From Chondrosia reniformis (lineage: Eukaryota > Porifera > Demospongiae > Chondrillida > Chondrillidae), in NCBI GenBank assembly GCA_947172415.1, contig OX359195.1:496001-560000 (forward strand): a stretch of DNA of 64,000 bases, written 5' to 3'. Positions 1 to 64,000 of this stretch are shown in pieces; position 1 is the first letter of the stretch, and every line of letters begins with the position of its first letter. The notes beneath the pieces are model-generated. The model did no database searches, was not told the origin of the DNA, and worked only from the letters and a program-made list of their open reading frames with translations. A program made the translations under genes and the position numbers.

Positions 1-171
1 TTCCAACTGGTTCACCTTATCTTGTTGTATCCAAGCTAACATGAACAGAATGTTTTTGAGCAATCACATTGCAAAAGTACAAAAACAGAATTTGTTGGTA
101 TGGCCGAATGCTGACATAGCAATTGTATTGTAAATGGCAACAAAACAGTTCAGCTGAGTAACAATCAAAAG

Positions 172-194
172 TCAAGTCAAGTCAAGTCAAGTCT
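172..194. repeat. GTCAA pentanucleotide microsatellite
   Basis: There are four to five uninterrupted copies of a 5-bp unit. The same tract occurs at the equivalent places near 25,464 and 52,387. Confidence 0.85.
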
Positions 195-620
195 GTATGT
201 TGCCATTCACTTGGCATGTGATGATGTGTTTATGCAATTTCCATGCATAGTGCATCATGACACTCTTGCTCTTTATATAGTGCTATACTATATATATGCT
301 AATATAGTGTCTCAGAATATCTAACAATATACATGCACCTATGTATATCTCTCAAGTAACTGTAATCAGCTCTATTTCACAATTAGTATGTCATCATTTT
401 TTCACAATTTCAAATTTATTCCAAACTGCGTACAGTCAATTAAACAATACATAACAAAATTAATCTCAAATTTTGTTACAAAGAAGTCAACTTTAATTTC
501 AAATGAATCTTGAATGTTTCTGGCATGCAATTCCCTTCAGATTAACTTCATCACTATTGAGGGCATTTAGAAGTTCCTTTAATTCCCAGCCATTTTTATT
601 AGTCCATAACTCAAAAAGAA

Positions 621-810
621 TTAAACATTTTCTGTCATCCCCTTCTTCATTAAAGTTAAGAACTCTCTAAAATCTGGATGTTTCCAAGTGCCCAGAGTTT
701 TAGTAAGGGGTTCAATCTTTTGGTGGATCTCAGTTTTGACAGTTAGGTCAGCCAACACAGGCATCACTTGATCTCTCAAATGACTACTACTCTCTCCCCA
801 ATCACCACAC
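621..810 (-). pseudogene. Terminal exon of the death-domain gene, frameshifted copy A
   Basis: This exon follows a 3' splice site (CTACAG-like, AG at 811-812) and ends with TAA. Copies B and C encode an open C-terminal tail that contains VIGGESSSH and ends in KKGMTENV. Copy A has four instead of five C residues at 796-799, which shifts the frame near the start of the exon, and has lost 51 bp in frame between two direct repeats of GTGGATCTCAGTT. I do not recognise the protein family. An alternative splice site could still rescue the copy, so calling it broken is an inference from comparison with B and C. Confidence 0.5.
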
Positions 811-1338
811 CTGTACACAACACATCCATATAGAAATACAATATTATGGAATTAGTAACTTTTGATTCCAATTTGCTAAATTTTAAAACTTAAGGTATTA
901 CAAATTTGTGACTTTTTAAACAAGCAATTAAGTTTCATAACAATACAAAATAACATTGGGAGATCTATACAAACAAAATGCACACAGAAGTATATACATA
1001 TAGAGGCAGACCCTATAATTAGTGCACTGGAGAATCAGGTAAATTAGAAAACAGGCTGATTGTCATACACTGCAATGTCTGGTTAGTGATAGTTGTGGGG
1101 ATAACAGCTACCAATCCTCAAATAAGGTCAAAGGTTAGGGGCGTTCTGGGTGTTGAAGAACCCCCTCTAAATTTGAGTTTGTACGTATTAGCAATACTCA
1201 ACTCTTGGCATATTACGTATTATCCAAAAGCCTCATAACCTTCCCCTATATAACTTGGCACTCCCCTTATAACTTTCAACCCATTGATTCAATACTAAGC
1301 AAGCTACAAGCAGTAACGCTCAACTGATACCAACTCAC
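811..1338. other. Intron or intergenic stretch between death-gene exons, unit A
   Basis: AT-rich sequence with no open frame that I can support. It separates the death-domain exon from the terminal exon, and matches units B and C closely. C has a short deletion here, near 53,215. Confidence 0.4.
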
Positions 1339-1602
1339 TTGGACTACATGAAACTGGTGTTATCTTTCTCCTTATCTCATTGGAAATATTCTTGTCGATG
1401 ATTGGGTTCAGGAGGACCTGCAGAAGATAATCCCAGGTGGGGCTCACTTCCACCCCATCCACCACCACCTTGCCACCATCAATCCAAGCCTTGAGAAGGT
1501 TATGTGCCAAGTTATGGGACATGGACACTTCCAGCAGTATGGCTGTATTCTCCTGGCCAAGAAGAATGGCAAGTTCCTTCCATTTAAATATTGGAGTATG
1601 AA
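1339..1602 (-). CDS. Death-domain exon, intact copy A (partial gene)
   Basis: The exon runs from an acceptor (CCTACAG) to a donor (GTGAGT). It is open throughout and encodes the typical death-fold spacing: KWKELAILLG, then a leucine-rich stretch with HNLLKAWIDGG and PTWDYLLQVLL, ending near ISNEIRRK. Death domains make homotypic contacts in apoptosis and innate immune signalling complexes. Copies B and C have a 4-bp insertion near the start of the exon and a stop codon just after the LLGQ segment, so A is the only unbroken copy in this window. Upstream exons were not identified. The phase of the join to the exon at 621-810 is not resolved, so an exon may be missing from this model. The assignment rests on pattern, not on a profile search. 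Confidence 0.55.
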
Positions 1603-1717
1603 TCTGTAGGAAAAAAACAATATATTACTGACTGAGTACAGTGATACCAAGCCAAGCATGGTGCACATTTAGGTACCTTCAGTCGCCATTTTTGTAATCG
1701 CTTAGCCCTATAAGGTC

Positions 1718-1750
1718 GGGGAAAATCCCTTTGCCTAATGGGAAAATCCC
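1718..1750. promoter_or_regulatory. Pair of NF-kB-like sites upstream of the death-domain exon
   Basis: There are two GGGAAAATCCC boxes 22 bp apart, each followed by TTTGC. In units B and C the first box is one A shorter, giving GGGAAATCCC, which fits the 10-bp kB consensus GGGRNWYYCC exactly. They lie about 120 bp upstream of the death-domain exon in its direction of transcription. Function is inferred. Confidence 0.35.
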
Positions 1751-2273
1751 TTTGCTCATTAGCAAATAATAGCTATAATTGGTAGTTTAAGTCGATCGTC
1801 GTATTAATAAAGGAGTAAAACAAAATTTCTACTGACGTCCTCGACTCTGTTTTAATCACACATAAACAGATGCAATTATTTGTTCTTTATATTTTTCCTT
1901 GAATGTAACATTTTCACAAAATATGTTAATTCAAGCTTCCATGGAAACGCGAACCAATTTCGTCGTATAATAATAATATAGAAACCATTTATTATAGAGA
2001 TGGCCTCGGCATGTATATATGTGCGTTGTTTGGACACAGCTTCAATCTCGAAACTGTAGCTAATTCCTTCTTAGATTGTTTCAATACTGTAGCTGCAAAT
2101 CTTTAATTGAGATCTTCCTTTCCATGCATGGAGAAAATCTTCAAATATGAAATGTACAGTATACGAACGTATATAGTGGACTTAATTGCATGTGCTATGC
2201 AGAACGTATACAATACCCAAACTTAGAATAAGTACAAAACAAAAGCTTTTAACCTGCAAAATGTTTGGAGAGC
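1751..2273. other. Spacer between death-domain exon and TBC1D2-like gene
   Basis: No coding sequence is supported. The stretch contains an ATA-rich site at about 1,960-1,980, which is the empty version of the CACTA insertion site seen in unit C. Confidence 0.5.
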
Positions 2274-5200
2274 TCAGTGTAATATAGATGGTTCTGTATC
2301 TTCATCATCACTGAGAACATCTTCAGCCTCACTGTTGCCATGGTGATTAAAGAGGTGTGCAGTCTGCTTCTTGATCTTCTCTAAATGCTGTTGACGAAGC
2401 TTTTCAAGCTCCGTTACCTCCACCTACAAGGATAAGCATGTCGTGGGAATTATGTAATGATACACATTTGGATGGTTGGATGGGTGAATTGATTGATGGG
2501 CAGATGGATGGATGGGCAGTTGGATGGATGGGGAGATGGATGGATGTGGGCAGATGGATGGATGGATGGATGGATGGGAGAATTGATGGCTGGATGGGTG
2601 AATTGATGGAAGGATGGGTGAATTGATGGTTGGATGGGTGAATTGATGGCTGAATGGGTGAACTGATGGCTGGATGGGTGAATTGATGGCTGAATGGGTG
2701 AACTGATGGCTGGATGGGTGAATTGATGGGAGGATGGGCAAATGTAGAAATGGACGTCGACGATGTCATGATCAGTCTAGTATTCTCTCACTTACCAAGA
2801 GATCAGTGTAGTGTTTCTCACGTAGTTCTACAATCTTTTTGTATCTGAAAGGATTTAAGTCTTCAAAAGCAATCTAAAATAATAAATATAATAGGTAGTA
2901 ATAAAGTTGCTATGTAAAATATAAAACCTCAAAATCATTATTCATTAACCTCTCTCAATTTTTCAACATTATTAAGTCTGCCCGATATCTTTCTAAGAAA
3001 ACTGTACAATCTGATTGGTTCTCTTTCTCTTAGTATTTCATCTTCGAAATACTTGAAGTTTGCAATAGCAAACCTGCGTACATGTTATTGACAAAAACAG
3101 TTTAGTAAGACTGTAATAGCAAATTTGTGTACATGTTATTGACAAAAACAGTTTAGCAAGCTTGCAAAAGTAAAAATGGCTGAACATCCATTACCTAAAT
3201 AGCACTTTGCTTCCCTCATACAGGAACGTGTCCCAAATGGAAATCATAGTGTCAGCAGGAATGTTATCCACAAATACAGTTAAAAACCAGTTGAATGTAA
3301 TTAGGGAGTAGTCAATCCTATAGTAGGAGCACATGTACAGTGAAACTTTACAGATAAATGAATGGATGGATGGCTGGCTGGGTGAATGGGTGAATGGATG
3401 GATGGATGGATGGATGGATGGATGGATGGATGGATGGATGGATGGATGGATGGATGGATGGATGGATGGATGGATGGATGGATGGATGGATGGATGGATG
3501 GATGGATGGATGGATGGATGGATGGATGGATGGATGGATGGATGGATGGATGAAATGACAGATTAAAGAACGGACAGATGGACACTCTCATACTTGCAGT
3601 CCTCCAAGTGATGAGCTATTCTGGAGGCTTTCTGATGCAGAAGAGCTTTAAACACTCTCTGGTCGGCTTGAGAAGACATCAAGTTCTTCGTGTAGTAGTC
3701 TTTGGGCATGATCTTCTCCACAATGGCCACCAGACACCAAAAGGCCCACTCCTCCTCCAGGATGAGGAGAGCGATGGCTGCCAACCGGTTGAGCCCCTGG
3801 CAGTATCCAATATCGGGATTCCTCCAACTGAATGCAACCAGAACGCGTCTCAATTTCTCAATCTAGCAATTAATGTAAAATATTTTCTAATTATATTTTC
3901 TATTATTTAATTATAAAAATATCTCGTAAGGGTATGCCAGTATGTACATCAGTGGGTCTATATGGTACAGTCTTCACACTCACTCCCTTAGCCTCCTGAT
4001 TGTCAAAGTAGATATTGTTCGGAAGTGTCCTCAAAAGATCCAGTTCAATCTGACCAATAGCTGGCGAGCTTACACCCTCCTGTAACCATGGCAACACAGA
4101 AATATATATGTGCTATATGTTAGTGTATAGCTCTACTGAACTTACGTGGACCTTGAGGATCTCATGATAGTCGACGTCTTGCTGCAGAGATAACAGCACT
4201 CAAAATTTCAAAAATGTAGCTCTCACATTAAAATAAAGGTAATTGCTGAAAGTACAGTTAATATTCATTAATCTGCCGCAATTGCTTTGGGCCAAAACAT
4301 CACTCTCGCACTTGAGACTTGGCTCTCACATTAAAATAAAGGTAATTGTTGAAAGTATTGCTAATTGTATATAATAAGCCTCTCATTTTAAATATCCAAG
4401 AAGTATCTTTAAATGGATGCTTTAAAGATTATTAAATTTAGCAGGTCAATATTGCTCAATGTAATATTGCATACTATTGTAGACACACACTATTGCATAC
4501 TATTGTAGACATACCGCATCCTTTAGCCAATGTCTTATACACATCTTCCAAACTCTACTACGATATTCATTGGGGATACCACATCTTATCAGATTCTTCA
4601 GTTCAGCCTACACAAAATATTAAAGGGTTTTACCTAATTACCTAAAGTAAAGAATACATCTAAATCTTGACAATACTCTTAGTCTACGACAGTGAATAAC
4701 AGCACATGTACATATAGATATCCGATCAATAACATGTGACTGTCATGTGACCACTATTTCAATCAATAATAACAAGTACAAACACAATAACATGTGACTG
4801 TCATGTGACCACTATTTCAATCAATAACAACAAGTACATACACTCCTGGGCAGGTGCAAATCGCAGTCACTTCCGACAGCTCCACTTCCATGGGCAGCTA
4901 CGTACTTGTTCCAGTCTCTCAGTAGATCAGACTGTTTGGTGCGATTGGATACATGGCTGTATCGCTCGTCCGGTCCCAACACACCTTGGAGATTATCAAG
5001 TGAATGGGACACTGTTATGGATGAACTGTCACCTTCTTCACTCTTAAAACCATAATAGTCAGAAATACTGCATGAGAGGGGAGGGATGGGGGAGTAGATG
5101 AATGGATGGATGGGCAGTTGGATGGATGGATGGATGGATGGGCAGTTGGATGGATGGATGGATGGATGGGTGGATGGATGGATGAGCAGTTGGATGGATG

Positions 5201-8076
5201 GATGGATGGATGGGCAGTTGGATGGATGGATGGATGGATGGGCAGTTGGATGGATGGATGGATGGATGGATGGATGGATGGGTGGATGGGTGGATGGATG
5301 GATGGATGGATGGGTGGATGGGTGGATGGATGAGTCAGTTTGCCTACTCTTCCACACATGAGTTTCCGTAACTGATTAATTCAGGTAGGCCTTCTCCAAT
5401 AGCTTCTGTTAGCTTATCAGAAACTTCAACAGAACCAGAAGTTTCCATTTTCGGCATCTCTCGATTCCTTAGAAATATCACAAACTTGCTTTTAACTCGT
5501 GCCAATTCTGCTTCCATGTGAAAGAGCTTCCTAAAGGCAAGAAATCATCAAAGGAAACAGGTCACATGGTTGTCATATGCAAAAGTTAAAAGGCAAACTA
5601 TACAGTCCTAAAACCATCATGAATAAAGACACCAAAGTGATTGCATGTGACCAGCTATCATGTGATCATCATATGACTGTCATGTGACCATCAATATATA
5701 GTTACTTAGGTGATCCACTTACTCCTTTTGCTTGGATAGTTCTTGGAGTTCTGCACTCCTCAAGGAATTAAGTTCAGATATCTCCTTAGAGAATTGAAAA
5801 TTGACTTCACGATAGGCATCCACGCTCTCCTAAATAGGAAGATTATTCTTTCTCATTTTATAAGAAAGTGAACACATTTGTACATATCTTTGAAGGTCAT
5901 CCCTAGACCCTGGGTCTTCTTCAGTTATTGGTCAAGGCTGAAACACCCAACAACAACAAGTTAAAAACTGCATCTTTAAATGCTCAAAAACAGTTCAAAA
6001 AGATGAATCCTTTCAAAAAATAAGTTTGAAGTAGATCTTATTACATTAAAATATCTTTCAGAGTACCACAAATAACTACATTTGCAGTTTACAACCACAT
6101 AAAATTTAATCTAGTCCTCTTTGAAAAAGAAATACAATATTTTCCTACAAAATGAATGTACGTAAATGTATAGTATGATAGTCCAGTGAAGAAAGGAAAA
6201 CTATTTGATAAGAAAACTGCATCCTCATACAAGGCTCTATAGCTGACTTGTGACGTGTTTCAGTTTGTTACATTTCCCTATCTTTATGTTTTAGATTGTG
6301 CAATAAGTTGACCAACCCTCAGTTTCTGGTTCTCTGCTTGCATATCCACTTGAGCTGACGGAAGTAGGACATCTCTGGGACTGCATGGAGTTGTTAGCAA
6401 TAATACTCAAATATTGCTCAATGTTAATATATAATAACATAGGCTCATGAATAATCTATTGCAACACTTTCTTGCATGCTACATACGGTACAGTGCATAA
6501 AAAAGGTAACGGTAACCGATTAAAAGGTAACCGCTAGAGGTTAAAAGTTAACCGAATCGTTAACTGGTAATAGTTAACTGTTAACCAAAAATCGTCTAAA
6601 GTTATAGCTGTGTAAATCGACACCTCGAGCTGTTAATCGTTTACCTAATAGGAAGATATTCAAAACATATGAGATGGTCAGTATACGCTATATCCGGACA
6701 TATACAATACAATTATGGCATTCCATATCCTTGTCTTTGTTTTGATTGTGACCTGTTCCCCTGCAATCAATCGTCCTTTTGCTCCTTTCTCTCTTCTTAT
6801 CTTGTTAAACGGTTCTAAAAAGTCTTTGCCGTCATATCGGACAGATCCATTGTTCACGTAGCGAATTAAAACTTTATCCATCGTTATTCAACAAGTATCA
6901 GATTTCACACTTTATTCGCTGCGCATACACAAGTTATCTACACCTTTCGATGTGTAAATTAAGTTAACTGTTAGCAGTTAACTGATACCACATAACGGTG
7001 AATCGGTAACCTCTAATGGTTAAAGGTTAAAAGTTATTAACGTTACCTTTTTTATGCACTGTACCGTAGGAAATTAAACATAATGAGAGCTTTGGATGAG
7101 GATACAAGAGTTTCTCCTTCTACTTCTCTTCTTCTTCACTGGGCCAGACAGTGTATGTATGCTAAGATAATTATACGTATAAATTTTAGCTTGTGTAACC
7201 TTACATTTCCTATTTCAAGGTTTAAAGTTGATGCATACACTAAATCAATATTAAAATAGTTTCAATTTCCATTTCAATAACATTTCAATAGTAGTAGATA
7301 GTAAACAATGACTGCTTAGTTGAGTGAGTGATTGTTTGTTTCACTGAATTTGTACTGTATTTTCACTATAATTTAATACTTTGTCTGTGAAATTAGCATT
7401 ATAGCTATTATCAAAGGTTTCACAATTATTTTATCATATTAACTAAAAGGATATGGACACAGTCTCTTTAGATATACATACTCACTGCACAAGATCACAG
7501 CCACTATGAAGTAAAATGCACAATACCTGTGCAAAGGCTATGATGTACTATGGAAAATCACTGGAGTGTATTACGCAAGAGACCAAGGTCTCATCTTGCA
7601 TGGCTGGGAGACCTACAGTAGGGAGCAGCTGTTGCAACACTTACTCTCTAGGAAGTTGGCCTTTGTTTTCCAAAGCAAAGATCTGATTGGTCAGATTGAT
7701 GACCACATCATCTTTAACTTTCACTGTTTCCTTAAATAGTATCACTTGCTCTTGCAATTCTTGATTTTGTTCCTCAAGTGACCTACATACGTACATAAAA
7801 CAAGCAATGAAGCCATGTAATAATAATTTGAGATAAATGTACTCGTTGATTATTAAATGTTACTGTAATAAATGGAAGGTTTGTAAATAAAAATTATATA
7901 ACAATAAAAAGGAAAGATTTCTGAAGACAAACACTAATTCTAAAGAAATATTCTAAAAAGTTAGTTTGAATCTTTAAATTTGTACTCTTATTGGACTAAA
8001 GATCATTTAAAACTTACTGGTTTTTACTCAATGAACATTCCAGTTCATATTTCTCCTTTTGCAGTGACTTACGTAG
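2274..8076 (-). CDS. TBC1D2-like: TBC1D2/Armus-like Rab GTPase-activating protein, copy A (5' end not found)
   Basis: Thirteen exons join in phase, in transcript order: 8076-8018, 7782-7645, 6380-6317, 5829-5723, 5530-5348, 5067-4842, 4607-4515, 4181-4146, 4079-3984, 3862-3594, 3317-3195, 3073-2950, 2873-2796, with the last exon 2423-2274 ending in TGA (14 segments in all). The first exons encode charged coiled coil ([11 protein letters not shown]). Then come the TBC domain landmarks: [28 protein letters not shown] with the catalytic arginine-finger type motif; and DIGYCQGLN with the glutamine finger. [15 protein letters not shown] and the EDLNPF segment follow. These match the TBC1D2/TBC1D2B order. 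Such proteins stimulate GTP hydrolysis by Rab7-type GTPases on endosomes. The N-terminal PH domain and start codon were not located; the plus-strand membrane-protein gene lies immediately upstream. The copy may be 5'-truncated or have unrecognised exons. Confidence 0.85.
2460..2745. repeat. Degenerate GGAT/GAATTGATGG array, intron of the Rab-GAP gene, unit A
   Basis: GGAT units give way to a longer pattern of ATGGGTGAATTGATGGCTGG. The long open frames here (HPSI-type and MDGW-type) are translations of the repeat and not genes. Confidence 0.85.
3078..3170. repeat. Two-copy 53-bp intronic tandem repeat, unit A
   Basis: The unit contains ATGTTATTGACAAAAACAG. Two copies lie in the intron between the exons at 2950-3073 and 3195-3317. 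Unit B has several more at the same place. Confidence 0.8.
3358..3553. repeat. GGAT tetranucleotide microsatellite, unit A
   Basis: Nearly 45 uninterrupted copies of GGAT lie just downstream of the exon at 3594-3862 in the transcript direction. In unit B the same place is longer and interrupted by GGCTGGGTGAAT variants. Confidence 0.95.
4731..4846. repeat. Two-copy repeat with ATGTGAC boxes, unit A
   Basis: A segment of about 58 bp starting AACATGTGACTGTCATGTGA occurs twice in tandem, the second copy running up to the donor of the next exon. Each copy holds two CATGTGAC boxes of the E-box/M-box type. More such boxes lie at 5,641-5,700. Whether they bind a bHLH factor is unknown. Confidence 0.6.
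5099..5333. repeat. GGAT array with GCAGTT interruptions, unit A
   Basis: Blocks of GGAT are separated by GGGCAGTT at regular spacing, in the third repeat-bearing intron of the Rab-GAP gene. The unit B version at 30,967-31,225 has a different block order. Confidence 0.9.
6486..7066. mobile_element. Small TA-flanked inverted-repeat element (MITE-like), unit A
   Basis: The two ends are inverted copies: CGGTACAGTGCATAAAAAAG at the left, and the reverse complement at the right, continuing with GTAACG. A TA dinucleotide flanks both sides, as for Tc1/mariner-type and related non-autonomous elements. The 581-bp interior has many TTAAC/GTTAA steps arranged in inverted order. It sits in an intron of the Rab-GAP gene. 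No transposase is present. It contains a 67-codon minus-strand frame described separately. Confidence 0.75.
6678..6881 (-). CDS. Unrecognised 67-codon frame inside the MITE-like element, copy A
   Basis: An ATG-initiated frame begins [12 protein letters not shown] and includes [17 protein letters not shown] do not recognise it. It is identical in unit B. The run of basic and beta-strand-like residues resembles the short first exons that some multi-exon transposon or BEN-type genes carry, and a GTATAC step near its end could act as a donor. It may be a captured exon or a chance frame; two identical copies in a recent duplication do not prove selection. Confidence 0.25.
   Translation of the reverse strand: MDKVLIRYVNNGSVRYDGKDFLEPFNKIRREKGAKGRLIAGEQVTIKTKTRIWNAIIVLYMSGYSVY
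7067..7640. other. Intron of the Rab-GAP gene, unit A
   Basis: AT-rich intron sequence right of the MITE-like element. I see no further feature. Confidence 0.5.
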
Positions 8077-8473
8077 CTACACAATAGACCAATCAGATTA
8101 AACCTTGAGCTATGTATTGTGTAATTTACACGAGAGAGAGACTTATAAATATCCAGAAATTGTCTCAAATTCATATAACATGTATGTAGTTGACAGTCAT
8201 GGCATTCTAACAAATTGTTATAGAAGTTGATGTTGCTTATACAAGATTGGTTTTAAAGGCTTAGAGTTGGAATATAAATAAATTAATATCTTTTTATATT
8301 CAAATTCAATCACATTATAAAATAAAATGAATGAACCCATTTATATCTTCAATGACCTATGTAGAAAAAATTAAGAAAATATTCTATTTATTATTACAGT
8401 TCACATTTAACATAATCAATATATCCAGAGAATCAGATCAGATTGTATTGCCTGATTGGTAGGGGTTTCTCTG

Positions 8474-8482
8474 CTATATAAT
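8474..8482 (+). promoter_or_regulatory. TATA-like box of the membrane-protein gene, unit A only
   Basis: CTATATAAT lies about 130 bp before the start codon at 8609. The whole 8473-8577 segment, including this box, is replaced by five A residues in unit B. Confidence 0.45.
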
Positions 8483-8608
8483 GTTATTCATTTGATCAAT
8501 ACATCATTATCAAGTAATATTTGACAGTTCCATCCTTCTTTATCTGACCACAGTCACTTCACCACAAAGGAAAATAGGCAGTTGAAGCTAACAAAAGCGT
8601 TCAGTACT

Positions 8609-9682
8609 ATGAAGAGAAGGGACAAGGTACTAGTTTGTGTACTTATAGTTCTCCTTATAATTGTGCTACTCCTTCAACTCTTATCCATTGGACTGAAGGT
8701 AGCACAGTTTGTTAACCCTAATGAAGTCCTCAGTGAAGAGCTAACAATAACTAGGGAAGAGATAACTATCCAGAATGGGAAGATTGCTGCTCTACAAGAT
8801 ATGATAAGACAAGTATCTGAGAACATCAGTACTGAAGAAGAGTTAAGAATAGCTAAGGAAGAGATAACTATGCAGACTGATAGAAAACTTAGTGCTTTAG
8901 AGAATGACATAAATCAAGCATTTGCTGAAGTAACTGAGAATACACAATTGATACAAGAACTAGGTTTGTTCATTTCCGATAACAACTTGAAGAAGTTATG
9001 TAACATTTCCAGTTTCAATTGGAGAAGAGTGGCCTACATCAATATGACTGATCCAGAAGCAGAGTGTCCAAGTGGTCTTAATGAAGTATCTAACAGCACC
9101 ACAGGACAGAGAGCTTGTGGAAGGAGTGTTGATGGAGCAGGCTCCACAGTTGCAGCACCTGGAGGATGCTCTTCTGTGACCTTTCCTGTGAATACCACTT
9201 ACTCTCATGTATGTGGTTATGCAAGAGGTTATCAGTACAGGTCAATGGATGCATTCTGGCAGTCACCAATAAGAACTATAGATGATGCATATGTCGATGG
9301 CCTCTCCATCACCCATGACAACCCAAGGAAGCATCTTTGGACACTAGCAGTTGGTACTTATGAATTAAACACTCATTTAGAAGCAAGATGCCCTCTAGAT
9401 CTGGACACATATGATATCAGACGAATTCCTGAATTTGTTGGAAACAATTATTATTGTGAAGCTGGCTATAGTTCTGTTTATGAAGACAGAATTGCTTGGG
9501 AGGACCCTCTGTGGGATGGACAGCAGTGTGTTTCAAGTACTGCACAGTCTTGTTCAAGATATGGCTGGTTTCATCGTGACATTGCACCAAGTCAAGAAGA
9601 CATAGAGGTCAGGTGGTGTGCTGATCAAGAAAGGATTAATGAAGACTTCTACACAGACCTTTTGGAGATCTGGGTCCTTTGA
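8609..9682 (+). CDS. Type II single-pass membrane protein with cysteine-rich ectodomain, copy A
   Basis: The single-exon frame encodes 357 residues. I chose the ATG at 8609 because the frame extends upstream only through non-ATG codons. The order is a short basic cytoplasmic tail (MKRRDK), a hydrophobic anchor around residues 7-30 (VLLIIVLLLQLLSIGL), a heptad-like coiled coil (about residues 38-120, with repeated EEITIQ), then an ectodomain with about a dozen cysteines, several N-glycosylation sequons and the signature WRRVAYINMTDPEAECPSG. The anchor followed by a long extracellular part predicts type II topology. I associate this ectodomain with uncharacterised sponge and cnidarian surface proteins but cannot name a domain. 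An AATAAA signal follows at 9800. It lies opposite and just upstream of the Rab-GAP exons. Confidence 0.8.
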   Translation: MKRRDKVLVCVLIVLLIIVLLLQLLSIGLKVAQFVNPNEVLSEELTITREEITIQNGKIAALQDMIRQVSENISTEEELRIAKEEITMQTDRKLSALENDINQAFAEVTENTQLIQELGLFISDNNLKKLCNISSFNWRRVAYINMTDPEAECPSGLNEVSNSTTGQRACGRSVDGAGSTVAAPGGCSSVTFPVNTTYSHVCGYARGYQYRSMDAFWQSPIRTIDDAYVDGLSITHDNPRKHLWTLAVGTYELNTHLEARCPLDLDTYDIRRIPEFVGNNYYCEAGYSSVYEDRIAWEDPLWDGQQCVSSTAQSCSRYGWFHRDIAPSQEDIEVRWCADQERINEDFYTDLLEIWVL

Positions 9683-9799
9683 ATAACTGTACATGGGACA
9701 ACCTAACACAGACATACTAGTCAATTGCTGAGTGCTTTATTAGATAGTATAAATAGTAGATTACGTACATTAAGTAACTAGTATACACTAGTTGTGGTT

Positions 9800-9805
9800 A
9801 ATAAA
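9800..9805 (+). terminator. Poly(A) signal of the membrane-protein gene, unit A
   Basis: AATAAA lies 118 bp after the stop codon on the same strand. Confidence 0.5.
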
Positions 9806-10082
9806 ATACAACAGTACTACACTGCAATAAGTCATTATCAAGTTTGTTTGCCATGTAATTAAAGAATCAAAATTGCATTTTAGAAACCAAGTTTAAAGTA
9901 GTGATGGTAACAGCGACTAGTAGATATGGAAAGAGTGACGTAACAGGTCAGTGATCATAAGGCTAACCATACAGAAGTAGTTGCATACTGAAACTTTCCC
10001 TATTATGTTTGGATGCAACATGATTTTGTAACTTGCACACAAGCGGTTTATATTACATTACTTCATGGTTTTTCATATACAA

Positions 10083-10267
10083 AGGATTAAATCTCAGGTT
10101 TCATATGACATGAAATCTATTTGAAACTTCTTGAACAGCCAGGTTTCAAAGGGTGCTCAAGTATGCACTAACAGATTAAGTAATTTCACGGGTTTCATGT
10201 TTTTAATGGCCCCTTTTCTGAGTTTTATACATACTTTCATACCTTTTGAAACCTAAGATTTGATCCT
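10083..10267. mobile_element. Short inverted-repeat element abutting a minisatellite, unit A
   Basis: The left arm begins AGGATTAAATCTCAGGTTTC, and the right arm is its imperfect reverse complement ending GATCCT. The 185-bp interval has no coding capacity. The 11-bp minisatellite starts directly at its right end. It could be a MITE or a palindromic remnant; no clear target duplication was found. Confidence 0.4.
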
Positions 10268-10590
10268 GTGACACCCCTGTGATACCCTTGTGATACCCTT
10301 GTGATACCCTTGTGACACCCTTGTGATACCCTTGTGACACCCCTGTGATACCCTTGTGATACCCTTGTGACACCCTTGTGACACCCTTGTGACACCCTTG
10401 TGACACCCTTGTGATACCCTTGTGATACCCTTGTGACACCCTTGTGACACCCTTGTGATACCCTTGTGACACCCTTGTGATACCCTTGTGATACCCTTGT
10501 GATACCCCTGTGACACCCTTGTGAAACCCTTGTGACACCCTTGTGACACCCTTGTGACACCCTTGTGATACCCTTGTGACACCCTTGTGT
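10264..10590. repeat. 11-bp minisatellite TGTGAYACCCT, unit A
   Basis: About 30 copies of an 11-bp unit occur in which one site is either C or T, giving a two-state pattern along the array. Unit B has about 52 copies in a different order. The three long minus-strand frames (MSQGYHKGVT) are repeat translations, possible because 11 is not a multiple of 3 and no frame contains a stop. Confidence 0.95.
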
Positions 10591-11159
10591 GCAAATTACA
10601 TAATAATCTAATCAAGTAGTCATGCATGCATTTGATGAGGCAAACTTCATTGTCTTCTGTAGCTCCTCCTCATTGTACATAAAGCATGAATAATCTAATA
10701 CGTACACCATGATGAAATCATTATATGAAAGGGATGTATAGGAATTAAATTTTATGTTTGGAGTAAATTGTAATCTGACTCAATCAGGCAAACAGACTTA
10801 TGCACACGTATTACATATATACACGTACATCAAATCTGCTGTGGTTATAAAATTAATCGAATATTAAAAAGACTGGCTCTATCTTAAATTATAATATAGA
10901 TGAAGCGTATAATAGGTGTGAATAAGTAATTAGTCAACTTTACATTCTGTAAGCTGTTTATTATATACATAAGTGTAATGATCTCAAGTAATGTCTCAAT
11001 GTCACATTTACTGGTAGCAGAATATACATTCTATGATATGTTATACAGTGCTCTGACATAAACAATATATTTAATATTTAACTTGACTGTAGCTATCTTA
11101 AGGGTCAGAACATTTGCACTGTGTAGTACTTGATTGTGAGACGAATGTAACAACCAGTA
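10591..11159. other. Non-coding spacer, unit A
   Basis: AT-rich sequence with no supported gene. Confidence 0.4.
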
Positions 11160-12600
11160 ATTTTGCAACACTGGCCATCCCTACTTTTTTAAATGTCTTT
11201 ATATATGATCTAATAGACTTATAGACTAGCAGGATTACAGGAGCATTTATAAAGGCCTGTCTTTAGATCTTACTCTGATTGATATCAATGTGTCTCTTGA
11301 GGTACAAAAGGCAGACAATACTTTCCATCCTACTGTTACTTTACAAACAAAAGCCTTAACGGAGAACCTTGTTACTCATAACATGCAAATGCTCAAGTGT
11401 TTACTGTATTGGATCAACCTATTAACTGCAGTTTACAAAGTTCTAGTATAGAAAAGTATCAGTATTATTGAGGAAACAAAAACTTTTCTATTTCTCTTGC
11501 AAACGTACCGCATCCTACGGCCCTGGGCTCAGTCATCATAAGGAGGGAAAAACATGAAGAAGCAATTGCTAGTGCTGGGTGTACATGTACATGTTCAGTG
11601 GAATGACTAAATTTGACTAAGACTACAACAACCATAAAATATGCAACTAGTATTGTTAAAAGAAAATTTGCCAATGTTATTGTCTTCTTTTATCAAATTG
11701 ATACTATTTTATCTGTAGACATTGAGTATATTTACTTGTTAATTAGCATGCAGTATATTTATTTATTAATTAGCATGCAGTATATTTACTTGTTACCTAG
11801 CATCATATATCATATATATGACTCATATAATCAATCTTTTTCACACCAGGTAAGATGGTTTGTCTACCTTTGAGGCACCACAGCTCATCCCCTGGATAGA
11901 TCTCCATGCAGCTAGTCTGGTGTATTATACAGTATATTGAGTGATTATAGAAGAATATCAGCAAAAGCTGTGGTACTATAATGCCGATCCAGGTGTGAAA
12001 TTTAAGTTATACTTACACATCACTTCTGTGTTTGGGTGCACCATCCCTACATCATGCATATATCCATGGTGTTCCCCAACATAGAAGTGATCGATGTGTA
12101 TATGGATAAGTCACTTAAATTTCAGTATGCTATTTTTGTATAGTTACTGTATTTCTCAGGATCACTGGCTTCTTTCGATACTTTTTCCAGATGTGCTATT
12201 CATTGTTGCAACACTGGCCATCCCTACTTCTAATTTCATTTTTATATATACACCTATGATCATCTAACAGACTCATAAACTAGCAGATTATATGAGCATT
12301 TATAAAGGTCTGTCTTTAGATCTTACAGTGATTGATATCGATGTGTTTCTTGGAGGTGCAAAAGGCAGAATGATTTGACAATACTTTCCCTCCTACTGTC
12401 ACCTACTCAAAACATGCAAATATACTCAAGTGTCTACTGTATTATAACTTCTGAATCAATCTATATTACTATAGTTTACAAAGTTCAAAGTACCTATGAG
12501 TATGATTGGCCAGTTTCATTCCTTCCTATGACAAAAAAGTTTCTATTTCTCTTGCAAACCCCTTGTTCATGCCGGTAGTGTTAGGGGCAGTCATAAGTGC
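11160..12600. repeat. Diverged local duplication (two blocks about 1.04 kb apart), unit A
   Basis: The block near 11,160-11,560 (GCAACACTGGCCATCCCTAC, later TTTATAAAGG and GTCTTTAGATCTTAC) recurs at about 12,204-12,600. The second block holds the terminal exon ending at 12526. The first holds a divergent relative with the shared peptide FAREIE and its own stop, perhaps a decayed alternative last exon. Confidence 0.6.
12015..12099. other. 85-nt imperfect hairpin, precursor-miRNA-like or fold-back element, unit A
   Basis: The left arm ACACATCACTTCTGTGTTTG pairs with the right arm ending ATAGAAGTGATCGATGTGT, with a 4-nt bulge and a few mismatches, around a loop of about 20 nt. Weaker pairing extends outward (AAATTTAAGT on both sides). 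In unit B one A in the right arm is G, which turns a wobble into a Watson-Crick pair. Confidence 0.35.
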
Positions 12601-12864
12601 AGAAGCAGCTGATTGAAGCGTCTCTACAGCTGGATCATTACGAAGACACTGATATATACAACAGAGTGTTAGCATCATCCACACTCAGTACACTATCCAT
12701 TTGTTGACGCTGTCCTGCACTTATGACTTTTCCTCGCTCCAGATCAAAACGTATAGCTTTTGCATCACAGTATTTGATATGGCTGTTCTTGCTCTGGTCC
12801 AAGAAGTCTATTACTTCTGGAGGAGTTCTCTCCCTAGCTGGTCTTCTCTGAGGAGGGATCTGTT
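12526..12864 (-). CDS. Two exons of an unrecognised gene, C-terminal part, copy A
   Basis: An exon from about 12864 to 12663 encodes PPQRRPARERTPPEVIDF, a conserved-looking DQSKNSHIKYCDAKAIRF segment and SAGQRQQMDSVLSVDD. The next exon, 12648-12526, encodes LRNDPAVETLQSAASALM and ends FAREIETFLS with a TAG stop. A proline-rich exon (NPPNQPNPPNQPNPP) near 13,000-13,050 probably precedes them. I do not recognise a domain. The exact donor between the two exons is unresolved, because the best GT gives the wrong phase. The gene probably continues from the death-domain exon at 14426-14724 on the same strand, but that link is inferred from order only. Confidence 0.4.
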
Positions 12865-12959
12865 CTATATACAGTGTATATTACAATTATACTAGTACAT
12901 CGTATGCATACTCATATGTAAAATTTGTTAGACCATAAAATGAACATTTTCTGTATCTA

Positions 12960-13698
12960 TTGGACTCAGTTATATAAAAGAAAGTGACTTACGTGGAGGA
13001 TTGGGCTGGTTTGGTGGATTGGGCTGGTTTGGTGGATTCAGCGGAATGTCTAGCGTTAGGAGAAAATAATTAAGACTAAATTTTGAGAATACAACCATAT
13101 AAATTTAGGCAAATTAAAAAGCTCTTACGCTCAGAGGACCTGATCAACCTGAAGTCATGATTGTGAATGTGATGAATTAAAATGGAAGCATGGAAGAGAC
13201 TTACTGCCAAATCATTTTTATAATAACCTTTTCTCTGTATAGAATGTATTGTCGATTGGAAGTATGTCAGTGGACTGGCTACCCAGTGGATATGGGGATG
13301 AAGATCTGTAGTTTCTTTAACATTAATTTGTACTTATACAGCAGTGTATTCAGCTTAATCTATATTTCATAAAAAGATTGATTATCTTCAGGCAACTAAT
13401 TGACCACCAGTGGTCCATCCACTGAGATACAATTACCTCAACAATGTTCCATTCATGCTTTCCTCTTACACTAAATATTAGACTAAGTCTCTATTCCAAC
13501 ACTAATTAGTGATCTTTGTTAGATCAAGCTGATAAAATTTAATCTAAGACTCATTTCCAGTGGGAGGGGACGTGTTAACCATTTGGTCGCTGGCCACCAT
13601 CAGCCACAGGAAAGAATTTACCAAATATTTAGCGAGTCTACAGCCTACACTTGACTCATAATGGTATTCATAGCTATGGTCTTATGACTCTGCTGCAT
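12960..13698. repeat. Block duplicated within the unit (partner at about 18,250-18,990)
   Basis: This stretch, from the NPPNQP exon to GACTCTGCTGCAT, has a diverged partner at 18,250-18,988. The partner continues directly into the death-exon 5' splice-site region, whereas here a retroelement fragment intervenes. No additional gene is supported. Confidence 0.7.
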
Positions 13699-13830
13699 AC
13701 CAAGGCCACCTTACGGAACACTAACGTATACACTAACATTTGCAATGTGGTATTACTTATCTTTGGGATGGTACATCCTTCGACTTTTGAGCGTTTAAAA
13801 ATGCAGTTGGTTTTTGGTCCTTTGTCAAAC

Positions 13831-13856
13831 GTTTCGACCCTGGGGGTCTTCCTCAG
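13831..13856 (-). ncRNA. Degenerate hammerhead-like motif in the Penelope-like 3' tail, unit A
   Basis: On the minus strand CTGAGGA is followed by a five-pair stem (GACCC, loop CCA, GGGTC) and GAAA, then ACGT and TGAC; TGAC can pair with GTCA just before CTGAGGA. One extra A separates the first core box from stem II, and stem III would need a second molecule. Penelope-like elements are known to carry such motifs; this one is probably a decayed version. Confidence 0.4.
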
Positions 13857-13885
13857 TGACTGATGGTTGAGTGGAAGAATTGCCT

Positions 13886-14417
13886 CTATTTATAGAGGAT
13901 TTTCCCGCCATTTCCACTTCCTGTCATGTGACCCTCAGCAGGATGAGAAAAACAGGAAGTATGAATATTAAATCGTCTCCAGGCTTGATGTAACACAATG
14001 CCTTGATCTAAATTCATTCTCACCTGTCTCTTCTGGATCCTGATGGCTTCTTTGACCCTTCTCCTTTGCCAGTGGGTTTCCCTGTCTGTAATCTTGGCCT
14101 TGTCCCAAGCAATTGAGTGGCCAGTCTTGAGGGAGTGTACAGCTATACCGTTGTTCACATCCCCCATCCTGACTGCTTGCTTGTATTCTGCCAATCCCAC
14201 TTTCAGGGTCCTTCCAGTTTCACCAATGTAGACTGCAGAACACTCAGAGCAAGGAATTAGGTAAACTACACCCTTGATATCCATAGGTGGTTGTGGCTGT
14301 TTTGGGTTGGATAAAACGGTTCTCAGTGATCTCTGTTTGGAGAAAATGGTTTGGATACCCATTTTCTTACAGCTTCTTACTGGTATTACTTGTATTTGTG
14401 ATCTACCATTTCCGTAC
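13886..14417 (-). pseudogene. GIY-YIG endonuclease end of the Penelope-like element, copy A
   Basis: The frame contains GVVYLIPCSECSAVYIGETG, a typical GIY-YIG nuclease core with the CxxC-like pair seen in Penelope-like elements, followed by HSIAWDKAKI and the basic THWQRRRVKEAIR segment. The reverse transcriptase part is absent, so this is a truncated, non-autonomous fragment. Its first ATG is a by-product of the insertion junction. Copies A and B differ at one residue (YKQAV versus YKRAV). Confidence 0.75.
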
Positions 14418-14425
14418 ATACTGAC

Positions 14426-14724
14426 CTACGAATTCACTCTTGAGAAGGTCTGCTTCTGGTCTACAATTTCGGTCTACTAGTGTGTCAAACAGAGTTTGAA
14501 CTGTTCTCGGCTTGTCTCCGGTATCGTTGCCTCTTCGAAGCCATTGCTTAAGCATGTCTTTCATACGATCTTTTGGTCTATTCCAGTTGTCAGAAATGTT
14601 ATCCAACGTATTAATGTGAAATCCAAGTTCTATACCGATCTCTTCCCATTTAAATTTGCCGGGTACTTGATCGATAATGCATCTTTGAAGGATGGCCAGG
14701 TGATTGTTTTGGTTCAGTTCAGTC
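14426..14724 (-). CDS. Death-domain exon, copy A (partial gene)
   Basis: The exon lies between an acceptor (CTACAG) and the donor GTCAGTAT. It encodes a canonical death fold: WEEIGIELGFHINTLDNI, NWNRPKDRMKDMLKQWLR and TVQTLFDTLVDRN, ending CRPEADLLKSEFVG. Such domains assemble signalling platforms for apoptosis or inflammation. Copy A has a 6-bp insertion (two extra residues before WEEIG) relative to B. The Penelope-like insertion begins 8 bp inside the following intron. The retained donor means splicing could still work. Partner exons are likely those at 12526-12864, but this is not proven. Confidence 0.7.
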
Positions 14725-15553
14725 CTGTAGTATAGGATCAGGAACTTTAATTCGCAAAAGAAGTGAACTAATTTTTAAATTACATAGACTAATTATACAT
14801 ATGCATACAAGTACGGTATGATCTATTATCAGACCTTTAGGGGTCCAAGTTTGGGATCTAGTCAGTCGTAAAAAGAAAATTATAATCTAACTCACTCCAT
14901 TCAGGCAGCTAAGAATTTCCTCCTTTTACGATCAGCCGTTGAATGATAAATCACACGGGCGAGTGTATCGATGCTAGCAGAAATTATCGATTTTCATATT
15001 GCATGTAGATTATCGGTTGCTTGATACCAATTCGCCCTTTTACTTAAAAATTCCGCTCATGGGTATGGAAAATGAAAAACATGCCGCAGGTTCCATAGCA
15101 TGAAGCTTAAATTTTAACTTTCTAAACCACATTGTACGTAGGTTAATTTCAAAAGATACATGTCATTGTAATTTTAATTTGGAAGGGTATAAAATTGGAA
15201 AACTAGTACTAGTTTTTTTCAGTTCAAAAGGAGTGTCATGCTTGCAATAATATAATATTATTTGAACCTGAGATTTGGTTCTGTGGCCCATCATCATCTA
15301 GCAGATGGTGGTTCTTACCTAACATTCAGAGCATGGTGTATTATAATGGGTTAATAGCAAATGCATTAATCCAATTCCAATATTCAAAATTCCCCAGCAT
15401 GTCCCCTTCACCACAAGAACAAAATTAAATGAATCATTATTATAAACAAACTACAGTTACTAACTCTAACAAAGGTTTAGATACACTACAAACTATTCTG
15501 TGTTATAAACTATATAGTTTCAAGTTCTAATCTTTATTATAACATGTTGTGGT
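14725..15553. other. Spacer between death-domain exon and PNP gene, unit A
   Basis: No coding sequence is supported. It includes an AATAAA signal on the minus strand at 15533-15538, just after the PNP stop codon. Identity to unit B here is about 99 percent by eye, which makes the divergence of the neighbouring PNP exon stand out. Confidence 0.5.
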
Positions 15554-16410
15554 TCACATATGTGTGGCTATGGCTCTGCACACAAGAGCTGTGGACTGCA
15601 GTGTTGCTATCTCTTGTCGCTTGTCATCATCTACAGGTCCAGTTTTCTCACCAAGGAACAAGGTAGATTGAGATGTAGTCTTGTCAGAACCAGCATGGTC
15701 TGATACTCCCTTTACAATCAGGAAATCTTTCTTAGTCAATGTTCTTGGCAGTTCATGTTTATCTTTTTGATGTAAATTGTGTGCTATGCCCCACCCTTCC
15801 ATTTCAATGCCAACCGGTTCCCTGTTTCCACGAAGTTTTTTTGCCGCCTTTTCATCCTTGATTACCCATCCTCCAGACAGAATACAGTCAGCCCTTTTAA
15901 CCTTTATAACCGGACTGTTGTCCTTTTTCTCACAATTCTCCACCCTTTCACTCCAATCGCTACTCATTTCACGTGCAACTTCTTTGGCAAAAAATTCACC
16001 ATTCTCATATTTTCCTCCACTAATATCTACCAGCGTGTCAGAAATGAGCACATAGCCACGACAGCTTTCATTAAATTTAGAAGAACATCCGCAACATCCA
16101 ACACAGAATATCATCTCAAGAGGCCATTCCTTCATTTTAGCTTCTTTCAATATCTTTTCAACTGCGTCATCTGCACCCTTACCCCCATAATGGTTGATGC
16201 ACTTCATATGAATGCCTTGAACGTCGCCTATCTCAATCAAATCATAATCAAAGCTGCTTCTCGGGTTTTCTCTGTAATCCTCAGTAAATTTTGTCTTCTC
16301 TTTCAAAGTGGGCTCCTTATGATAGCTGTAATCTTTTTCATCTTTTTCTTTAAAAAAGTGCCTCACGGTCTTAAATTCCGTATCATTTGCAGTCAAAAGG
16401 ACAAATTTTA
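15554..16410 (-). CDS. Nucleoside phosphorylase/nucleosidase-fold (PNP_UDP) protein, terminal exon, copy A
   Basis: The exon starts at an acceptor (TTATATAG) and is open for 284 residues to a TGA. It begins KFVLLTANDTEFKTVRHFF, the usual first strand of the PNP/MTAN fold, continues with IFCVGCCGCS and RGYVLISDTLVDISGGK, and holds the nucleoside-binding GIEMEGWGIAH and the catalytic-loop type KGVSDHAGSDKT. Family members cleave the glycosidic bond of nucleosides or related nucleotides. In sponges and cnidarians such domains often sit with death domains or NTPase modules. The upstream exon is not identified with confidence; a short one at about 17,760-17,830 is possible. Copy B differs at about 40 residues while the surrounding DNA hardly differs. 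Confidence 0.7.
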
Positions 16411-18106
16411 CTATATAAGTATATAAATATGTATATATACATAATTATATAACAATATAGGCATGTGTTAGATCATACGGACACTATATATACTAGAAGA
16501 TGGATCAAGCGACAGACTAAAATACATATACAACATCAATTATATGTCATAGTTTGCTTCTAAAATAAGCAAGAAACCAACTTCTTATACATTTAGCAAA
16601 CTTGATGGAAACATAATGTGCTAGCAAAAAATATCTCCAAATTAAAATGACTAAATGCTCTGGGGGACCTCTTCGGGACCCTGCCAGTGTCTTTATTATA
16701 CTAATCCTTTTTGAATGTCAAACAGTGATCACCTCCCAGTCAACCATAAGTATAAGAAATCATAATTAAAAGAACCATAGATAGCTTGTTGTTCTACCAA
16801 GCAACCTATTGGCATGCACGGAATGCACACAGACAAACTGTCCTACAATCATACTGGCTTAGCACAATGTACTAATAACTAATAAGCCTGCCCAAGCAGT
16901 GGGAAGATGGCCACATCATAAACTGTTAAGTTTAAGCATCTATAAAGCCACCCATATAATAACTGATACATAACTACAGCGAACCCATAATGAAGAAAAT
17001 GTGAATGATAGTCCTGGTAATTAGGTTAATTAGCATGATCTAGGTAGGACAGTATGCAAATCAAGGTCTCAGTGCAAGAACATTTCATTTGAATTTATGC
17101 TATGTACGTACCTTATGTACTGTGTATATTATATAGGTAGGTATGGGTAGCTATAATTTCAATATTGTAACAGAGACTAACTCCCAAGGCTCACTATCAT
17201 GCTATCCGTATACATGTATAGGCATTTTGATCAAAGACTCAACTGGTCTCAAAATTGAATGTAGGGGACAGTAAATGTTTTGAATGTTAAAATTCATAGT
17301 GAATAGAGTATAGCTAAATGAATATCTGAATTGTAGTTTCTTTTTTGTTTTTGCACAGGAAGTTACATGAAATTAAAGCATCTAGGTATGAAAAATATTT
17401 ATCTTATTATATCTGTTAGTGTAGCTATAATACCTACCTCATGATCATGAGTATAATTATCCCCCTTGAACAAAAAGGCTGGGTAAATACATACACCCAG
17501 CACCTTAACCCCATAAAAAATGGGAATTGCTATATATCTAATCATATTAATTAATGGGAATTGCTATCTAATCATATTCATTAAGTAGCACTAAAGTGTA
17601 TTCATTAGGTGAGTACAGCTTGAAGGCAGTCCTACCTTCACAGGGGTTCAATGTTTTGTAAACAATTATTACAGAAACAGTATTCGATGTATAATTCAAA
17701 TATCACAACTGGCAAAGAGCTGTTGACTAATTCTAATTATATTTGAAGAGATGTTCAATACCTTTAATAGGGGTGGTGGGGTTCCTGTCAGTGTTTTCTC
17801 TAGAAGACTCCAGTTGAACAGTTGCGGTTCCTTTGCATGATACATAAAAACAAAGATACATACAATGAAATAGCAAGAATTTCTAAATTTTGCAGACTAT
17901 AGTATATTATGTATTCAGTTAGCAACTGAATATATTTTTTAGGGTTAAGATATGGGCACAAGGGCGTTATGACATATAAAATGTTGAGCCCGAGGGTGAG
18001 TGCATCGTAACATCCTCGTGCCCATGTCTTAACCAATATAGCGGCGTTGCTGTAATAATACACTGTTCAACTCAATTAAACTGTTATAAAATACTTTGCG
18101 TTTTGA
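16411..18106. other. Region upstream of the PNP exon, unit A
   Basis: No firm gene. A possible minus-strand exon lies at about 17,767-17,830 (between an AG and GTATTG) encoding a short Thr/Pro-rich peptide. Unit B has lost about 230 bp that removes part of it (junction near 44,007). Confidence 0.3.
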
Positions 18107-18107
18107 C

Positions 18108-18213
18108 TATTGGCGGGAAAGTCTACATCCACTGCTCCAGATCAACATAATGGAGATGGATACCAAAGCTCTGAGAAACGATTGGTTCCCAGACGCATGG
18201 AACAGAGTACAGG
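18108..18213 (+). promoter_or_regulatory. E2F-like site and possible plus-strand first exon, unit A
   Basis: TTGGCGGGAAAG is a strong E2F-type match. About 40 bp later ATGGAGATGGATACC opens a 21-codon frame (MEMDTKALRNDWFPDAW) that ends at CAG before GTTGAT, a plausible donor. It is conserved in unit B near 44,095-44,200. No downstream plus-strand exon was found, so it may instead mark the promoter of a minus-strand gene. Confidence 0.3.
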
Positions 18214-18249
18214 TTGATTATACATCCAACTAGGTGTTTATACCTTTGG

Positions 18250-18990
18250 GCTTCCTTAAATACGTCAGACTCAGTTATATTAAAGAAACTGACTTACCTG
18301 GAGGATATGGCTGGTTTGGTGGATTTGGCAGAATTAAGAGAAAAATATTTTTTGAGACAACAACCAGATATATTTAAGCAACTTAAAAAGCTCTTGTACT
18401 CAGAGAACATCTGATCACCTTGGAAGCATGGAAGATACTTACTTCCAAATCATTATTATACTAAATTAAATGTTAAAAACCATTTCTCTGTATAGAATGT
18501 ACTGTCAATTTGAAATATGTCAGTGGACTGGCTACCCAGTGGATATGGGGATGATCATGAAGATCAGCTGAAGATGATCAATTTTTTAATAAAATATAGA
18601 TTATTTAAAGTTAAGGAGACTACACTGCTGTATATATAAGTACAAGTGTCAAATTAATGTTAAAGAAACTACACATACTGCAACCAATTGACCAACAGTG
18701 GTCCATCCACTGAGACAATTACCTCAACAATGTTCCATTCAAGCTTTCCCTTAACACTAAATATTAGACTATAAGTCTGTATTCCAACGCTAATTAGTGA
18801 CCTTTGTCAGATCAAGTAGCTGATAAATCTAAGACTCATTTCTAGTGGGAAGGGAAGTTTTAACCATTTGGTTGCTGGCCACCATCAGCCACAGGAAAGA
18901 ATTTACCAAATATTTAGCGACAGTCTACAGCCTACACTTGACTCATAATAGTATTCATAGCTATGGTCTTGTGACTCTGCTGCATATACT
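18250..18990. repeat. Partner of the 12,960-13,698 block, lacking the retroelement
   Basis: The block includes a proline-rich exon (NPPNQPYPPG before a GTAAGTCAG donor) and the uninterrupted sequence GCTGCATATACTGACC. The latter is the empty site for the Penelope-like insertion. Unit B lacks most of this block. Confidence 0.7.
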
Positions 18991-18993
18991 GAC

Positions 18994-20453
18994 CTCTGAA
19001 TTCCCTCTCGAGAAGTTCTGCTTCTGGTCTACAACTTTGGGGTACTTGATCGATAATGCATGGGGGAGGGTAAGTCCCAGGTCCACCCTGCGGGGGAGGG
19101 TAAGTCCCAGGTCCACCCTGCGGGGGAGGGTAAGTCCCAGGTCCACCCTGCGGGGGAGGGTAAGTCCCAGGTCCACCCTGCGGGGGAGGGTAAGTCCCAG
19201 GTCCACCCTGCGGGGGAGGGTAAGTCCCAGGTCCACCCTGCGGGGGAGGGTAAGTCCCAGGTCCACCCTGCGGGGGAGGGTAAGTCCCAGGTCCACCCTG
19301 CGGGGGAGGGTAAGTCCCAGGTCCACCCTGTGGGGGAGGGTAAGTCCCAGGTCCACCCTGCGGGGGAGGGTAAGTCCCAGGTCCACTTTGGAGTGGAGGA
19401 TTAAAAGACATCCCTCCTTGGGTGTTAGGAAAGGTAGCTTGCACGTTAATTCCAGGAAACCCTCCCATTGGCTGTCCTCCAGCTCCAGGAGCCTGAAAGC
19501 CCATATTAAATGGCATTTGTCCACCAGGAAATTGTGGGTTGGCTTTTGGCTGAACTTGCTGGGGATAACCCCCATATTGAGTAGGAGGCGGACCCTGAGG
19601 AACAGATGCTACCTACGTATAACAAGAGAATGCAGCATCCTTATCTCAATACATAGATTAGTATCCATATAACTGTATGTTTGCATACATAACATATATC
19701 CAATGACATGCAAAAATGTGAAGTATGTGTACACATACAACTGAATATTTTGGGACATGAAAACCATTCCTAGTACAGTATGGAGTTCTCATATACGTAT
19801 ATTATACTCTTTAATCCACCACTCCAGTGTATTCCATCTGTGCAATCAGTTATACATTACTAACCTGATCTAATATCTTTCTACACTCCTCTTTGTGGTG
19901 TACGGTGGCATCCAAAACTGCATACTTATTTATCCCGTCATTGATTTTACTACATAGAAAGAATCTCATATAGAGAACATCAAAAAAATATACAAACTTT
20001 AAGTTCATACCTTGCAATTATCTCTACTGCTGAAACTTTGTCATGTACAAAACACTCTACAATCGCTTTTCCTTCTTCTCCATTAATACTGCACATTCGC
20101 TTTGGAGAGGAAGCAAACCAAAGATCATCTCACCAAATAGGATTTGGATTAATATTACATGTACTCACAGTTGACAACGTTCTTAAGGCTTCCTCTTTTT
20201 CAGAGTCAAAGTTTAATTTCTTTAAAATTTGCACAACTTGTGATCCATTTAAGTAATGCTGTTGGAAACTGGTCTTTTTTCCATCAGCGAAGTGCTCCTG
20301 CGAGTGATAAAGACCATAGCGTGTTATGCGTGTACACTACCGGTGGATATGCGTACATTTAGCAAAACACGCAATCGATCGTCACATCTTTAGTGAACCC
20401 TCCCTTACCTTCTCTATTTGAGCTAGCAAGATTTGAAAGGTGGTCGGGTCCAT
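18994..20453 (-). CDS. DUF4476-like, proline-rich protein, copy A1
   Basis: Five exons join in phase: 20453-20409 (MDPTTFQILLAQIEK), 20297-20169, 20099-20011, 19949-19865 and 19612 to a donor at 18994 (or a read-through stop at 18932). The first four encode three similar helical repeats: NGSQVVQILKKLNFDSEKEE, INGEEGKAIVECF and INDGINKYAVLDA. These resemble DUF4476, whose function is unknown. The last exon is proline- and glycine-rich (QYGGYPQQ, then eleven decapeptides PGTYPPPQGG). Its end reads CIIDQVPQSCRPEAELLERE, which is the beginning and end of a death-domain exon with the middle deleted. Thus A1 may encode a chimera. The assignment to DUF4476 is from memory of the pattern. Confidence 0.55.
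19062..19393. repeat. 30-bp coding minisatellite, 11 copies, unit A
   Basis: The unit GGTAAGTCCCAGGTCCACCC plus 10 more bases repeats almost perfectly. On the minus strand it encodes a ten-residue PGTYPPPQGG repeat in frame. Unit B has only two copies. On the plus strand each unit also contains GGTAAGT, but no plus-strand gene is supported. Confidence 0.95.
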
Positions 20454-21072
20454 TTTCGTCAGTCAGGTCACGCGAGAGGAGGCATGCGCAGAGACCACGC
20501 CCAATTCAGAGGTGTATCATTGAAAGAATGGCGTTCACCATTTATATTTCTTAAAAGGAAGAAGCGCTATAGGCGTATATAGGCTGTAACATTCGAACTA
20601 TACTGTATATACTCTGTGTATTTCTCTGTACAGTGCTACATGGAGCCATTAGGCCCTTGTATGCTTATATAGCACACAATGCACTCTTAACAACAACAAT
20701 AATATATAGCTGGATAATCTATGTATAAGGGTCAAGTCCTAATTATACTGGTAAACTCCCTCTAAACCCACATGGCTATATACTTTGTAGGGAGTGCCCA
20801 GTGAAAGATACGTATACAAGGAATACACGTGTATAATGATCACTATGACAATAATTAGGTGGAGCCTGCCTCTATGGGGTAACCTCTGTATATGTGATCT
20901 TTTGTACAGGAAATACCAGAGCTTGTGCTATGAATTGTAGGGCATTCCTAATATATTTTCATCACTCGAGAACCCCTACAAAGTACATGTACACATAATG
21001 TATAGCTGGTGTATAGGGATCTACATCTATAGTATGTATATATATATATGTCCAATCTCTCTTGAAAATTAA
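19754..21072. repeat. 1.3-kb promoter-plus-four-exon block, first copy, unit A
   Basis: The block, starting near GACATGAAAACCATTCC, contains exons 1-4 of the DUF4476-like gene, its promoter and about 550 bp of upstream sequence. The same block follows immediately. Confidence 0.9.
20454..20540 (-). promoter_or_regulatory. Promoter region of copy A1 of the DUF4476-like gene
   Basis: Within 60 bp of the start codon lie GGTCACGCG, GCATGCGCAGAG (an NRF1-type half site) and CCACGCCC (a GC/KLF-type box). In copies A2 and B4 the GCATGCGC becomes GCATGGGC. Motif function is inferred. Confidence 0.35.
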
Positions 21073-21183
21073 CTGTCACATGAAAACCATTCCTAGTACA
21101 GTATGGAGTTCTTATATATATTATACTCTTTAATTCACCATCCCAGTGTATTCCATCTGTGCAATCAGTTATACATTACTAAC

Positions 21184-21781
21184 CTGAGCTAATATCTTTA
21201 TACACTTCACTTTGTCAAAAGTGATGGCATCCAAAACTACATACTTTTTTATCGGGTCATTGATTTTACTACATAGAAAGAATTTCATATAAAGAACATC
21301 AAAAAAATATACAAACTTTAAGTTCATACCTTGCAATTATCTCTACTGCTGAAACTTTGTGATGTACAAAACACTCTACAATCGCTTTTCCTTCTTCTGC
21401 ATTAATACTGCACATTCGCTTTGGAGAGGAAGCAAAGCAAAGATCATCTCACCAAATAGGATTTGGATTAATATTACATGTACTCACAGCTGACAACGTT
21501 CTTAAGGCTTCCTCTTTAGCAGAGTCAAAGTTAAATTTCTTTAAAATTTGCACAACTTGTGATCCATTTACGTAATGCTGTTGGAAACTGGTCAAAACAC
21601 TCTTTCTTCCATCATCGAAGTGCTCCTGCGAGTGATAAAGACCATAGCGTGTTATGCGTGTACACTACCGGTGGATATGCGTACATTTAGCAAAACGCGC
21701 AATTGATCTTCATATCTTTAGCGAACCCTCCCTTACCTTCTCTATTTGAGCTAGCAAGCTTTGAAAGGTGGTCGGGTCCAT
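21184..21781 (-). CDS. DUF4476-like first four exons, copy A2
   Basis: Exons 21781-21737, 21625-21488, 21418-21330 and 21268-21184 keep the reading frame and splice sites. The products differ from A1: exon 2 has three extra residues (GRKSVLTSFQQHY) and exon 4 reads KINDPIKKYVVLDAITF. No proline-rich terminal exon lies between A2 and A1. A2 must therefore splice into A1 exons, use the shared terminal exon as an alternative promoter, or be a truncated copy. Confidence 0.5.
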
Positions 21782-22359
21782 TTTCGTCGGTCAGGTCACG
21801 CGAGAGGAGGCATGGGCAGAGACCACGCCCAATTCAGAGGTGTATCATTGAAAGAATGGCGTTCACCATTTATATTCTTAAAAGGAAGAAAGCGCTATAG
21901 GCGTATATAGGCTGTAACATTCGAACTATACTGTATATACTCTGTGTATTTCTCTGTACAGTGCTACGTGGAGCCATTAGGCCCTTGTATGCTTATATAG
22001 CACACAATGCACTCTTAACAACAACAATATATAGCTGGATAATCTATGTATCAGGATCAATTCCTAATTATACTGGTAAACTCCCTCTAAACCCACATGG
22101 CTATATACTTTGTAGGGAGTGCCCAGTGAAAGATACGTATACAAGGAATGCACATGTATAATGCATGATCACTATGACAATAATTAGGTGGAGCCTGCCT
22201 CTATGGGGTAACCTCTGTATATGTGATCTTTTGTACAGGAAATACCAGAGCTTGTGCTATGAATTGTAGGGTATTCCTAATATATTTTCATCTCGAGAAC
22301 CCCTACAAAGTACATGTACACATAATATATAGCTGGTGTATAGGGATCTACATCTATAG

Positions 22360-22363
<4 letters not shown>

Positions 22364-22391
<28 letters not shown>
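22364..22391. repeat. AT dinucleotide microsatellite, unit A
   Basis: About 14 TA steps. Shorter versions end the other 1.3-kb blocks. Confidence 0.85.
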
Positions 22392-22396
<5 letters not shown>

Positions 22397-22674
22397 AATC
22401 TCTCTTGAAAATTAACTGTTACATGATGTCAGAGAACAGTGCGTCACTTTACCTCAAATCAGACCTGCCTTCGTATGAGATAGGGACCACTGTATAGGAA
22501 TGAAAAGAATATACTAATTAAGTGTGTAAATATACATTACAAGTAAAATATGGCTAACATAAATATACATATATATCACCACAGTTGCATGGTATATCAA
22601 AACATTATGAAAACAAAAACTAACACAGGTAGCATGTATTAGTATAAATATTGTATTAAGAAATGTTGTAATTA

Positions 22675-23075
22675 GGCCAAAGAAAAGCTAGTTCAGACCA
22701 GCTTAGACACACTAAGACAGACCAGCTCAAATGCCAGAGAAAAGCTAGTTCAGACCAGCTAAGACACACTAAGACAGACCAGCTCAAATGCCAGAGAAAA
22801 GCTAGTTCAGACCAGCTAAGACACACTAAGACAGACCAGCTCAAATGCCAGAGAAAAGCTAGTTCAGACCAGCTAAGACACACTAAGCCAGACCAGCTCA
22901 AATGCCAGAGAAAAGCTAGTTCAGACCAGCTAAGACACACTAAGCCAGACCAGCTCAAATGCCAGAGAAAAACTAGTTCAGACCAGCTAAGACACACTAA
23001 GACAGACCAGCTCAAATGCCAGAGAAAAGCTAGTTCAGACCAGCTAAGACACACTAAGACAGACCAGCTCAAATG
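22675..23075. repeat. 57-bp minisatellite, about 7 copies, unit A
   Basis: The unit contains AGCTAGTTCAGACCAGCT and AAGCCAGACCAGCTCAAATG. Within a unit GACCAGCT occurs twice, so it is itself a duplicated half. Unit B has 8 copies. The minus-strand frame (LSWSVLVCLSWSELAFLWH) is the repeat translation. Confidence 0.95.
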
Positions 23076-24340
23076 ACAATAGGACAAAATCAACCGGACT
23101 ACACCAGCATAAAGTGACCAGGAACTGCCAAGCTCATAGCTGTAAATCCATGACCAGGAACAATTAACCAGAACAAACTGACAAACTTAAGTTGATGAAC
23201 GTAACATCTGAAATAGTCCACGCAAACTGTAGGAAAATATATAATATATACAACTGAATAATGTACTCGTAAAATGTAAACATGGCAAACCTTTATAACA
23301 ATTGCAAGAACTTGGGAATTAATTCTTCAGTTGTGAAATTTCAGAAGATGAAATTAGGGACTGCATGCCAGCTGAATGTTGCAAATCCACATTTGGGACA
23401 TTCAGGTCAAATCATACCAAATGAAAAGCTTGCAAAACCTGTGGAATGTATGAATATAATACAACTGAATAATGTACATATATAACATGTCAAACCTTCA
23501 AAAGATGAAGATCTTGTGGCTGGTGCTTTCTGTTCTGAAGTAATATCTCAGTTCAGAAGTTAACATTGCTCCATTTCTTTGCTGAATATTCTGATTCAGA
23601 ATGTCTTTTTTGCAATAAAAGTTTGCAATATAAGTTGAAGTATGAAGAATGTTATTTTAAATTCACACAGAAATTGAAGTGATTCACAGTCATCCATGTT
23701 TTCTACCAATAATTATGCTGAATATTCTGAATGTCATAAGACATTAAAATGCAAAAAGCCAATCTTGCTGAATCTTTATAAATGCAAGTTACTGAGTGTC
23801 TTTATGACACAAATGCCAATTTCTTGAGTAAATGGTTGCAAGCAAAAGGCCAATATTGAATGTCTCAAGTATAAATTATAATGCATATTAAGTTTTTTTA
23901 CCAGTGAATTGTACTCTGCATGCGTAGATCACATTAAAATCAAGAAATACAACGGTAATATCAATGTATAAAAATAACACATCAAATAAATAATCTGCAA
24001 AGACTGTACAGTGAAGGTACTTGAGCCAATTAGCACAATTACTATACAGAGAACATGCATGGATACAAAATTAAAGACTGTATAAGTGCACAACTTGTGT
24101 GCTGGTAAATGGTGGCCCATTTCATGTTCAGTTATAGTGCAGATATTAAGGGAGTCATTTGGAGTCATTTGGTTAAGATTCCAATCACTGTGCAAGGACT
24201 AGCAGACATGCCTCTTCTCCATCTACATACGCAGGTCTGATAACTCTTGATAATCAGAATCATCTAACCCTAGTCTTCTACAGTTTATCCTGCAAAGTCT
24301 TACTTACTATTCCAATGGCCTCTGCATGTGTTTAATGTGC
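23076..24340. other. Non-coding spacer, unit A
   Basis: Only short, unsupported frames occur. I see several CTGAATATTCTGA-like short repeats around 23,570-23,720 and no gene. Confidence 0.4.
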
Positions 24341-24344
24341 TTTC

Positions 24345-25045
24345 CACTCCCCCACTACACCACTCCCCCACTACACCACTCCCCCACTACACCACTCCCC
24401 CACTACACCACTCCCCCACTACACCACTCCCCCACTACACCACTCCCCCACTACACCACTCCCCCACTACACCACTCCCCCACTACATCACTCCCCCACT
24501 ACACCACTCCCCCACTACACCACTCCCCCACTACACCACTCCCCCACTACACCACTCCCCCACTACACCACTCCCCCACTACACCACTCCCCCACTACAC
24601 CACTCCCCCACTACACCACTCCCCCACTACACCACTCCCCCACTACACCACTCCCCCACTACACCACTCCCCCACTACACCACTCCCCCACTACACCACT
24701 CCCCCACTACACCACTCCCCCACTACACCACTCCCCCACTACACCACTCCCCCACTACACCACTCCCCCACTACACCACTCCCCCACTACACCACTCCCC
24801 CACTACACCACTCCCCCACTACACCACTCCCCCACTACACCACTCCCCCACTACACCACTCCCCCACTACACCACTCCCCCACTACACCACTCCCCCACT
24901 ACACCACTCCCCCACTACACCACTCCCCCACTACACCACTCCCCCACTACACCACTCCCCCACTACACCACTCCCCCACTACACCACTCCCTCACTACAC
25001 CACTCCCCCACTACACCACTCCCCCACTACACCACTCCCTCACTA
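24345..25045. repeat. 16-bp minisatellite ACTCCCCCACTACACC, about 44 copies, unit A
   Basis: The array is almost perfectly uniform. Scattered single-base variants (ATCA near 24,487, CCCTCA near its right end) mark position. Unit B has about 27 copies with the same right-end variants. The plus-strand frames of 250-260 codons are repeat translations. Confidence 0.97.
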
Positions 25046-25256
25046 CACTACCATTCAATGTACATAACCATATGGTTGTACATGTACAGTAACCATAGCA
25101 ACACACACTAATAAGAAAAGATAAGTGACATTATCAAACATTCCTCTTCAAGACAAACTGTGTAAAACATCAAAGTGGTTCATTATAACAAGCCCTAATG
25201 ACCAGAGCTGATAAAGAAGCACTCATATATGTATTGTATATTGTACTCTTATTAAC

Positions 25257-25337
25257 CTGAGGCAGTTGCAAGATCTGTTCCTCTTCTGTCGTGAGCCCTT
25301 TCTGTTTCTTCTTATTCTTAGCAAGCACTCCTTCCAT
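25257..25337 (-). CDS. Possible first exon at the unit boundary, copy A
   Basis: ATG at 25337 opens a 27-codon lysine-rich exon (MEGVLAKNKKKQKGLTTEEE, then QILQLPQ) ending in front of GTTAATAAG, a possible donor. The unit junction falls just upstream of the ATG, so any original promoter has been replaced by the start of the next unit. No following exon was recognised and no family is suggested. Confidence 0.35.
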
Positions 25338-25914
25338 AACAGAAGTTTTTTGAGCAATCACATTGCAAAAGTACAAAAACAGAATTTGTTGATATTGTCG
25401 AATGCTGACATAGCAATTGTATTGTAAATGGCAACAAAACAGTTTAGCTAAGTAACAATCAAAAGTCAAGTCAAGTCAAGTCAAGTCTGTATGTTGCCAT
25501 TCACTTGGCATGTGATGATGTGTTTATGCAATTTCCATGCATAGTGCATCATGATACTCTCACTCTATATACATATAGTGCTATACTATATATATGCTAA
25601 CATGGTGTCTCAGAATATCTAACAATATACATGCACCTACGTATATCTCTCAAGTAACTGTAATCAGCTCTATTTCACAATTAGTATGTCATAATTTTTT
25701 CACAATTTCAAATTTATTCCCAAACTGCATACAGTCAATTAAACAATACATAACAAAATTAATCTCAAATTTTGTTACAAAGAAGTCAACTTTAATTTCA
25801 AATGAATCTTGAATGTTTCTGGCATGCAATTCCCTTCAGATTAACTTCATCACTGGGCATTCAGAAGTTCCTTTAATTCCCATCCATTTTTATTAGTCCA
25901 TAACTCTAAAAGAA

Positions 25915-26156
25915 TTAAACATTTTCTGTCATCCCCTTCTTCATTAAAGTTAAGAACTCTCTAAAATCTGGATGTTCCCAAGTGCCCAGAGTTTTAGCAA
26001 GGGGTTCAAGCTTTAGGTGGATCTCAGTTAGCTCATTGTGCTCCTCAGGAGACATGAGTGGGCAGGAGTGGATCTCAGTTTTGACAGTTAAGTCAGCCAA
26101 CACAGGCATCACTTGATCTCTCAAATGACTACTACTCTCTCCCCCAATCACCACAC
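25915..26156 (-). CDS. Terminal exon of the death-domain gene, copy B
   Basis: This is the open version of the exon: 80 codons from an acceptor to TAA, including VIGGESSSHLRDQVMPVLAD, EIHSCPLMSPEEHNELTEIH and a C-terminus GMTENV. It has the 51-bp segment and the fifth C that copy A lacks. The upstream death-domain exon in this unit is broken, so the exon may no longer be expressed as part of a full protein. No family was recognised. Confidence 0.45.
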
Positions 26157-26684
26157 CTGTACACAACACATTCATATAGAAATACAATATTATGGAACTA
26201 GTAACTTTTGATTCCAATTTGCTAAATTTTAAAACTTAAGGTATTACAAATTTGTGACTTTTTAAACAAGCAATTAAGTTTCATAACAATACAAAATAAC
26301 ATTGGGAGATCTATACAAACAAAATGCACACAGAAGTATATACATATAGAGGCAGACCCTATAATTAGTGCACTGGAGAATCAGGTAAATTAGAAAACAG
26401 GCTGATTGTCATACACTGCAATGTCTGGTTAGTGATAGTTGTGGGGATAACAGCTGCCAATCCTCAAATAAGGTCAAAGGTTAGGGGTGTTCTGGGTGTT
26501 GAAGAACCCCCTCTAAATTTGAGTTTGTACGTATTAGCAATACTCAACTCTTGGCATATTACGTATTATCCAAAAACCTCATAACCTTCCCCTATATAAC
26601 TTGGCACTCCCCTTATAACTTTCAACCCATTGATTCAATACTAGGCAAGCTACAAGCAGTAACGCTCAACTGCTACCAACTCAC

Positions 26685-26969
26685 TTGGGCTACATGAAAC
26701 TGGTGTTATCTTTTGCCTTACATCTTCCTTGTCAATGATTGGGTTCAGGTGGACCTGCAGAAGATAATCTGGCCCTTCTGCAGAATATACAAGTGGGGCT
26801 CACTTCCACCACCACCTTGCCACCATCAATTGCAATCCAAGCCTTGATGACCTTGAGAAGGTTATATGCCAAGTTACGGGACATGGACACTTCCAGCAGT
26901 ATGGCTGTATTCTACTGGCCAAGAAGAATGGCAAGTTCCTTCCATTTAAATATTGGAGTATATATGAAT
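26685..26969 (-). pseudogene. Death-domain exon, broken copy B
   Basis: Relative to the intact copy at 1339-1602 there is a 4-bp TATA insertion near the exon start that shifts the frame into a TAA, a separate GAG-to-TAG change after LLGQ, and altered sequence in the second half. The splice sites remain. Copy C shares all of these changes. Confidence 0.6.
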
Positions 26970-27636
26970 CTGTAGGAAAAAAACAATATATTACTGACTG
27001 AGTACAGTGATACCAAGCTAAGTATGACTATGGTGCACATTTAGGTACCTTCAGTCGCCATTTTTGTAATCGCTTAGCCCTATAAGGTCGGGGAAATCCC
27101 TTTGCCTAATGGGAAAATCCCTTTGCTCACTATAGCTATAATTGGTAGTTTAGGTCGGTCGCCGTATTAATAAAGGAGTAAAACAAAATTTCTACTGACG
27201 TCCTCGACTCTGTTTTAATCACACATAAACAGATGCAATTATTTGTTCTTTATATTTTTCCTTGAATGTAACATTTTCACAAAATATATTAATTCAAGCT
27301 TCCATGGAAACGCGAACCAATTTCGTCGTATAATAATAATATAGAAACCAATTATTATAGAGATGGCCTCGGCATGTATATATGTGCGTTGTTTGGACAC
27401 AGCTTCAATCTCGAAACTGTAGCTAATTCCTTCTTAGATTGTTTCAATACTGTAGCTGCAAATCTTTAATTGAGATCTTCCTTTTATTGCATGGAGAAAA
27501 TCTTCAAATATGAAATGTACAGTATACGAACGTATATAGTGGACTTAATTGCATGTGCTATGCAGAACATATACAATACCCAAACTTAGAATAAGTACAA
27601 AACAAAAGCTTTAAACCTGGAAAATGTTTGGTGAGC

Positions 27637-30600
27637 TTAGTGTAATGTTGGTTCTGTATCTTCATCATCACTGAGAACATCTTCAGCCTCACTGTTGCCA
27701 TGGTGATTAAAGAGGTGTGCAGTCTGCTTCTTGATCTTCTCTAAATGCTGTTGACGAAGCTTTTCAAGCTCCGTTACCTCCACCTACAAGGATAAACATG
27801 TCGTGGGAATTATGTAATGATACACATTTTGATGGTTGGATGGGTGAATTGATTGATGGGCAGATGGATGGATGGGCAGTTGGATGGATGGGGAGATGGA
27901 TGGATGTGGGCAGATGGATGGATGGATGGATGGATGGGAGAATTGATGGCTGGATGGGTGAATTGATGGAAGGATGGGTGAATTGATGGAAGGATGGGTG
28001 AATTGATGGTTGGATGGGTGAATTGATGGCTGAATGGGTGAACTGATGGCTGGATGGGTGAATTGATGGCTGAATGGGTGAACTGATGGCTGGATGGGTG
28101 AATTGATGGGAGGATGGGCAAATGTAGAAATGGACGTCGACGATGTCATGATCAGTCTAGTATTCTCTCACTTACCAAGAGATCAGTGTAGTGTTTCTCA
28201 CGTAGTTCTACAATCTTTTTGTATCTGAAAGGGTTTAAGTCTTCAAAAGCAATCTAAAATAATAAATATAATAGGTAGTAATAAAGTTGCTATGTAAAAT
28301 ATAAAACCTCAAAATCATTATTCATTAACCTCTCTCAATTTTTCAACATTATTAAGTCTGCCCGATATCTTTCTAAGAAAACTGTACAATCTGATTGGTT
28401 CTCTTTCTCTTAGTATTTCATCTTCGAAATACTTGAAGTTTGCAATAGCAAACCTGCGTACATGTTATTGACAAAAACAGTTTAGTAAGACTGTAATAGC
28501 AAATTTGTGCAAGACTGTAATAGCAAATTTGTTTACATGTTATTGACAAAAACAGTTTAGTAAGACTGTAATAGCAAATTTGTGTACATGCTATTGACAA
28601 AAACAGTTTAGTAAGACTGTAATATATAGCAAATTTGTGCAAGACTGTAATAGCAAATTTGTTTACATGTTATTGACAAAAACAGTTTAGTAAGACTGTA
28701 ACAGCAAATTTGTGTACATGTTATTGAAAAAAAAAAAACAGTTTAGCAAGCTTGCAAAAGTAAATATGGCTGAACATCCATTACCTAAATAGCACTTTGC
28801 TTCCCTCATACAGGAACGTGTCCCAAATGGAAATCATAGTGTCAGCAGGAATGTTATCCACAAATACAGTTAAAAACCAGTTGAATGTAATTAGGGAGTA
28901 GTCAATCCTATAGTAGGAGCACATGTACAGTGAAACTTTTACAGATAAATGAATGGATGGATGGATGGATGGCTGGGTGAATGGGTGAATGAATGGATGG
29001 ATGGATGGCTGGATGGATGGATGGATGGATGGCTGGGTGAATGGATGGATGGATGGATGGGTGGATGGATGGATGGATGGATGGCTGGGTGAATGGATGG
29101 ATGGATGGCTGGGTGAATGGATGGATGGATGGATGGATGGATGGATGGATGGATGGATGGATGGATGGATGGCTGGGTGAATAGATGGATGGATGGCTGG
29201 GTGAATGGATGGACGGATGGATGGATGGGGATGGGTGGATAGATGGATGGATGGATGGATGGATGGATGGATGGATGGATGGATGGATGGATGGATGGCT
29301 GGGTGAATGGATGGATGGATGGATGGATGGATGGATGGATGGATGGATGGATGGATGGATGGCTGGGTGAATGGATGGATGGATGGCTGGGTGAATGGAT
29401 GGATGGATGAAATGACAGATTAAAGAACGGACAGATGGACACTCTCATACTTGCAGTCCTCCAAGTGATGAGCTATTCTGGAGGCTTTCTGATGCAAAAG
29501 AGCTTTAAACACTCTCTGGTCGGCTTGAGAAGACATCAAGTTCTTCGTGTAGTAGTCTTTGGGCATGATCTTCTCCACAATGGCAACCAGACACCAAAAG
29601 GCCCACTCCTCCTCCAGGATGAGGAGAGCGATGGCTGCCAACCGGTTGAGCCCCTGGCAGTATCCAATATCGGGATTCCTCCAACTGAATGCAACCAGAA
29701 CGCGTCTCAGTTTCTCAATCTAGCAATTAATGTAAAATATTTTCTATTATTTAATTATCAAAAGATGTCGTAAGGGTATGCCAGTATGTACATCAATGGG
29801 TCTATAGCATATTAAATGGTACAGTCTTATTGATCTTCATACTCACTCCCTTCGCCTCCTGATTGTCAAAGTAGATATTGTTCGGAAGTGTCCTCAAAAG
29901 ATCCAGTTCAATTTGACCAATAGCTGGCGAGCTTACACCCTCCTGTAACCATGGCAACACAGAAATATATATATGTGCTATATGTTAGTGTATAGCTCTA
30001 CTGAACTTACGTGGACCTTGAGGATCTCATGATAGTCGACGTCTTGCTGCAGAGAGATAACAGCACTCAAAATTTCAAAAAATGTAGCTCTCACATTAAA
30101 ATAAAGGTAATTGTTGAAAGTACAGTTAATATTCATTAATCTTCTGCAATTGCTTTGGGCCAAAACATCATTCTCGCACTTGAGACTTGGCTCTCACATT
30201 AAAATAAAGGTAATTGTTGAAAGTATTGCTAATTGTATATAATAAGCCTCTCATTTTAAATATCCAAGAAGTATCTTTAAATGGTTGCTTTAAAGATTAT
30301 TAAATTTAGCAGGTCAATATTGCTCAACGTAATATTGCATACTATTGTAGACACACACTATTGCATACTATTGTAGACATACCGCATCCTTTAGCCAATG
30401 TCTTATACACATCTTCCAAACTCTACTACGATATTCATTGGGGATACCACATCTTATCAGATTCTTCAGTTCAGCCTACACAAAATATTAAAGGGTTTTA
30501 CCTAATTACCTAAAGTAAAGAATACATCTAAATCTTGACAATACTCTTAGTCTACGACAGTGAATAACAGCACATGTACATATAGATATCCGATCAATAA

Positions 30601-33600
30601 CATGTGACTGTCATGTGACCACTATTTCAATCAATAATAACAAGTACAAACACAATAACATGTGACTGTCATGTGACCACTATTTCAATCAATAACAACA
30701 AGTACATACACTCCTGGGCAGGTGCAAATCGCAGTCACTTCCGACAGCTCCACTTCCATGGGCAGCTACGTACTTGTTCCAGTCTCTCAGTAGATCAGAC
30801 TGTTTGGTGCGATTGGATACATGGCTGTATCGCTCGTCCGGTCCCAACACACCTTGGAGGTTATCAAGTGAATGGGACACTGTTATTGATGAACTGTCAC
30901 CTTCTTCACTCTTAAAACCATAATAGTCAGAAATACTGCATGAGAGGGGAGGGATGGGGGAGTAGATGAATGGATGGATGGGCAGTTGGATGGATGGATG
31001 GATGGATGGGCAGTTGGATGGATGGATGGATGGATGGGCAGTTGGATGGATGGATGGATGGATGGGCAGTTGGATGGATGGATGGATGAGCAGTTGGATG
31101 GATGGATGGATGGATGAGCAGTTGGATGGATGGATGGATGGGTGAGTGGATGAATGGATGGATGGATGGACAGATGGACAGATGGATGGATGGATGGGTG
31201 GATGGATGGATGGGTGGATGGATGAGTCAGTTTGCCTACTCTTCCACACATGAGTTTCCGTAACTGATTAATTCAGGTAGGCCTTCTCCAATAGCTTCTG
31301 TTAGCTTATCAGAAACTTCAACAGAACCAGAAGTTTCCATTTTCGGCATCTCTCGATTCCTTAGAAATATCACAAACTTGCTTTTAACTCGTGCCAATTC
31401 TGCTTCCATGTGAAAGAGCTTCCTAAATGCAAGAAATCATCAAAGGAAACAGGTCACATGGTTGTCATATGCAAAAGTTAAAAGGCAAACTACGTATACA
31501 GTCTTAAAACCATCATGAATAAAGACACCAAAGTGATTGCATGTGACCAGCTATCATGTGATCATCATGTGACTGTCATATGACCATCAATACATAGTTA
31601 CTTAGGTGATCCACTTACTCCTTTTGCTTGGATAATTCTTGGAGTTCTGCACTCCTCAAGGAATTAAGTTCAGATATCTCCTTCGAGAATTGAAAATTGA
31701 CTTCACGATAGGCATCCACGCTCTCCTAAATAGGAAGATTATTCTTTCTCATTTTATAAGAAAGAGAACACATTTGTACATATCTTTGAAAGGTCATCCC
31801 TAGACCCTGGGTCTTCTTCAGTTATTGGTGTCAAGGCTGAAACACCCAACAACAACAAGTTAAAAACTGCATCTTTAAATGCTCAAAAACAGTTTAAATG
31901 ATGAATCCTTTCAAATAATAAGTTTGAAGTAGATCTTATTACATTAAAATATCTTTCAGAGTATCACAAATAACTACATTTGCAGTTTACTACCACATAA
32001 AATTTAATCTAGTCCTCTTTGAAAAAGAAATACAATATTTTCCTACAAAATGAATGTACGTAAATGTATAGTATGATAGTCCAGTGAAGAAAGGAAAACT
32101 ATTTGATAAGAAAACTGCATCCTCATACAAGGCTCTATAGCTGACTTGTGACGTGTTTCAGTTTGTTACATTTCCCTATCTTTATGTTTTAGATTGTGCA
32201 AGAAGTTGACCAACCCTCAGTTTCTGGTTCTCTGCTTGCATATCCACTTGAGCTGACGGAAGTAGGACATCTCTGGGACTGCATGGAGTTGTTAGCAATA
32301 ATACTCAAATATTGCTCAATGTTAATATATAATAACATAGGCTCATGAATACTCTATTGCAACACTTTCTTGCATGCTACATACGGTACAGTGCATAAAA
32401 AAGGTAACGGTAACCGATTAAAAGGTAACCGCTAGAGGTTAAAAGTTAACCGAATCGTTAACTGGTAATAGTTAACTGTTAACCAAAAATCGTCTAAAGT
32501 TATAGCTGTGTAAATCGACACCTCGAGCTGTTAATCGTTTACCTAATAGGAAGATATTCAAAACATATGAGAAGGTCAGTATACGCTATATCCGGACATA
32601 TACAATACAATTATGGCATTCCATATCCTTGTCTTTGTTTTGATTGTGACCTGTTCCCCTGCAATCAATCGTCCTTTTGCTCCTTTCTCTCTTCTTATCT
32701 TGTTAAACGGTTCTAAAAAGTCTTTGCCGTCATATCGGACAGATCCATTGTTCACGTAGCGAATTAAAACTTTATCCATCGTTATTCAACAAGTATCAGA
32801 TTTCACACTTTATTCGCTGCGCATACACAAGTTATCTACACCTTTCGATGTGTAAATTAAGTTAACTGTTAGCAGTTAACTGATACCACATAACGGTGAA
32901 TCGGTAACCTCTAATGGTTAAAGGTTAAAAGTTATTAACGTTACCTTTTTTATGCACTGTACCGTAGGAAATTAAACATAGTGAGAGCTTTGGATGAGGA
33001 TACAAGAGTTTCTCCTTCTACTTCTCTTCTTCTTCACTGGGCCAGACAGTGTATGTATGCTAAGATAATTATACGTATAAATTTTAGCTTGTGTAACCTT
33101 ACATTTCCTATTTCAAGGTTTAAAGTTGATGCATACACTAAATCAATATTAAAATAGTTTCAATTTCCATTTCAATAACATTTCAATAGTAGTAGATAGT
33201 AAACAATGACTGCTTAGTTGAGTGAGTGATTGTTTGTTTCACTGAATTTGTACTGTATTTTCACTATAATTTAATACTTTGTCTGTGAAATTAGCATTAT
33301 AGCTATTATCAAAGGTTTCACAATTATTTTATCATATTAACTAAAAAGGATATGGACACAGTCTCTTTAGATATACATACTCACTGCACAAGATCACAGC
33401 CACTATGAAGTAAAAGTGGGAGATGATTGCACAATACCTGTGCAAAGGCTATGATGTACTATGGAAAATCACTGGAGTGTATTACGCAAGAGACCAAGGT
33501 CTCATCTTGCATGGCTGGGAGACCTACAGTAGGGAGCAGCTGTTGCAACACTTACTCTCTAGGAAGTTGGCCTTTGTTTTCCAAAGCAAAGATCTGATTG

Positions 33601-34149
33601 GTCAGATTGATGACCACATCATCTTTAACTTTCACTGTTTCCTTAAATAGTATCACTTGCTCTTGCAATTCTTGATTTTGTTCCTCAAGTGACCTACATA
33701 CGTACGTACATAAAACAAGCAATGAAGCCATGTAATAATAATTTGAGATAAATGTACTCGTTGATTATTAAATGTTACTGTAATAAATGGAAGGTTTGTA
33801 AATAAAAATTATGTAACAATAAAAAGGAAAGATTTCTGAAGACAAACACTAATTCTAAAGAAATATTCTAAAAAGTTAGTTTGAATCTTTAACGTTAAAA
33901 GAAAATGGTGATTTAGAGTAATCATTTGAAAGTCACAATACACGTGACACTATTAAATAACCATGAAAACTAAACTAATGAAAGCAGTGGATAAGTCAGC
34001 TTTAAATCCAAACTCTAGTAGAAGACAGGACACTGTTATACAACTTCTATTTTTGTACTCTTATTGGACTAAAGATCATTTAAAACTTACTGGTTTTTAC
34101 TCAATGAACATTCCAGTTCATATTTCTCCTTTTGCAGTGACTTACGTAG
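27637..34149 (-). CDS. TBC1D2-like: TBC1D2/Armus-like Rab GTPase-activating protein, copy B (5' end not found)
   Basis: The same exons as copy A are present with intact splice sites, in transcript order: 34149-34091, 33693-33556, 32278-32215, 31725-31619, 31422-31240, 30935-30710, 30475-30383, 30046-30011, 29942-29847, 29719-29451, 28907-28785, 28453-28330, 28253-28176 and 27783-27637. The TBC motifs [12 protein letters not shown] and DIGYCQGLN are unchanged. The C-terminus is one residue shorter (ends EPTLH, then TAA). Differences from A fall mostly in introns, where the GGAT arrays and the 53-bp repeat have expanded. A 155-bp insertion near 33,893-34,050 lies in the first visible intron. 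As in A, the PH-domain exons are not visible. Confidence 0.82.
27827..28120. repeat. Degenerate GGAT/GAATTGATGG array, unit B
   Basis: Equivalent of 2460-2745, with one extra internal unit. Confidence 0.85.
28458..28745. repeat. 53-bp intronic tandem repeat, expanded in unit B
   Basis: About five to six full or partial copies, against two in unit A, ending in an A run near 28,727-28,738. The extra copies account for most of the size difference of this intron. Confidence 0.85.
28951..29412. repeat. GGAT array with GGCTGGGTGAAT interruptions, unit B
   Basis: More than twice as long as the pure array in unit A and interrupted at least eight times by the same GGCTGGGTGAAT variant. That points to spread of one flanking variant through the array. 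Confidence 0.92.
30967..31225. repeat. GGAT array with GCAGTT interruptions, unit B
   Basis: Equivalent of 5099-5333 with a different order and number of GGGCAGTT and GAGCAGTT spacers. Confidence 0.9.
32384..32964. mobile_element. Small TA-flanked inverted-repeat element (MITE-like), unit B
   Basis: Same length (581 bp), ends and TA flanks as the element at 6486-7066, and identical internal frame at 32576-32779. It was copied with the unit, not inserted independently. Confidence 0.75.
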
Positions 34150-34581
34150 CTACACAATAGACCAATCAGTTTAAACCTTGAGCTATGTATTGTGCAATTT
34201 ACACGAGAGAGAGACTTATAAATATCCAGAAATTGTCTCAAATTCATATAACATGTATGTAGTTGACAGTCATGGCATTCTAACAAATTGTTATAGACGT
34301 TGATGTTGCTTATACAAGATTGGTTTTAAAGGCTTAGAGTTGGAATATAAATAAATTAATATCTTTTTATATTCAAATTCAATCACATTATAAAATAAAA
34401 TGAATGAACCCATTTATATCTTCAATGACCTATGTAGAAACAATTAAGAAAATATTCTATTTATTATTACAGTTCACATTTAACATAATCAATATATCCA
34501 GAGAATCAGATCAGATTGTATTGCCTGATTGGTAGGGGTTTCTCTAAAAAGCAGTTGAAGCTAACAAAAGCGTTCAGTACT

Positions 34582-35655
34582 ATGAAGAGAAGGGACAAGG
34601 CACTAGTTTGTGTACTTATAGTTCTCCTTATAATTGTGCTACTCCTTCAACTCTTATCCATTGGACTGAAGGTAGCACAGTTTGTTAACCCTAATGAAGT
34701 CCTCAGTGAAGAGCTAACAATAACTAGGGAAGAGATAACTATCCAGAATGGGAAGATTGCTGCTCTACAAGATATGATAAGACAAATATCTGAGAACATC
34801 AGTACTGAAGAAGAGTTAAGAATAACTAAGGAAGAGATAACTATACAGACTGATAGAAAACTTAGTGCTTTAGAGAATGACATAAATCAAGCATTTGCGG
34901 AAGTAACTGAGAATACACAATTGATACAAGAACTAGGTTTGTTCATTTCCGATAACAACTTGAAGAAGTTATGTAACATTTCCAGTTTCAATTGGAGAAG
35001 AGTGGCCTACATCAATATGACTGATCCAGAAGCAGAGTGTCCAAGTGGTCTTAATGAAGTATCTAACAGCACCACAGGACAGAGAGCTTGTGGAAGGAGT
35101 GTTGATGGAGCAGGCTCCACAGTTGCAGCACCTGGAGGATGCTCTTCTGTGACCTTTCCTGTGAATACTACTTACTCTCATGTATGTGGTTATGCAAGAG
35201 GTTATCAGTACAGGTCAATGGATGCATTCTGGCAGTCACCAATAAGAACTATAGATGATGCATATGTCGATGGCCTCTCCATCACCCATGACAACCCAAG
35301 GAAGCATCTTTGGACACTAGCAGTTGGTACTTATGAATTAAACACTCATTTAGAAGCAAGATGCCCTCTAGATCTGGACACATATGATATCAGACGAATT
35401 CCTGAATTTGTTGGAAACAATTATTATTGTGAAGCTGGCTATAGTTCTGTTTATGAAGACAGAATTGCTTGGGAGGACCCTCTGTGGGATGGACAGCAGT
35501 GTGTTTCAAGTACTGCACAGTCTTGTTCAAGATATGGCTGGTTTCATCGTGACATTGCACCAAGTCAAGAAGACATAGAGGTCAGGTGGTGTGCTGATCA
35601 AGAAAGGATTAATGAAGACTTCTACACAGACCTTTTGGAGATCTGGGTCCTTTGA
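34582..35655 (+). CDS. Type II single-pass membrane protein, copy B, lacking the copy A promoter region
   Basis: The single-exon frame of 357 residues is full length. Only four residues differ from copy A, and all lie in the cytoplasmic tail or coiled coil (V to A in RRDK-V; V to I, A to T and M to I around SENISTEEELRI). The cysteine-rich ectodomain is identical. The upstream 105 bp of A, with its TATA-like box, is replaced by AAAAA, so this copy may be silent or driven by another promoter. The ATG at 34582 corresponds to that of copy A. Confidence 0.75.
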   Translation: MKRRDKALVCVLIVLLIIVLLLQLLSIGLKVAQFVNPNEVLSEELTITREEITIQNGKIAALQDMIRQISENISTEEELRITKEEITIQTDRKLSALENDINQAFAEVTENTQLIQELGLFISDNNLKKLCNISSFNWRRVAYINMTDPEAECPSGLNEVSNSTTGQRACGRSVDGAGSTVAAPGGCSSVTFPVNTTYSHVCGYARGYQYRSMDAFWQSPIRTIDDAYVDGLSITHDNPRKHLWTLAVGTYELNTHLEARCPLDLDTYDIRRIPEFVGNNYYCEAGYSSVYEDRIAWEDPLWDGQQCVSSTAQSCSRYGWFHRDIAPSQEDIEVRWCADQERINEDFYTDLLEIWVL

Positions 35656-36050
35656 ATAACTGTACATGGGACAACCTAACATAGACATACTAGTCAATTG
35701 CTGAGTGCTTTATTAGATAGTATAAATAGTAGATTACGTACATTAAGTAACTAGTATACACTAGTTGTGGTTAATAAAATACAACAGTACTACACTGCAA
35801 TAAGTCATTATCAAGTTTGTTTGCCATGTAATTAAAGAATCAAAATTGCATTTTAGAAACCAAGTTAAAAGTAGTGATGGTAACAGCGACTAGTAGATAT
35901 GGAAAGAGTGACGTAACAGGTCAGCGATCATAAGGCTAACCATACAGAAGTAGTTGCATACTGAAACTTTCCCTATTATGTTTGGATGCAACATGATTTT
36001 GTAACTTGCACACAAGCGGTTTACATTACTTCATGGTTTTTCATATACAC

Positions 36051-36235
36051 AGGATTAAATCTCAGGTTTCATATGACATGAAATCTATTTGAAACTTCTT
36101 GAACAGCCAGGTTTCAAAGGGTGCTCAAGTATGAACTAACAGATTAAGTACTTTCAAGGGTTTCATGTTTTTAATGGCCCCTTTTCTGAGTTTTATACAT
36201 ACTTTCATGCCTTCTGAAACCTGAGATTTGATCCT
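36051..36235. mobile_element. Short inverted-repeat element, unit B
   Basis: Equivalent of 10083-10267. The arms AGGATTAAATCTCAGGTTTC and the inverse at the right end are retained. Confidence 0.4.
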
Positions 36236-36237
36236 GT

Positions 36238-36812
36238 GGTACCCCTGTGATACCCTTGTGATACCCTTGTGACACCCTTGTGACACCCTTGTGACACCCT
36301 TGTGATACCCTTGTGATACCCTTGTGATACCCTTGTGATACCCTTGTGACACCCTTGTGACACCCTTGTGACACCCTTGTGACACCCCTGTGACACCCTT
36401 GTGATATCCTTATGACACCCTTGTGACACCCTTGTGACACCCTTGTGATACCCTTGTGACACCCTTGTGACACCCTTGTGGTACCCTTGTGATACCCTTG
36501 TGACACCCTTGTGACACCCTTGTGATACCCCTGTGACACCCTTGTGATACCCTTGTGACACCCTTGTGACACCCTTGTGACACCCTTGTGATACCCTTGT
36601 GACACCCTTGTGACACCCTTGTGACACCCTTGTGACACCCCTGTGACACCCTTGTGACACCCCTGTGACACCCTTGTGATATCCTTGTGACACCCTTGTG
36701 ACACCCTTGTGACACCCTTGTGATACCCTTGTGACACCCTTGTGGTACCCTTGTGACACCCTTGTGACACCCTTGTGACACCCTTGTGACACCCTTGTGA
36801 CACCCTTGTGAC
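36238..36812. repeat. 11-bp minisatellite TGTGAYACCCT, expanded in unit B
   Basis: About 52 copies with C/T states in a different order from unit A and a few new variants (GATATCC, GGTACCC). Confidence 0.95.
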
Positions 36813-38227
36813 ACCCTTGTGTGCAAGTTACATAATAATCTAATCAAGTAGTCATGCATGTGTTTGATGAGTCAAACTTCATTGTCTTATGTAGCTCCTC
36901 CTCATTGTACATAAAGCATGAATAATCTAATACACCATGATGAAATCATTATATGAAAGGGATGTATAGGAATTAAATTTTATGTTTGGAGTAAATTGTA
37001 ATCTGACTCAATCAGACAAACAGACTTATACACACGTATTACATATATACATACATGTACATCAAATCTGCTGTGGTTATTAAATTAATTGAATATTAAA
37101 AAAAAGACTGGCTCTATATTGAATAATAATATAGATGTACCGTATAATAGGTGTGAATAAGTAATTAGTCAACTTTACATTCTGTAAGCTGTTTATTATA
37201 CATAAGTGTAATGATCTCGAGTAATGTCTCAATGTCACGTTTACTGGTAGCAGAATATACATTCTATGATATGTTATACAGTGCTCTGACATAAACAATA
37301 TATTTAATATTTAACTTGACTGTAGCTATCTTAAGGGTCAGAACATTTGCACTGTGTAGTACTTGATTGTGAGACGAATGTAACAACCAGTAATTTTGCA
37401 ACACTGGCCATCCCTATATGATCTAATAGACTTATAGACTAGCAGGATTACAGGAGCATTTATAAAGGCCTGTCTTTAGATCTTACTCTGATTGATATCA
37501 ATGTGTCTCTTGAGGTACAAAAGGCAGACAATACTTTCCATCCTACTGTTACTTTACAAACAAAAGCCTTAACGGAGAACCTTGTTACTCATAACATGCA
37601 AATGCTCAAGTGTTTACTGTATTGGATCAACCTATTAACTGCAGTTTACAAAGTTCTAGTATAGAAAAGTATGAGTATTATTGAGGAAACAAAAACTTTA
37701 CTATTTCTCTTGCAAACGTACCGCATCCTACGGCCCTGGGCTCAGTCATCATAAGGAGGGAAAAACATGAAGAAGCAATTGCTAGTGCTGGGTGTACATG
37801 TACATGTTCAGTGGAATGACTAAATTTGACTAAGACTACAACAACCATAAAATATGCAACTAGTATTGTTAAAAGAAAATTTGCCAATGTTATTGTCTTC
37901 TTTTATCAAATTGATACTATTTTATCTGTAGACATTGAGTATATTTACTTGTTAATTAGCATGCAGTATATTTATTTATTAATTAGCATGCAGTATATTT
38001 ACTTGTTACCTAGCATCATATATCATATATATGACTCATATAATCAATCTTTTTCACACCAGGTAAGATGGTTTGTCTACCTTTGAGGCACCACAGCTCA
38101 TCCCCTGGATAGATCTCCATGCAGCTAGTCTGGTGTATTATACAGTATATTGAGTGATTATAGAAGAATATCAGCAAAAGCTGTGGTACTATAATGCCGA
38201 TCCAGGTGTGAAATTTAAGTTATACTT
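36813..38227. other. Non-coding spacer, unit B
   Basis: Equivalent of about 10,591-12,014. It includes the first block of the local duplication and the decayed terminal-exon relative near 37,700. No other gene is supported. Confidence 0.4.
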
Positions 38228-38312
38228 ACACATCACTTCTGTGTTTGGGTGCACCATCCCTACATCATGCATATATCCATGGTGTTCCCCAACACAGAAG
38301 TGATCGATGTGT
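38228..38312. other. 85-nt imperfect hairpin, unit B
   Basis: Same fold as at 12015-12099, with CACAGAAGTGATCGATGTGT in the right arm improving the pairing by one G-C in place of G-U. Confidence 0.35.
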
Positions 38313-38733
38313 ATATGGATAAGTCACTTAAATTTCAGTATGCTATTTTTGTATAGTTACTGTATTTCTCAGGATCACTGGCTTCTTTCGATACTTTTTC
38401 CAGATGTGCTATTCATTGTTGCAACACTGGCCATCCCTACTTCTAATTTCATTTTTATATATACACCTATGATCATCTAACAGACTCATAAACTAGCAGA
38501 TTATATGAGCATTTATAAAGGTCTTTCTTTAGATCTTACAGTGATTGATATCGATGTGTTTCTTGGAGGTGCAAAAGGCAGAATGATTTGACAATACTTT
38601 CCCTCCTACTGTCACCTACTCAAAACATGCAAATATACTCAAGTGTTTACTGTATTATAACTTCTGAATCAATCTATATTACTACAGTTTATACAAAGTA
38701 CGTATGAGTATGATTGGCCAGTTTCATTCCTTC

Positions 38734-39072
38734 CTATGACAAAAAAGTTTCTATTTCTCTTGCAAACCCCTTGTTCATGCTGGTAGTGTTAGGGGCAGTC
38801 ATAAGTGCAGAAGCAGCTGATTGAAGCGTCTCTACAGCTGGATCATTACGAAGACACTGATATATACAACAGAGTGTTAGCATCATCCACACTCAGTACA
38901 CTATCCATTTGTTGACACTGTCCTGCACTTATGACTTTTCCTCGCTCCAGATCAAAACGTATAGCTTTTGCATCACAGTATTTGATATGGCTGTTCTTGC
39001 TCTGGTCCAAGAAGTCTATTACTTCTGGAGGAGTTCTCTCCCTAGCTGGTCTTCTCTGAGGAGGGATCTGTT
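38734..39072 (-). CDS. Two exons of the unrecognised C-terminal gene fragment, copy B
   Basis: Equivalent of 12526-12864, with the same PPEVIDFLDQ and FAREIETFLS segments and stop. The proline-rich exon upstream (about 39,200-39,265) has one more NPPNQP unit than in A. The donor between the two exons is again unresolved. Confidence 0.4.
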
Positions 39073-39924
39073 CTATATACAGTGTATATTACAATTATAC
39101 TAGTACATCGTATGCATACTCATATGCAAAATTTGTTAGACCATAAAATGAACATTTTCTGTATCTATTGGACTCAGTTATATAAAAGAAAGTGACTTAC
39201 GTGGAGGATTGGGCTGGTTTGGTGGATTGGGCTGGTTTGGTGGATTGGGCTGGTTTGGTGGATTCAGCGGAATGTCTAGCGTTAGGAGAAAATAATTAAG
39301 ACTAAATTTTGAGAATACAACCATATAAATTTAGGCAAATTAAAAAGCTCTTACGCTCAGAGGACCTGATCAACCTGAAGTCATGATTGTGAATGTGATG
39401 AATTAAAATGGAAGCATGGAAGAGACTTACTGCCAAATCATTATTATAATAACCTTTTCTCTGTATAGAATGTATTGTCGATTGGAAGTATGTCAGTGGA
39501 CTGGCTACCCAGTGGATATGGGGATGAAGATCTGTAGTTTCTTTAACATTAATTTGTACTTATACAGCAGTGTATTCAGCTTAATCTATATTTCATAAAA
39601 AGATTGATTATCTTCAGGCAACTAATTGACCACCAGTGGTCCATCCACTGAGATACAATTACCTCAACAATGTTCCATTCATGCTTTCCTCTTACACTAA
39701 ATATTAGACTAAGTCTCTATTCCAACACTAATTAGTGATCTTTGTTAGATCAAGCTGATAAAATTTAATCTAAGACTCATTTCCAGTGGGAGGGGACGTG
39801 TTAACCATTTGGTCGCTGGCCACCATCAGCCACAGGAAAGAATTTACCAAATATTTAGCGAGTCTACAGCCTACACTTGACTCATAATGGTATTCATAGC
39901 TATGGTCTTATGACTCTGCTGCAT

Positions 39925-40643
39925 ACCAAGGCCACCTTACGGAACACTAACGTATACACTAACATTTGCAATGTGGTATTACTTATCTTTGGGATGGTAC
40001 ATCCTTCGACTTTTGAGCGTTTAAAAATGCAGTTGGTTTTTGGTCCTTTGTCAAACGTTTCGACCCTGGGGGTCTTCCTCAGTGACTGATGGTTGAGTGG
40101 AAGAATTGCCTCTATTTATAGAGGATTTTCCCGCCATTTCCACTTCCTGTCATGTGACCCTCAGCAGGATGAGAAAAACAGGAAGTATGAATATTAAATC
40201 GTCTCCAGGCTTGATGTAACACAATGCCTTGATCTAAATTCATTCTCACCTGTCTCTTCTGGATCCTGATGGCTTCTTTGACCCTTCTCCTTTGCCAGTG
40301 GGTTTCCCTGTCTGTAATCTTGGCCTTGTCCCAAGCAATTGAGTGGCCAGTCTTGAGGGAGTGTACAGCTATACCGTTGTTCACATCCCCCATCCTGACT
40401 GCTCGCTTGTATTCTGCCAATCCCACTTTCAGGGTCCTTCCAGTTTCACCAATGTAGACTGCAGAACACTCAGAGCAAGGAATTAGGTAAACTACACCCT
40501 TGATATCCATAGGTGGTTGTGGCTGTTTTGGGTTGGATAAAACGGTTCTCAGTGATCTCTGTTTGGAGAAAATGGTTTGGATACCCATTTTCTTACAGCT
40601 TCTTACTGGTATTACTTGTATTTGTGATCTACCATTTCCGTAC
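39925..40643 (-). mobile_element. 5'-truncated Penelope-like retroelement, unit B
   Basis: Same 719-bp insertion with the same boundaries as in unit A, including the GIY-YIG coding end (open from about 40,643 to 40,112). The hammerhead-like motif is near 40,057-40,082. Confidence 0.75.
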
Positions 40644-40651
40644 ATACTGAC

Positions 40652-40944
40652 CTACGAATTCACTCTTGAGAAGGTCTGCTTCTGGTCTACAATTTCGGTC
40701 TACTAGTGTGTCAAACAGAGTTTGAACTGTTCTCGGCTTATCTCCGGTATCGTTGCCTCTTCGAAGCCATTGCTTAAGCATGTCTTTCATACGATCTTTT
40801 GGTCTATTCCAGTTGTCAGAAATGTTATCCAACGTATTAATGTGAAATCCAAGTTCTATACCGATCTCTTCCCATTTGCCGGGTACTTGATCGATAATGC
40901 ATCTTTGAAGGATGGCCAGGTGATTGTTTTGGTTCAGTTCAGTC
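40652..40944 (-). CDS. Death-domain exon, copy B (partial gene)
   Basis: Same exon as 14426-14724 but 6 bp shorter, giving GKWEEIGIELGF, which is the more typical death-domain spacing. Copy A therefore carries the derived two-residue insertion. Splice sites are retained and the retroelement lies 8 bp into the next intron. Confidence 0.7.
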
Positions 40945-41773
40945 CTGTAGTATAGGATCAGGAGCTTTAATTCGCAAAAGAAGTGAACTAATTTTTAAAT
41001 TACATAGACTAATTATACATATGCATACAAGTACGGTATGATCTATTATCAGACCTTTAGGGGTCCAAGTTTGGGATCTAGTCAGTCGTAAAAAGAAAAT
41101 TATAATCTAACTCACTCCATTCAGGCAGCTAAGAATTTCCTCCTTTTACGATCAGCCGTTGAATGATAAATCACACGGGTGAGTGTATCGATGCTAGCAG
41201 AAATTATCGATTTTCATATTGCATGTAGATTATCGGTTGCTTGATACCAATTCGCCCTTTTACTTAAAAATTCCGCTCACGGGTATGGAAAATGAAAAAC
41301 ATGCCGCAGGTTCCATAGCATGAAGCTTAAATTTTAACTTTCTAAACCACATTGTACGTAGGTTAATTTCAAAAGATACATGTCATTGTAATTTTAATTT
41401 GGAAGGGTATAAAATTGGAAAACTAGTACTAGTTTTTTTCAGTTCAAAAGGAGTGTCATGCTTGCAATAATATAATATTATTTGAACCTGAGATTTGGTT
41501 CTGTGGCCCATCATCATCTAGCAGATGGTGGTTCTTACCTAACATTCAGAGCATGGTGTATTATAATGGGTTAACAGCAAATGCATTAATCCAATTCCAA
41601 AATTCAAAATTCCCCAGCATGTCCCCTTCACCACAAGAACAAAATTAAATGAATCATTATTATAAACAAACTACAGTTACTAACTCTAACAAAGGTTTAG
41701 ATACACTACAAACTATTCTGTGTTATAAACTATATAGTTTCAAGTTCTAATCTTTATTATAACATGTTGTGGT

Positions 41774-42621
41774 TCACATATGTGTGGCTATGGCTCTGCA
41801 CACAAGAGCTGTGGACTGCAGTGTTGCTATCTCTTGTCGCTTGTCATCATCTACAGGTTCAGTTTGCTCACCAAGGAACAAGGTAGATTGAGATGTAGTC
41901 TTGTCAGAACCAGCATGGTCTGATACTCCCTTTACAATCAGGAAATCTTTCTTAGTCAATGTTCCTGGCAGATCACGTTCTTTTTTTTGATGTAAACAGT
42001 GTGCTATGCCCCACCCTTCCATTTCAATGCCAACCAGTTCCCTGCTTCCACGAAGGTCTTTCGCGACTTTTTCATTCTTGATTACCAGTGTTCCAGACAG
42101 AATACAGTGAGCCTTTTTAACCTTTATAACCGGACTGTTGTCCTTTTCCTCACAATTCAACACCCTTTGACTCCATTTGCTACTCATTTCATGTGCAACT
42201 TCATTGGCAATAAGTTTATCCTCAAGTTTTCCTCCACTAATATCTACCAGCGAGTTAGAAATGAGTACATAGCCACGACAGATTTCATCTGAAGAACATC
42301 CGCAACATCCAACACAGAATATCATCTCAAGAGGCCATTCCTTCATTTTAGCTTCTTTCAATATTTTATCAACCGCGTCATCTGCACTCTTACCCCCATA
42401 CTGGTAGCTGCACTTCATATGAATGCCTTGAACGTCGCCTATCTCAATCAAATCATAATCAAAGCTGCTTCTCGGGTTGTCTCTGTAATCCTCAGTAAAT
42501 TTTGTCTTCTCTTTCAAAGTGGGCTCCTTATGATAGCTGTAATCTTTATCATCTTTTTCTTTAAAAAAGTGCCTCACGGTCTTAAATTCCATATCATTTG
42601 CAGTCAAAAGGACAAATTTTA
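41774..42621 (-). CDS. Nucleoside phosphorylase/nucleosidase-fold (PNP_UDP) protein, terminal exon, copy B
   Basis: Open from the acceptor at 42621 to a TGA for 281 residues. The fold landmarks are the same as in copy A (LLTANDMEFKTVRHFF, GCCGCSS, GIEMEGWGIAH, KGVSDHAGSDKT). About 40 substitutions and three in-frame residue losses separate it from A. They cluster between residues 70 and 230 and leave the binding and catalytic motifs untouched. DNA on either side is about 99 percent identical. The pattern suggests gene conversion from another paralogue or diversifying selection. Confidence 0.7.
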
Positions 42622-44282
42622 CTATATAAGTATATAAATATGTATATATATATAATTATATAACAATATAGGCATGTGTTAGATCATACGGACACTATAT
42701 ATACTAGAAGATGGATCAAGCGACAGACTAAAATACATATACAACATCAATTATATGTCAAAGTTTTCTTCTAAAATAAGCAAGAAACCAACTTCTTATA
42801 CATTTAGCAAACTTGATAGTATGTCTGGAAACATAATGTGCTAGCAAAAAATATCTCCAAATTAAAATGACTAAATGCTCTGGGGGACCTCTTCGGGACC
42901 CTGCCAGTGTCTTTATTATACTAATCCTTTTTAAATATCAAGCAGTGATTACCTCCCAGTCAACCATAAGTTTAAGAAATCATAATTAAAAGAACCATAG
43001 ATAGCTTGTTATTCTACCAAGCAACCTATTGGCATGTACGGAATGCACCCAGACAAACTGTCCTACAAGCATACTGGCTTCGCACAATGTATTAATAACT
43101 AATAAGCCTGCCCAAGCAGTGGGAAGATGGCCACATCATAAACTGTTAAGTTTAAGCATCTATAAAGCCACCCATATAATAACTGATACATAACTACAGC
43201 GAACCCATAATGAAGAAAATGTGAATGATAGTCCTGGTAATTAGGTTAATTAGCATGATCTAGGTAAGACAGTATGCAAATCAAGGTCTCAGTGCAAGAA
43301 CATTTCATTTGAATTTATGCTATGTACGTACCTTATGTACTGTGTATATTATATAGGTAGGTATGGGTAGCTATAATTTCAATATTGTAACAGAGACTAA
43401 CTCCCAAGGCTCACTATCATGCTATCCGTATACATGTATAGGCATTTTGATCAAAGACTCAACTGGTCTCAAAATTGAATGTAGGGGACAGTAAATGTTT
43501 TGAATGTTAAAATTCATAGTGAATAGAGTATAGCTAAATGAATATCTGAATTGTAGTTTCTTTTTTGTTTTTGCACAGGAAGTTACATGAAATTAAAGCA
43601 TCTAGGTATGAAAAGTATTTATCTTATTATATCTGTTAGTGTAGCTATAATACCTACCTCATGATCATGAGTATAATTATCCCCCTTGAACAAAAAGGCT
43701 GGGTAAATACATACACCCAGCACCTTAACCCCATAAAAAATGGGAATTGCTATATATCTAATCATATTAATTAATGGGAATTGCTATCTAATCATATTCA
43801 TTAAGTAGCACTAAAGTGTATTCATTAAGTGAGTACAGCTTGAAGGCAGTCCTACCTTCCAGGGGTTCAATGTTTTGTAAACAATTATTACAGAAACAGT
43901 ATTCAATGTATAATTCAAATATCACAACTGGCAAAGAGCTGTTGACTAATTCTAATTATATTTGAAGAGATGTTCAATACCTTTAATAAGGGTGGTGGGG
44001 TTCCTGCCATGTCTTAACCAATATAGCAGCGTTGCTGTAATAATACACTGTTCAACTCAATTAAACTGTTATAAAATACTTTGCGTTTTGACTATTGGCG
44101 GGAAAGTCTACATCCACTGCTCCAGATCAACATAATGGAGATGGATACCAAAGCTCTGAGAAACGATTGGTTCCCAGACGCATGGAACAGAGTACAGGTT
44201 GATTATACATCCAACTAGGTGTTTATACCTTTGGGCTTCCTCAAATACGTCAGACTCAGTTATATTAAAGAAACTGACTTAC
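42622..44282. other. Region upstream of the PNP exon, unit B
   Basis: Equivalent of 16,411-18,300 with a 230-bp deletion near 44,007. It retains the E2F-like site near 44,095 and the possible plus-strand first exon. No firm gene. Confidence 0.35.
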
Positions 44283-45424
44283 CTAGAGGATATGGCTGGT
44301 TTGGTGGAGGGTAAGTCCCAGGTCCACCCTGCGGGGGAGGGTAAGTCCCAGGTCCACTTTGGAGTGGAGGATTAAAAGACATCCAACCTTGGGTGTTAGG
44401 AAAGGTAGCTTGCATGTAAATTCCAGGAAACCCTCCCATTGGCTGTCCTCCAGCTCCAGGAGCCTGAAAGCCCATATTAAATGGCATTTGTCCACCAGGA
44501 AATTGTGGGTTGGCTTTTGGCTGAGCTTGCTGGGGATAACCCCCATATTGAGTAGGAGGCGGACCCTGAGGAACAGATGCTACCTACGTATAACAAGAGA
44601 ATGCAGCATCCTTATCTCAATACATAGATTAGTATCCATATAACTGTATGTTTGCATACATAACATATATCCAATGACATGCAAAAATGTGAAGTATGTG
44701 CACACATACAACTGAATATTTTGGGACATGAAAACCATTCCTAGTACAGTATGGAGTTCTCATATACGTATATTATACTCTTTAATCCACCACTCCAGTG
44801 TATTCCATCTGTGCAATCAGTTATACATTACTAACCTGATCTAATATCTTTCTACGCTTCTCTTTGTGGTGTACGGTGGCATCCAAAAATGCATACTTAT
44901 TTATCGGGATTTTACTACATAGAAAGAATTTCATATAAAGAACATCAAAAAAATATACAAACTTTAAGTTCATACCTTGCAATTATCTCTACTGCTGAAA
45001 CTTTGTCATCTGTGCGTACAAAACACTCTACGATCGCTTTTCCATCTTCTCCAGTAATACTGCACATTCGCTTTGGAGAGGAAGCAAACCAAAGATCATC
45101 TCACCAAATAGGATTTGGATTAATATTACATGTACTCACAGCTGACAACGTTCTTAAGGCTTCCTCTTTAGCAGGGTCAAAGTTAAATTTCTTTAAAATT
45201 TGCACAACTTGTGATCCATTTAAGTAATGCTGTTGGAAACTGGTCTTTTTTCCATCATCGAAGTGCTCCTGCGAGTGATAAAGACCATAGCGTGTTATGC
45301 GTGTACACTACCGGTGGATATGCGTACATTTAGCAAAACGCGCAATCGATCTTCACATCTTTAGCGAACCCTCCCTTACCTTCTCTATTTGAGCTAGCAA
45401 GCTTCGAAAGGTGGTCGGGTCCAT
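44283..45424 (-). CDS. DUF4476-like, proline-rich protein, copy B1
   Basis: Exon 1 starts with ATG at 45424. Exons 2-4 follow as in A1, and the proline-rich exon runs from 44583 to a GTAAGT donor at 44283. Here the proline-rich exon has only two decapeptides and then reads PPPNQPYPL into the donor. A deletion joined it to the exon that in unit A lies at about 18,300-18,340. The truncated death-domain segment of A1 is absent. Exon 4 has a 6-bp in-frame loss (KIPINKYAFLDA) compared with A1. Exon 5 ends in the same phase in A (donor at 18994) and B. Confidence 0.5.
44308..44363. repeat. 30-bp coding minisatellite, two copies, unit B
   Basis: The contracted version of 19062-19393, or the ancestral short state. 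Confidence 0.9.
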
Positions 45425-46150
45425 TTTCGTCGGTCAGGTCACGCGAGAGGAGGCATGCGCAGAGACCACGCCCAATTCAGAGGTGTATCATTGAAAGAAT
45501 GGCGTTCACCATTTATATTTCTTAAAAGGAAGAAGCGCTATAGGCGTATATAGGCTGTAACATTCGAACTATACTGTATATACTCTGTGTATTTCTCTGT
45601 ACAGTGCTACATGGAGCCATTAGGCCCTTGTATGCTTATATAGAACACAATGCACTCTTAACAACAACAATAATATATAGCTGGATAATCTATGTATAAG
45701 GGTCAAGTCCTAATTATACTGGTAAACTCCCTCTAAACCCACATGGCTATATACTTTGTAGGGAGTGCCCAGTGAAAAATACAAGGAATACACGTGTATA
45801 ATGATCACTATGACAATAATTAGGTGGAGCCTGCCTCTATGGGGTAACCTCTGTATATGTGATCTTTTGTACAGGAAATACCAGAGCTTGTGCTATGAAT
45901 TGTAGGGTATTCCTAATATATTTTCATCTCGAGAACCCCTACAAAGTACATGTACACATAATGTATAGCTGGTGTATAGGGATCTACATCTATAGTATGT
46001 ATATATATATATATGTGTCCAATCTCTCTTGAAAATTAACTGTCACATGAAAACCATTCCTAGTACAGTATGGAGTTCTCATATATATTATACTCTTTAA
46101 TTCACCATCCCAGTGTATTCCATCTGTGCAATCAGTTATACATTACTAAC

Positions 46151-46754
46151 CTGAGCTAATATCTTTAAACACTTCACTTTGTCAAAAGTGATGGCATCCA
46201 AAACTACATACTTATTTATCCCGTCATTGATTTTACTACATAGAAAGAATCTCATATAAAGAACATCAAAAAAATATACAAACTTTAAGTTCATACCTTG
46301 CAATTATCTCTACTGCTGAAACTTTGTCATCTGCGTGTACAAAACACTCTACGATCGCTTTTCCTTCTTCTCCAGTAATACTGCACATTCGCTTTGGAGA
46401 GGAAGCAAAGCAAAGATCATCTCACCAAATAGGATTTGGATTAATATTACATGTACTCACAGCTGACAAAGTTCTTAAGGCTTCCTCTTTTTCAGAGCCA
46501 AAGTTTAATTTCTTTAAAATTTGCACAACTTGTGATCCATTTACGTAATGCTGTTGGAAACTGGTCAAAACACTCTGTTTTCCATCATCGAAGTGCTCCT
46601 GCGAGTGATAAAGACCATAGCGTGTTATGCGTGTACACTACCGGTGGATATGTGTACATTTAGCAAAACACGCAATCAATCGTCACATCTTTAGTGAACC
46701 CTCCCTTACCTTCTCTATTTGATCTAGCAAGCTTTGAAAGGTGGTCGGGTCCAT
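46151..46754 (-). CDS. DUF4476-like first four exons, copy B2 (promoter deleted)
   Basis: Starts with ATG at 46754 and keeps the four-exon arrangement (QILKKLNFGSEKEE, KINDGINKYVVLDAITF). The sequence immediately 5' of the ATG is not the NRF1-like promoter but the remnant of an adjacent block, so it may not be transcribed from its own promoter. Confidence 0.4.
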
Positions 46755-46982
46755 TTCATCACTCGAGAACCCCTACAAAGTACATGTACACATAATATAT
46801 AGCTGGTGTATAGGGATCTACATCTATAGTATGTATATATATATATGTCCAATCTCTCTTGAAAATTAACTGTCACATGAAAACCATTCCTAGTACAGTA
46901 TGGAGTTCTCATATACGTATATTATACTCTTTAATCCACCACCCCAGTGCATTCTATCTGTGCAATCAGTTACATTGCTAAC

Positions 46983-47586
46983 CTGATCTAATATCTTTCT
47001 ACACTCCTCCTTGTCAGAAGGGAAAGTGATGGCATCCAAAACTACATACTTATTTATCGGGTCATTGATTTTACTACATAGAAAGAATCTCATATAAAGA
47101 ACATCAAAAAAATATACAAACTTTAAGTTCATACCTTGCAATTATCTCTACTGCTGAAACTTTGTCATGTTCAAAACACTCTACAATCACTTTTCCTTCT
47201 ACTCCAGTAATTCTGCACATTCGCTTTGGAGAGGAAGCAAAGCAAAGATCATCTCACCAAATAGGATTTGGATTAATATTACATGTACTCACAGCTGACA
47301 ACGTTCTTAAGGCTTCCTCTTTAGCAGAGTCAGAGTTAAATTTCTTTAAAATTTGCACAACTTGTGATCCATTTACGTAATGCTGTTGGAAACTGGTCAA
47401 AACACTCTGTTTTCCATCATCGAAGTGCTCCTGCGAGTGATAAAGACCATAGCGTGTTATGCGTGTACACTACCGGTGGATATGCGTACATTTAGCAAAA
47501 CGCGCAATCGATCTTCATATCTTTAGCGAACCCTCCCTTACCTTCTCTATTTGATCTAGCAAGCTTCGAAAGGTGGTCGGGTCCAT
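46983..47586 (-). CDS. DUF4476-like first four exons, copy B3
   Basis: ATG at 47586. Exon 4 reads KINDPINKYVVLDAITFPSD plus KEECRKILDQ, the fullest version of the third repeat. The promoter keeps GCATGCGCAGAG. Confidence 0.45.
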
Positions 47587-48323
47587 TTTCATCCAATCAG
47601 GTCACGCGAGAGGAGGCATGCGCAGAGACCACGCCCAATTCAGAGGTGTATCATTGAAAGAATGGCGTTCACCATTTATATTTCTTAAAAGGAAGAAGCG
47701 CTATAGGCGTATATAGGCTGTAACATTCGAACTATACTGTATATACTCTGTGTATTTCTCTGTACAGTGCTACGTGGAGCCATTAGGCCCTTGTATGCTT
47801 ATATAGCACACAATGCACTCTTAACAACAACAATATTATATAGCTGGATAATCTATGTATAAGGGTCAAGTCCTAATTATACTGGTAAACTCCCTCTAAA
47901 CCCACATGGCTATATACTTTGTAGGGAGTGCCCAGTGAAAGATACGTATACAAGGAATGCACATGTATAATGCATGATCACTATGACAATAATTAGGTGG
48001 AGCCTGCCTCTATGGGGTAACCTCTGTATATGTGATCTTTTGTACAGGAAATACCAGAGCTTGTGCTATGAATTGTAGGGTATTCCTAATATATTTTCAT
48101 CTCGAGAACCCCTACAAAGTACATGTACACATAATGTATAGCTGGTGTATAGGGATCTACATCTATAGTATGTATATATATATATGTGTGTCCAATCTCT
48201 CTTGAAAATTAACTGTCACATGAAAACCATTCCTAGTACAGTATGGAGTTCTCATATATATTATACTCTTTAATTCACCATCCCAGTGTATTCCATCTGT
48301 GCAATCAGTTATACATTACTAAC

Positions 48324-48921
48324 CTGAGCTAATATCTTTATACACTTCACTTTGTCAAAAGTGATGGCATCCAAAACTACATACTTATTTATCCCGTCAT
48401 TGATTTTACTACATAGAAAGAATCTCATATAAAGAACATCAAAAAAATATACAAACTTTAAGTTCATACCTTGCAATTATCTCTACTGCTGAAACTTTGT
48501 CATGTACAAAACACTCTACAATCGCTTTTCCTTCTTCTCCAGTAATACTGCACATTCGCTTTGGAGAGGAAGCAAACCAAAGATCATCTCACCAAATAGG
48601 ATTTGGATTAATATTACATGTACTCACAGCTGACAACGTTCTTAAGGCTTCCTCTTTAGCAGAGTCAAAGTTAAATTTCTTTAAAATTTGCACAACTTGT
48701 GATCCATTTACGTAATGCTGTTGGAAACTGGTCAAAACACTCTTTCTTCCATCATCGAAGTGCTCCTGCGAGTGATAAAGACCATAGCGTGTTATGCGTG
48801 TACACTACCGGTGGATATGCGTACATTTAGCAAAACGCGCAATTGATCTTCATATCTTTAGCGAACCCTCCCTTACCTTCTCTATTTGAGCTAGCAAGCT
48901 TTGAAAGGTGGTCGGGTCCAT
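48324..48921 (-). CDS. DUF4476-like first four exons, copy B4
   Basis: ATG at 48921. Closest to A2 in exon 2 and in promoter (GCATGGGC). Outermost copy in unit B. Confidence 0.45.
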
Positions 48922-49499
48922 TTTCGTCGGTCAGGTCACGCGAGAGGAGGCATGGGCAGAGACCACGCCCAATTCAGCGGTGTATCATTGAAAGAATGGC
49001 GTTCACCATTTATATTCTTAAAAGGAAGAAAGCGCTATAGGCGTATATAGGCTGTAACATTCGAACTATACTGTATATACTCTGTGTATTTCTCTGTACA
49101 GTGCTACGTGGAGCCATTAGGCCCTTGTATGCTTATATAGCACACAATGCACTCTTAACAACAACAATATATAGCTGGATAATCTATGTATCAGGATCAA
49201 TTCCTAATTATACTGGTAAACTCCCTCTAAACCCACATGGCTATATACTTTGTAGGGAGTGCCCAGTGAAAGATACGTATACAAGGAATGCACATGTATA
49301 ATGCATGATCACTATGACAATAATTAGGTGGAGCCTGCCTCTATGGGGTAACCTCTGTATATGTGATCTTTTGTACAGGAAATACCAGAGCTTGTGCTAT
49401 GAATTGTAGGGTATTCCTAATATATTTTCATCTCGAGAACCCCTACAAAGTACATGTACACATAATATATAGCTGGTGTATAGGGATCTACATCTATAG

Positions 49500-49534
<35 letters not shown>

Positions 49535-49812
49535 AATCTCTCTTGAAAATTAACTGTTACATGATGTCAGAGAACAGTGCGTCACTTTACCTCAAATCAG
49601 ACCTGCCTTCGTATGAGATAGGGACCACTGTATAGGAATGAAAAGAATATACTAATTAAGTGTGTAAATATACATTACAAGTAAAATATGGCTAACATAA
49701 ATATACATATATATCACCACAGTTGCATGGTATATCAAAACATTATGAAAACAAAAACTAACACAGGTAGCATGTATTAGTATAAATATTGTATTAAGAA
49801 ATGTTGTAATTA

Positions 49813-50270
49813 GGCCAAAGAAAAGCTAGTTCAGACCAGCTTAGACACACTAAGCCAGACCAGCTCAAATGCCAGAGAAAAGCTAGTTCAGACCAGCTAA
49901 GACACACTAAGACAGACCAGCTCAAATGCCAGAGAAAAGCTAGTTCAGACCAGCTAAGACACACTAAGACAGACCAGCTCAAATGCCAGAGAAAAGCTAG
50001 TTCAGACCAGCTAAGACACACTAAGACAGACCAGCTCAAATGCCAGAGAAAAGCTAGTTCAGACCAGCTAAGACACACTAAGCCAGACCAGCTCAAATGC
50101 CAGAGAAAAGCTAGTTCAGACCAGCTAAGACACACTAAGCCAGACCAGCTCAAATGCCAGAGAAAAACTAGTTCAGACCAGCTAAGACACACTAAGACAG
50201 ACCAGCTCAAATGCCAGAGAAAAGCTAGTTCAGACCAGCTAAGACACACTAAGACAGACCAGCTCAAATG
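49813..50270. repeat. 57-bp minisatellite, 8 copies, unit B
   Basis: One unit longer than at 22,675-23,075. The order of AAGCCAG and AAGACAG variants shows the extra unit lies at the left end. Confidence 0.95.
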
Positions 50271-51539
50271 ACAATAGGACAAAATCAACCGGACTACACC
50301 AGCATAAAGTGACCAGGAACTGCCAAGCTCATAGCTGTAAATCCATGACCAGGAACAATTAACCAGAACAAACTGACAAACTTAAGTTGATGAACGTAAC
50401 ATCTGAAATAGTCCACGCAAACTGTAGGAAAATATATAATATATACAACTGAATAATGTACTCGTAAAATGTAAACATGGCAAACCTTTATAACAATTGC
50501 AAGAACTTGGGAATTAATTCTTCAGTTGTGAAATTTCAGAAGATGAAATTAGGGACTGCATGCCAGCTGAATGTTGCAAATCCACATTTGGGACATTCAG
50601 GTCAAATCATACCAAATGAAAAGCTTGCAAAACCTGTGGAATGTATGAATATAATACAACTGAATAATGTACATATATAACATGTCAAACCTTCAAAAGA
50701 TGAAGATCTTGTGGCTGGTGCTTTCTGTTCTGAAGTAATATCTCAGTTCAGAAGTTAACATTGCTCCATTTCTTTGCTGAATATTCTGATTCAGAATGTC
50801 TTTTTTGCAATAAAAGTTTGCAATATAAGTTGAAGTATGAAGAATGTTATTTTAAATTCACACAGAAATTGAAGTGATTCACAGTCATCCATGTTTTCTA
50901 CCAATAATTATGCTGAATATTCTGAATGTCATAAGACATTAAAATGCAAAAAGCCAATCTTGCTGAATCTTTATAAATGCAAGTTACTGAGTGTCTTTAT
51001 GACACAAATGCCAATTTCTTGAGTAAATGGTTGCAAGCAAAAGGCCAATATTGAATGTCTCAAGTATAAATTATAATGCATATTAAGTTTTTTTACCAGT
51101 GAATTGTACTCTGCATGCGTAGATCACATTAAAATCAAGAAATACAACGGTAATATCAATGTATAAAAATAACACATCAAATAAATAATCTGCAAAGACT
51201 GTACAGTGAAGGTACTTGAGCCAATTAGCACAATTACTATACAGAGAACATGCATGGATACAAAATTAAAGACTGTATAAGTGTACAACTTGTGTGCTGG
51301 TAAATGGTGGCCCATTTCATGTTCAGTTATAGTGCAGATATTAAGGGAGTCATTTGGAGTCATTTGGTTAAGATTCCAATCACTGTGCAAGGACTAGCAG
51401 ACATGCCTCTTCTCCATCTACATACGCAGGTCTGATAACTCTTGATAATCAGAATCATCTAACCCTAGTCTTCTACAGTTTATCCTGCAAAGTCTTACTT
51501 ACTATTCCAATGGCCTCTGCATGTGTTTAATGTGCTTTC
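50271..51539. other. Non-coding spacer, unit B
   Basis: Nearly identical to 23,076-24,344. No gene seen. Confidence 0.4.
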
Positions 51540-51965
51540 CACTCCCCCACTACACCACTCCCCCACTACACCACTCCCCCACTACACCACTCCCCCACTA
51601 CACCACTCCCCCACTACACCACTCCCCCACTACACCACTCCCCCACTACACCACTCCCCCACTACACCACTCCCCCACTACACCACTCCCCCACTACACC
51701 ACTCCCCCACTACACCACTCCCCCACTACACCACTCCCCCACTACACCACTCCCCCACTACACCACTCCCCCACTACACCACTCCCCCACTACACCACTC
51801 CCCCACTACACCACTCCCCCACTACACCACTCCCCCACTACACCACTCCCCCACTACACCACTCCCCCACTACACCACTCCCCCACTACACCACTCCCCC
51901 ACTACACCACTCCCTCACTACACCACTCCCCCACTACACCACTCCCCCACTACACCACTCCCTCA
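51540..51965. repeat. 16-bp minisatellite, about 27 copies, unit B
   Basis: Same unit and the same right-end CCCTCA variants as unit A. The ATCA variant seen in A is absent, so the contraction removed the left or middle portion. Confidence 0.97.
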
Positions 51966-52179
51966 CTACACTACCATTCAATGTACATAACCATATGGTT
52001 GTACATGTACAGTAACCATAGCAACACACACTAATAAGAAAAGATAAGTGACATTATCAAACATTCCTCTTCAAGACAAACTGTGTAAAACATCAAAGTG
52101 GTTCATTATAACAAGCCCTAATGACCAGAGCTGATAAAGAAGCACTCATATATGTATTGTATATTGTACTCTTATTAAC

Positions 52180-52260
52180 CTGAGGCAGTTGCAAGATCTG
52201 TTCCTCTTCTGTCGTGAGCCCTTTCTGTTTCTTCTTATTCTTAGCAAGCACTCCTTCCAT
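52180..52260 (-). CDS. Possible first exon at the unit boundary, copy B
   Basis: Identical to the exon at 25257-25337 and again directly at the junction with the next unit. Confidence 0.35.
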
Positions 52261-52837
52261 AACAGAAGTTTTTTGAGCAATCACATTGCAAAAGTACAAA
52301 AACAGAATTTGTTGATATTGTCGAATGCTGACATAGCAATTGTATTGTAAATGGCAACAAAACAGTTTAGCTAAGTAACAATCAAAAGTCAAGTCAAGTC
52401 AAGTCAAGTCTGTATGTTGCCATTCACTTGGCATGTGATGATGTGTTTATGCAATTTCCATGCATAGTGCATCATGATACTCTCACTCTATATACATATA
52501 GTGCTATACTATATATATGCTAACATGGTGTCTCAGAATATCTAACAATATACATGCACCTACGTATATCTCTCAAGTAACTGTAATCAGCTCTATTTCA
52601 CAATTAGTATGTCATAATTTTTTCACAATTTCAAATTTATTCCCAAACTGCATACAGTCAATTAAACAATACATAACAAAATTAATCTCAAATTTTGTTA
52701 CAAAGAAGTCAACTTTAATTTCAAATGAATCTTGAATGTTTCTGGCATGCAATTCCCTTCAGATTAACTTCATCACTGGGCATTCAGAAGTTCCTTTAAT
52801 TCCCATCCATTTTTATTAGTCCATAACTCTAAAAGAA

Positions 52838-53079
52838 TTAAACATTTTCTGTCATCCCCTTCTTCATTAAAGTTAAGAACTCTCTAAAATCTGGATGTTC
52901 CCAAGTGCCCAGAGTTTTAGCAAGGGGTTCAAGCTTTAGGTGGATCTCAGTTAGCTCATTGTGCTCCTCAGGAGACATGAGTGGGCAGGAGTGGATCTCA
53001 GTTTTGACAGTTAAGTCAGCCAACACAGGCATAACTTGATCTCTCAAATGACTACTACTCTCTCCCCCAATCACCACAC
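52838..53079 (-). CDS. Terminal exon of the death-domain gene, copy C
   Basis: Same open frame as copy B (25915-26156). The partner death-domain exon at 53570-53854 is broken. Confidence 0.45.
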
Positions 53080-53569
53080 CTGTACACAACACATTCATAT
53101 AGAAATACAATATTATGGAACTAGTAACTTTTGATTCCAATTTGCTAAATTTTAAAACTTAAGGTATTACAAATTTGTGAGTTTTTAAACAAGCAATTAA
53201 GTTTCATAACAATATTGGAAGTATATACATATAGAGGCAGACCCTATAATTAGTGCACTGGAGAATCAGGTAAATTAGAAAACAGGCTGATTGTCATACA
53301 CTGCAATGTCTGGTTAGTGATAGTTGTGGGGATAACAGCTGCCAATCCTCAAATAAGGTCAAAGGTTAGGGGTGTTCTGGGTGTTGAAGCACCCCCTCTA
53401 AATTTGAGTTTGTACGTATTAGCAATACTCAACTCTTGGCATATTACGTATTATCCAAAAGCCTCATAACCTTCCCCCATATAACTTGGCACTCCCCTTA
53501 TAACTTTCAACCCATTGATTCAATACTAAGCAAGCTACAAGCAGTAACGCTCAACTGATACCAACTCAC

Positions 53570-53854
53570 TTGGACTACATGAAACTGGTGTTATCTTTTG
53601 CCTTACATCTTCCTTGTCAATGATTGGGTTCAGGTGGACCTGCAGAAGATAATCTGGCCCTTCTGCAGAATATACAAGTGGGGCTCACTTCCACCACCAC
53701 CTTGCCACCATCAATTGCAATCCAAGCCTTGATGACCTTGAGAAGGTTATATGCCAAGTTACGGGACATGGACACTTCCAGCAGTATGGCTGTATTCTAC
53801 TGGCCAAGAAGAATGGCAAGTTCCTTCCATTTAAATATTGGAGTATATATGAAT
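53570..53854 (-). pseudogene. Death-domain exon, broken copy C
   Basis: Carries the same 4-bp insertion and the same TAG as copy B, showing that B and C descend from one already broken copy. Confidence 0.6.
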
Positions 53855-54220
53855 CTGTAGGAAAAAAACAATATATTACTGACTGAGTACAGTGATACCA
53901 AGCTAAGTATGACTATGGTGCACATTTAGGTACCTTCAGTCGCCATTTTTGTAATCGCTTAGCCCTATAAGGTCGGGGAAATCCCTTTGCCTAATGGGAA
54001 AATCCCTTTGCTCACTATAGCTATAATTGGTAGTTTAGGTCGGTCGCCGTATTAATAAAGGAGTAAAACAAAATTTCTACTGACGTCCTCGACTCTGTTT
54101 TAATCACACATAAACAGATGCAATTATTTGTTCTTTATATTTTTCCTTGAATGTAACATTTTCACAAAATATATTAATTCAAGCTTCCATGGAAACGCGA
54201 ACCAATTTCGTCGTATAATA

Positions 54221-54370
54221 CACTGCAAGAAAAGAACTAGTTTGCAAGCATGGAAACTGCTATGCTTTACAAGCAAAGCCAAACATTTGCAATTTTGAAA
54301 ACTACATGTTTGATGAAATGCACACTTTGGAAAAGTTACTGAATTTGCAAAGGTTTTCTGTAGTTTGCAT
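54221..54370. repeat. Left terminal inverted repeat and subterminal repeats of the CACTA element
   Basis: The 13-bp terminal repeat is followed by at least four TTTGCA motifs within 150 bp. In plant relatives such motifs bind the element's accessory protein; by analogy they may do so here. Confidence 0.7.
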
Positions 54371-54731
54371 TATTTACAATAGTTTCAACCACAAGGTTAG
54401 CTGGATTATGAATATAATTAAAGATAGGTCTCAAATAACGCCCCTTTCCTAATGAATTACATAATATACATTCTACACCTCTATGCAGCTGGCAGGTAAT
54501 TGACCTGTTTATACTGACGTTACACTTCACTTTTATTGCGCAACTGAATTAAAATGGAGTTACAATGATATTCTCAGTTACAGTTTCAGTAAAAAAACAG
54601 TCTAAATATAAACCAAAGTTAGTGATTAGTGTTCTTGCAGGGATCTACATTGTGAAAGAAAATGGATGTTAAATGGTAATTTAGACTTACCTATCAATAT
54701 TCAGCTAGCTACTTAGCTATATACCTCTAAT
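54371..54731. other. Left internal spacer of the CACTA element
   Basis: No coding sequence beyond the 3' end of the minus-strand gene. Confidence 0.4.
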
Positions 54732-56141
54732 TTACAAGTTTCTTATAATCCACTCTGCCGTTCCCACTGGAGGAGTTGATGTTGAATTTTCCCCTAAAAC
54801 TCTGGATATCTTTGGTGCCCTATATGCCTTCTTCTTTAGACTGTCTTCATACCTTTTATCAAGTTCTGACAGGAATGTATTGGCCTCTATTATGTAGGTA
54901 AGATTTATGTTGAATGTGAATATAGCTGTTATTGCAGTTCTGTATGAGTTACCTTCTGATCTCCAATGGTGCTTGTGTAACACTATTGAAATTTCACCTG
55001 TTTCTGGATCTTCAAGGTCAGATTCTTCAGTCATGTGTTCTGCCTTGAAGTCCAGAAACTTCTCTCGCTCATCATCTTTCACCTCTGATGCTCTACTTTC
55101 CAGTTTCTATAGGTATATATAGGTTTAGGTAAACATAATAGCATATATCCTTTTTTAGAAATAGTTACCCTTTGTCTTCTCTGTCTTCTTTTAGCAATCC
55201 TGAGACGAAGATTTTGTTCTTCCATTGTTTCCCCACTCCTTTTTTCAAGTCTCTTAAGATTCTCAAATAACCTTTTTACTGCAACTTAATTAAATAAGAC
55301 AGGATATAGGAAGTTAATTATTTTACATATAATGATTGCAGGTGAGGGAGTACTTACGATTGACTAGATCCATTGTTTCCTCTGGCATATAACATTTGAC
55401 TTCATCTATGATTTTCTTTTTTGTTTGTACATTTTCAGGATATAAGAAACTATTGACAAATAATGTATAGGAAAAGATTGTTGAAGGAATATACATGTCT
55501 GCGCTTAAGATTTATACCTGTATGCATAACCATTATTCTACTTTTACCTTTTTTCAGTTATAAACTTCTTTTCATCTGCTAAGTCATCATGCACTCTCCG
55601 AACTGCTTTCTATTATTATGTAAAGGCATATTAAAGGTTAGTAATGTAGCATTCACACTTGAATATATACCCATAGATATGGGCTTCATGCACTAACAGT
55701 AAGTTTTCCTGTTACTCTTTTAGGGCGTTTCGGAGTACTTGTAACGGGGGCTGGATTGATATTATTGGTAGAGGAATCAGTAGATGTGTTCATAGGCTGT
55801 TCCTCCAGTTTACTTAAACACTCATTTACTGACTTTTCAAATTTTTCCATCCTACCCTCCATCCTTATCATACTTGAACTTAACTGTTTCAGAACTGTAT
55901 AGGTAATTATGTTGTATATACTTACTATATTTTCTAGCCTTATGTGATCTACAGTACTTACCAGTTGTTATTTCATTCATTTGCTGTTGGACAGTGTTGT
56001 CATCATCAGAAAATGACTCCAAGACTATTCAGGTGTAGAATATATTTCATATAAGTTCAATTGGTAAGTTGCATATACATGATACGTACTCCTCTCTGGA
56101 TCCTCAAAAACATATCTTGGATCATCATTGAATTCTACCAT
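54732..56141 (-). CDS. CACTA accessory gene, seven exons, 316 residues
   Basis: Exons 56141-56090, 56024-55962, 55894-55698, 55609-55548, 55449-55358, 55278-55169 and 55106-54732 join in phase with GT-AG boundaries. The product starts MVEFNDDPRYVFEDPER, has a coiled-coil-like part (SMIRMEGRMEKFEKSVNECL), a basic linker (TPKRPKRVTGK), a helical stretch (KAVRRVHDDLADEKKF; PENVQTKKKIIDEVKCYM), a very basic segment (RLRIAKRRQRRQR) and an acidic-to-aromatic C-terminus with LHKHHWRSEGNSYRTA. I cannot name the domain. By position, divergent from the transposase, and by its basic residues, it may be the DNA-binding partner that CACTA elements usually encode. That role is inference. Confidence 0.7.
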
Positions 56142-56447
56142 TCTAGACTTCTGCTATAGTTCTTCTTGACAGCTATAGTGCTAGAGAGCTTTCATGGATT
56201 TATCAAATTCCCTCCAAAATTAATAGTATTCATTGGTATCTTAGTGATAGTTTACGTCATTAGGCATGAACTCATTTCATGACCATATATAAAGGGCCAA
56301 TCAATAAGAGAGTTCTCTGTCACCTTATTTGAAGAGCCAATGAAATCCTGACTAGTCAGAGTGTCACATGATATTTGGTAGCAAGCACATGGTGAATCTA
56401 TATATAAGAGCTGGCATTTTCAGAACCCTTCAACCCTCAATGTGAAC
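56142..56447. promoter_or_regulatory. Bidirectional promoter of the CACTA element
   Basis: Only 306 bp separate the two start codons. TATATAAGAG lies about 50 bp before the transposase ATG, and another CATATATAAAGG lies further upstream. Confidence 0.5.
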
Positions 56448-59400
56448 ATGGATGTTGAACGTCAGTCTTATGTTTTCTGCCCTCACTGTAACACCTCTTT
56501 GGCTAGAGGTACTTACTTTAGGCATAAAAAGATCTTCTATGACCTAAAAGAGAAGACATGGTCTAAGGAAATAGGTATATACTAAATGTTGTACTGATTT
56601 TTCTTTTTAAATAGTATAATATTTCTAGACATTGACTTATTTTTTAGGTAAAGTCAGGAAGGAAGAATTACCTGAACCACAAGGTAATATCATGGCTATT
56701 TCATTGCTTTATATATGTTAACATTCACTCTTTCAATTTCTTTGTTGTAGTTGAAGGTACTGATGGTCCTTCTTGTGATTTTGATATTGTATCTGCAAAT
56801 GAACCAAGTGATATAAGCCAGTCAATGGTATGTGAATGTCAATGGCTTCAGAATACTTCTGTTTTTTGTGACTTTGCAATTTGCATATTTGTCTACTTGT
56901 ATATAGGATACATCAGCCACATTGGCTCGAGAGGATCAGCAATCCTTCCAAGCTGAAACTAATGTTGACCAGCCAAATAATGATATTCAGATGCATGTAT
57001 GTGCATACATAGTATATACTTGCATGATATATGTTAATTGCATATCCTTGCATGCATGTTGTATTGGGTTCTGCCTGTGCAAAGGCTATGTATGTAGGAT
57101 TGCAGGTTCCGTCATGGATTAACTATTACTGCTTTTTACATTTATAGTTTACACCAGCCACAGCTGTCCTTGATGCACAAGCATTGTCAGGATTTGAGCA
57201 ATCCAATTTGTTTGACTCATTTAACTGTGATTTAGAGGTGACTACATGATAATATAGTGTCTGCATGTATCTAAATGTGCGACTATTATCCACAGTTTTA
57301 ATATTTAATTGCAGGATTGTGCAACTGAAATATCAGAACAGACTAGAGAAAAAGCAAATATCCAGGAACTACACGAAGTAAATAATTTATATAATTTGAA
57401 TTCTGTCTTGTCTTCTATTCTTATGATTAAAATTTTCATTGCTTTTTCAGTGTGACTCAGAGGAAGAATTCCCTAGTGAATCTGAGGATGAAGACGAAGT
57501 TAATGTTGTGTCTGAAGGTGAAGAAGAACAGAATATGATTGAAGACTTTTCTGAAAGAATGGAAAATATAGAAATCAAAGATGATGAAGGGAAGTTACTT
57601 TTTCTTTATGCTTATTTTTTATTGGGCTTTCAAACTATTGCAAAGCTATCTAATGCCACTTTAGTGCTTATTCTGCTGTTCATTGTTACGTTTTTTGAAG
57701 CTGTCTTAAAATTGTTCCCAAACCAAGCCATGTCTGCTTTAGTTAGGAAGCTTCCTAAAACATACTACCAGACAAAGAAATTAGTTGCCCTTAAAGATGA
57801 CTTTGAAAAGTATATATATTGTAAAAGGTGTGCATCAATCTATAAATTTCAGGAACTCATATCTGGAGTAGATAAATCTTTTGCTAAGCGCCAAATATTT
57901 TGCAAGTATGTTGCCTTTCCTAACCATCCCCACTCTGGAAAACGTAGACCATGTAATTATCCACTGTTTAAGCCCTATAGGACATCTGCTGGTCAAACTA
58001 TCTTTTATCCCAAGAATATATTTTGTTATAAAAAGATTAAATCGTCTTTAGAAACAATTCTTATGAGACAGGGTAATTTTGAAAAATGTCAGAAATGGCG
58101 TTCTAACATTAACATTACCCATTGTGATGACCTTAATGATTTTTATGATGGTAACATATGGAAGAAATTTCAAGAGGTCAAATCACTTCCCTTTTTGAGC
58201 AATAGTCAAAATTTTGCTTTCATGTTGAACATAGACTTTTTCCAACCATTTGGACATACCCCTTATTCAGTTGGTGCCATATACCTTTCCCTTCAAAACC
58301 TGCCTAGGGAGGAAAGATTCAAACCAGAAAATATTTTACTGGTGGGTATTATACCTGGGCCTAAGGAACCTGCTACACTTAATTTTATCTTACAACCATT
58401 AATTGAAGAATTGCTGGTATTTTGGAAGGATGGTATTGAATTGAAAACCTATTCAGGGCAAATTTTTGCTAGAGCTGCTCTCTTGTGCGTAGCCTGTGAT
58501 TCACCAGCTGCTAGAAAAGTTTCAGGTTTTGTGAATTTTAATGCCTACAGGGGGTGTCTAAAGTGCTTAAAAACCTTTCCATATATAGCTGACATACATA
58601 AGCCAAATTATGGGGGATTTGATTCTGATAATTGGCTAAAAAGGGATCGTAAACTCCTTTTGTCCTATGCTGATAAATGGAAAAATTGCTGTAATAGGGC
58701 TGAACAAAAAAAGCTTGAACACCAATATGGTGTGAAGTACTCAGTACTATTTGAATTGCCTTATTTTGACCCTAATAGAATGGTCATTATAGACCCAATG
58801 CATAATTTGCTCTTGGGTACTGCTAAGCATATGCTAAATGTTTGGAAGGAAACAGGGAAAATAAAACCGAATGATATGGAATTAATGCAGGAAAAGGTTG
58901 ATAGTTTTGTAGGTCCCTCTGATGTTGGAAGAATACCCCTAAAAATGGCATCTGGTTTCTCTTCCTTTACAGCAGATCAATGGAAAAATTGGACTTTGTT
59001 GTATTCTCTTGCATGTTTAAAACCAATCTTACCTTTACGAGATTTTAGATGCTGGTTAAATTTTGTTAAAGCATGTCATATCCTTTGCTCTAGGAAAATT
59101 AACCTTAGCAAAGCTGCTGAGGCTCATGACTGGTTGACCAAATTTTGTAAAGAAGCCGAGTCCTTGTACTCAACTGCCTTTTTGACACCAAATATGCATT
59201 TGCATCTCCATCTACTGGAATGTATAAATGATTTTGGGCCTATCTATAGCTTTTGGCTGTTTGCATTTGAACGATTAAATGGCTTACTTGGTGGTTATCC
59301 AACAAATAATAGAAGCATAGAAGTCCAATTGATGAGAAAATTTTGCATGCTAGATATATCTGTTAATTCTTCTTTGTCACAAGAATTCAGTGTTCTATTA

Positions 59401-59970
59401 AAACCTGGAAGTTTAAGAGGTTCTCTTTCTGCTTGCTACAAACCTGTTGGCACTGACGACATAGAAGGAAGGTTAGTTATGCCTTTGCCTCCAGTACTTG
59501 AATCTTCACTTGATGACAGGATGAAAGCCAGTATAATTGAGGTTTTGCATCAGGATCAAGTTGATGTAGGAATTTTGTGCTCAAAATGTAAGGCATTAAA
59601 AATCAATGGTTGTGTTGTTGGCTCTTTTGAAGGCAGGTACCATGCAAATAGCCATGTGCTTGCAAATATAGGTACCACTGTTAAACTATGTAGAATAAAT
59701 TATTTTGTAAAGGTAACAGTTAAAGTATCATTGCATGAAACGCCAGTACAACACTTATGGTTTGCTAATGTAAATTTCTATATTGCTGATGAATTTAAGT
59801 GGTGGCTGGGAAAGCCTTCAGAAATTTGGAGTACCTCTTTAGAAATTTACTCTTCCTTTGTTCCTATTCAGGAGATTTCCTCAAGGGTTGTGTGGCTTCA
59901 AACTGACATTGACTTTGGAAGCAGAAGGGGTCTTGATAATGTATTAGTCATAAGCCCAGTCACATTCTAG
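56448..59970 (+). CDS. CACTA transposase (Tnp2-type), seven exons, 1,000 residues
   Basis: Exons 56448-56574, 56648-56683, 56751-56827, 56907-56996, 57148-57237, 57315-57377 and 57451-59970 join in phase. The N-terminus has a zinc-finger-like CPHC followed by FRHKK (residues 11-28). An acidic region follows, and then a large last exon with the animal CACTA order: a hydrophobic helix pair; LPKTYYQTKKLV; a CKRC knuckle; NIDFFQPFGHTPYSVG (about residue 420); IIPGPKEP; ACDSPAARKVSGF (about 510); DPMHNLLLG (about 609); and FERLNGLLG (about 767). The acidic residues in NID, CDSP and the later motifs are candidate catalytic residues of an RNase H-like fold. The enzyme would cut the element ends. No disruption was seen. 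Confidence 0.88.
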
Positions 59971-60118
59971 GTATTTTATGAATGCTAAATTTTACTATTG
60001 CCTCAATTTTGAAAGAATCTATAGTTGGATTGGTCATGAATATTCAATGGCCACTGTACTTGTATATTTTTTTACTGAGCTGTGATGAAAAGGTATATAA
60101 GCCATGTAATACTGTACA

Positions 60119-60152
60119 TGTGTGCTGCTTGCACATATGCAAGCAGCACACA
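60119..60152 (+). other. Perfect 15-bp hairpin in the transposase 3' UTR
   Basis: TGTGTGCTGCTTGCA, loop CATA, then the exact inverse. It lies between the stop codon and the hammerhead motif, 40 nt before the latter. A structure this stable could stall exonucleases or aid the fold of the ribozyme. Confidence 0.75.
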
Positions 60153-60190
60153 ATAGCAGTGTGGCTATTGCTTTACTGAGCTCACAGTAC

Positions 60191-60244
60191 ATCACACTGA
60201 TGAGAGCCAAGAAGCTCGAAACAGCTTATACAGCTGTCTGTGGT
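60191..60244 (+). ncRNA. Type I hammerhead ribozyme in the transposase 3' UTR
   Basis: Stem I pairs ATCACA (60191-60196) with TGTGGT (60239-60244), with one G-U. CTGATGA is the first core box (60197-60203). Stem II is GAGC with GCTC around a CAAGAA loop, including the favoured G10.1-C11.1 pair. GAAA is the second box (60218-60221). Stem III is CAGCT with AGCTG around TATAC, closed by the A15.1-U16.1 pair. Cleavage is predicted after C238 (position 60238). Every conserved core base is present and all three stems are closed. It begins 221 bp after the transposase stop codon. Self-cleavage would remove the poly(A) end of the transposase mRNA. Activity is not shown by sequence alone. Confidence 0.8.
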
Positions 60245-60890
60245 TCTATAATGTAGATCCAGATGTACGTGTACATACATAATTTAAATCGTATATAATA
60301 TTTATGGTATTATGTAGTATTATAATATATATATATGTACGACATGTAATAATTTTAATTTATTAATGTTATTTGCAATTGGCCATGGTGATCATGATCA
60401 CCTAGTATGTGTATATATATATATATAACGATGGATTGTATGCATGGATTAAAAGTATGCACGAAAGTGCACACAGTTATGCAAGAAGCTATATACCATG
60501 TGCCTTTGAGCATGCTCAGAATGTATTTCCTATTTTAGATGTTCCATAAAAAGTAGTAGTATATATATAGAGTCTCAAGCTCTAAATATAAACATATTTG
60601 TACATTTTTGTCAATGATAAAGAATATAAATAGTAAATCACATGACAAGGGCATGACATTTTGGAGGGATATCATTTTTAATGAGTTATATATAGAGGAA
60701 AGGTTAAAGTTAATGTTCTGTTGTTCTGTTCCTGTATTAACTTGATGTTTACCTGTATATCAAGAAGTAAGTTAACAGTTTGACTCTTAAAGATATATAA
60801 ATGCACACATGAAACATTAGTTGGCAATTATAATAATGTTTCAGGTTGGACCTGTCAATTATGTACATTGTACCTGTTTGCCATTAAAAT

Positions 60891-60896
60891 AATAAA
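60891..60896 (+). terminator. Poly(A) signal of the transposase transcript
   Basis: AATAAA, downstream of the hammerhead and just before the hairpin repeat array. If used, the hammerhead would be inside the mature transcript. Confidence 0.4.
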
Positions 60897-60912
60897 ACAA
60901 TGACTATAAGAA

Positions 60913-61745
60913 TGTGGAGAGCCTGCTTCGGGCTGTACCAATCTAATAATCAATCTTAGAACATGGCCATGGGGAGCCTGCTTCAGGCTGTACCAATCTA
61001 ATGATCAAGCTTAGAACATGGGGAGCCTGCTTCGGGCTGTACCAATCTAAAAATCAATCTTAGAACATGGGGAGCCTGCTTCGGGCTGTACCAATCTAAT
61101 AATCAAACTTAGAACATGGGGAGCCTGCTTCGGGCTGTACCAATCTAATAATCCAACTTAGAACATGGGGAGCCTGCTTCGGGCTGTACCAATCTAATAA
61201 TCAAACTTAGAACATGGGGAGCCTGTTTCGGGCTGTACCAATCTACTAACCAAAAAATAACTTTGGACATGGGGAGCCTACTTCAGGCTGTACCAATCTA
61301 ATAATCAAGCTTAGAACATGGGGAGCCTGCTTCGGGCTGTACCAATCTAAAAATCAATCTTAGAACATGGGGAGCCTGCTTCGGGCTGTACCAATCTAAT
61401 AATCAATCTTAGAACATGGGGAGCCTGCTTCGGGCTGTACCAATCTAATAATCAATCTTAGAACATGGGGAGCCTGCTTCGGGCTGTACCAATCTAATAA
61501 TCAATCTTAGAACATGGGGAGCCTGCTTCGGGCTGTACCAATCTAATAATCAAGCTTAGAACATGGGGAGCCTGCTTCGGGCTGTACCAATCTAAAAATC
61601 AATCTTAGAACATGGGGAGCCTGCTTCGGGCTGTACCAATCTAATAATCAATCTTAGAACATGGGGAGCCTGCTTCGGGCTGTACCAATCTAATAATCAA
61701 GCTTAGAACATGGGGAGCCTGCTTCGGGCTGTACCAATCTAATCA
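60913..61745. repeat. 17-copy, 49-bp hairpin-forming minisatellite in the CACTA element
   Basis: The unit contains GGGGAGCCTGCTTCGGGCT followed by GTACCAATCTAATAATCAA and TTAGAACAT. AGCCTG and CGGGCT (or CAGGCT) form a six-pair stem with a CTT loop in almost every copy. Variants AAGCTT and TAAAAATCAATC recur every five or six units, so blocks of several units have been duplicated together. Confidence 0.92.
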
Positions 61746-61937
61746 CCTAAAAACAAACTTAATATATAGCTTAATTGAAAATAAACCATTGGACTGGCAA
61801 GCTTACATGTTTGGAGTTGTATAGCCTATAGTACTAGTCCTACAACAACCCTATCTGCATACATTGGTGTCCATGTGTCATGAATGCATGTGTACTGGTA
61901 CTGGTATTACTAATTACTCCATACAAAATTTTACAGC

Positions 61938-62702
61938 ATGGCAAATTACCATTATCCAAAAACATCAGAAGACCTCTGGAAGAAGAAAATAAGACAAAGG
62001 AGAAAACAACGTGTTAGAAGGAAGCTGAATCTTGAAAGAACCAGAAGAGTTTTTGAATATGATCCTAACCCTAGCATGCTTGTGCCGGCTGATCTGCTTA
62101 CACCCCCAAATTCTGAAAAGAAGAAACCACAGGATGCTCAGCAACAAGGTTTTACCGAGAACCATGAATTGGAAGACAACGGAGAAAGACCGAAATTGAC
62201 ATTAGTGAGACCTGAAGAGGACCCAGATGACCTACCCTATGACCATGAGAAATGGGATGCCTACTTTAGAGAAACAAATCTTCAGCGTACTTCAGATTGG
62301 ATTAAGAAATGTAAAGTATACGATACAGTAGGGAAAGGTAGAGAAGAGATAGGACACACTGACATACAGCCAAAGTCTAGTAAAATAGATACCGAGTTTC
62401 ATAAGCATGCATTAGCTGCAGAAAATGTAATTAAGGATAGGCTTAGCTTACCAGATCAGTACATAGTTAATAGGCATGTAAGTGAATTGAAAAATCTAGA
62501 AGATAGGGCAGTACATGAAATTAGGCAATATAGGGATAAGGTAGAGGAATTAGGAATAGAATTAGACACAAAAAGAAAACAATATAATACATCTAAGTTA
62601 GCAATTAGGGAGTTTTACAGGAATAAGATTTTGGAGGGAGGATGCAGGGCAGGGAGGATGGTCCTCTTAGGTGCTCAAAGTAAAGACAATAGAACTGAAT
62701 AG
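61938..62702 (+). CDS. Third CACTA frame, 254 residues, unrecognised
   Basis: The ATG at 61938 lies two bases after a good acceptor (TTTTACAG), so an upstream non-coding exon is possible. The N-terminus is strongly basic (KKKIRQRRKQRVRRKL). A mixed-charge middle has EEDPDDLPYDHEKWDAYF, and the C-terminal half is predicted helical (HVSELKNLEDRAVHEIR, YRDKVEELGIEL). I do not recognise a domain. It lies inside the element ends and on the same strand as the transposase. It could be an accessory or captured host gene. The sequence ends with a TAG and shows no frameshift. Confidence 0.6.
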   Translation: MANYHYPKTSEDLWKKKIRQRRKQRVRRKLNLERTRRVFEYDPNPSMLVPADLLTPPNSEKKKPQDAQQQGFTENHELEDNGERPKLTLVRPEEDPDDLPYDHEKWDAYFRETNLQRTSDWIKKCKVYDTVGKGREEIGHTDIQPKSSKIDTEFHKHALAAENVIKDRLSLPDQYIVNRHVSELKNLEDRAVHEIRQYRDKVEELGIELDTKRKQYNTSKLAIREFYRNKILEGGCRAGRMVLLGAQSKDNRTE

Positions 62703-63774
62703 TTTGTAAATTTCTCTTAACACTATATAACTGTGTACAGTTGTTAATTATCATCCTTATTATACATAAACCTTTCAATCCAGTGACTTTTATGCTACAT
62801 TTATACACAATAAGAAGTAAGCATAACAACATCCTTTCGAATTCCCCATGTTGGTATAATTAAAATAGTTAATTCTCTAAGTTATAAACATGTATGTTGT
62901 ATAGGTAAGAACATAAAAATAAACAAGTCAATACACCCATAATCCTGTACACTAATAATTAATTACGTATAGCTATCAGGATATAGGACTAACATTAATT
63001 GAATATACGCACTTTTTTATATGTTGATGATTGTACAGTTTGTACATAAGTTAATTATAAACACTGTATAATCGACTGTTTATATTTTCTAATGACTATA
63101 CTTCTGCTGTTCTCTCTATCAGAGTAGCTAAAATCTTAATTGTATACAGGCCTAGGACATTCTGTTCCATGTAAGTACTACGTATACTTAAGGTACTTAA
63201 TCTGCTTCTTACCTTAGCAAAGACCACTGAGGAGTCAGGCGATTCCTTCTAAGATATTATCATATGCGACTTTAAACTATCTATATAAAAACGGGAATAC
63301 CCATGAAAGATATAAGATCAATCACATCTATAAACATACATACGAACATACAATAGTTTGGTAAAACTTTTGCGTTTAACATTCACTGTAATGGCTGCCA
63401 AGCAACAACTAAGATAACTATTTATGGTGAGTTTGAACCTTTCTATGCCTTTCAACTCAAAGGGGGTAAATATTGAAATTACTAACTAAGCATAAGTGAA
63501 ACGGAATTAAGGCTGCTAAATGATAAAAATACGGCAACTTTTGCCTTTTAACAGTGATGTATAGTTATTTATCTTACCTTTTGGATTTATTTAGCCTATA
63601 TCTGTTCCACTGAAAGGCGCTGGTGCTGGAATCATTAACAACGTTGCTCTAGCCTGAGAATCCATTTTAATCGTTTAATTGGTTAATGAATATCATTATC
63701 ACTTCCACTAAGCTTCACCTCTGTGTATAGTTTATATAGGACTTTCTGAATTAATTGGTGACAAAACCACAGTA
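62703..63774. other. Right internal spacer of the CACTA element
   Basis: AT-rich and non-coding as far as I can see. Confidence 0.4.
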
Positions 63775-63893
63775 CACAAACGCTCTGCAAACCTTATGCA
63801 AACCAGCTTGTGTGTAAATGTTAGCAAACGTTCTGTAAATCAGTAGTTTGAAAAACTTGCAAACTATAGCAAATTGCCCTTTTTCTTGCAGTG
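63775..63893. repeat. Right subterminal repeats and terminal inverted repeat of the CACTA element
   Basis: Five GCAAA(C/T) motifs lie between 63,785 and 63,875 before TTTTCTTGCAGTG. Their orientation is opposite to those at the left end. Confidence 0.7.
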
Positions 63894-64000
63894 ATAATAA
63901 TATAGAAACCAATTATTATAGAGATGGCCTCGGCATGTATATATGTGCGTTGTTTGGACACAGCTTCAATCTCGAAACTGTAGCTAATTCCTTCTTAGAT

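What the first reader, a model, noticed from the sequence alone, without database searches (positions are those of the whole stretch)
60191..60244. Complete type I hammerhead ribozyme in the 3' UTR of a CACTA transposase
All core bases (CTGATGA, GAAA, A15.1-U16.1, C17) and all three stems are present in a single 54-nt stretch, 221 bp after the stop codon of an intact transposase and upstream of its AATAAA. Hammerheads are established in Penelope-like retroelements, retrozymes and satellite RNAs. I do not know of one described as part of a CACTA DNA transposon. Cleavage would cut the poly(A) tail off the transposase mRNA and so could limit transposition or couple it to a condition that blocks folding.
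Basis: partly seen in the sequence, partly recalled or inferred. Interest (0 to 1): 0.9.

Follow-up and report, generated by a model that had tools for sequence, protein, structure and literature searches.

The report
Self-cutting RNA inside a sponge transposon
A sponge "jumping gene" of the cut-and-paste kind carries, just after its transposase gene, what looks like a complete self-cutting RNA motif that has stayed almost unchanged while the DNA around it drifted beyond recognition, which suggests that the transposon uses it to process or limit its own messenger RNA.

Summary
Confirmed and strengthened. Window 60191-60244 holds a complete type I hammerhead (HHR): all core letters, three stems, predicted cut after C60238. 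None arose in 300 shuffles. It lies inside a young CACTA element, 54221-63893, with CACTG ends, Transposase_21, a 3-bp target duplication and two empty sites in the same window. The genome matches the sponge Chondrosia reniformis.

A search found 17 places, 13 of them 150-221 nt after a related transposase. Two clade members have saturated synonymous sites and unalignable UTRs, yet 59/64 HHR letters agree. Five clade copies with a full open transposase frame keep the core. Four A-type copies with broken frames carry G12A. Twelve checked flanks of more distant transposases lack it.

Its nearest relatives found are short-stem-III HHRs of retrozyme-like repeats in the same genome (230 sites), so the transposon probably captured one and lengthened stem III. 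Most likely it cuts the transposase mRNA in its 3' UTR; cleavage and effect are untested, and predicted folding in longer context is mixed. The paper searches listed no HHR in a DNA transposon.

The parts
54221..63893 (+). Whole CACTA element, 9673 bp, termini CACTGCAAGAAAA...TTTTCTTGCAGTG, 3-bp target site duplication
   Evidence: two empty sites at 1873-2076 and 27236-27439 differ from the joined flanks by exactly 3 bp of length
57535..59970 (+). Transposase ORF, 811 aa, Pfam Transposase_21 (tnp2)
   Evidence: Pfam PF02992 E 3.6e-18
60120..60151 (+). Perfect 14-bp hairpin in the 3' UTR, upstream of the ribozyme (A-type copies; arms changed in L011 and L014; not seen in B-type)
   Evidence: Sequence, fold, alignment
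60177..60186 (+). Conserved upstream block UGAGCUCACA; could pair with the stem I 3' strand
   Evidence: Of 14 copies scanned: 10 of 10 letters in L009-L012, L014, L015, L016, L019, L020, L023; 9 of 10 in L021, L022; not found in L024, L025. Alternative pairing only suggestive
60191..60244 (+). Type I hammerhead ribozyme; predicted cleavage after 60238
   Evidence: found in 17 places
60463..63893 (+). 3' module shared at 95-97% with the B-type element whose transposase is only about 69% identical in DNA
60915..61743 (+). 49-bp tandem repeat array, 16.7 copies
61938..62702 (+). Second ORF, 254 aa, no Pfam family above its cut-off; 98.8% identical to its counterpart in the B-type element

Best explanation
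It is a genuine, selectively maintained type I hammerhead built into the 3' UTR of the transposase transcript of one clade of CACTA (En/Spm) DNA transposons in a sponge. It was probably captured from a resident retrozyme-like HHR and became a single-copy cis-cleaving motif through a longer stem III. When the transposase transcript passes the UTR, the RNA folds and cuts itself after C60238. This separates the coding part from the poly(A) tail and from everything downstream, which either lowers the lifetime and output of the transposase mRNA (self-restraint) or sets its 3' end. Shown here: structure, membership in the element, conservation. Inferred: activity, transcript extent, effect on expression, direction of capture.
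For: Complete core and stems, 0 in 300 shuffles. Inside a precisely bounded element with two empty sites. Fixed sense position: 13 of 17 places have the HHR 150-221 nt after the end of a related transposase. A-type against B-type transposase: 173 fourfold sites 34% identical, pS 0.757 (saturated), pN 0.217, while the HHR with its edges is 59/64 identical (P 2.7e-22 at the fourfold identity) and the UTR on either side scores within the range of 50 shuffles. Variation falls where a type I HHR tolerates it (recalled): loop III varies in sequence and length (18 nt longer in L024), while core, loop II and the bases beside stem I vary little. The 5 clade copies with a full open transposase frame (window, C9:5616799, C9:2186478, C7:6917998, C13:4068643), at 5 different 3' junctions, all have an intact core. 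Kinship with retrozyme-like HHRs: a model of the CACTA HHR scores 5 of the 6 tested at 41-55 bits, and L035, L041 and L050 share stem I CCACA/UGUGG and the following UUC.
Against: No cleavage data and no RNA data. No compensatory change within the family. Rfam hits are well below gathering. Predicted folding is mixed: in 40-80 nt of flank stem I has probability 0.0 in both A-type copies tested (L009, L010) but 0.55-0.65 in B-type L016 and 0.79 in L022; in the segment from the upstream block to the HHR end it is 0.01 for L010, L016 and L019. Tertiary contacts are not in that energy model. One duplicated group of copies has G12A, which should kill catalysis (recalled, not tested). A sixth clade copy, on C4, has no stop over its match but is shifted near its end and has A15.1 changed. 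The checked more distant transposases of the genome do without an HHR (0 of 12).
Confidence: 0.6

Rival explanations
1. The ribozyme processes a long transcript that covers both the transposase and the second ORF, separating the two messages; its main product is the downstream RNA.
For: Both ORFs are on one strand with the HHR between them; the 3' module with ORF2 is shared nearly unchanged between two divergent elements, so cassettes were exchanged at a junction about 210 nt after the HHR.
Against: ATTAAA/AATAAA at 60448, 60883 and 60891 and an 829-bp tandem array lie between HHR and ORF2; ORF2 starts 1.7 kb downstream; an RNA made by HHR cleavage has a 5'-OH and no cap (recalled).
Confidence: 0.14
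2. The sequence is conserved as DNA (for example a transposase or host-factor binding site) or for another RNA function, and cleavage is incidental or lost.
For: No compensatory change within the family; a second conserved block lies just upstream; some longer-context folds favour another pairing.
Against: The conserved letters are those of an HHR core with its stems; it is kin to retrozyme-like HHRs of which 4 of 5 scanned exceed the Rfam Hammerhead_1 cut-off and whose stems differ while still pairing; loop III is free to vary.
Confidence: 0.16
3. The HHR is a passive remnant of a retrozyme that landed in the UTR and was recently spread between CACTA lineages by recombination, without function.
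For: The genome holds 230 related HHR-like sites and the CACTA lineages do exchange modules.
Against: Similarity of the two elements to the retrozyme-like loci compared is at the HHR, apart from three short weak matches elsewhere; the HHR sits between unalignable flanks in A and B, so a tiny exchange would have to be repeated in several lineages (L015, L016, L021, L022); the five full-frame clade copies all keep it.
Confidence: 0.1

Closest known systems
Metazoan non-LTR retrozymes with type I HHR (PMC7229834, passages including part of the abstract seen)
   Same: Type I HHR in an animal mobile element; the nearest sequence relatives found for this HHR are such repeats in the same genome (spacing 352-363 bp in several arrays); shared stem I CCACA/UGUGG and GAAACAG...CUGUC.
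   Different: There the HHR belongs to a small non-coding tandem RNA that becomes a circle. Here it is single, inside a 9.7-kb DNA transposon, with a longer stem III and another stem II than the repeats of this genome.
Penelope-like elements and Terminons with HHRs (PMC7761336 and PMC6431247, passages seen)
   Same: HHR as a conserved part of an autonomous mobile element.
   Different: Those are retroelements, with minimal HHR variants lacking helix III or the tertiary contacts; here a cut-and-paste DNA element with one full HHR in a 3' UTR.
Discontinuous HHR in the 3' UTR of mammalian Clec2 genes (PMC6155905, passage seen)
   Same: HHR in the 3' UTR of a protein-coding gene.
   Different: An atypical type III HHR with a helix I of 150-1500 nt in host genes; here continuous type I in a transposase gene.
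Schistosoma mansoni W-elements (PMC8490949, passages seen)
   Same: Repeats with functional HHR sequences; one W-element (W16.2) has a 317-bp piece like the DNA transposon Curupira-1.
   Different: Satellite-like elements; the authors found no complete transposase ORF. The passages seen do not say that the Curupira-like piece carries an HHR.
CACTA (En/Spm) transposons
   Same: CACTG ends, 3-bp target duplication, Transposase_21.
   Different: The papers listed in my searches do not describe an HHR in them; 12 checked 3' flanks of more distant transposases of this genome have none.

Membership tests
Hammerhead ribozyme, type I | Conserved core CUGANGA, GAA, A15.1-U16.1, H17 | tested here: met
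   11 of 17 genomic places keep all of it
Hammerhead ribozyme, type I | Three stems, open end at stem I | tested here: met
   6, 4 and 6 bp
Hammerhead ribozyme, type I | Score above the Rfam family cut-off | tested here: not met
   No gathering match; best HH9 24.5 of 52 bits in the window, 28.3 in L016. The retrozyme-like L033, L035, L041, L050 do exceed RF00163
Hammerhead ribozyme, type I | Covarying stems | tested here: inconclusive
   0 of 16 pairs with changes on both sides within the family; differing but paired stems only against other HHR families in the genome, not scored statistically
Hammerhead ribozyme, type I | Tertiary contact between the stem I bulge and loop II | not testable with these tools
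   Bases 60186-60190, loop II and 60245-60249 are mostly conserved and resemble the Schistosoma HHR as recalled
Hammerhead ribozyme, type I | Self-cleavage | not testable with these tools
   Bench test needed
CACTA (En/Spm) transposon | CACTR terminal inverted repeats | tested here: met
CACTA (En/Spm) transposon | 3-bp target site duplication | tested here: met
   ATA, TAA, TAA in 3 of 3 elements whose both ends were examined; empty sites
CACTA (En/Spm) transposon | Transposase_21 (tnp2) protein | tested here: met
Retrozyme | Short tandem units (about 150-450 bp), each with an HHR | tested here: not met
   One HHR in the 9.7-kb element and in the whole window
Penelope-like element | Reverse transcriptase with GIY-YIG and pLTRs | not tested
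   Only the two ORFs of at least 150 aa in the element were scanned, one a Transposase_21, the other with no family above cut-off

The most novel reading that the evidence does not exclude
A DNA transposon has domesticated a retrozyme hammerhead as a built-in switch on its own transposase mRNA. The conserved upstream block UGAGCUCACA and the hammerhead form two mutually exclusive folds, one inactive (block paired with UGUGGUUC) and one cleaving, so that a condition or a bound protein, perhaps the transposase itself, decides whether the message keeps its tail.
Probability: 0.14. Interest if true: 0.92.

Novelty: new variant of a known kind. Interest (0 to 1): 0.75.

Why it matters
In the papers seen, natural hammerheads of eukaryotic mobile elements belong to retroelements, satellite-like repeats and RNA circles. 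A cut-and-paste DNA transposon that keeps one in its transposase UTR across saturated divergence is a case I did not find in those searches, and it makes an old question, what genomic hammerheads are for, testable with one in vitro cleavage, one RNA-seq mapping and one reporter assay. It would also be a case of post-transcriptional control written into a DNA transposon by a catalytic RNA captured from another mobile element.

Tried and rejected
Chance match: rejected (0 in 300 shuffles). Nested retrozyme insertion: blastn of the two elements against L033, L035, L041, L042, L049, L050, L055 gave matches at the HHR only, apart from three short weak ones (29, 42 and 39 bases, to L035, L035 and L042) elsewhere. 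HHR as a general feature of these transposases: not supported in this genome. 12 of the 38 match rows with 35-49% amino-acid identity were fetched (the 12 have 36-45%; 1.5 kb each; each has a stop in the longest frame and 808-937 nt after it). 0 of 12 have an HHR by Rfam or the family model. A scan for core plus stem II found only one antisense partial match, in L080. Their terminal repeats were not examined.

G12A copies as evidence that elements transposed without the ribozyme: weakened; their 3' junctions and 300-bp flanks are the same (86-98% identical), so duplication of one insertion explains them. That flank is itself repetitive, so this is likely, not proven.

Covariation within the family: none. 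Upstream block as an anti-ribozyme strand: conserved, but its duplex with the HHR is reached by 13-15% of permuted blocks and 8-9% of random 10-mers against the whole HHR, and by 6% and 2% against the 3' strand alone; and the block pairing is predicted to win in L010, L016 and L019 but not in L015 or L022, and only slightly in L023. So only suggestive. A scan of viral contigs for the HHR core found nothing, which says little. The comparisons show about 190 differences peculiar to L012/L013 that I did not resolve and that may come from a rearranged 3' part; I did not use them. One search was too broad to be informative: 69 papers, 10 listed, none of those 10 with the term hammerhead ribozyme; 59 not seen.

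Full report
WHAT IS THERE. The 54 bases at 60191-60244 (+) are a complete type I hammerhead: AUCACA-CUGAUGA-GAGC(CAAGAA)GCUC-GAA-ACAGCU(UAUAC)AGCUGU-C|UGUGGU. The MFE fold of the 54-mer is this structure (-13.8 kcal/mol, z -1.31, 24 of 200 shuffles at least as low). A scan that demands the core and three stems finds only this site on both strands of the window and none in 300 dinucleotide shuffles. Rfam gives nothing at gathering. In a 9-kb stretch it gives HH9 24.5 bits, E 0.015, and RAGATH-1-hammerhead 25.7 bits, E 0.74.

WHERE IT IS. Nine contig lengths shown by the tools (C3, C5, C7, C8, C9, C10, C12, C13, C14) agree with the chromosome table of the kidney sponge Chondrosia reniformis, odChoReni1.1 (PMC12181767, start of abstract and two passages seen), so the window is very probably chr 7, 496001-560000. 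The HHR is inside a CACTA element at 54221-63893: ends CACTGCAAGAAAA / TTTTCTTGCAGTG, Transposase_21 ORF of 811 aa, a second ORF of 254 aa downstream, and a 49-bp array of 16.7 copies at 60915-61743. The window contains a repeated unit whose two other copies are empty sites (1873-2076 and 27236-27439); joined flanks match them at 97.6-98.6% with exactly 3 extra bases in the filled site. Two more elements examined (C13 B-type, C9 A-type) also have 3-bp duplications, TAA and TAA, in other flanks. So the HHR is part of a mobile DNA unit that inserted recently.

OTHER COPIES. A DNA search with 60180-60260 finds 17 places. Upstream, 13 of 17 carry the C-terminal part of a related transposase ending about 150-221 nt before the HHR (L009-L018, L020-L022). 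L019 belongs to an element with transposase remnants further upstream, L025 has the second ORF just after the HHR, and L023 and L024 show no coding match in the 3 kb held. CUGAUGA is intact in 17 of 17. All core letters are intact in 11 of 17 (L009, L010, L015-L019, L021-L024); G12A in L011-L014 and L025, which also lacks C17; A15.1 changed in L020. Stems are weakened in some of the 11 (L015, L021, L023). Of the clade copies, five have a transposase frame without stops over the full match (window, C9:5616799, C9:2186478, C7:6917998, C13:4068643), and these five have an intact core and five different 3' flanks. A sixth, on C4, has no stop over its shorter match but is shifted near its end and has A15.1U. 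The four A-type copies with G12A have broken frames and share one 3' junction.

CONSERVATION. A-type (window) against B-type (L078) transposase: 64% amino acids over 807 codons, pN 0.217, pS 0.757 (saturated), fourfold sites 34% identical (173 sites). The HHR with its edges is 59/64 identical, P 2.7e-22 at that fourfold identity. The UTR before it (215 and 148 nt) and after it (210 and 255 nt) scores within the range of 50 shuffles. The 3' module from 60463 on is 95-97% identical between the two elements, so modules are exchanged, but the HHR is separated from that module by about 210 unalignable bases. Most of the change sits in loop III. Within the family no pair changes on both sides, so the support is from conservation and position, not covariation.

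RELATIVES. The same genome has many other HHR cores: 1330 matches to a loose core pattern against 189 for the reversed control, 51 matches over the Hammerhead_1 cut-off among the 73 candidates scored, and 230 sites of the form CTGATGA...CGAAACAGCTGTC against 0 in the control, of which the first 100 are listed, several in arrays spaced 352-363 bp. Metazoan retrozymes are short tandem repeats with type I HHRs (PMC7229834, passages seen). Loci L035, L041 and L050 share the stem I CCACA/UGUGG and the following UUC with the CACTA HHR. The CACTA family model scores five of the six tested (L033, L035, L041, L049, L050) at 41-55 bits, and does not list L055. The main difference is stem III: ACAGCUGU there, ACAGCU-UAUAC-AGCUGU here. 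In amphibians a short helix III goes with low activity of single motifs and better cleavage as dimers (PMC7229834). A longer stem III is what a single-copy cis-cleaving HHR would need. That the transposon captured it, rather than the reverse, is inference from copy number.

LIMITS OF DISTRIBUTION. 12 of the 38 more distant transposase rows (35-49% amino-acid identity; the 12 have 36-45%) were checked downstream; none has an HHR. So in this genome the HHR looks like a feature of one clade. Other sponge genomes could not be searched.

MECHANISM. Shown: structure, place, conservation. Inferred: the transposase transcript runs past the HHR to ATTAAA at 60448 or AATAAA at 60891 (none between stop and HHR; in the B-type element the first such signals are also beyond the HHR), cleaves after 60238, and loses its tail. 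Either this limits transposase, or the cut plus the 14-bp hairpin at 60120-60151 (A-type only) makes a defined 3' end. The block UGAGCUCACA at 60177-60186 is conserved across lineages although its distance to the core changes from 10 to 16-23 nt. It can pair with UGUGGUUC. In the segment from the block to the HHR end this pairing is predicted to beat stem I in A-type L010 (0.78 against 0.01), B-type L016 (0.64 against 0.01) and L019 (0.53 against 0.01), not in L015 (0.19 against 0.43), with neither favoured in L022 (0.05 against 0.04) and little in L023 (0.18 against 0.10). With 40-80 nt of flank stem I is at 0.0 in A-type L009 and L010 but 0.55-0.65 in L016 and 0.79 in L022. Chance gives such a duplex in 2-15% of trials. 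So a switch is only a possibility, and the same calculation is a caution against assuming efficient cleavage, above all in the A-type copies.

PRINT. Searches for hammerhead with DNA transposon and transposase (5 papers), CACTA (8), EnSpm (0), terminal inverted repeats (3), Porifera (0), and self-cleaving ribozyme with DNA transposon (21, 20 listed) gave no listing that describes an HHR in a DNA transposon (titles, counts and abstract starts seen). A broader search was uninformative. Passages of PMC6431247, PMC7761336, PMC6155905 and PMC12477314 tie HHRs to Penelope-like elements, Terminons, retrozymes and Clec2 UTRs. PMC8490949 reports functional HHRs in schistosome W-elements and a 317-bp DNA-transposon-like piece in one of them, with no complete transposase ORF (passages). 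PMC10085705 has no word beginning transpos. The library is open-access only, so absence in print is not proven.

VERDICT. The functional claim stays open.

Noticed in passing
window 1-54220: Much of the window is made of two or three copies of a roughly 26-27 kb unit at 92-99.9% identity, with smaller nested repeats (e.g. 10267-17794 with 36499-44012; 24616-26291 with 51539-53214), and the CACTA element starts exactly where the block 53218-54220 ends.
   Followed up: partly
genome G000, e.g. C4:3837454-3838563, C6:4724366-4724753, C5:3589520-3589915: 230 sites of short-stem-III hammerhead type, several in arrays of 352-363 bp spacing like retrozymes, in a sponge genome; no paper of the library holds both hammerhead ribozyme and Porifera.
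   Followed up: partly
genome G000, e.g. L026, L027, L030, L040, L045: A further family CTGATGAAGACC....GGTCGAAAC has an HHR-like core and stem II; I did not work out whether stems I and III close.
   Followed up: no
window 60463-63893 and L078:5826-9380: Two CACTA elements with transposases only 64% identical in protein share a 3.4-kb 3' module at 95-97%: cassette exchange between transposon lineages.
   Followed up: partly
window 54735-55967, minus strand: Minus-strand open stretches at the left end of the element (54735-55106, 55689-55967), and tblastx matches to the B-type element over about 54750-56640: perhaps a third, intron-containing gene.
   Followed up: no
window 61938-62702: ORF2 protein, 254 aa, basic N-terminal part, no Pfam family above cut-off; conserved in the B-type element.
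   Followed up: no
window 60915-61743: 49-bp tandem array whose unit holds AGCCTGCTTCGGGCT, an imperfect inverted repeat; possibly subterminal transposase-binding repeats as in En/Spm (recalled).
   Followed up: no
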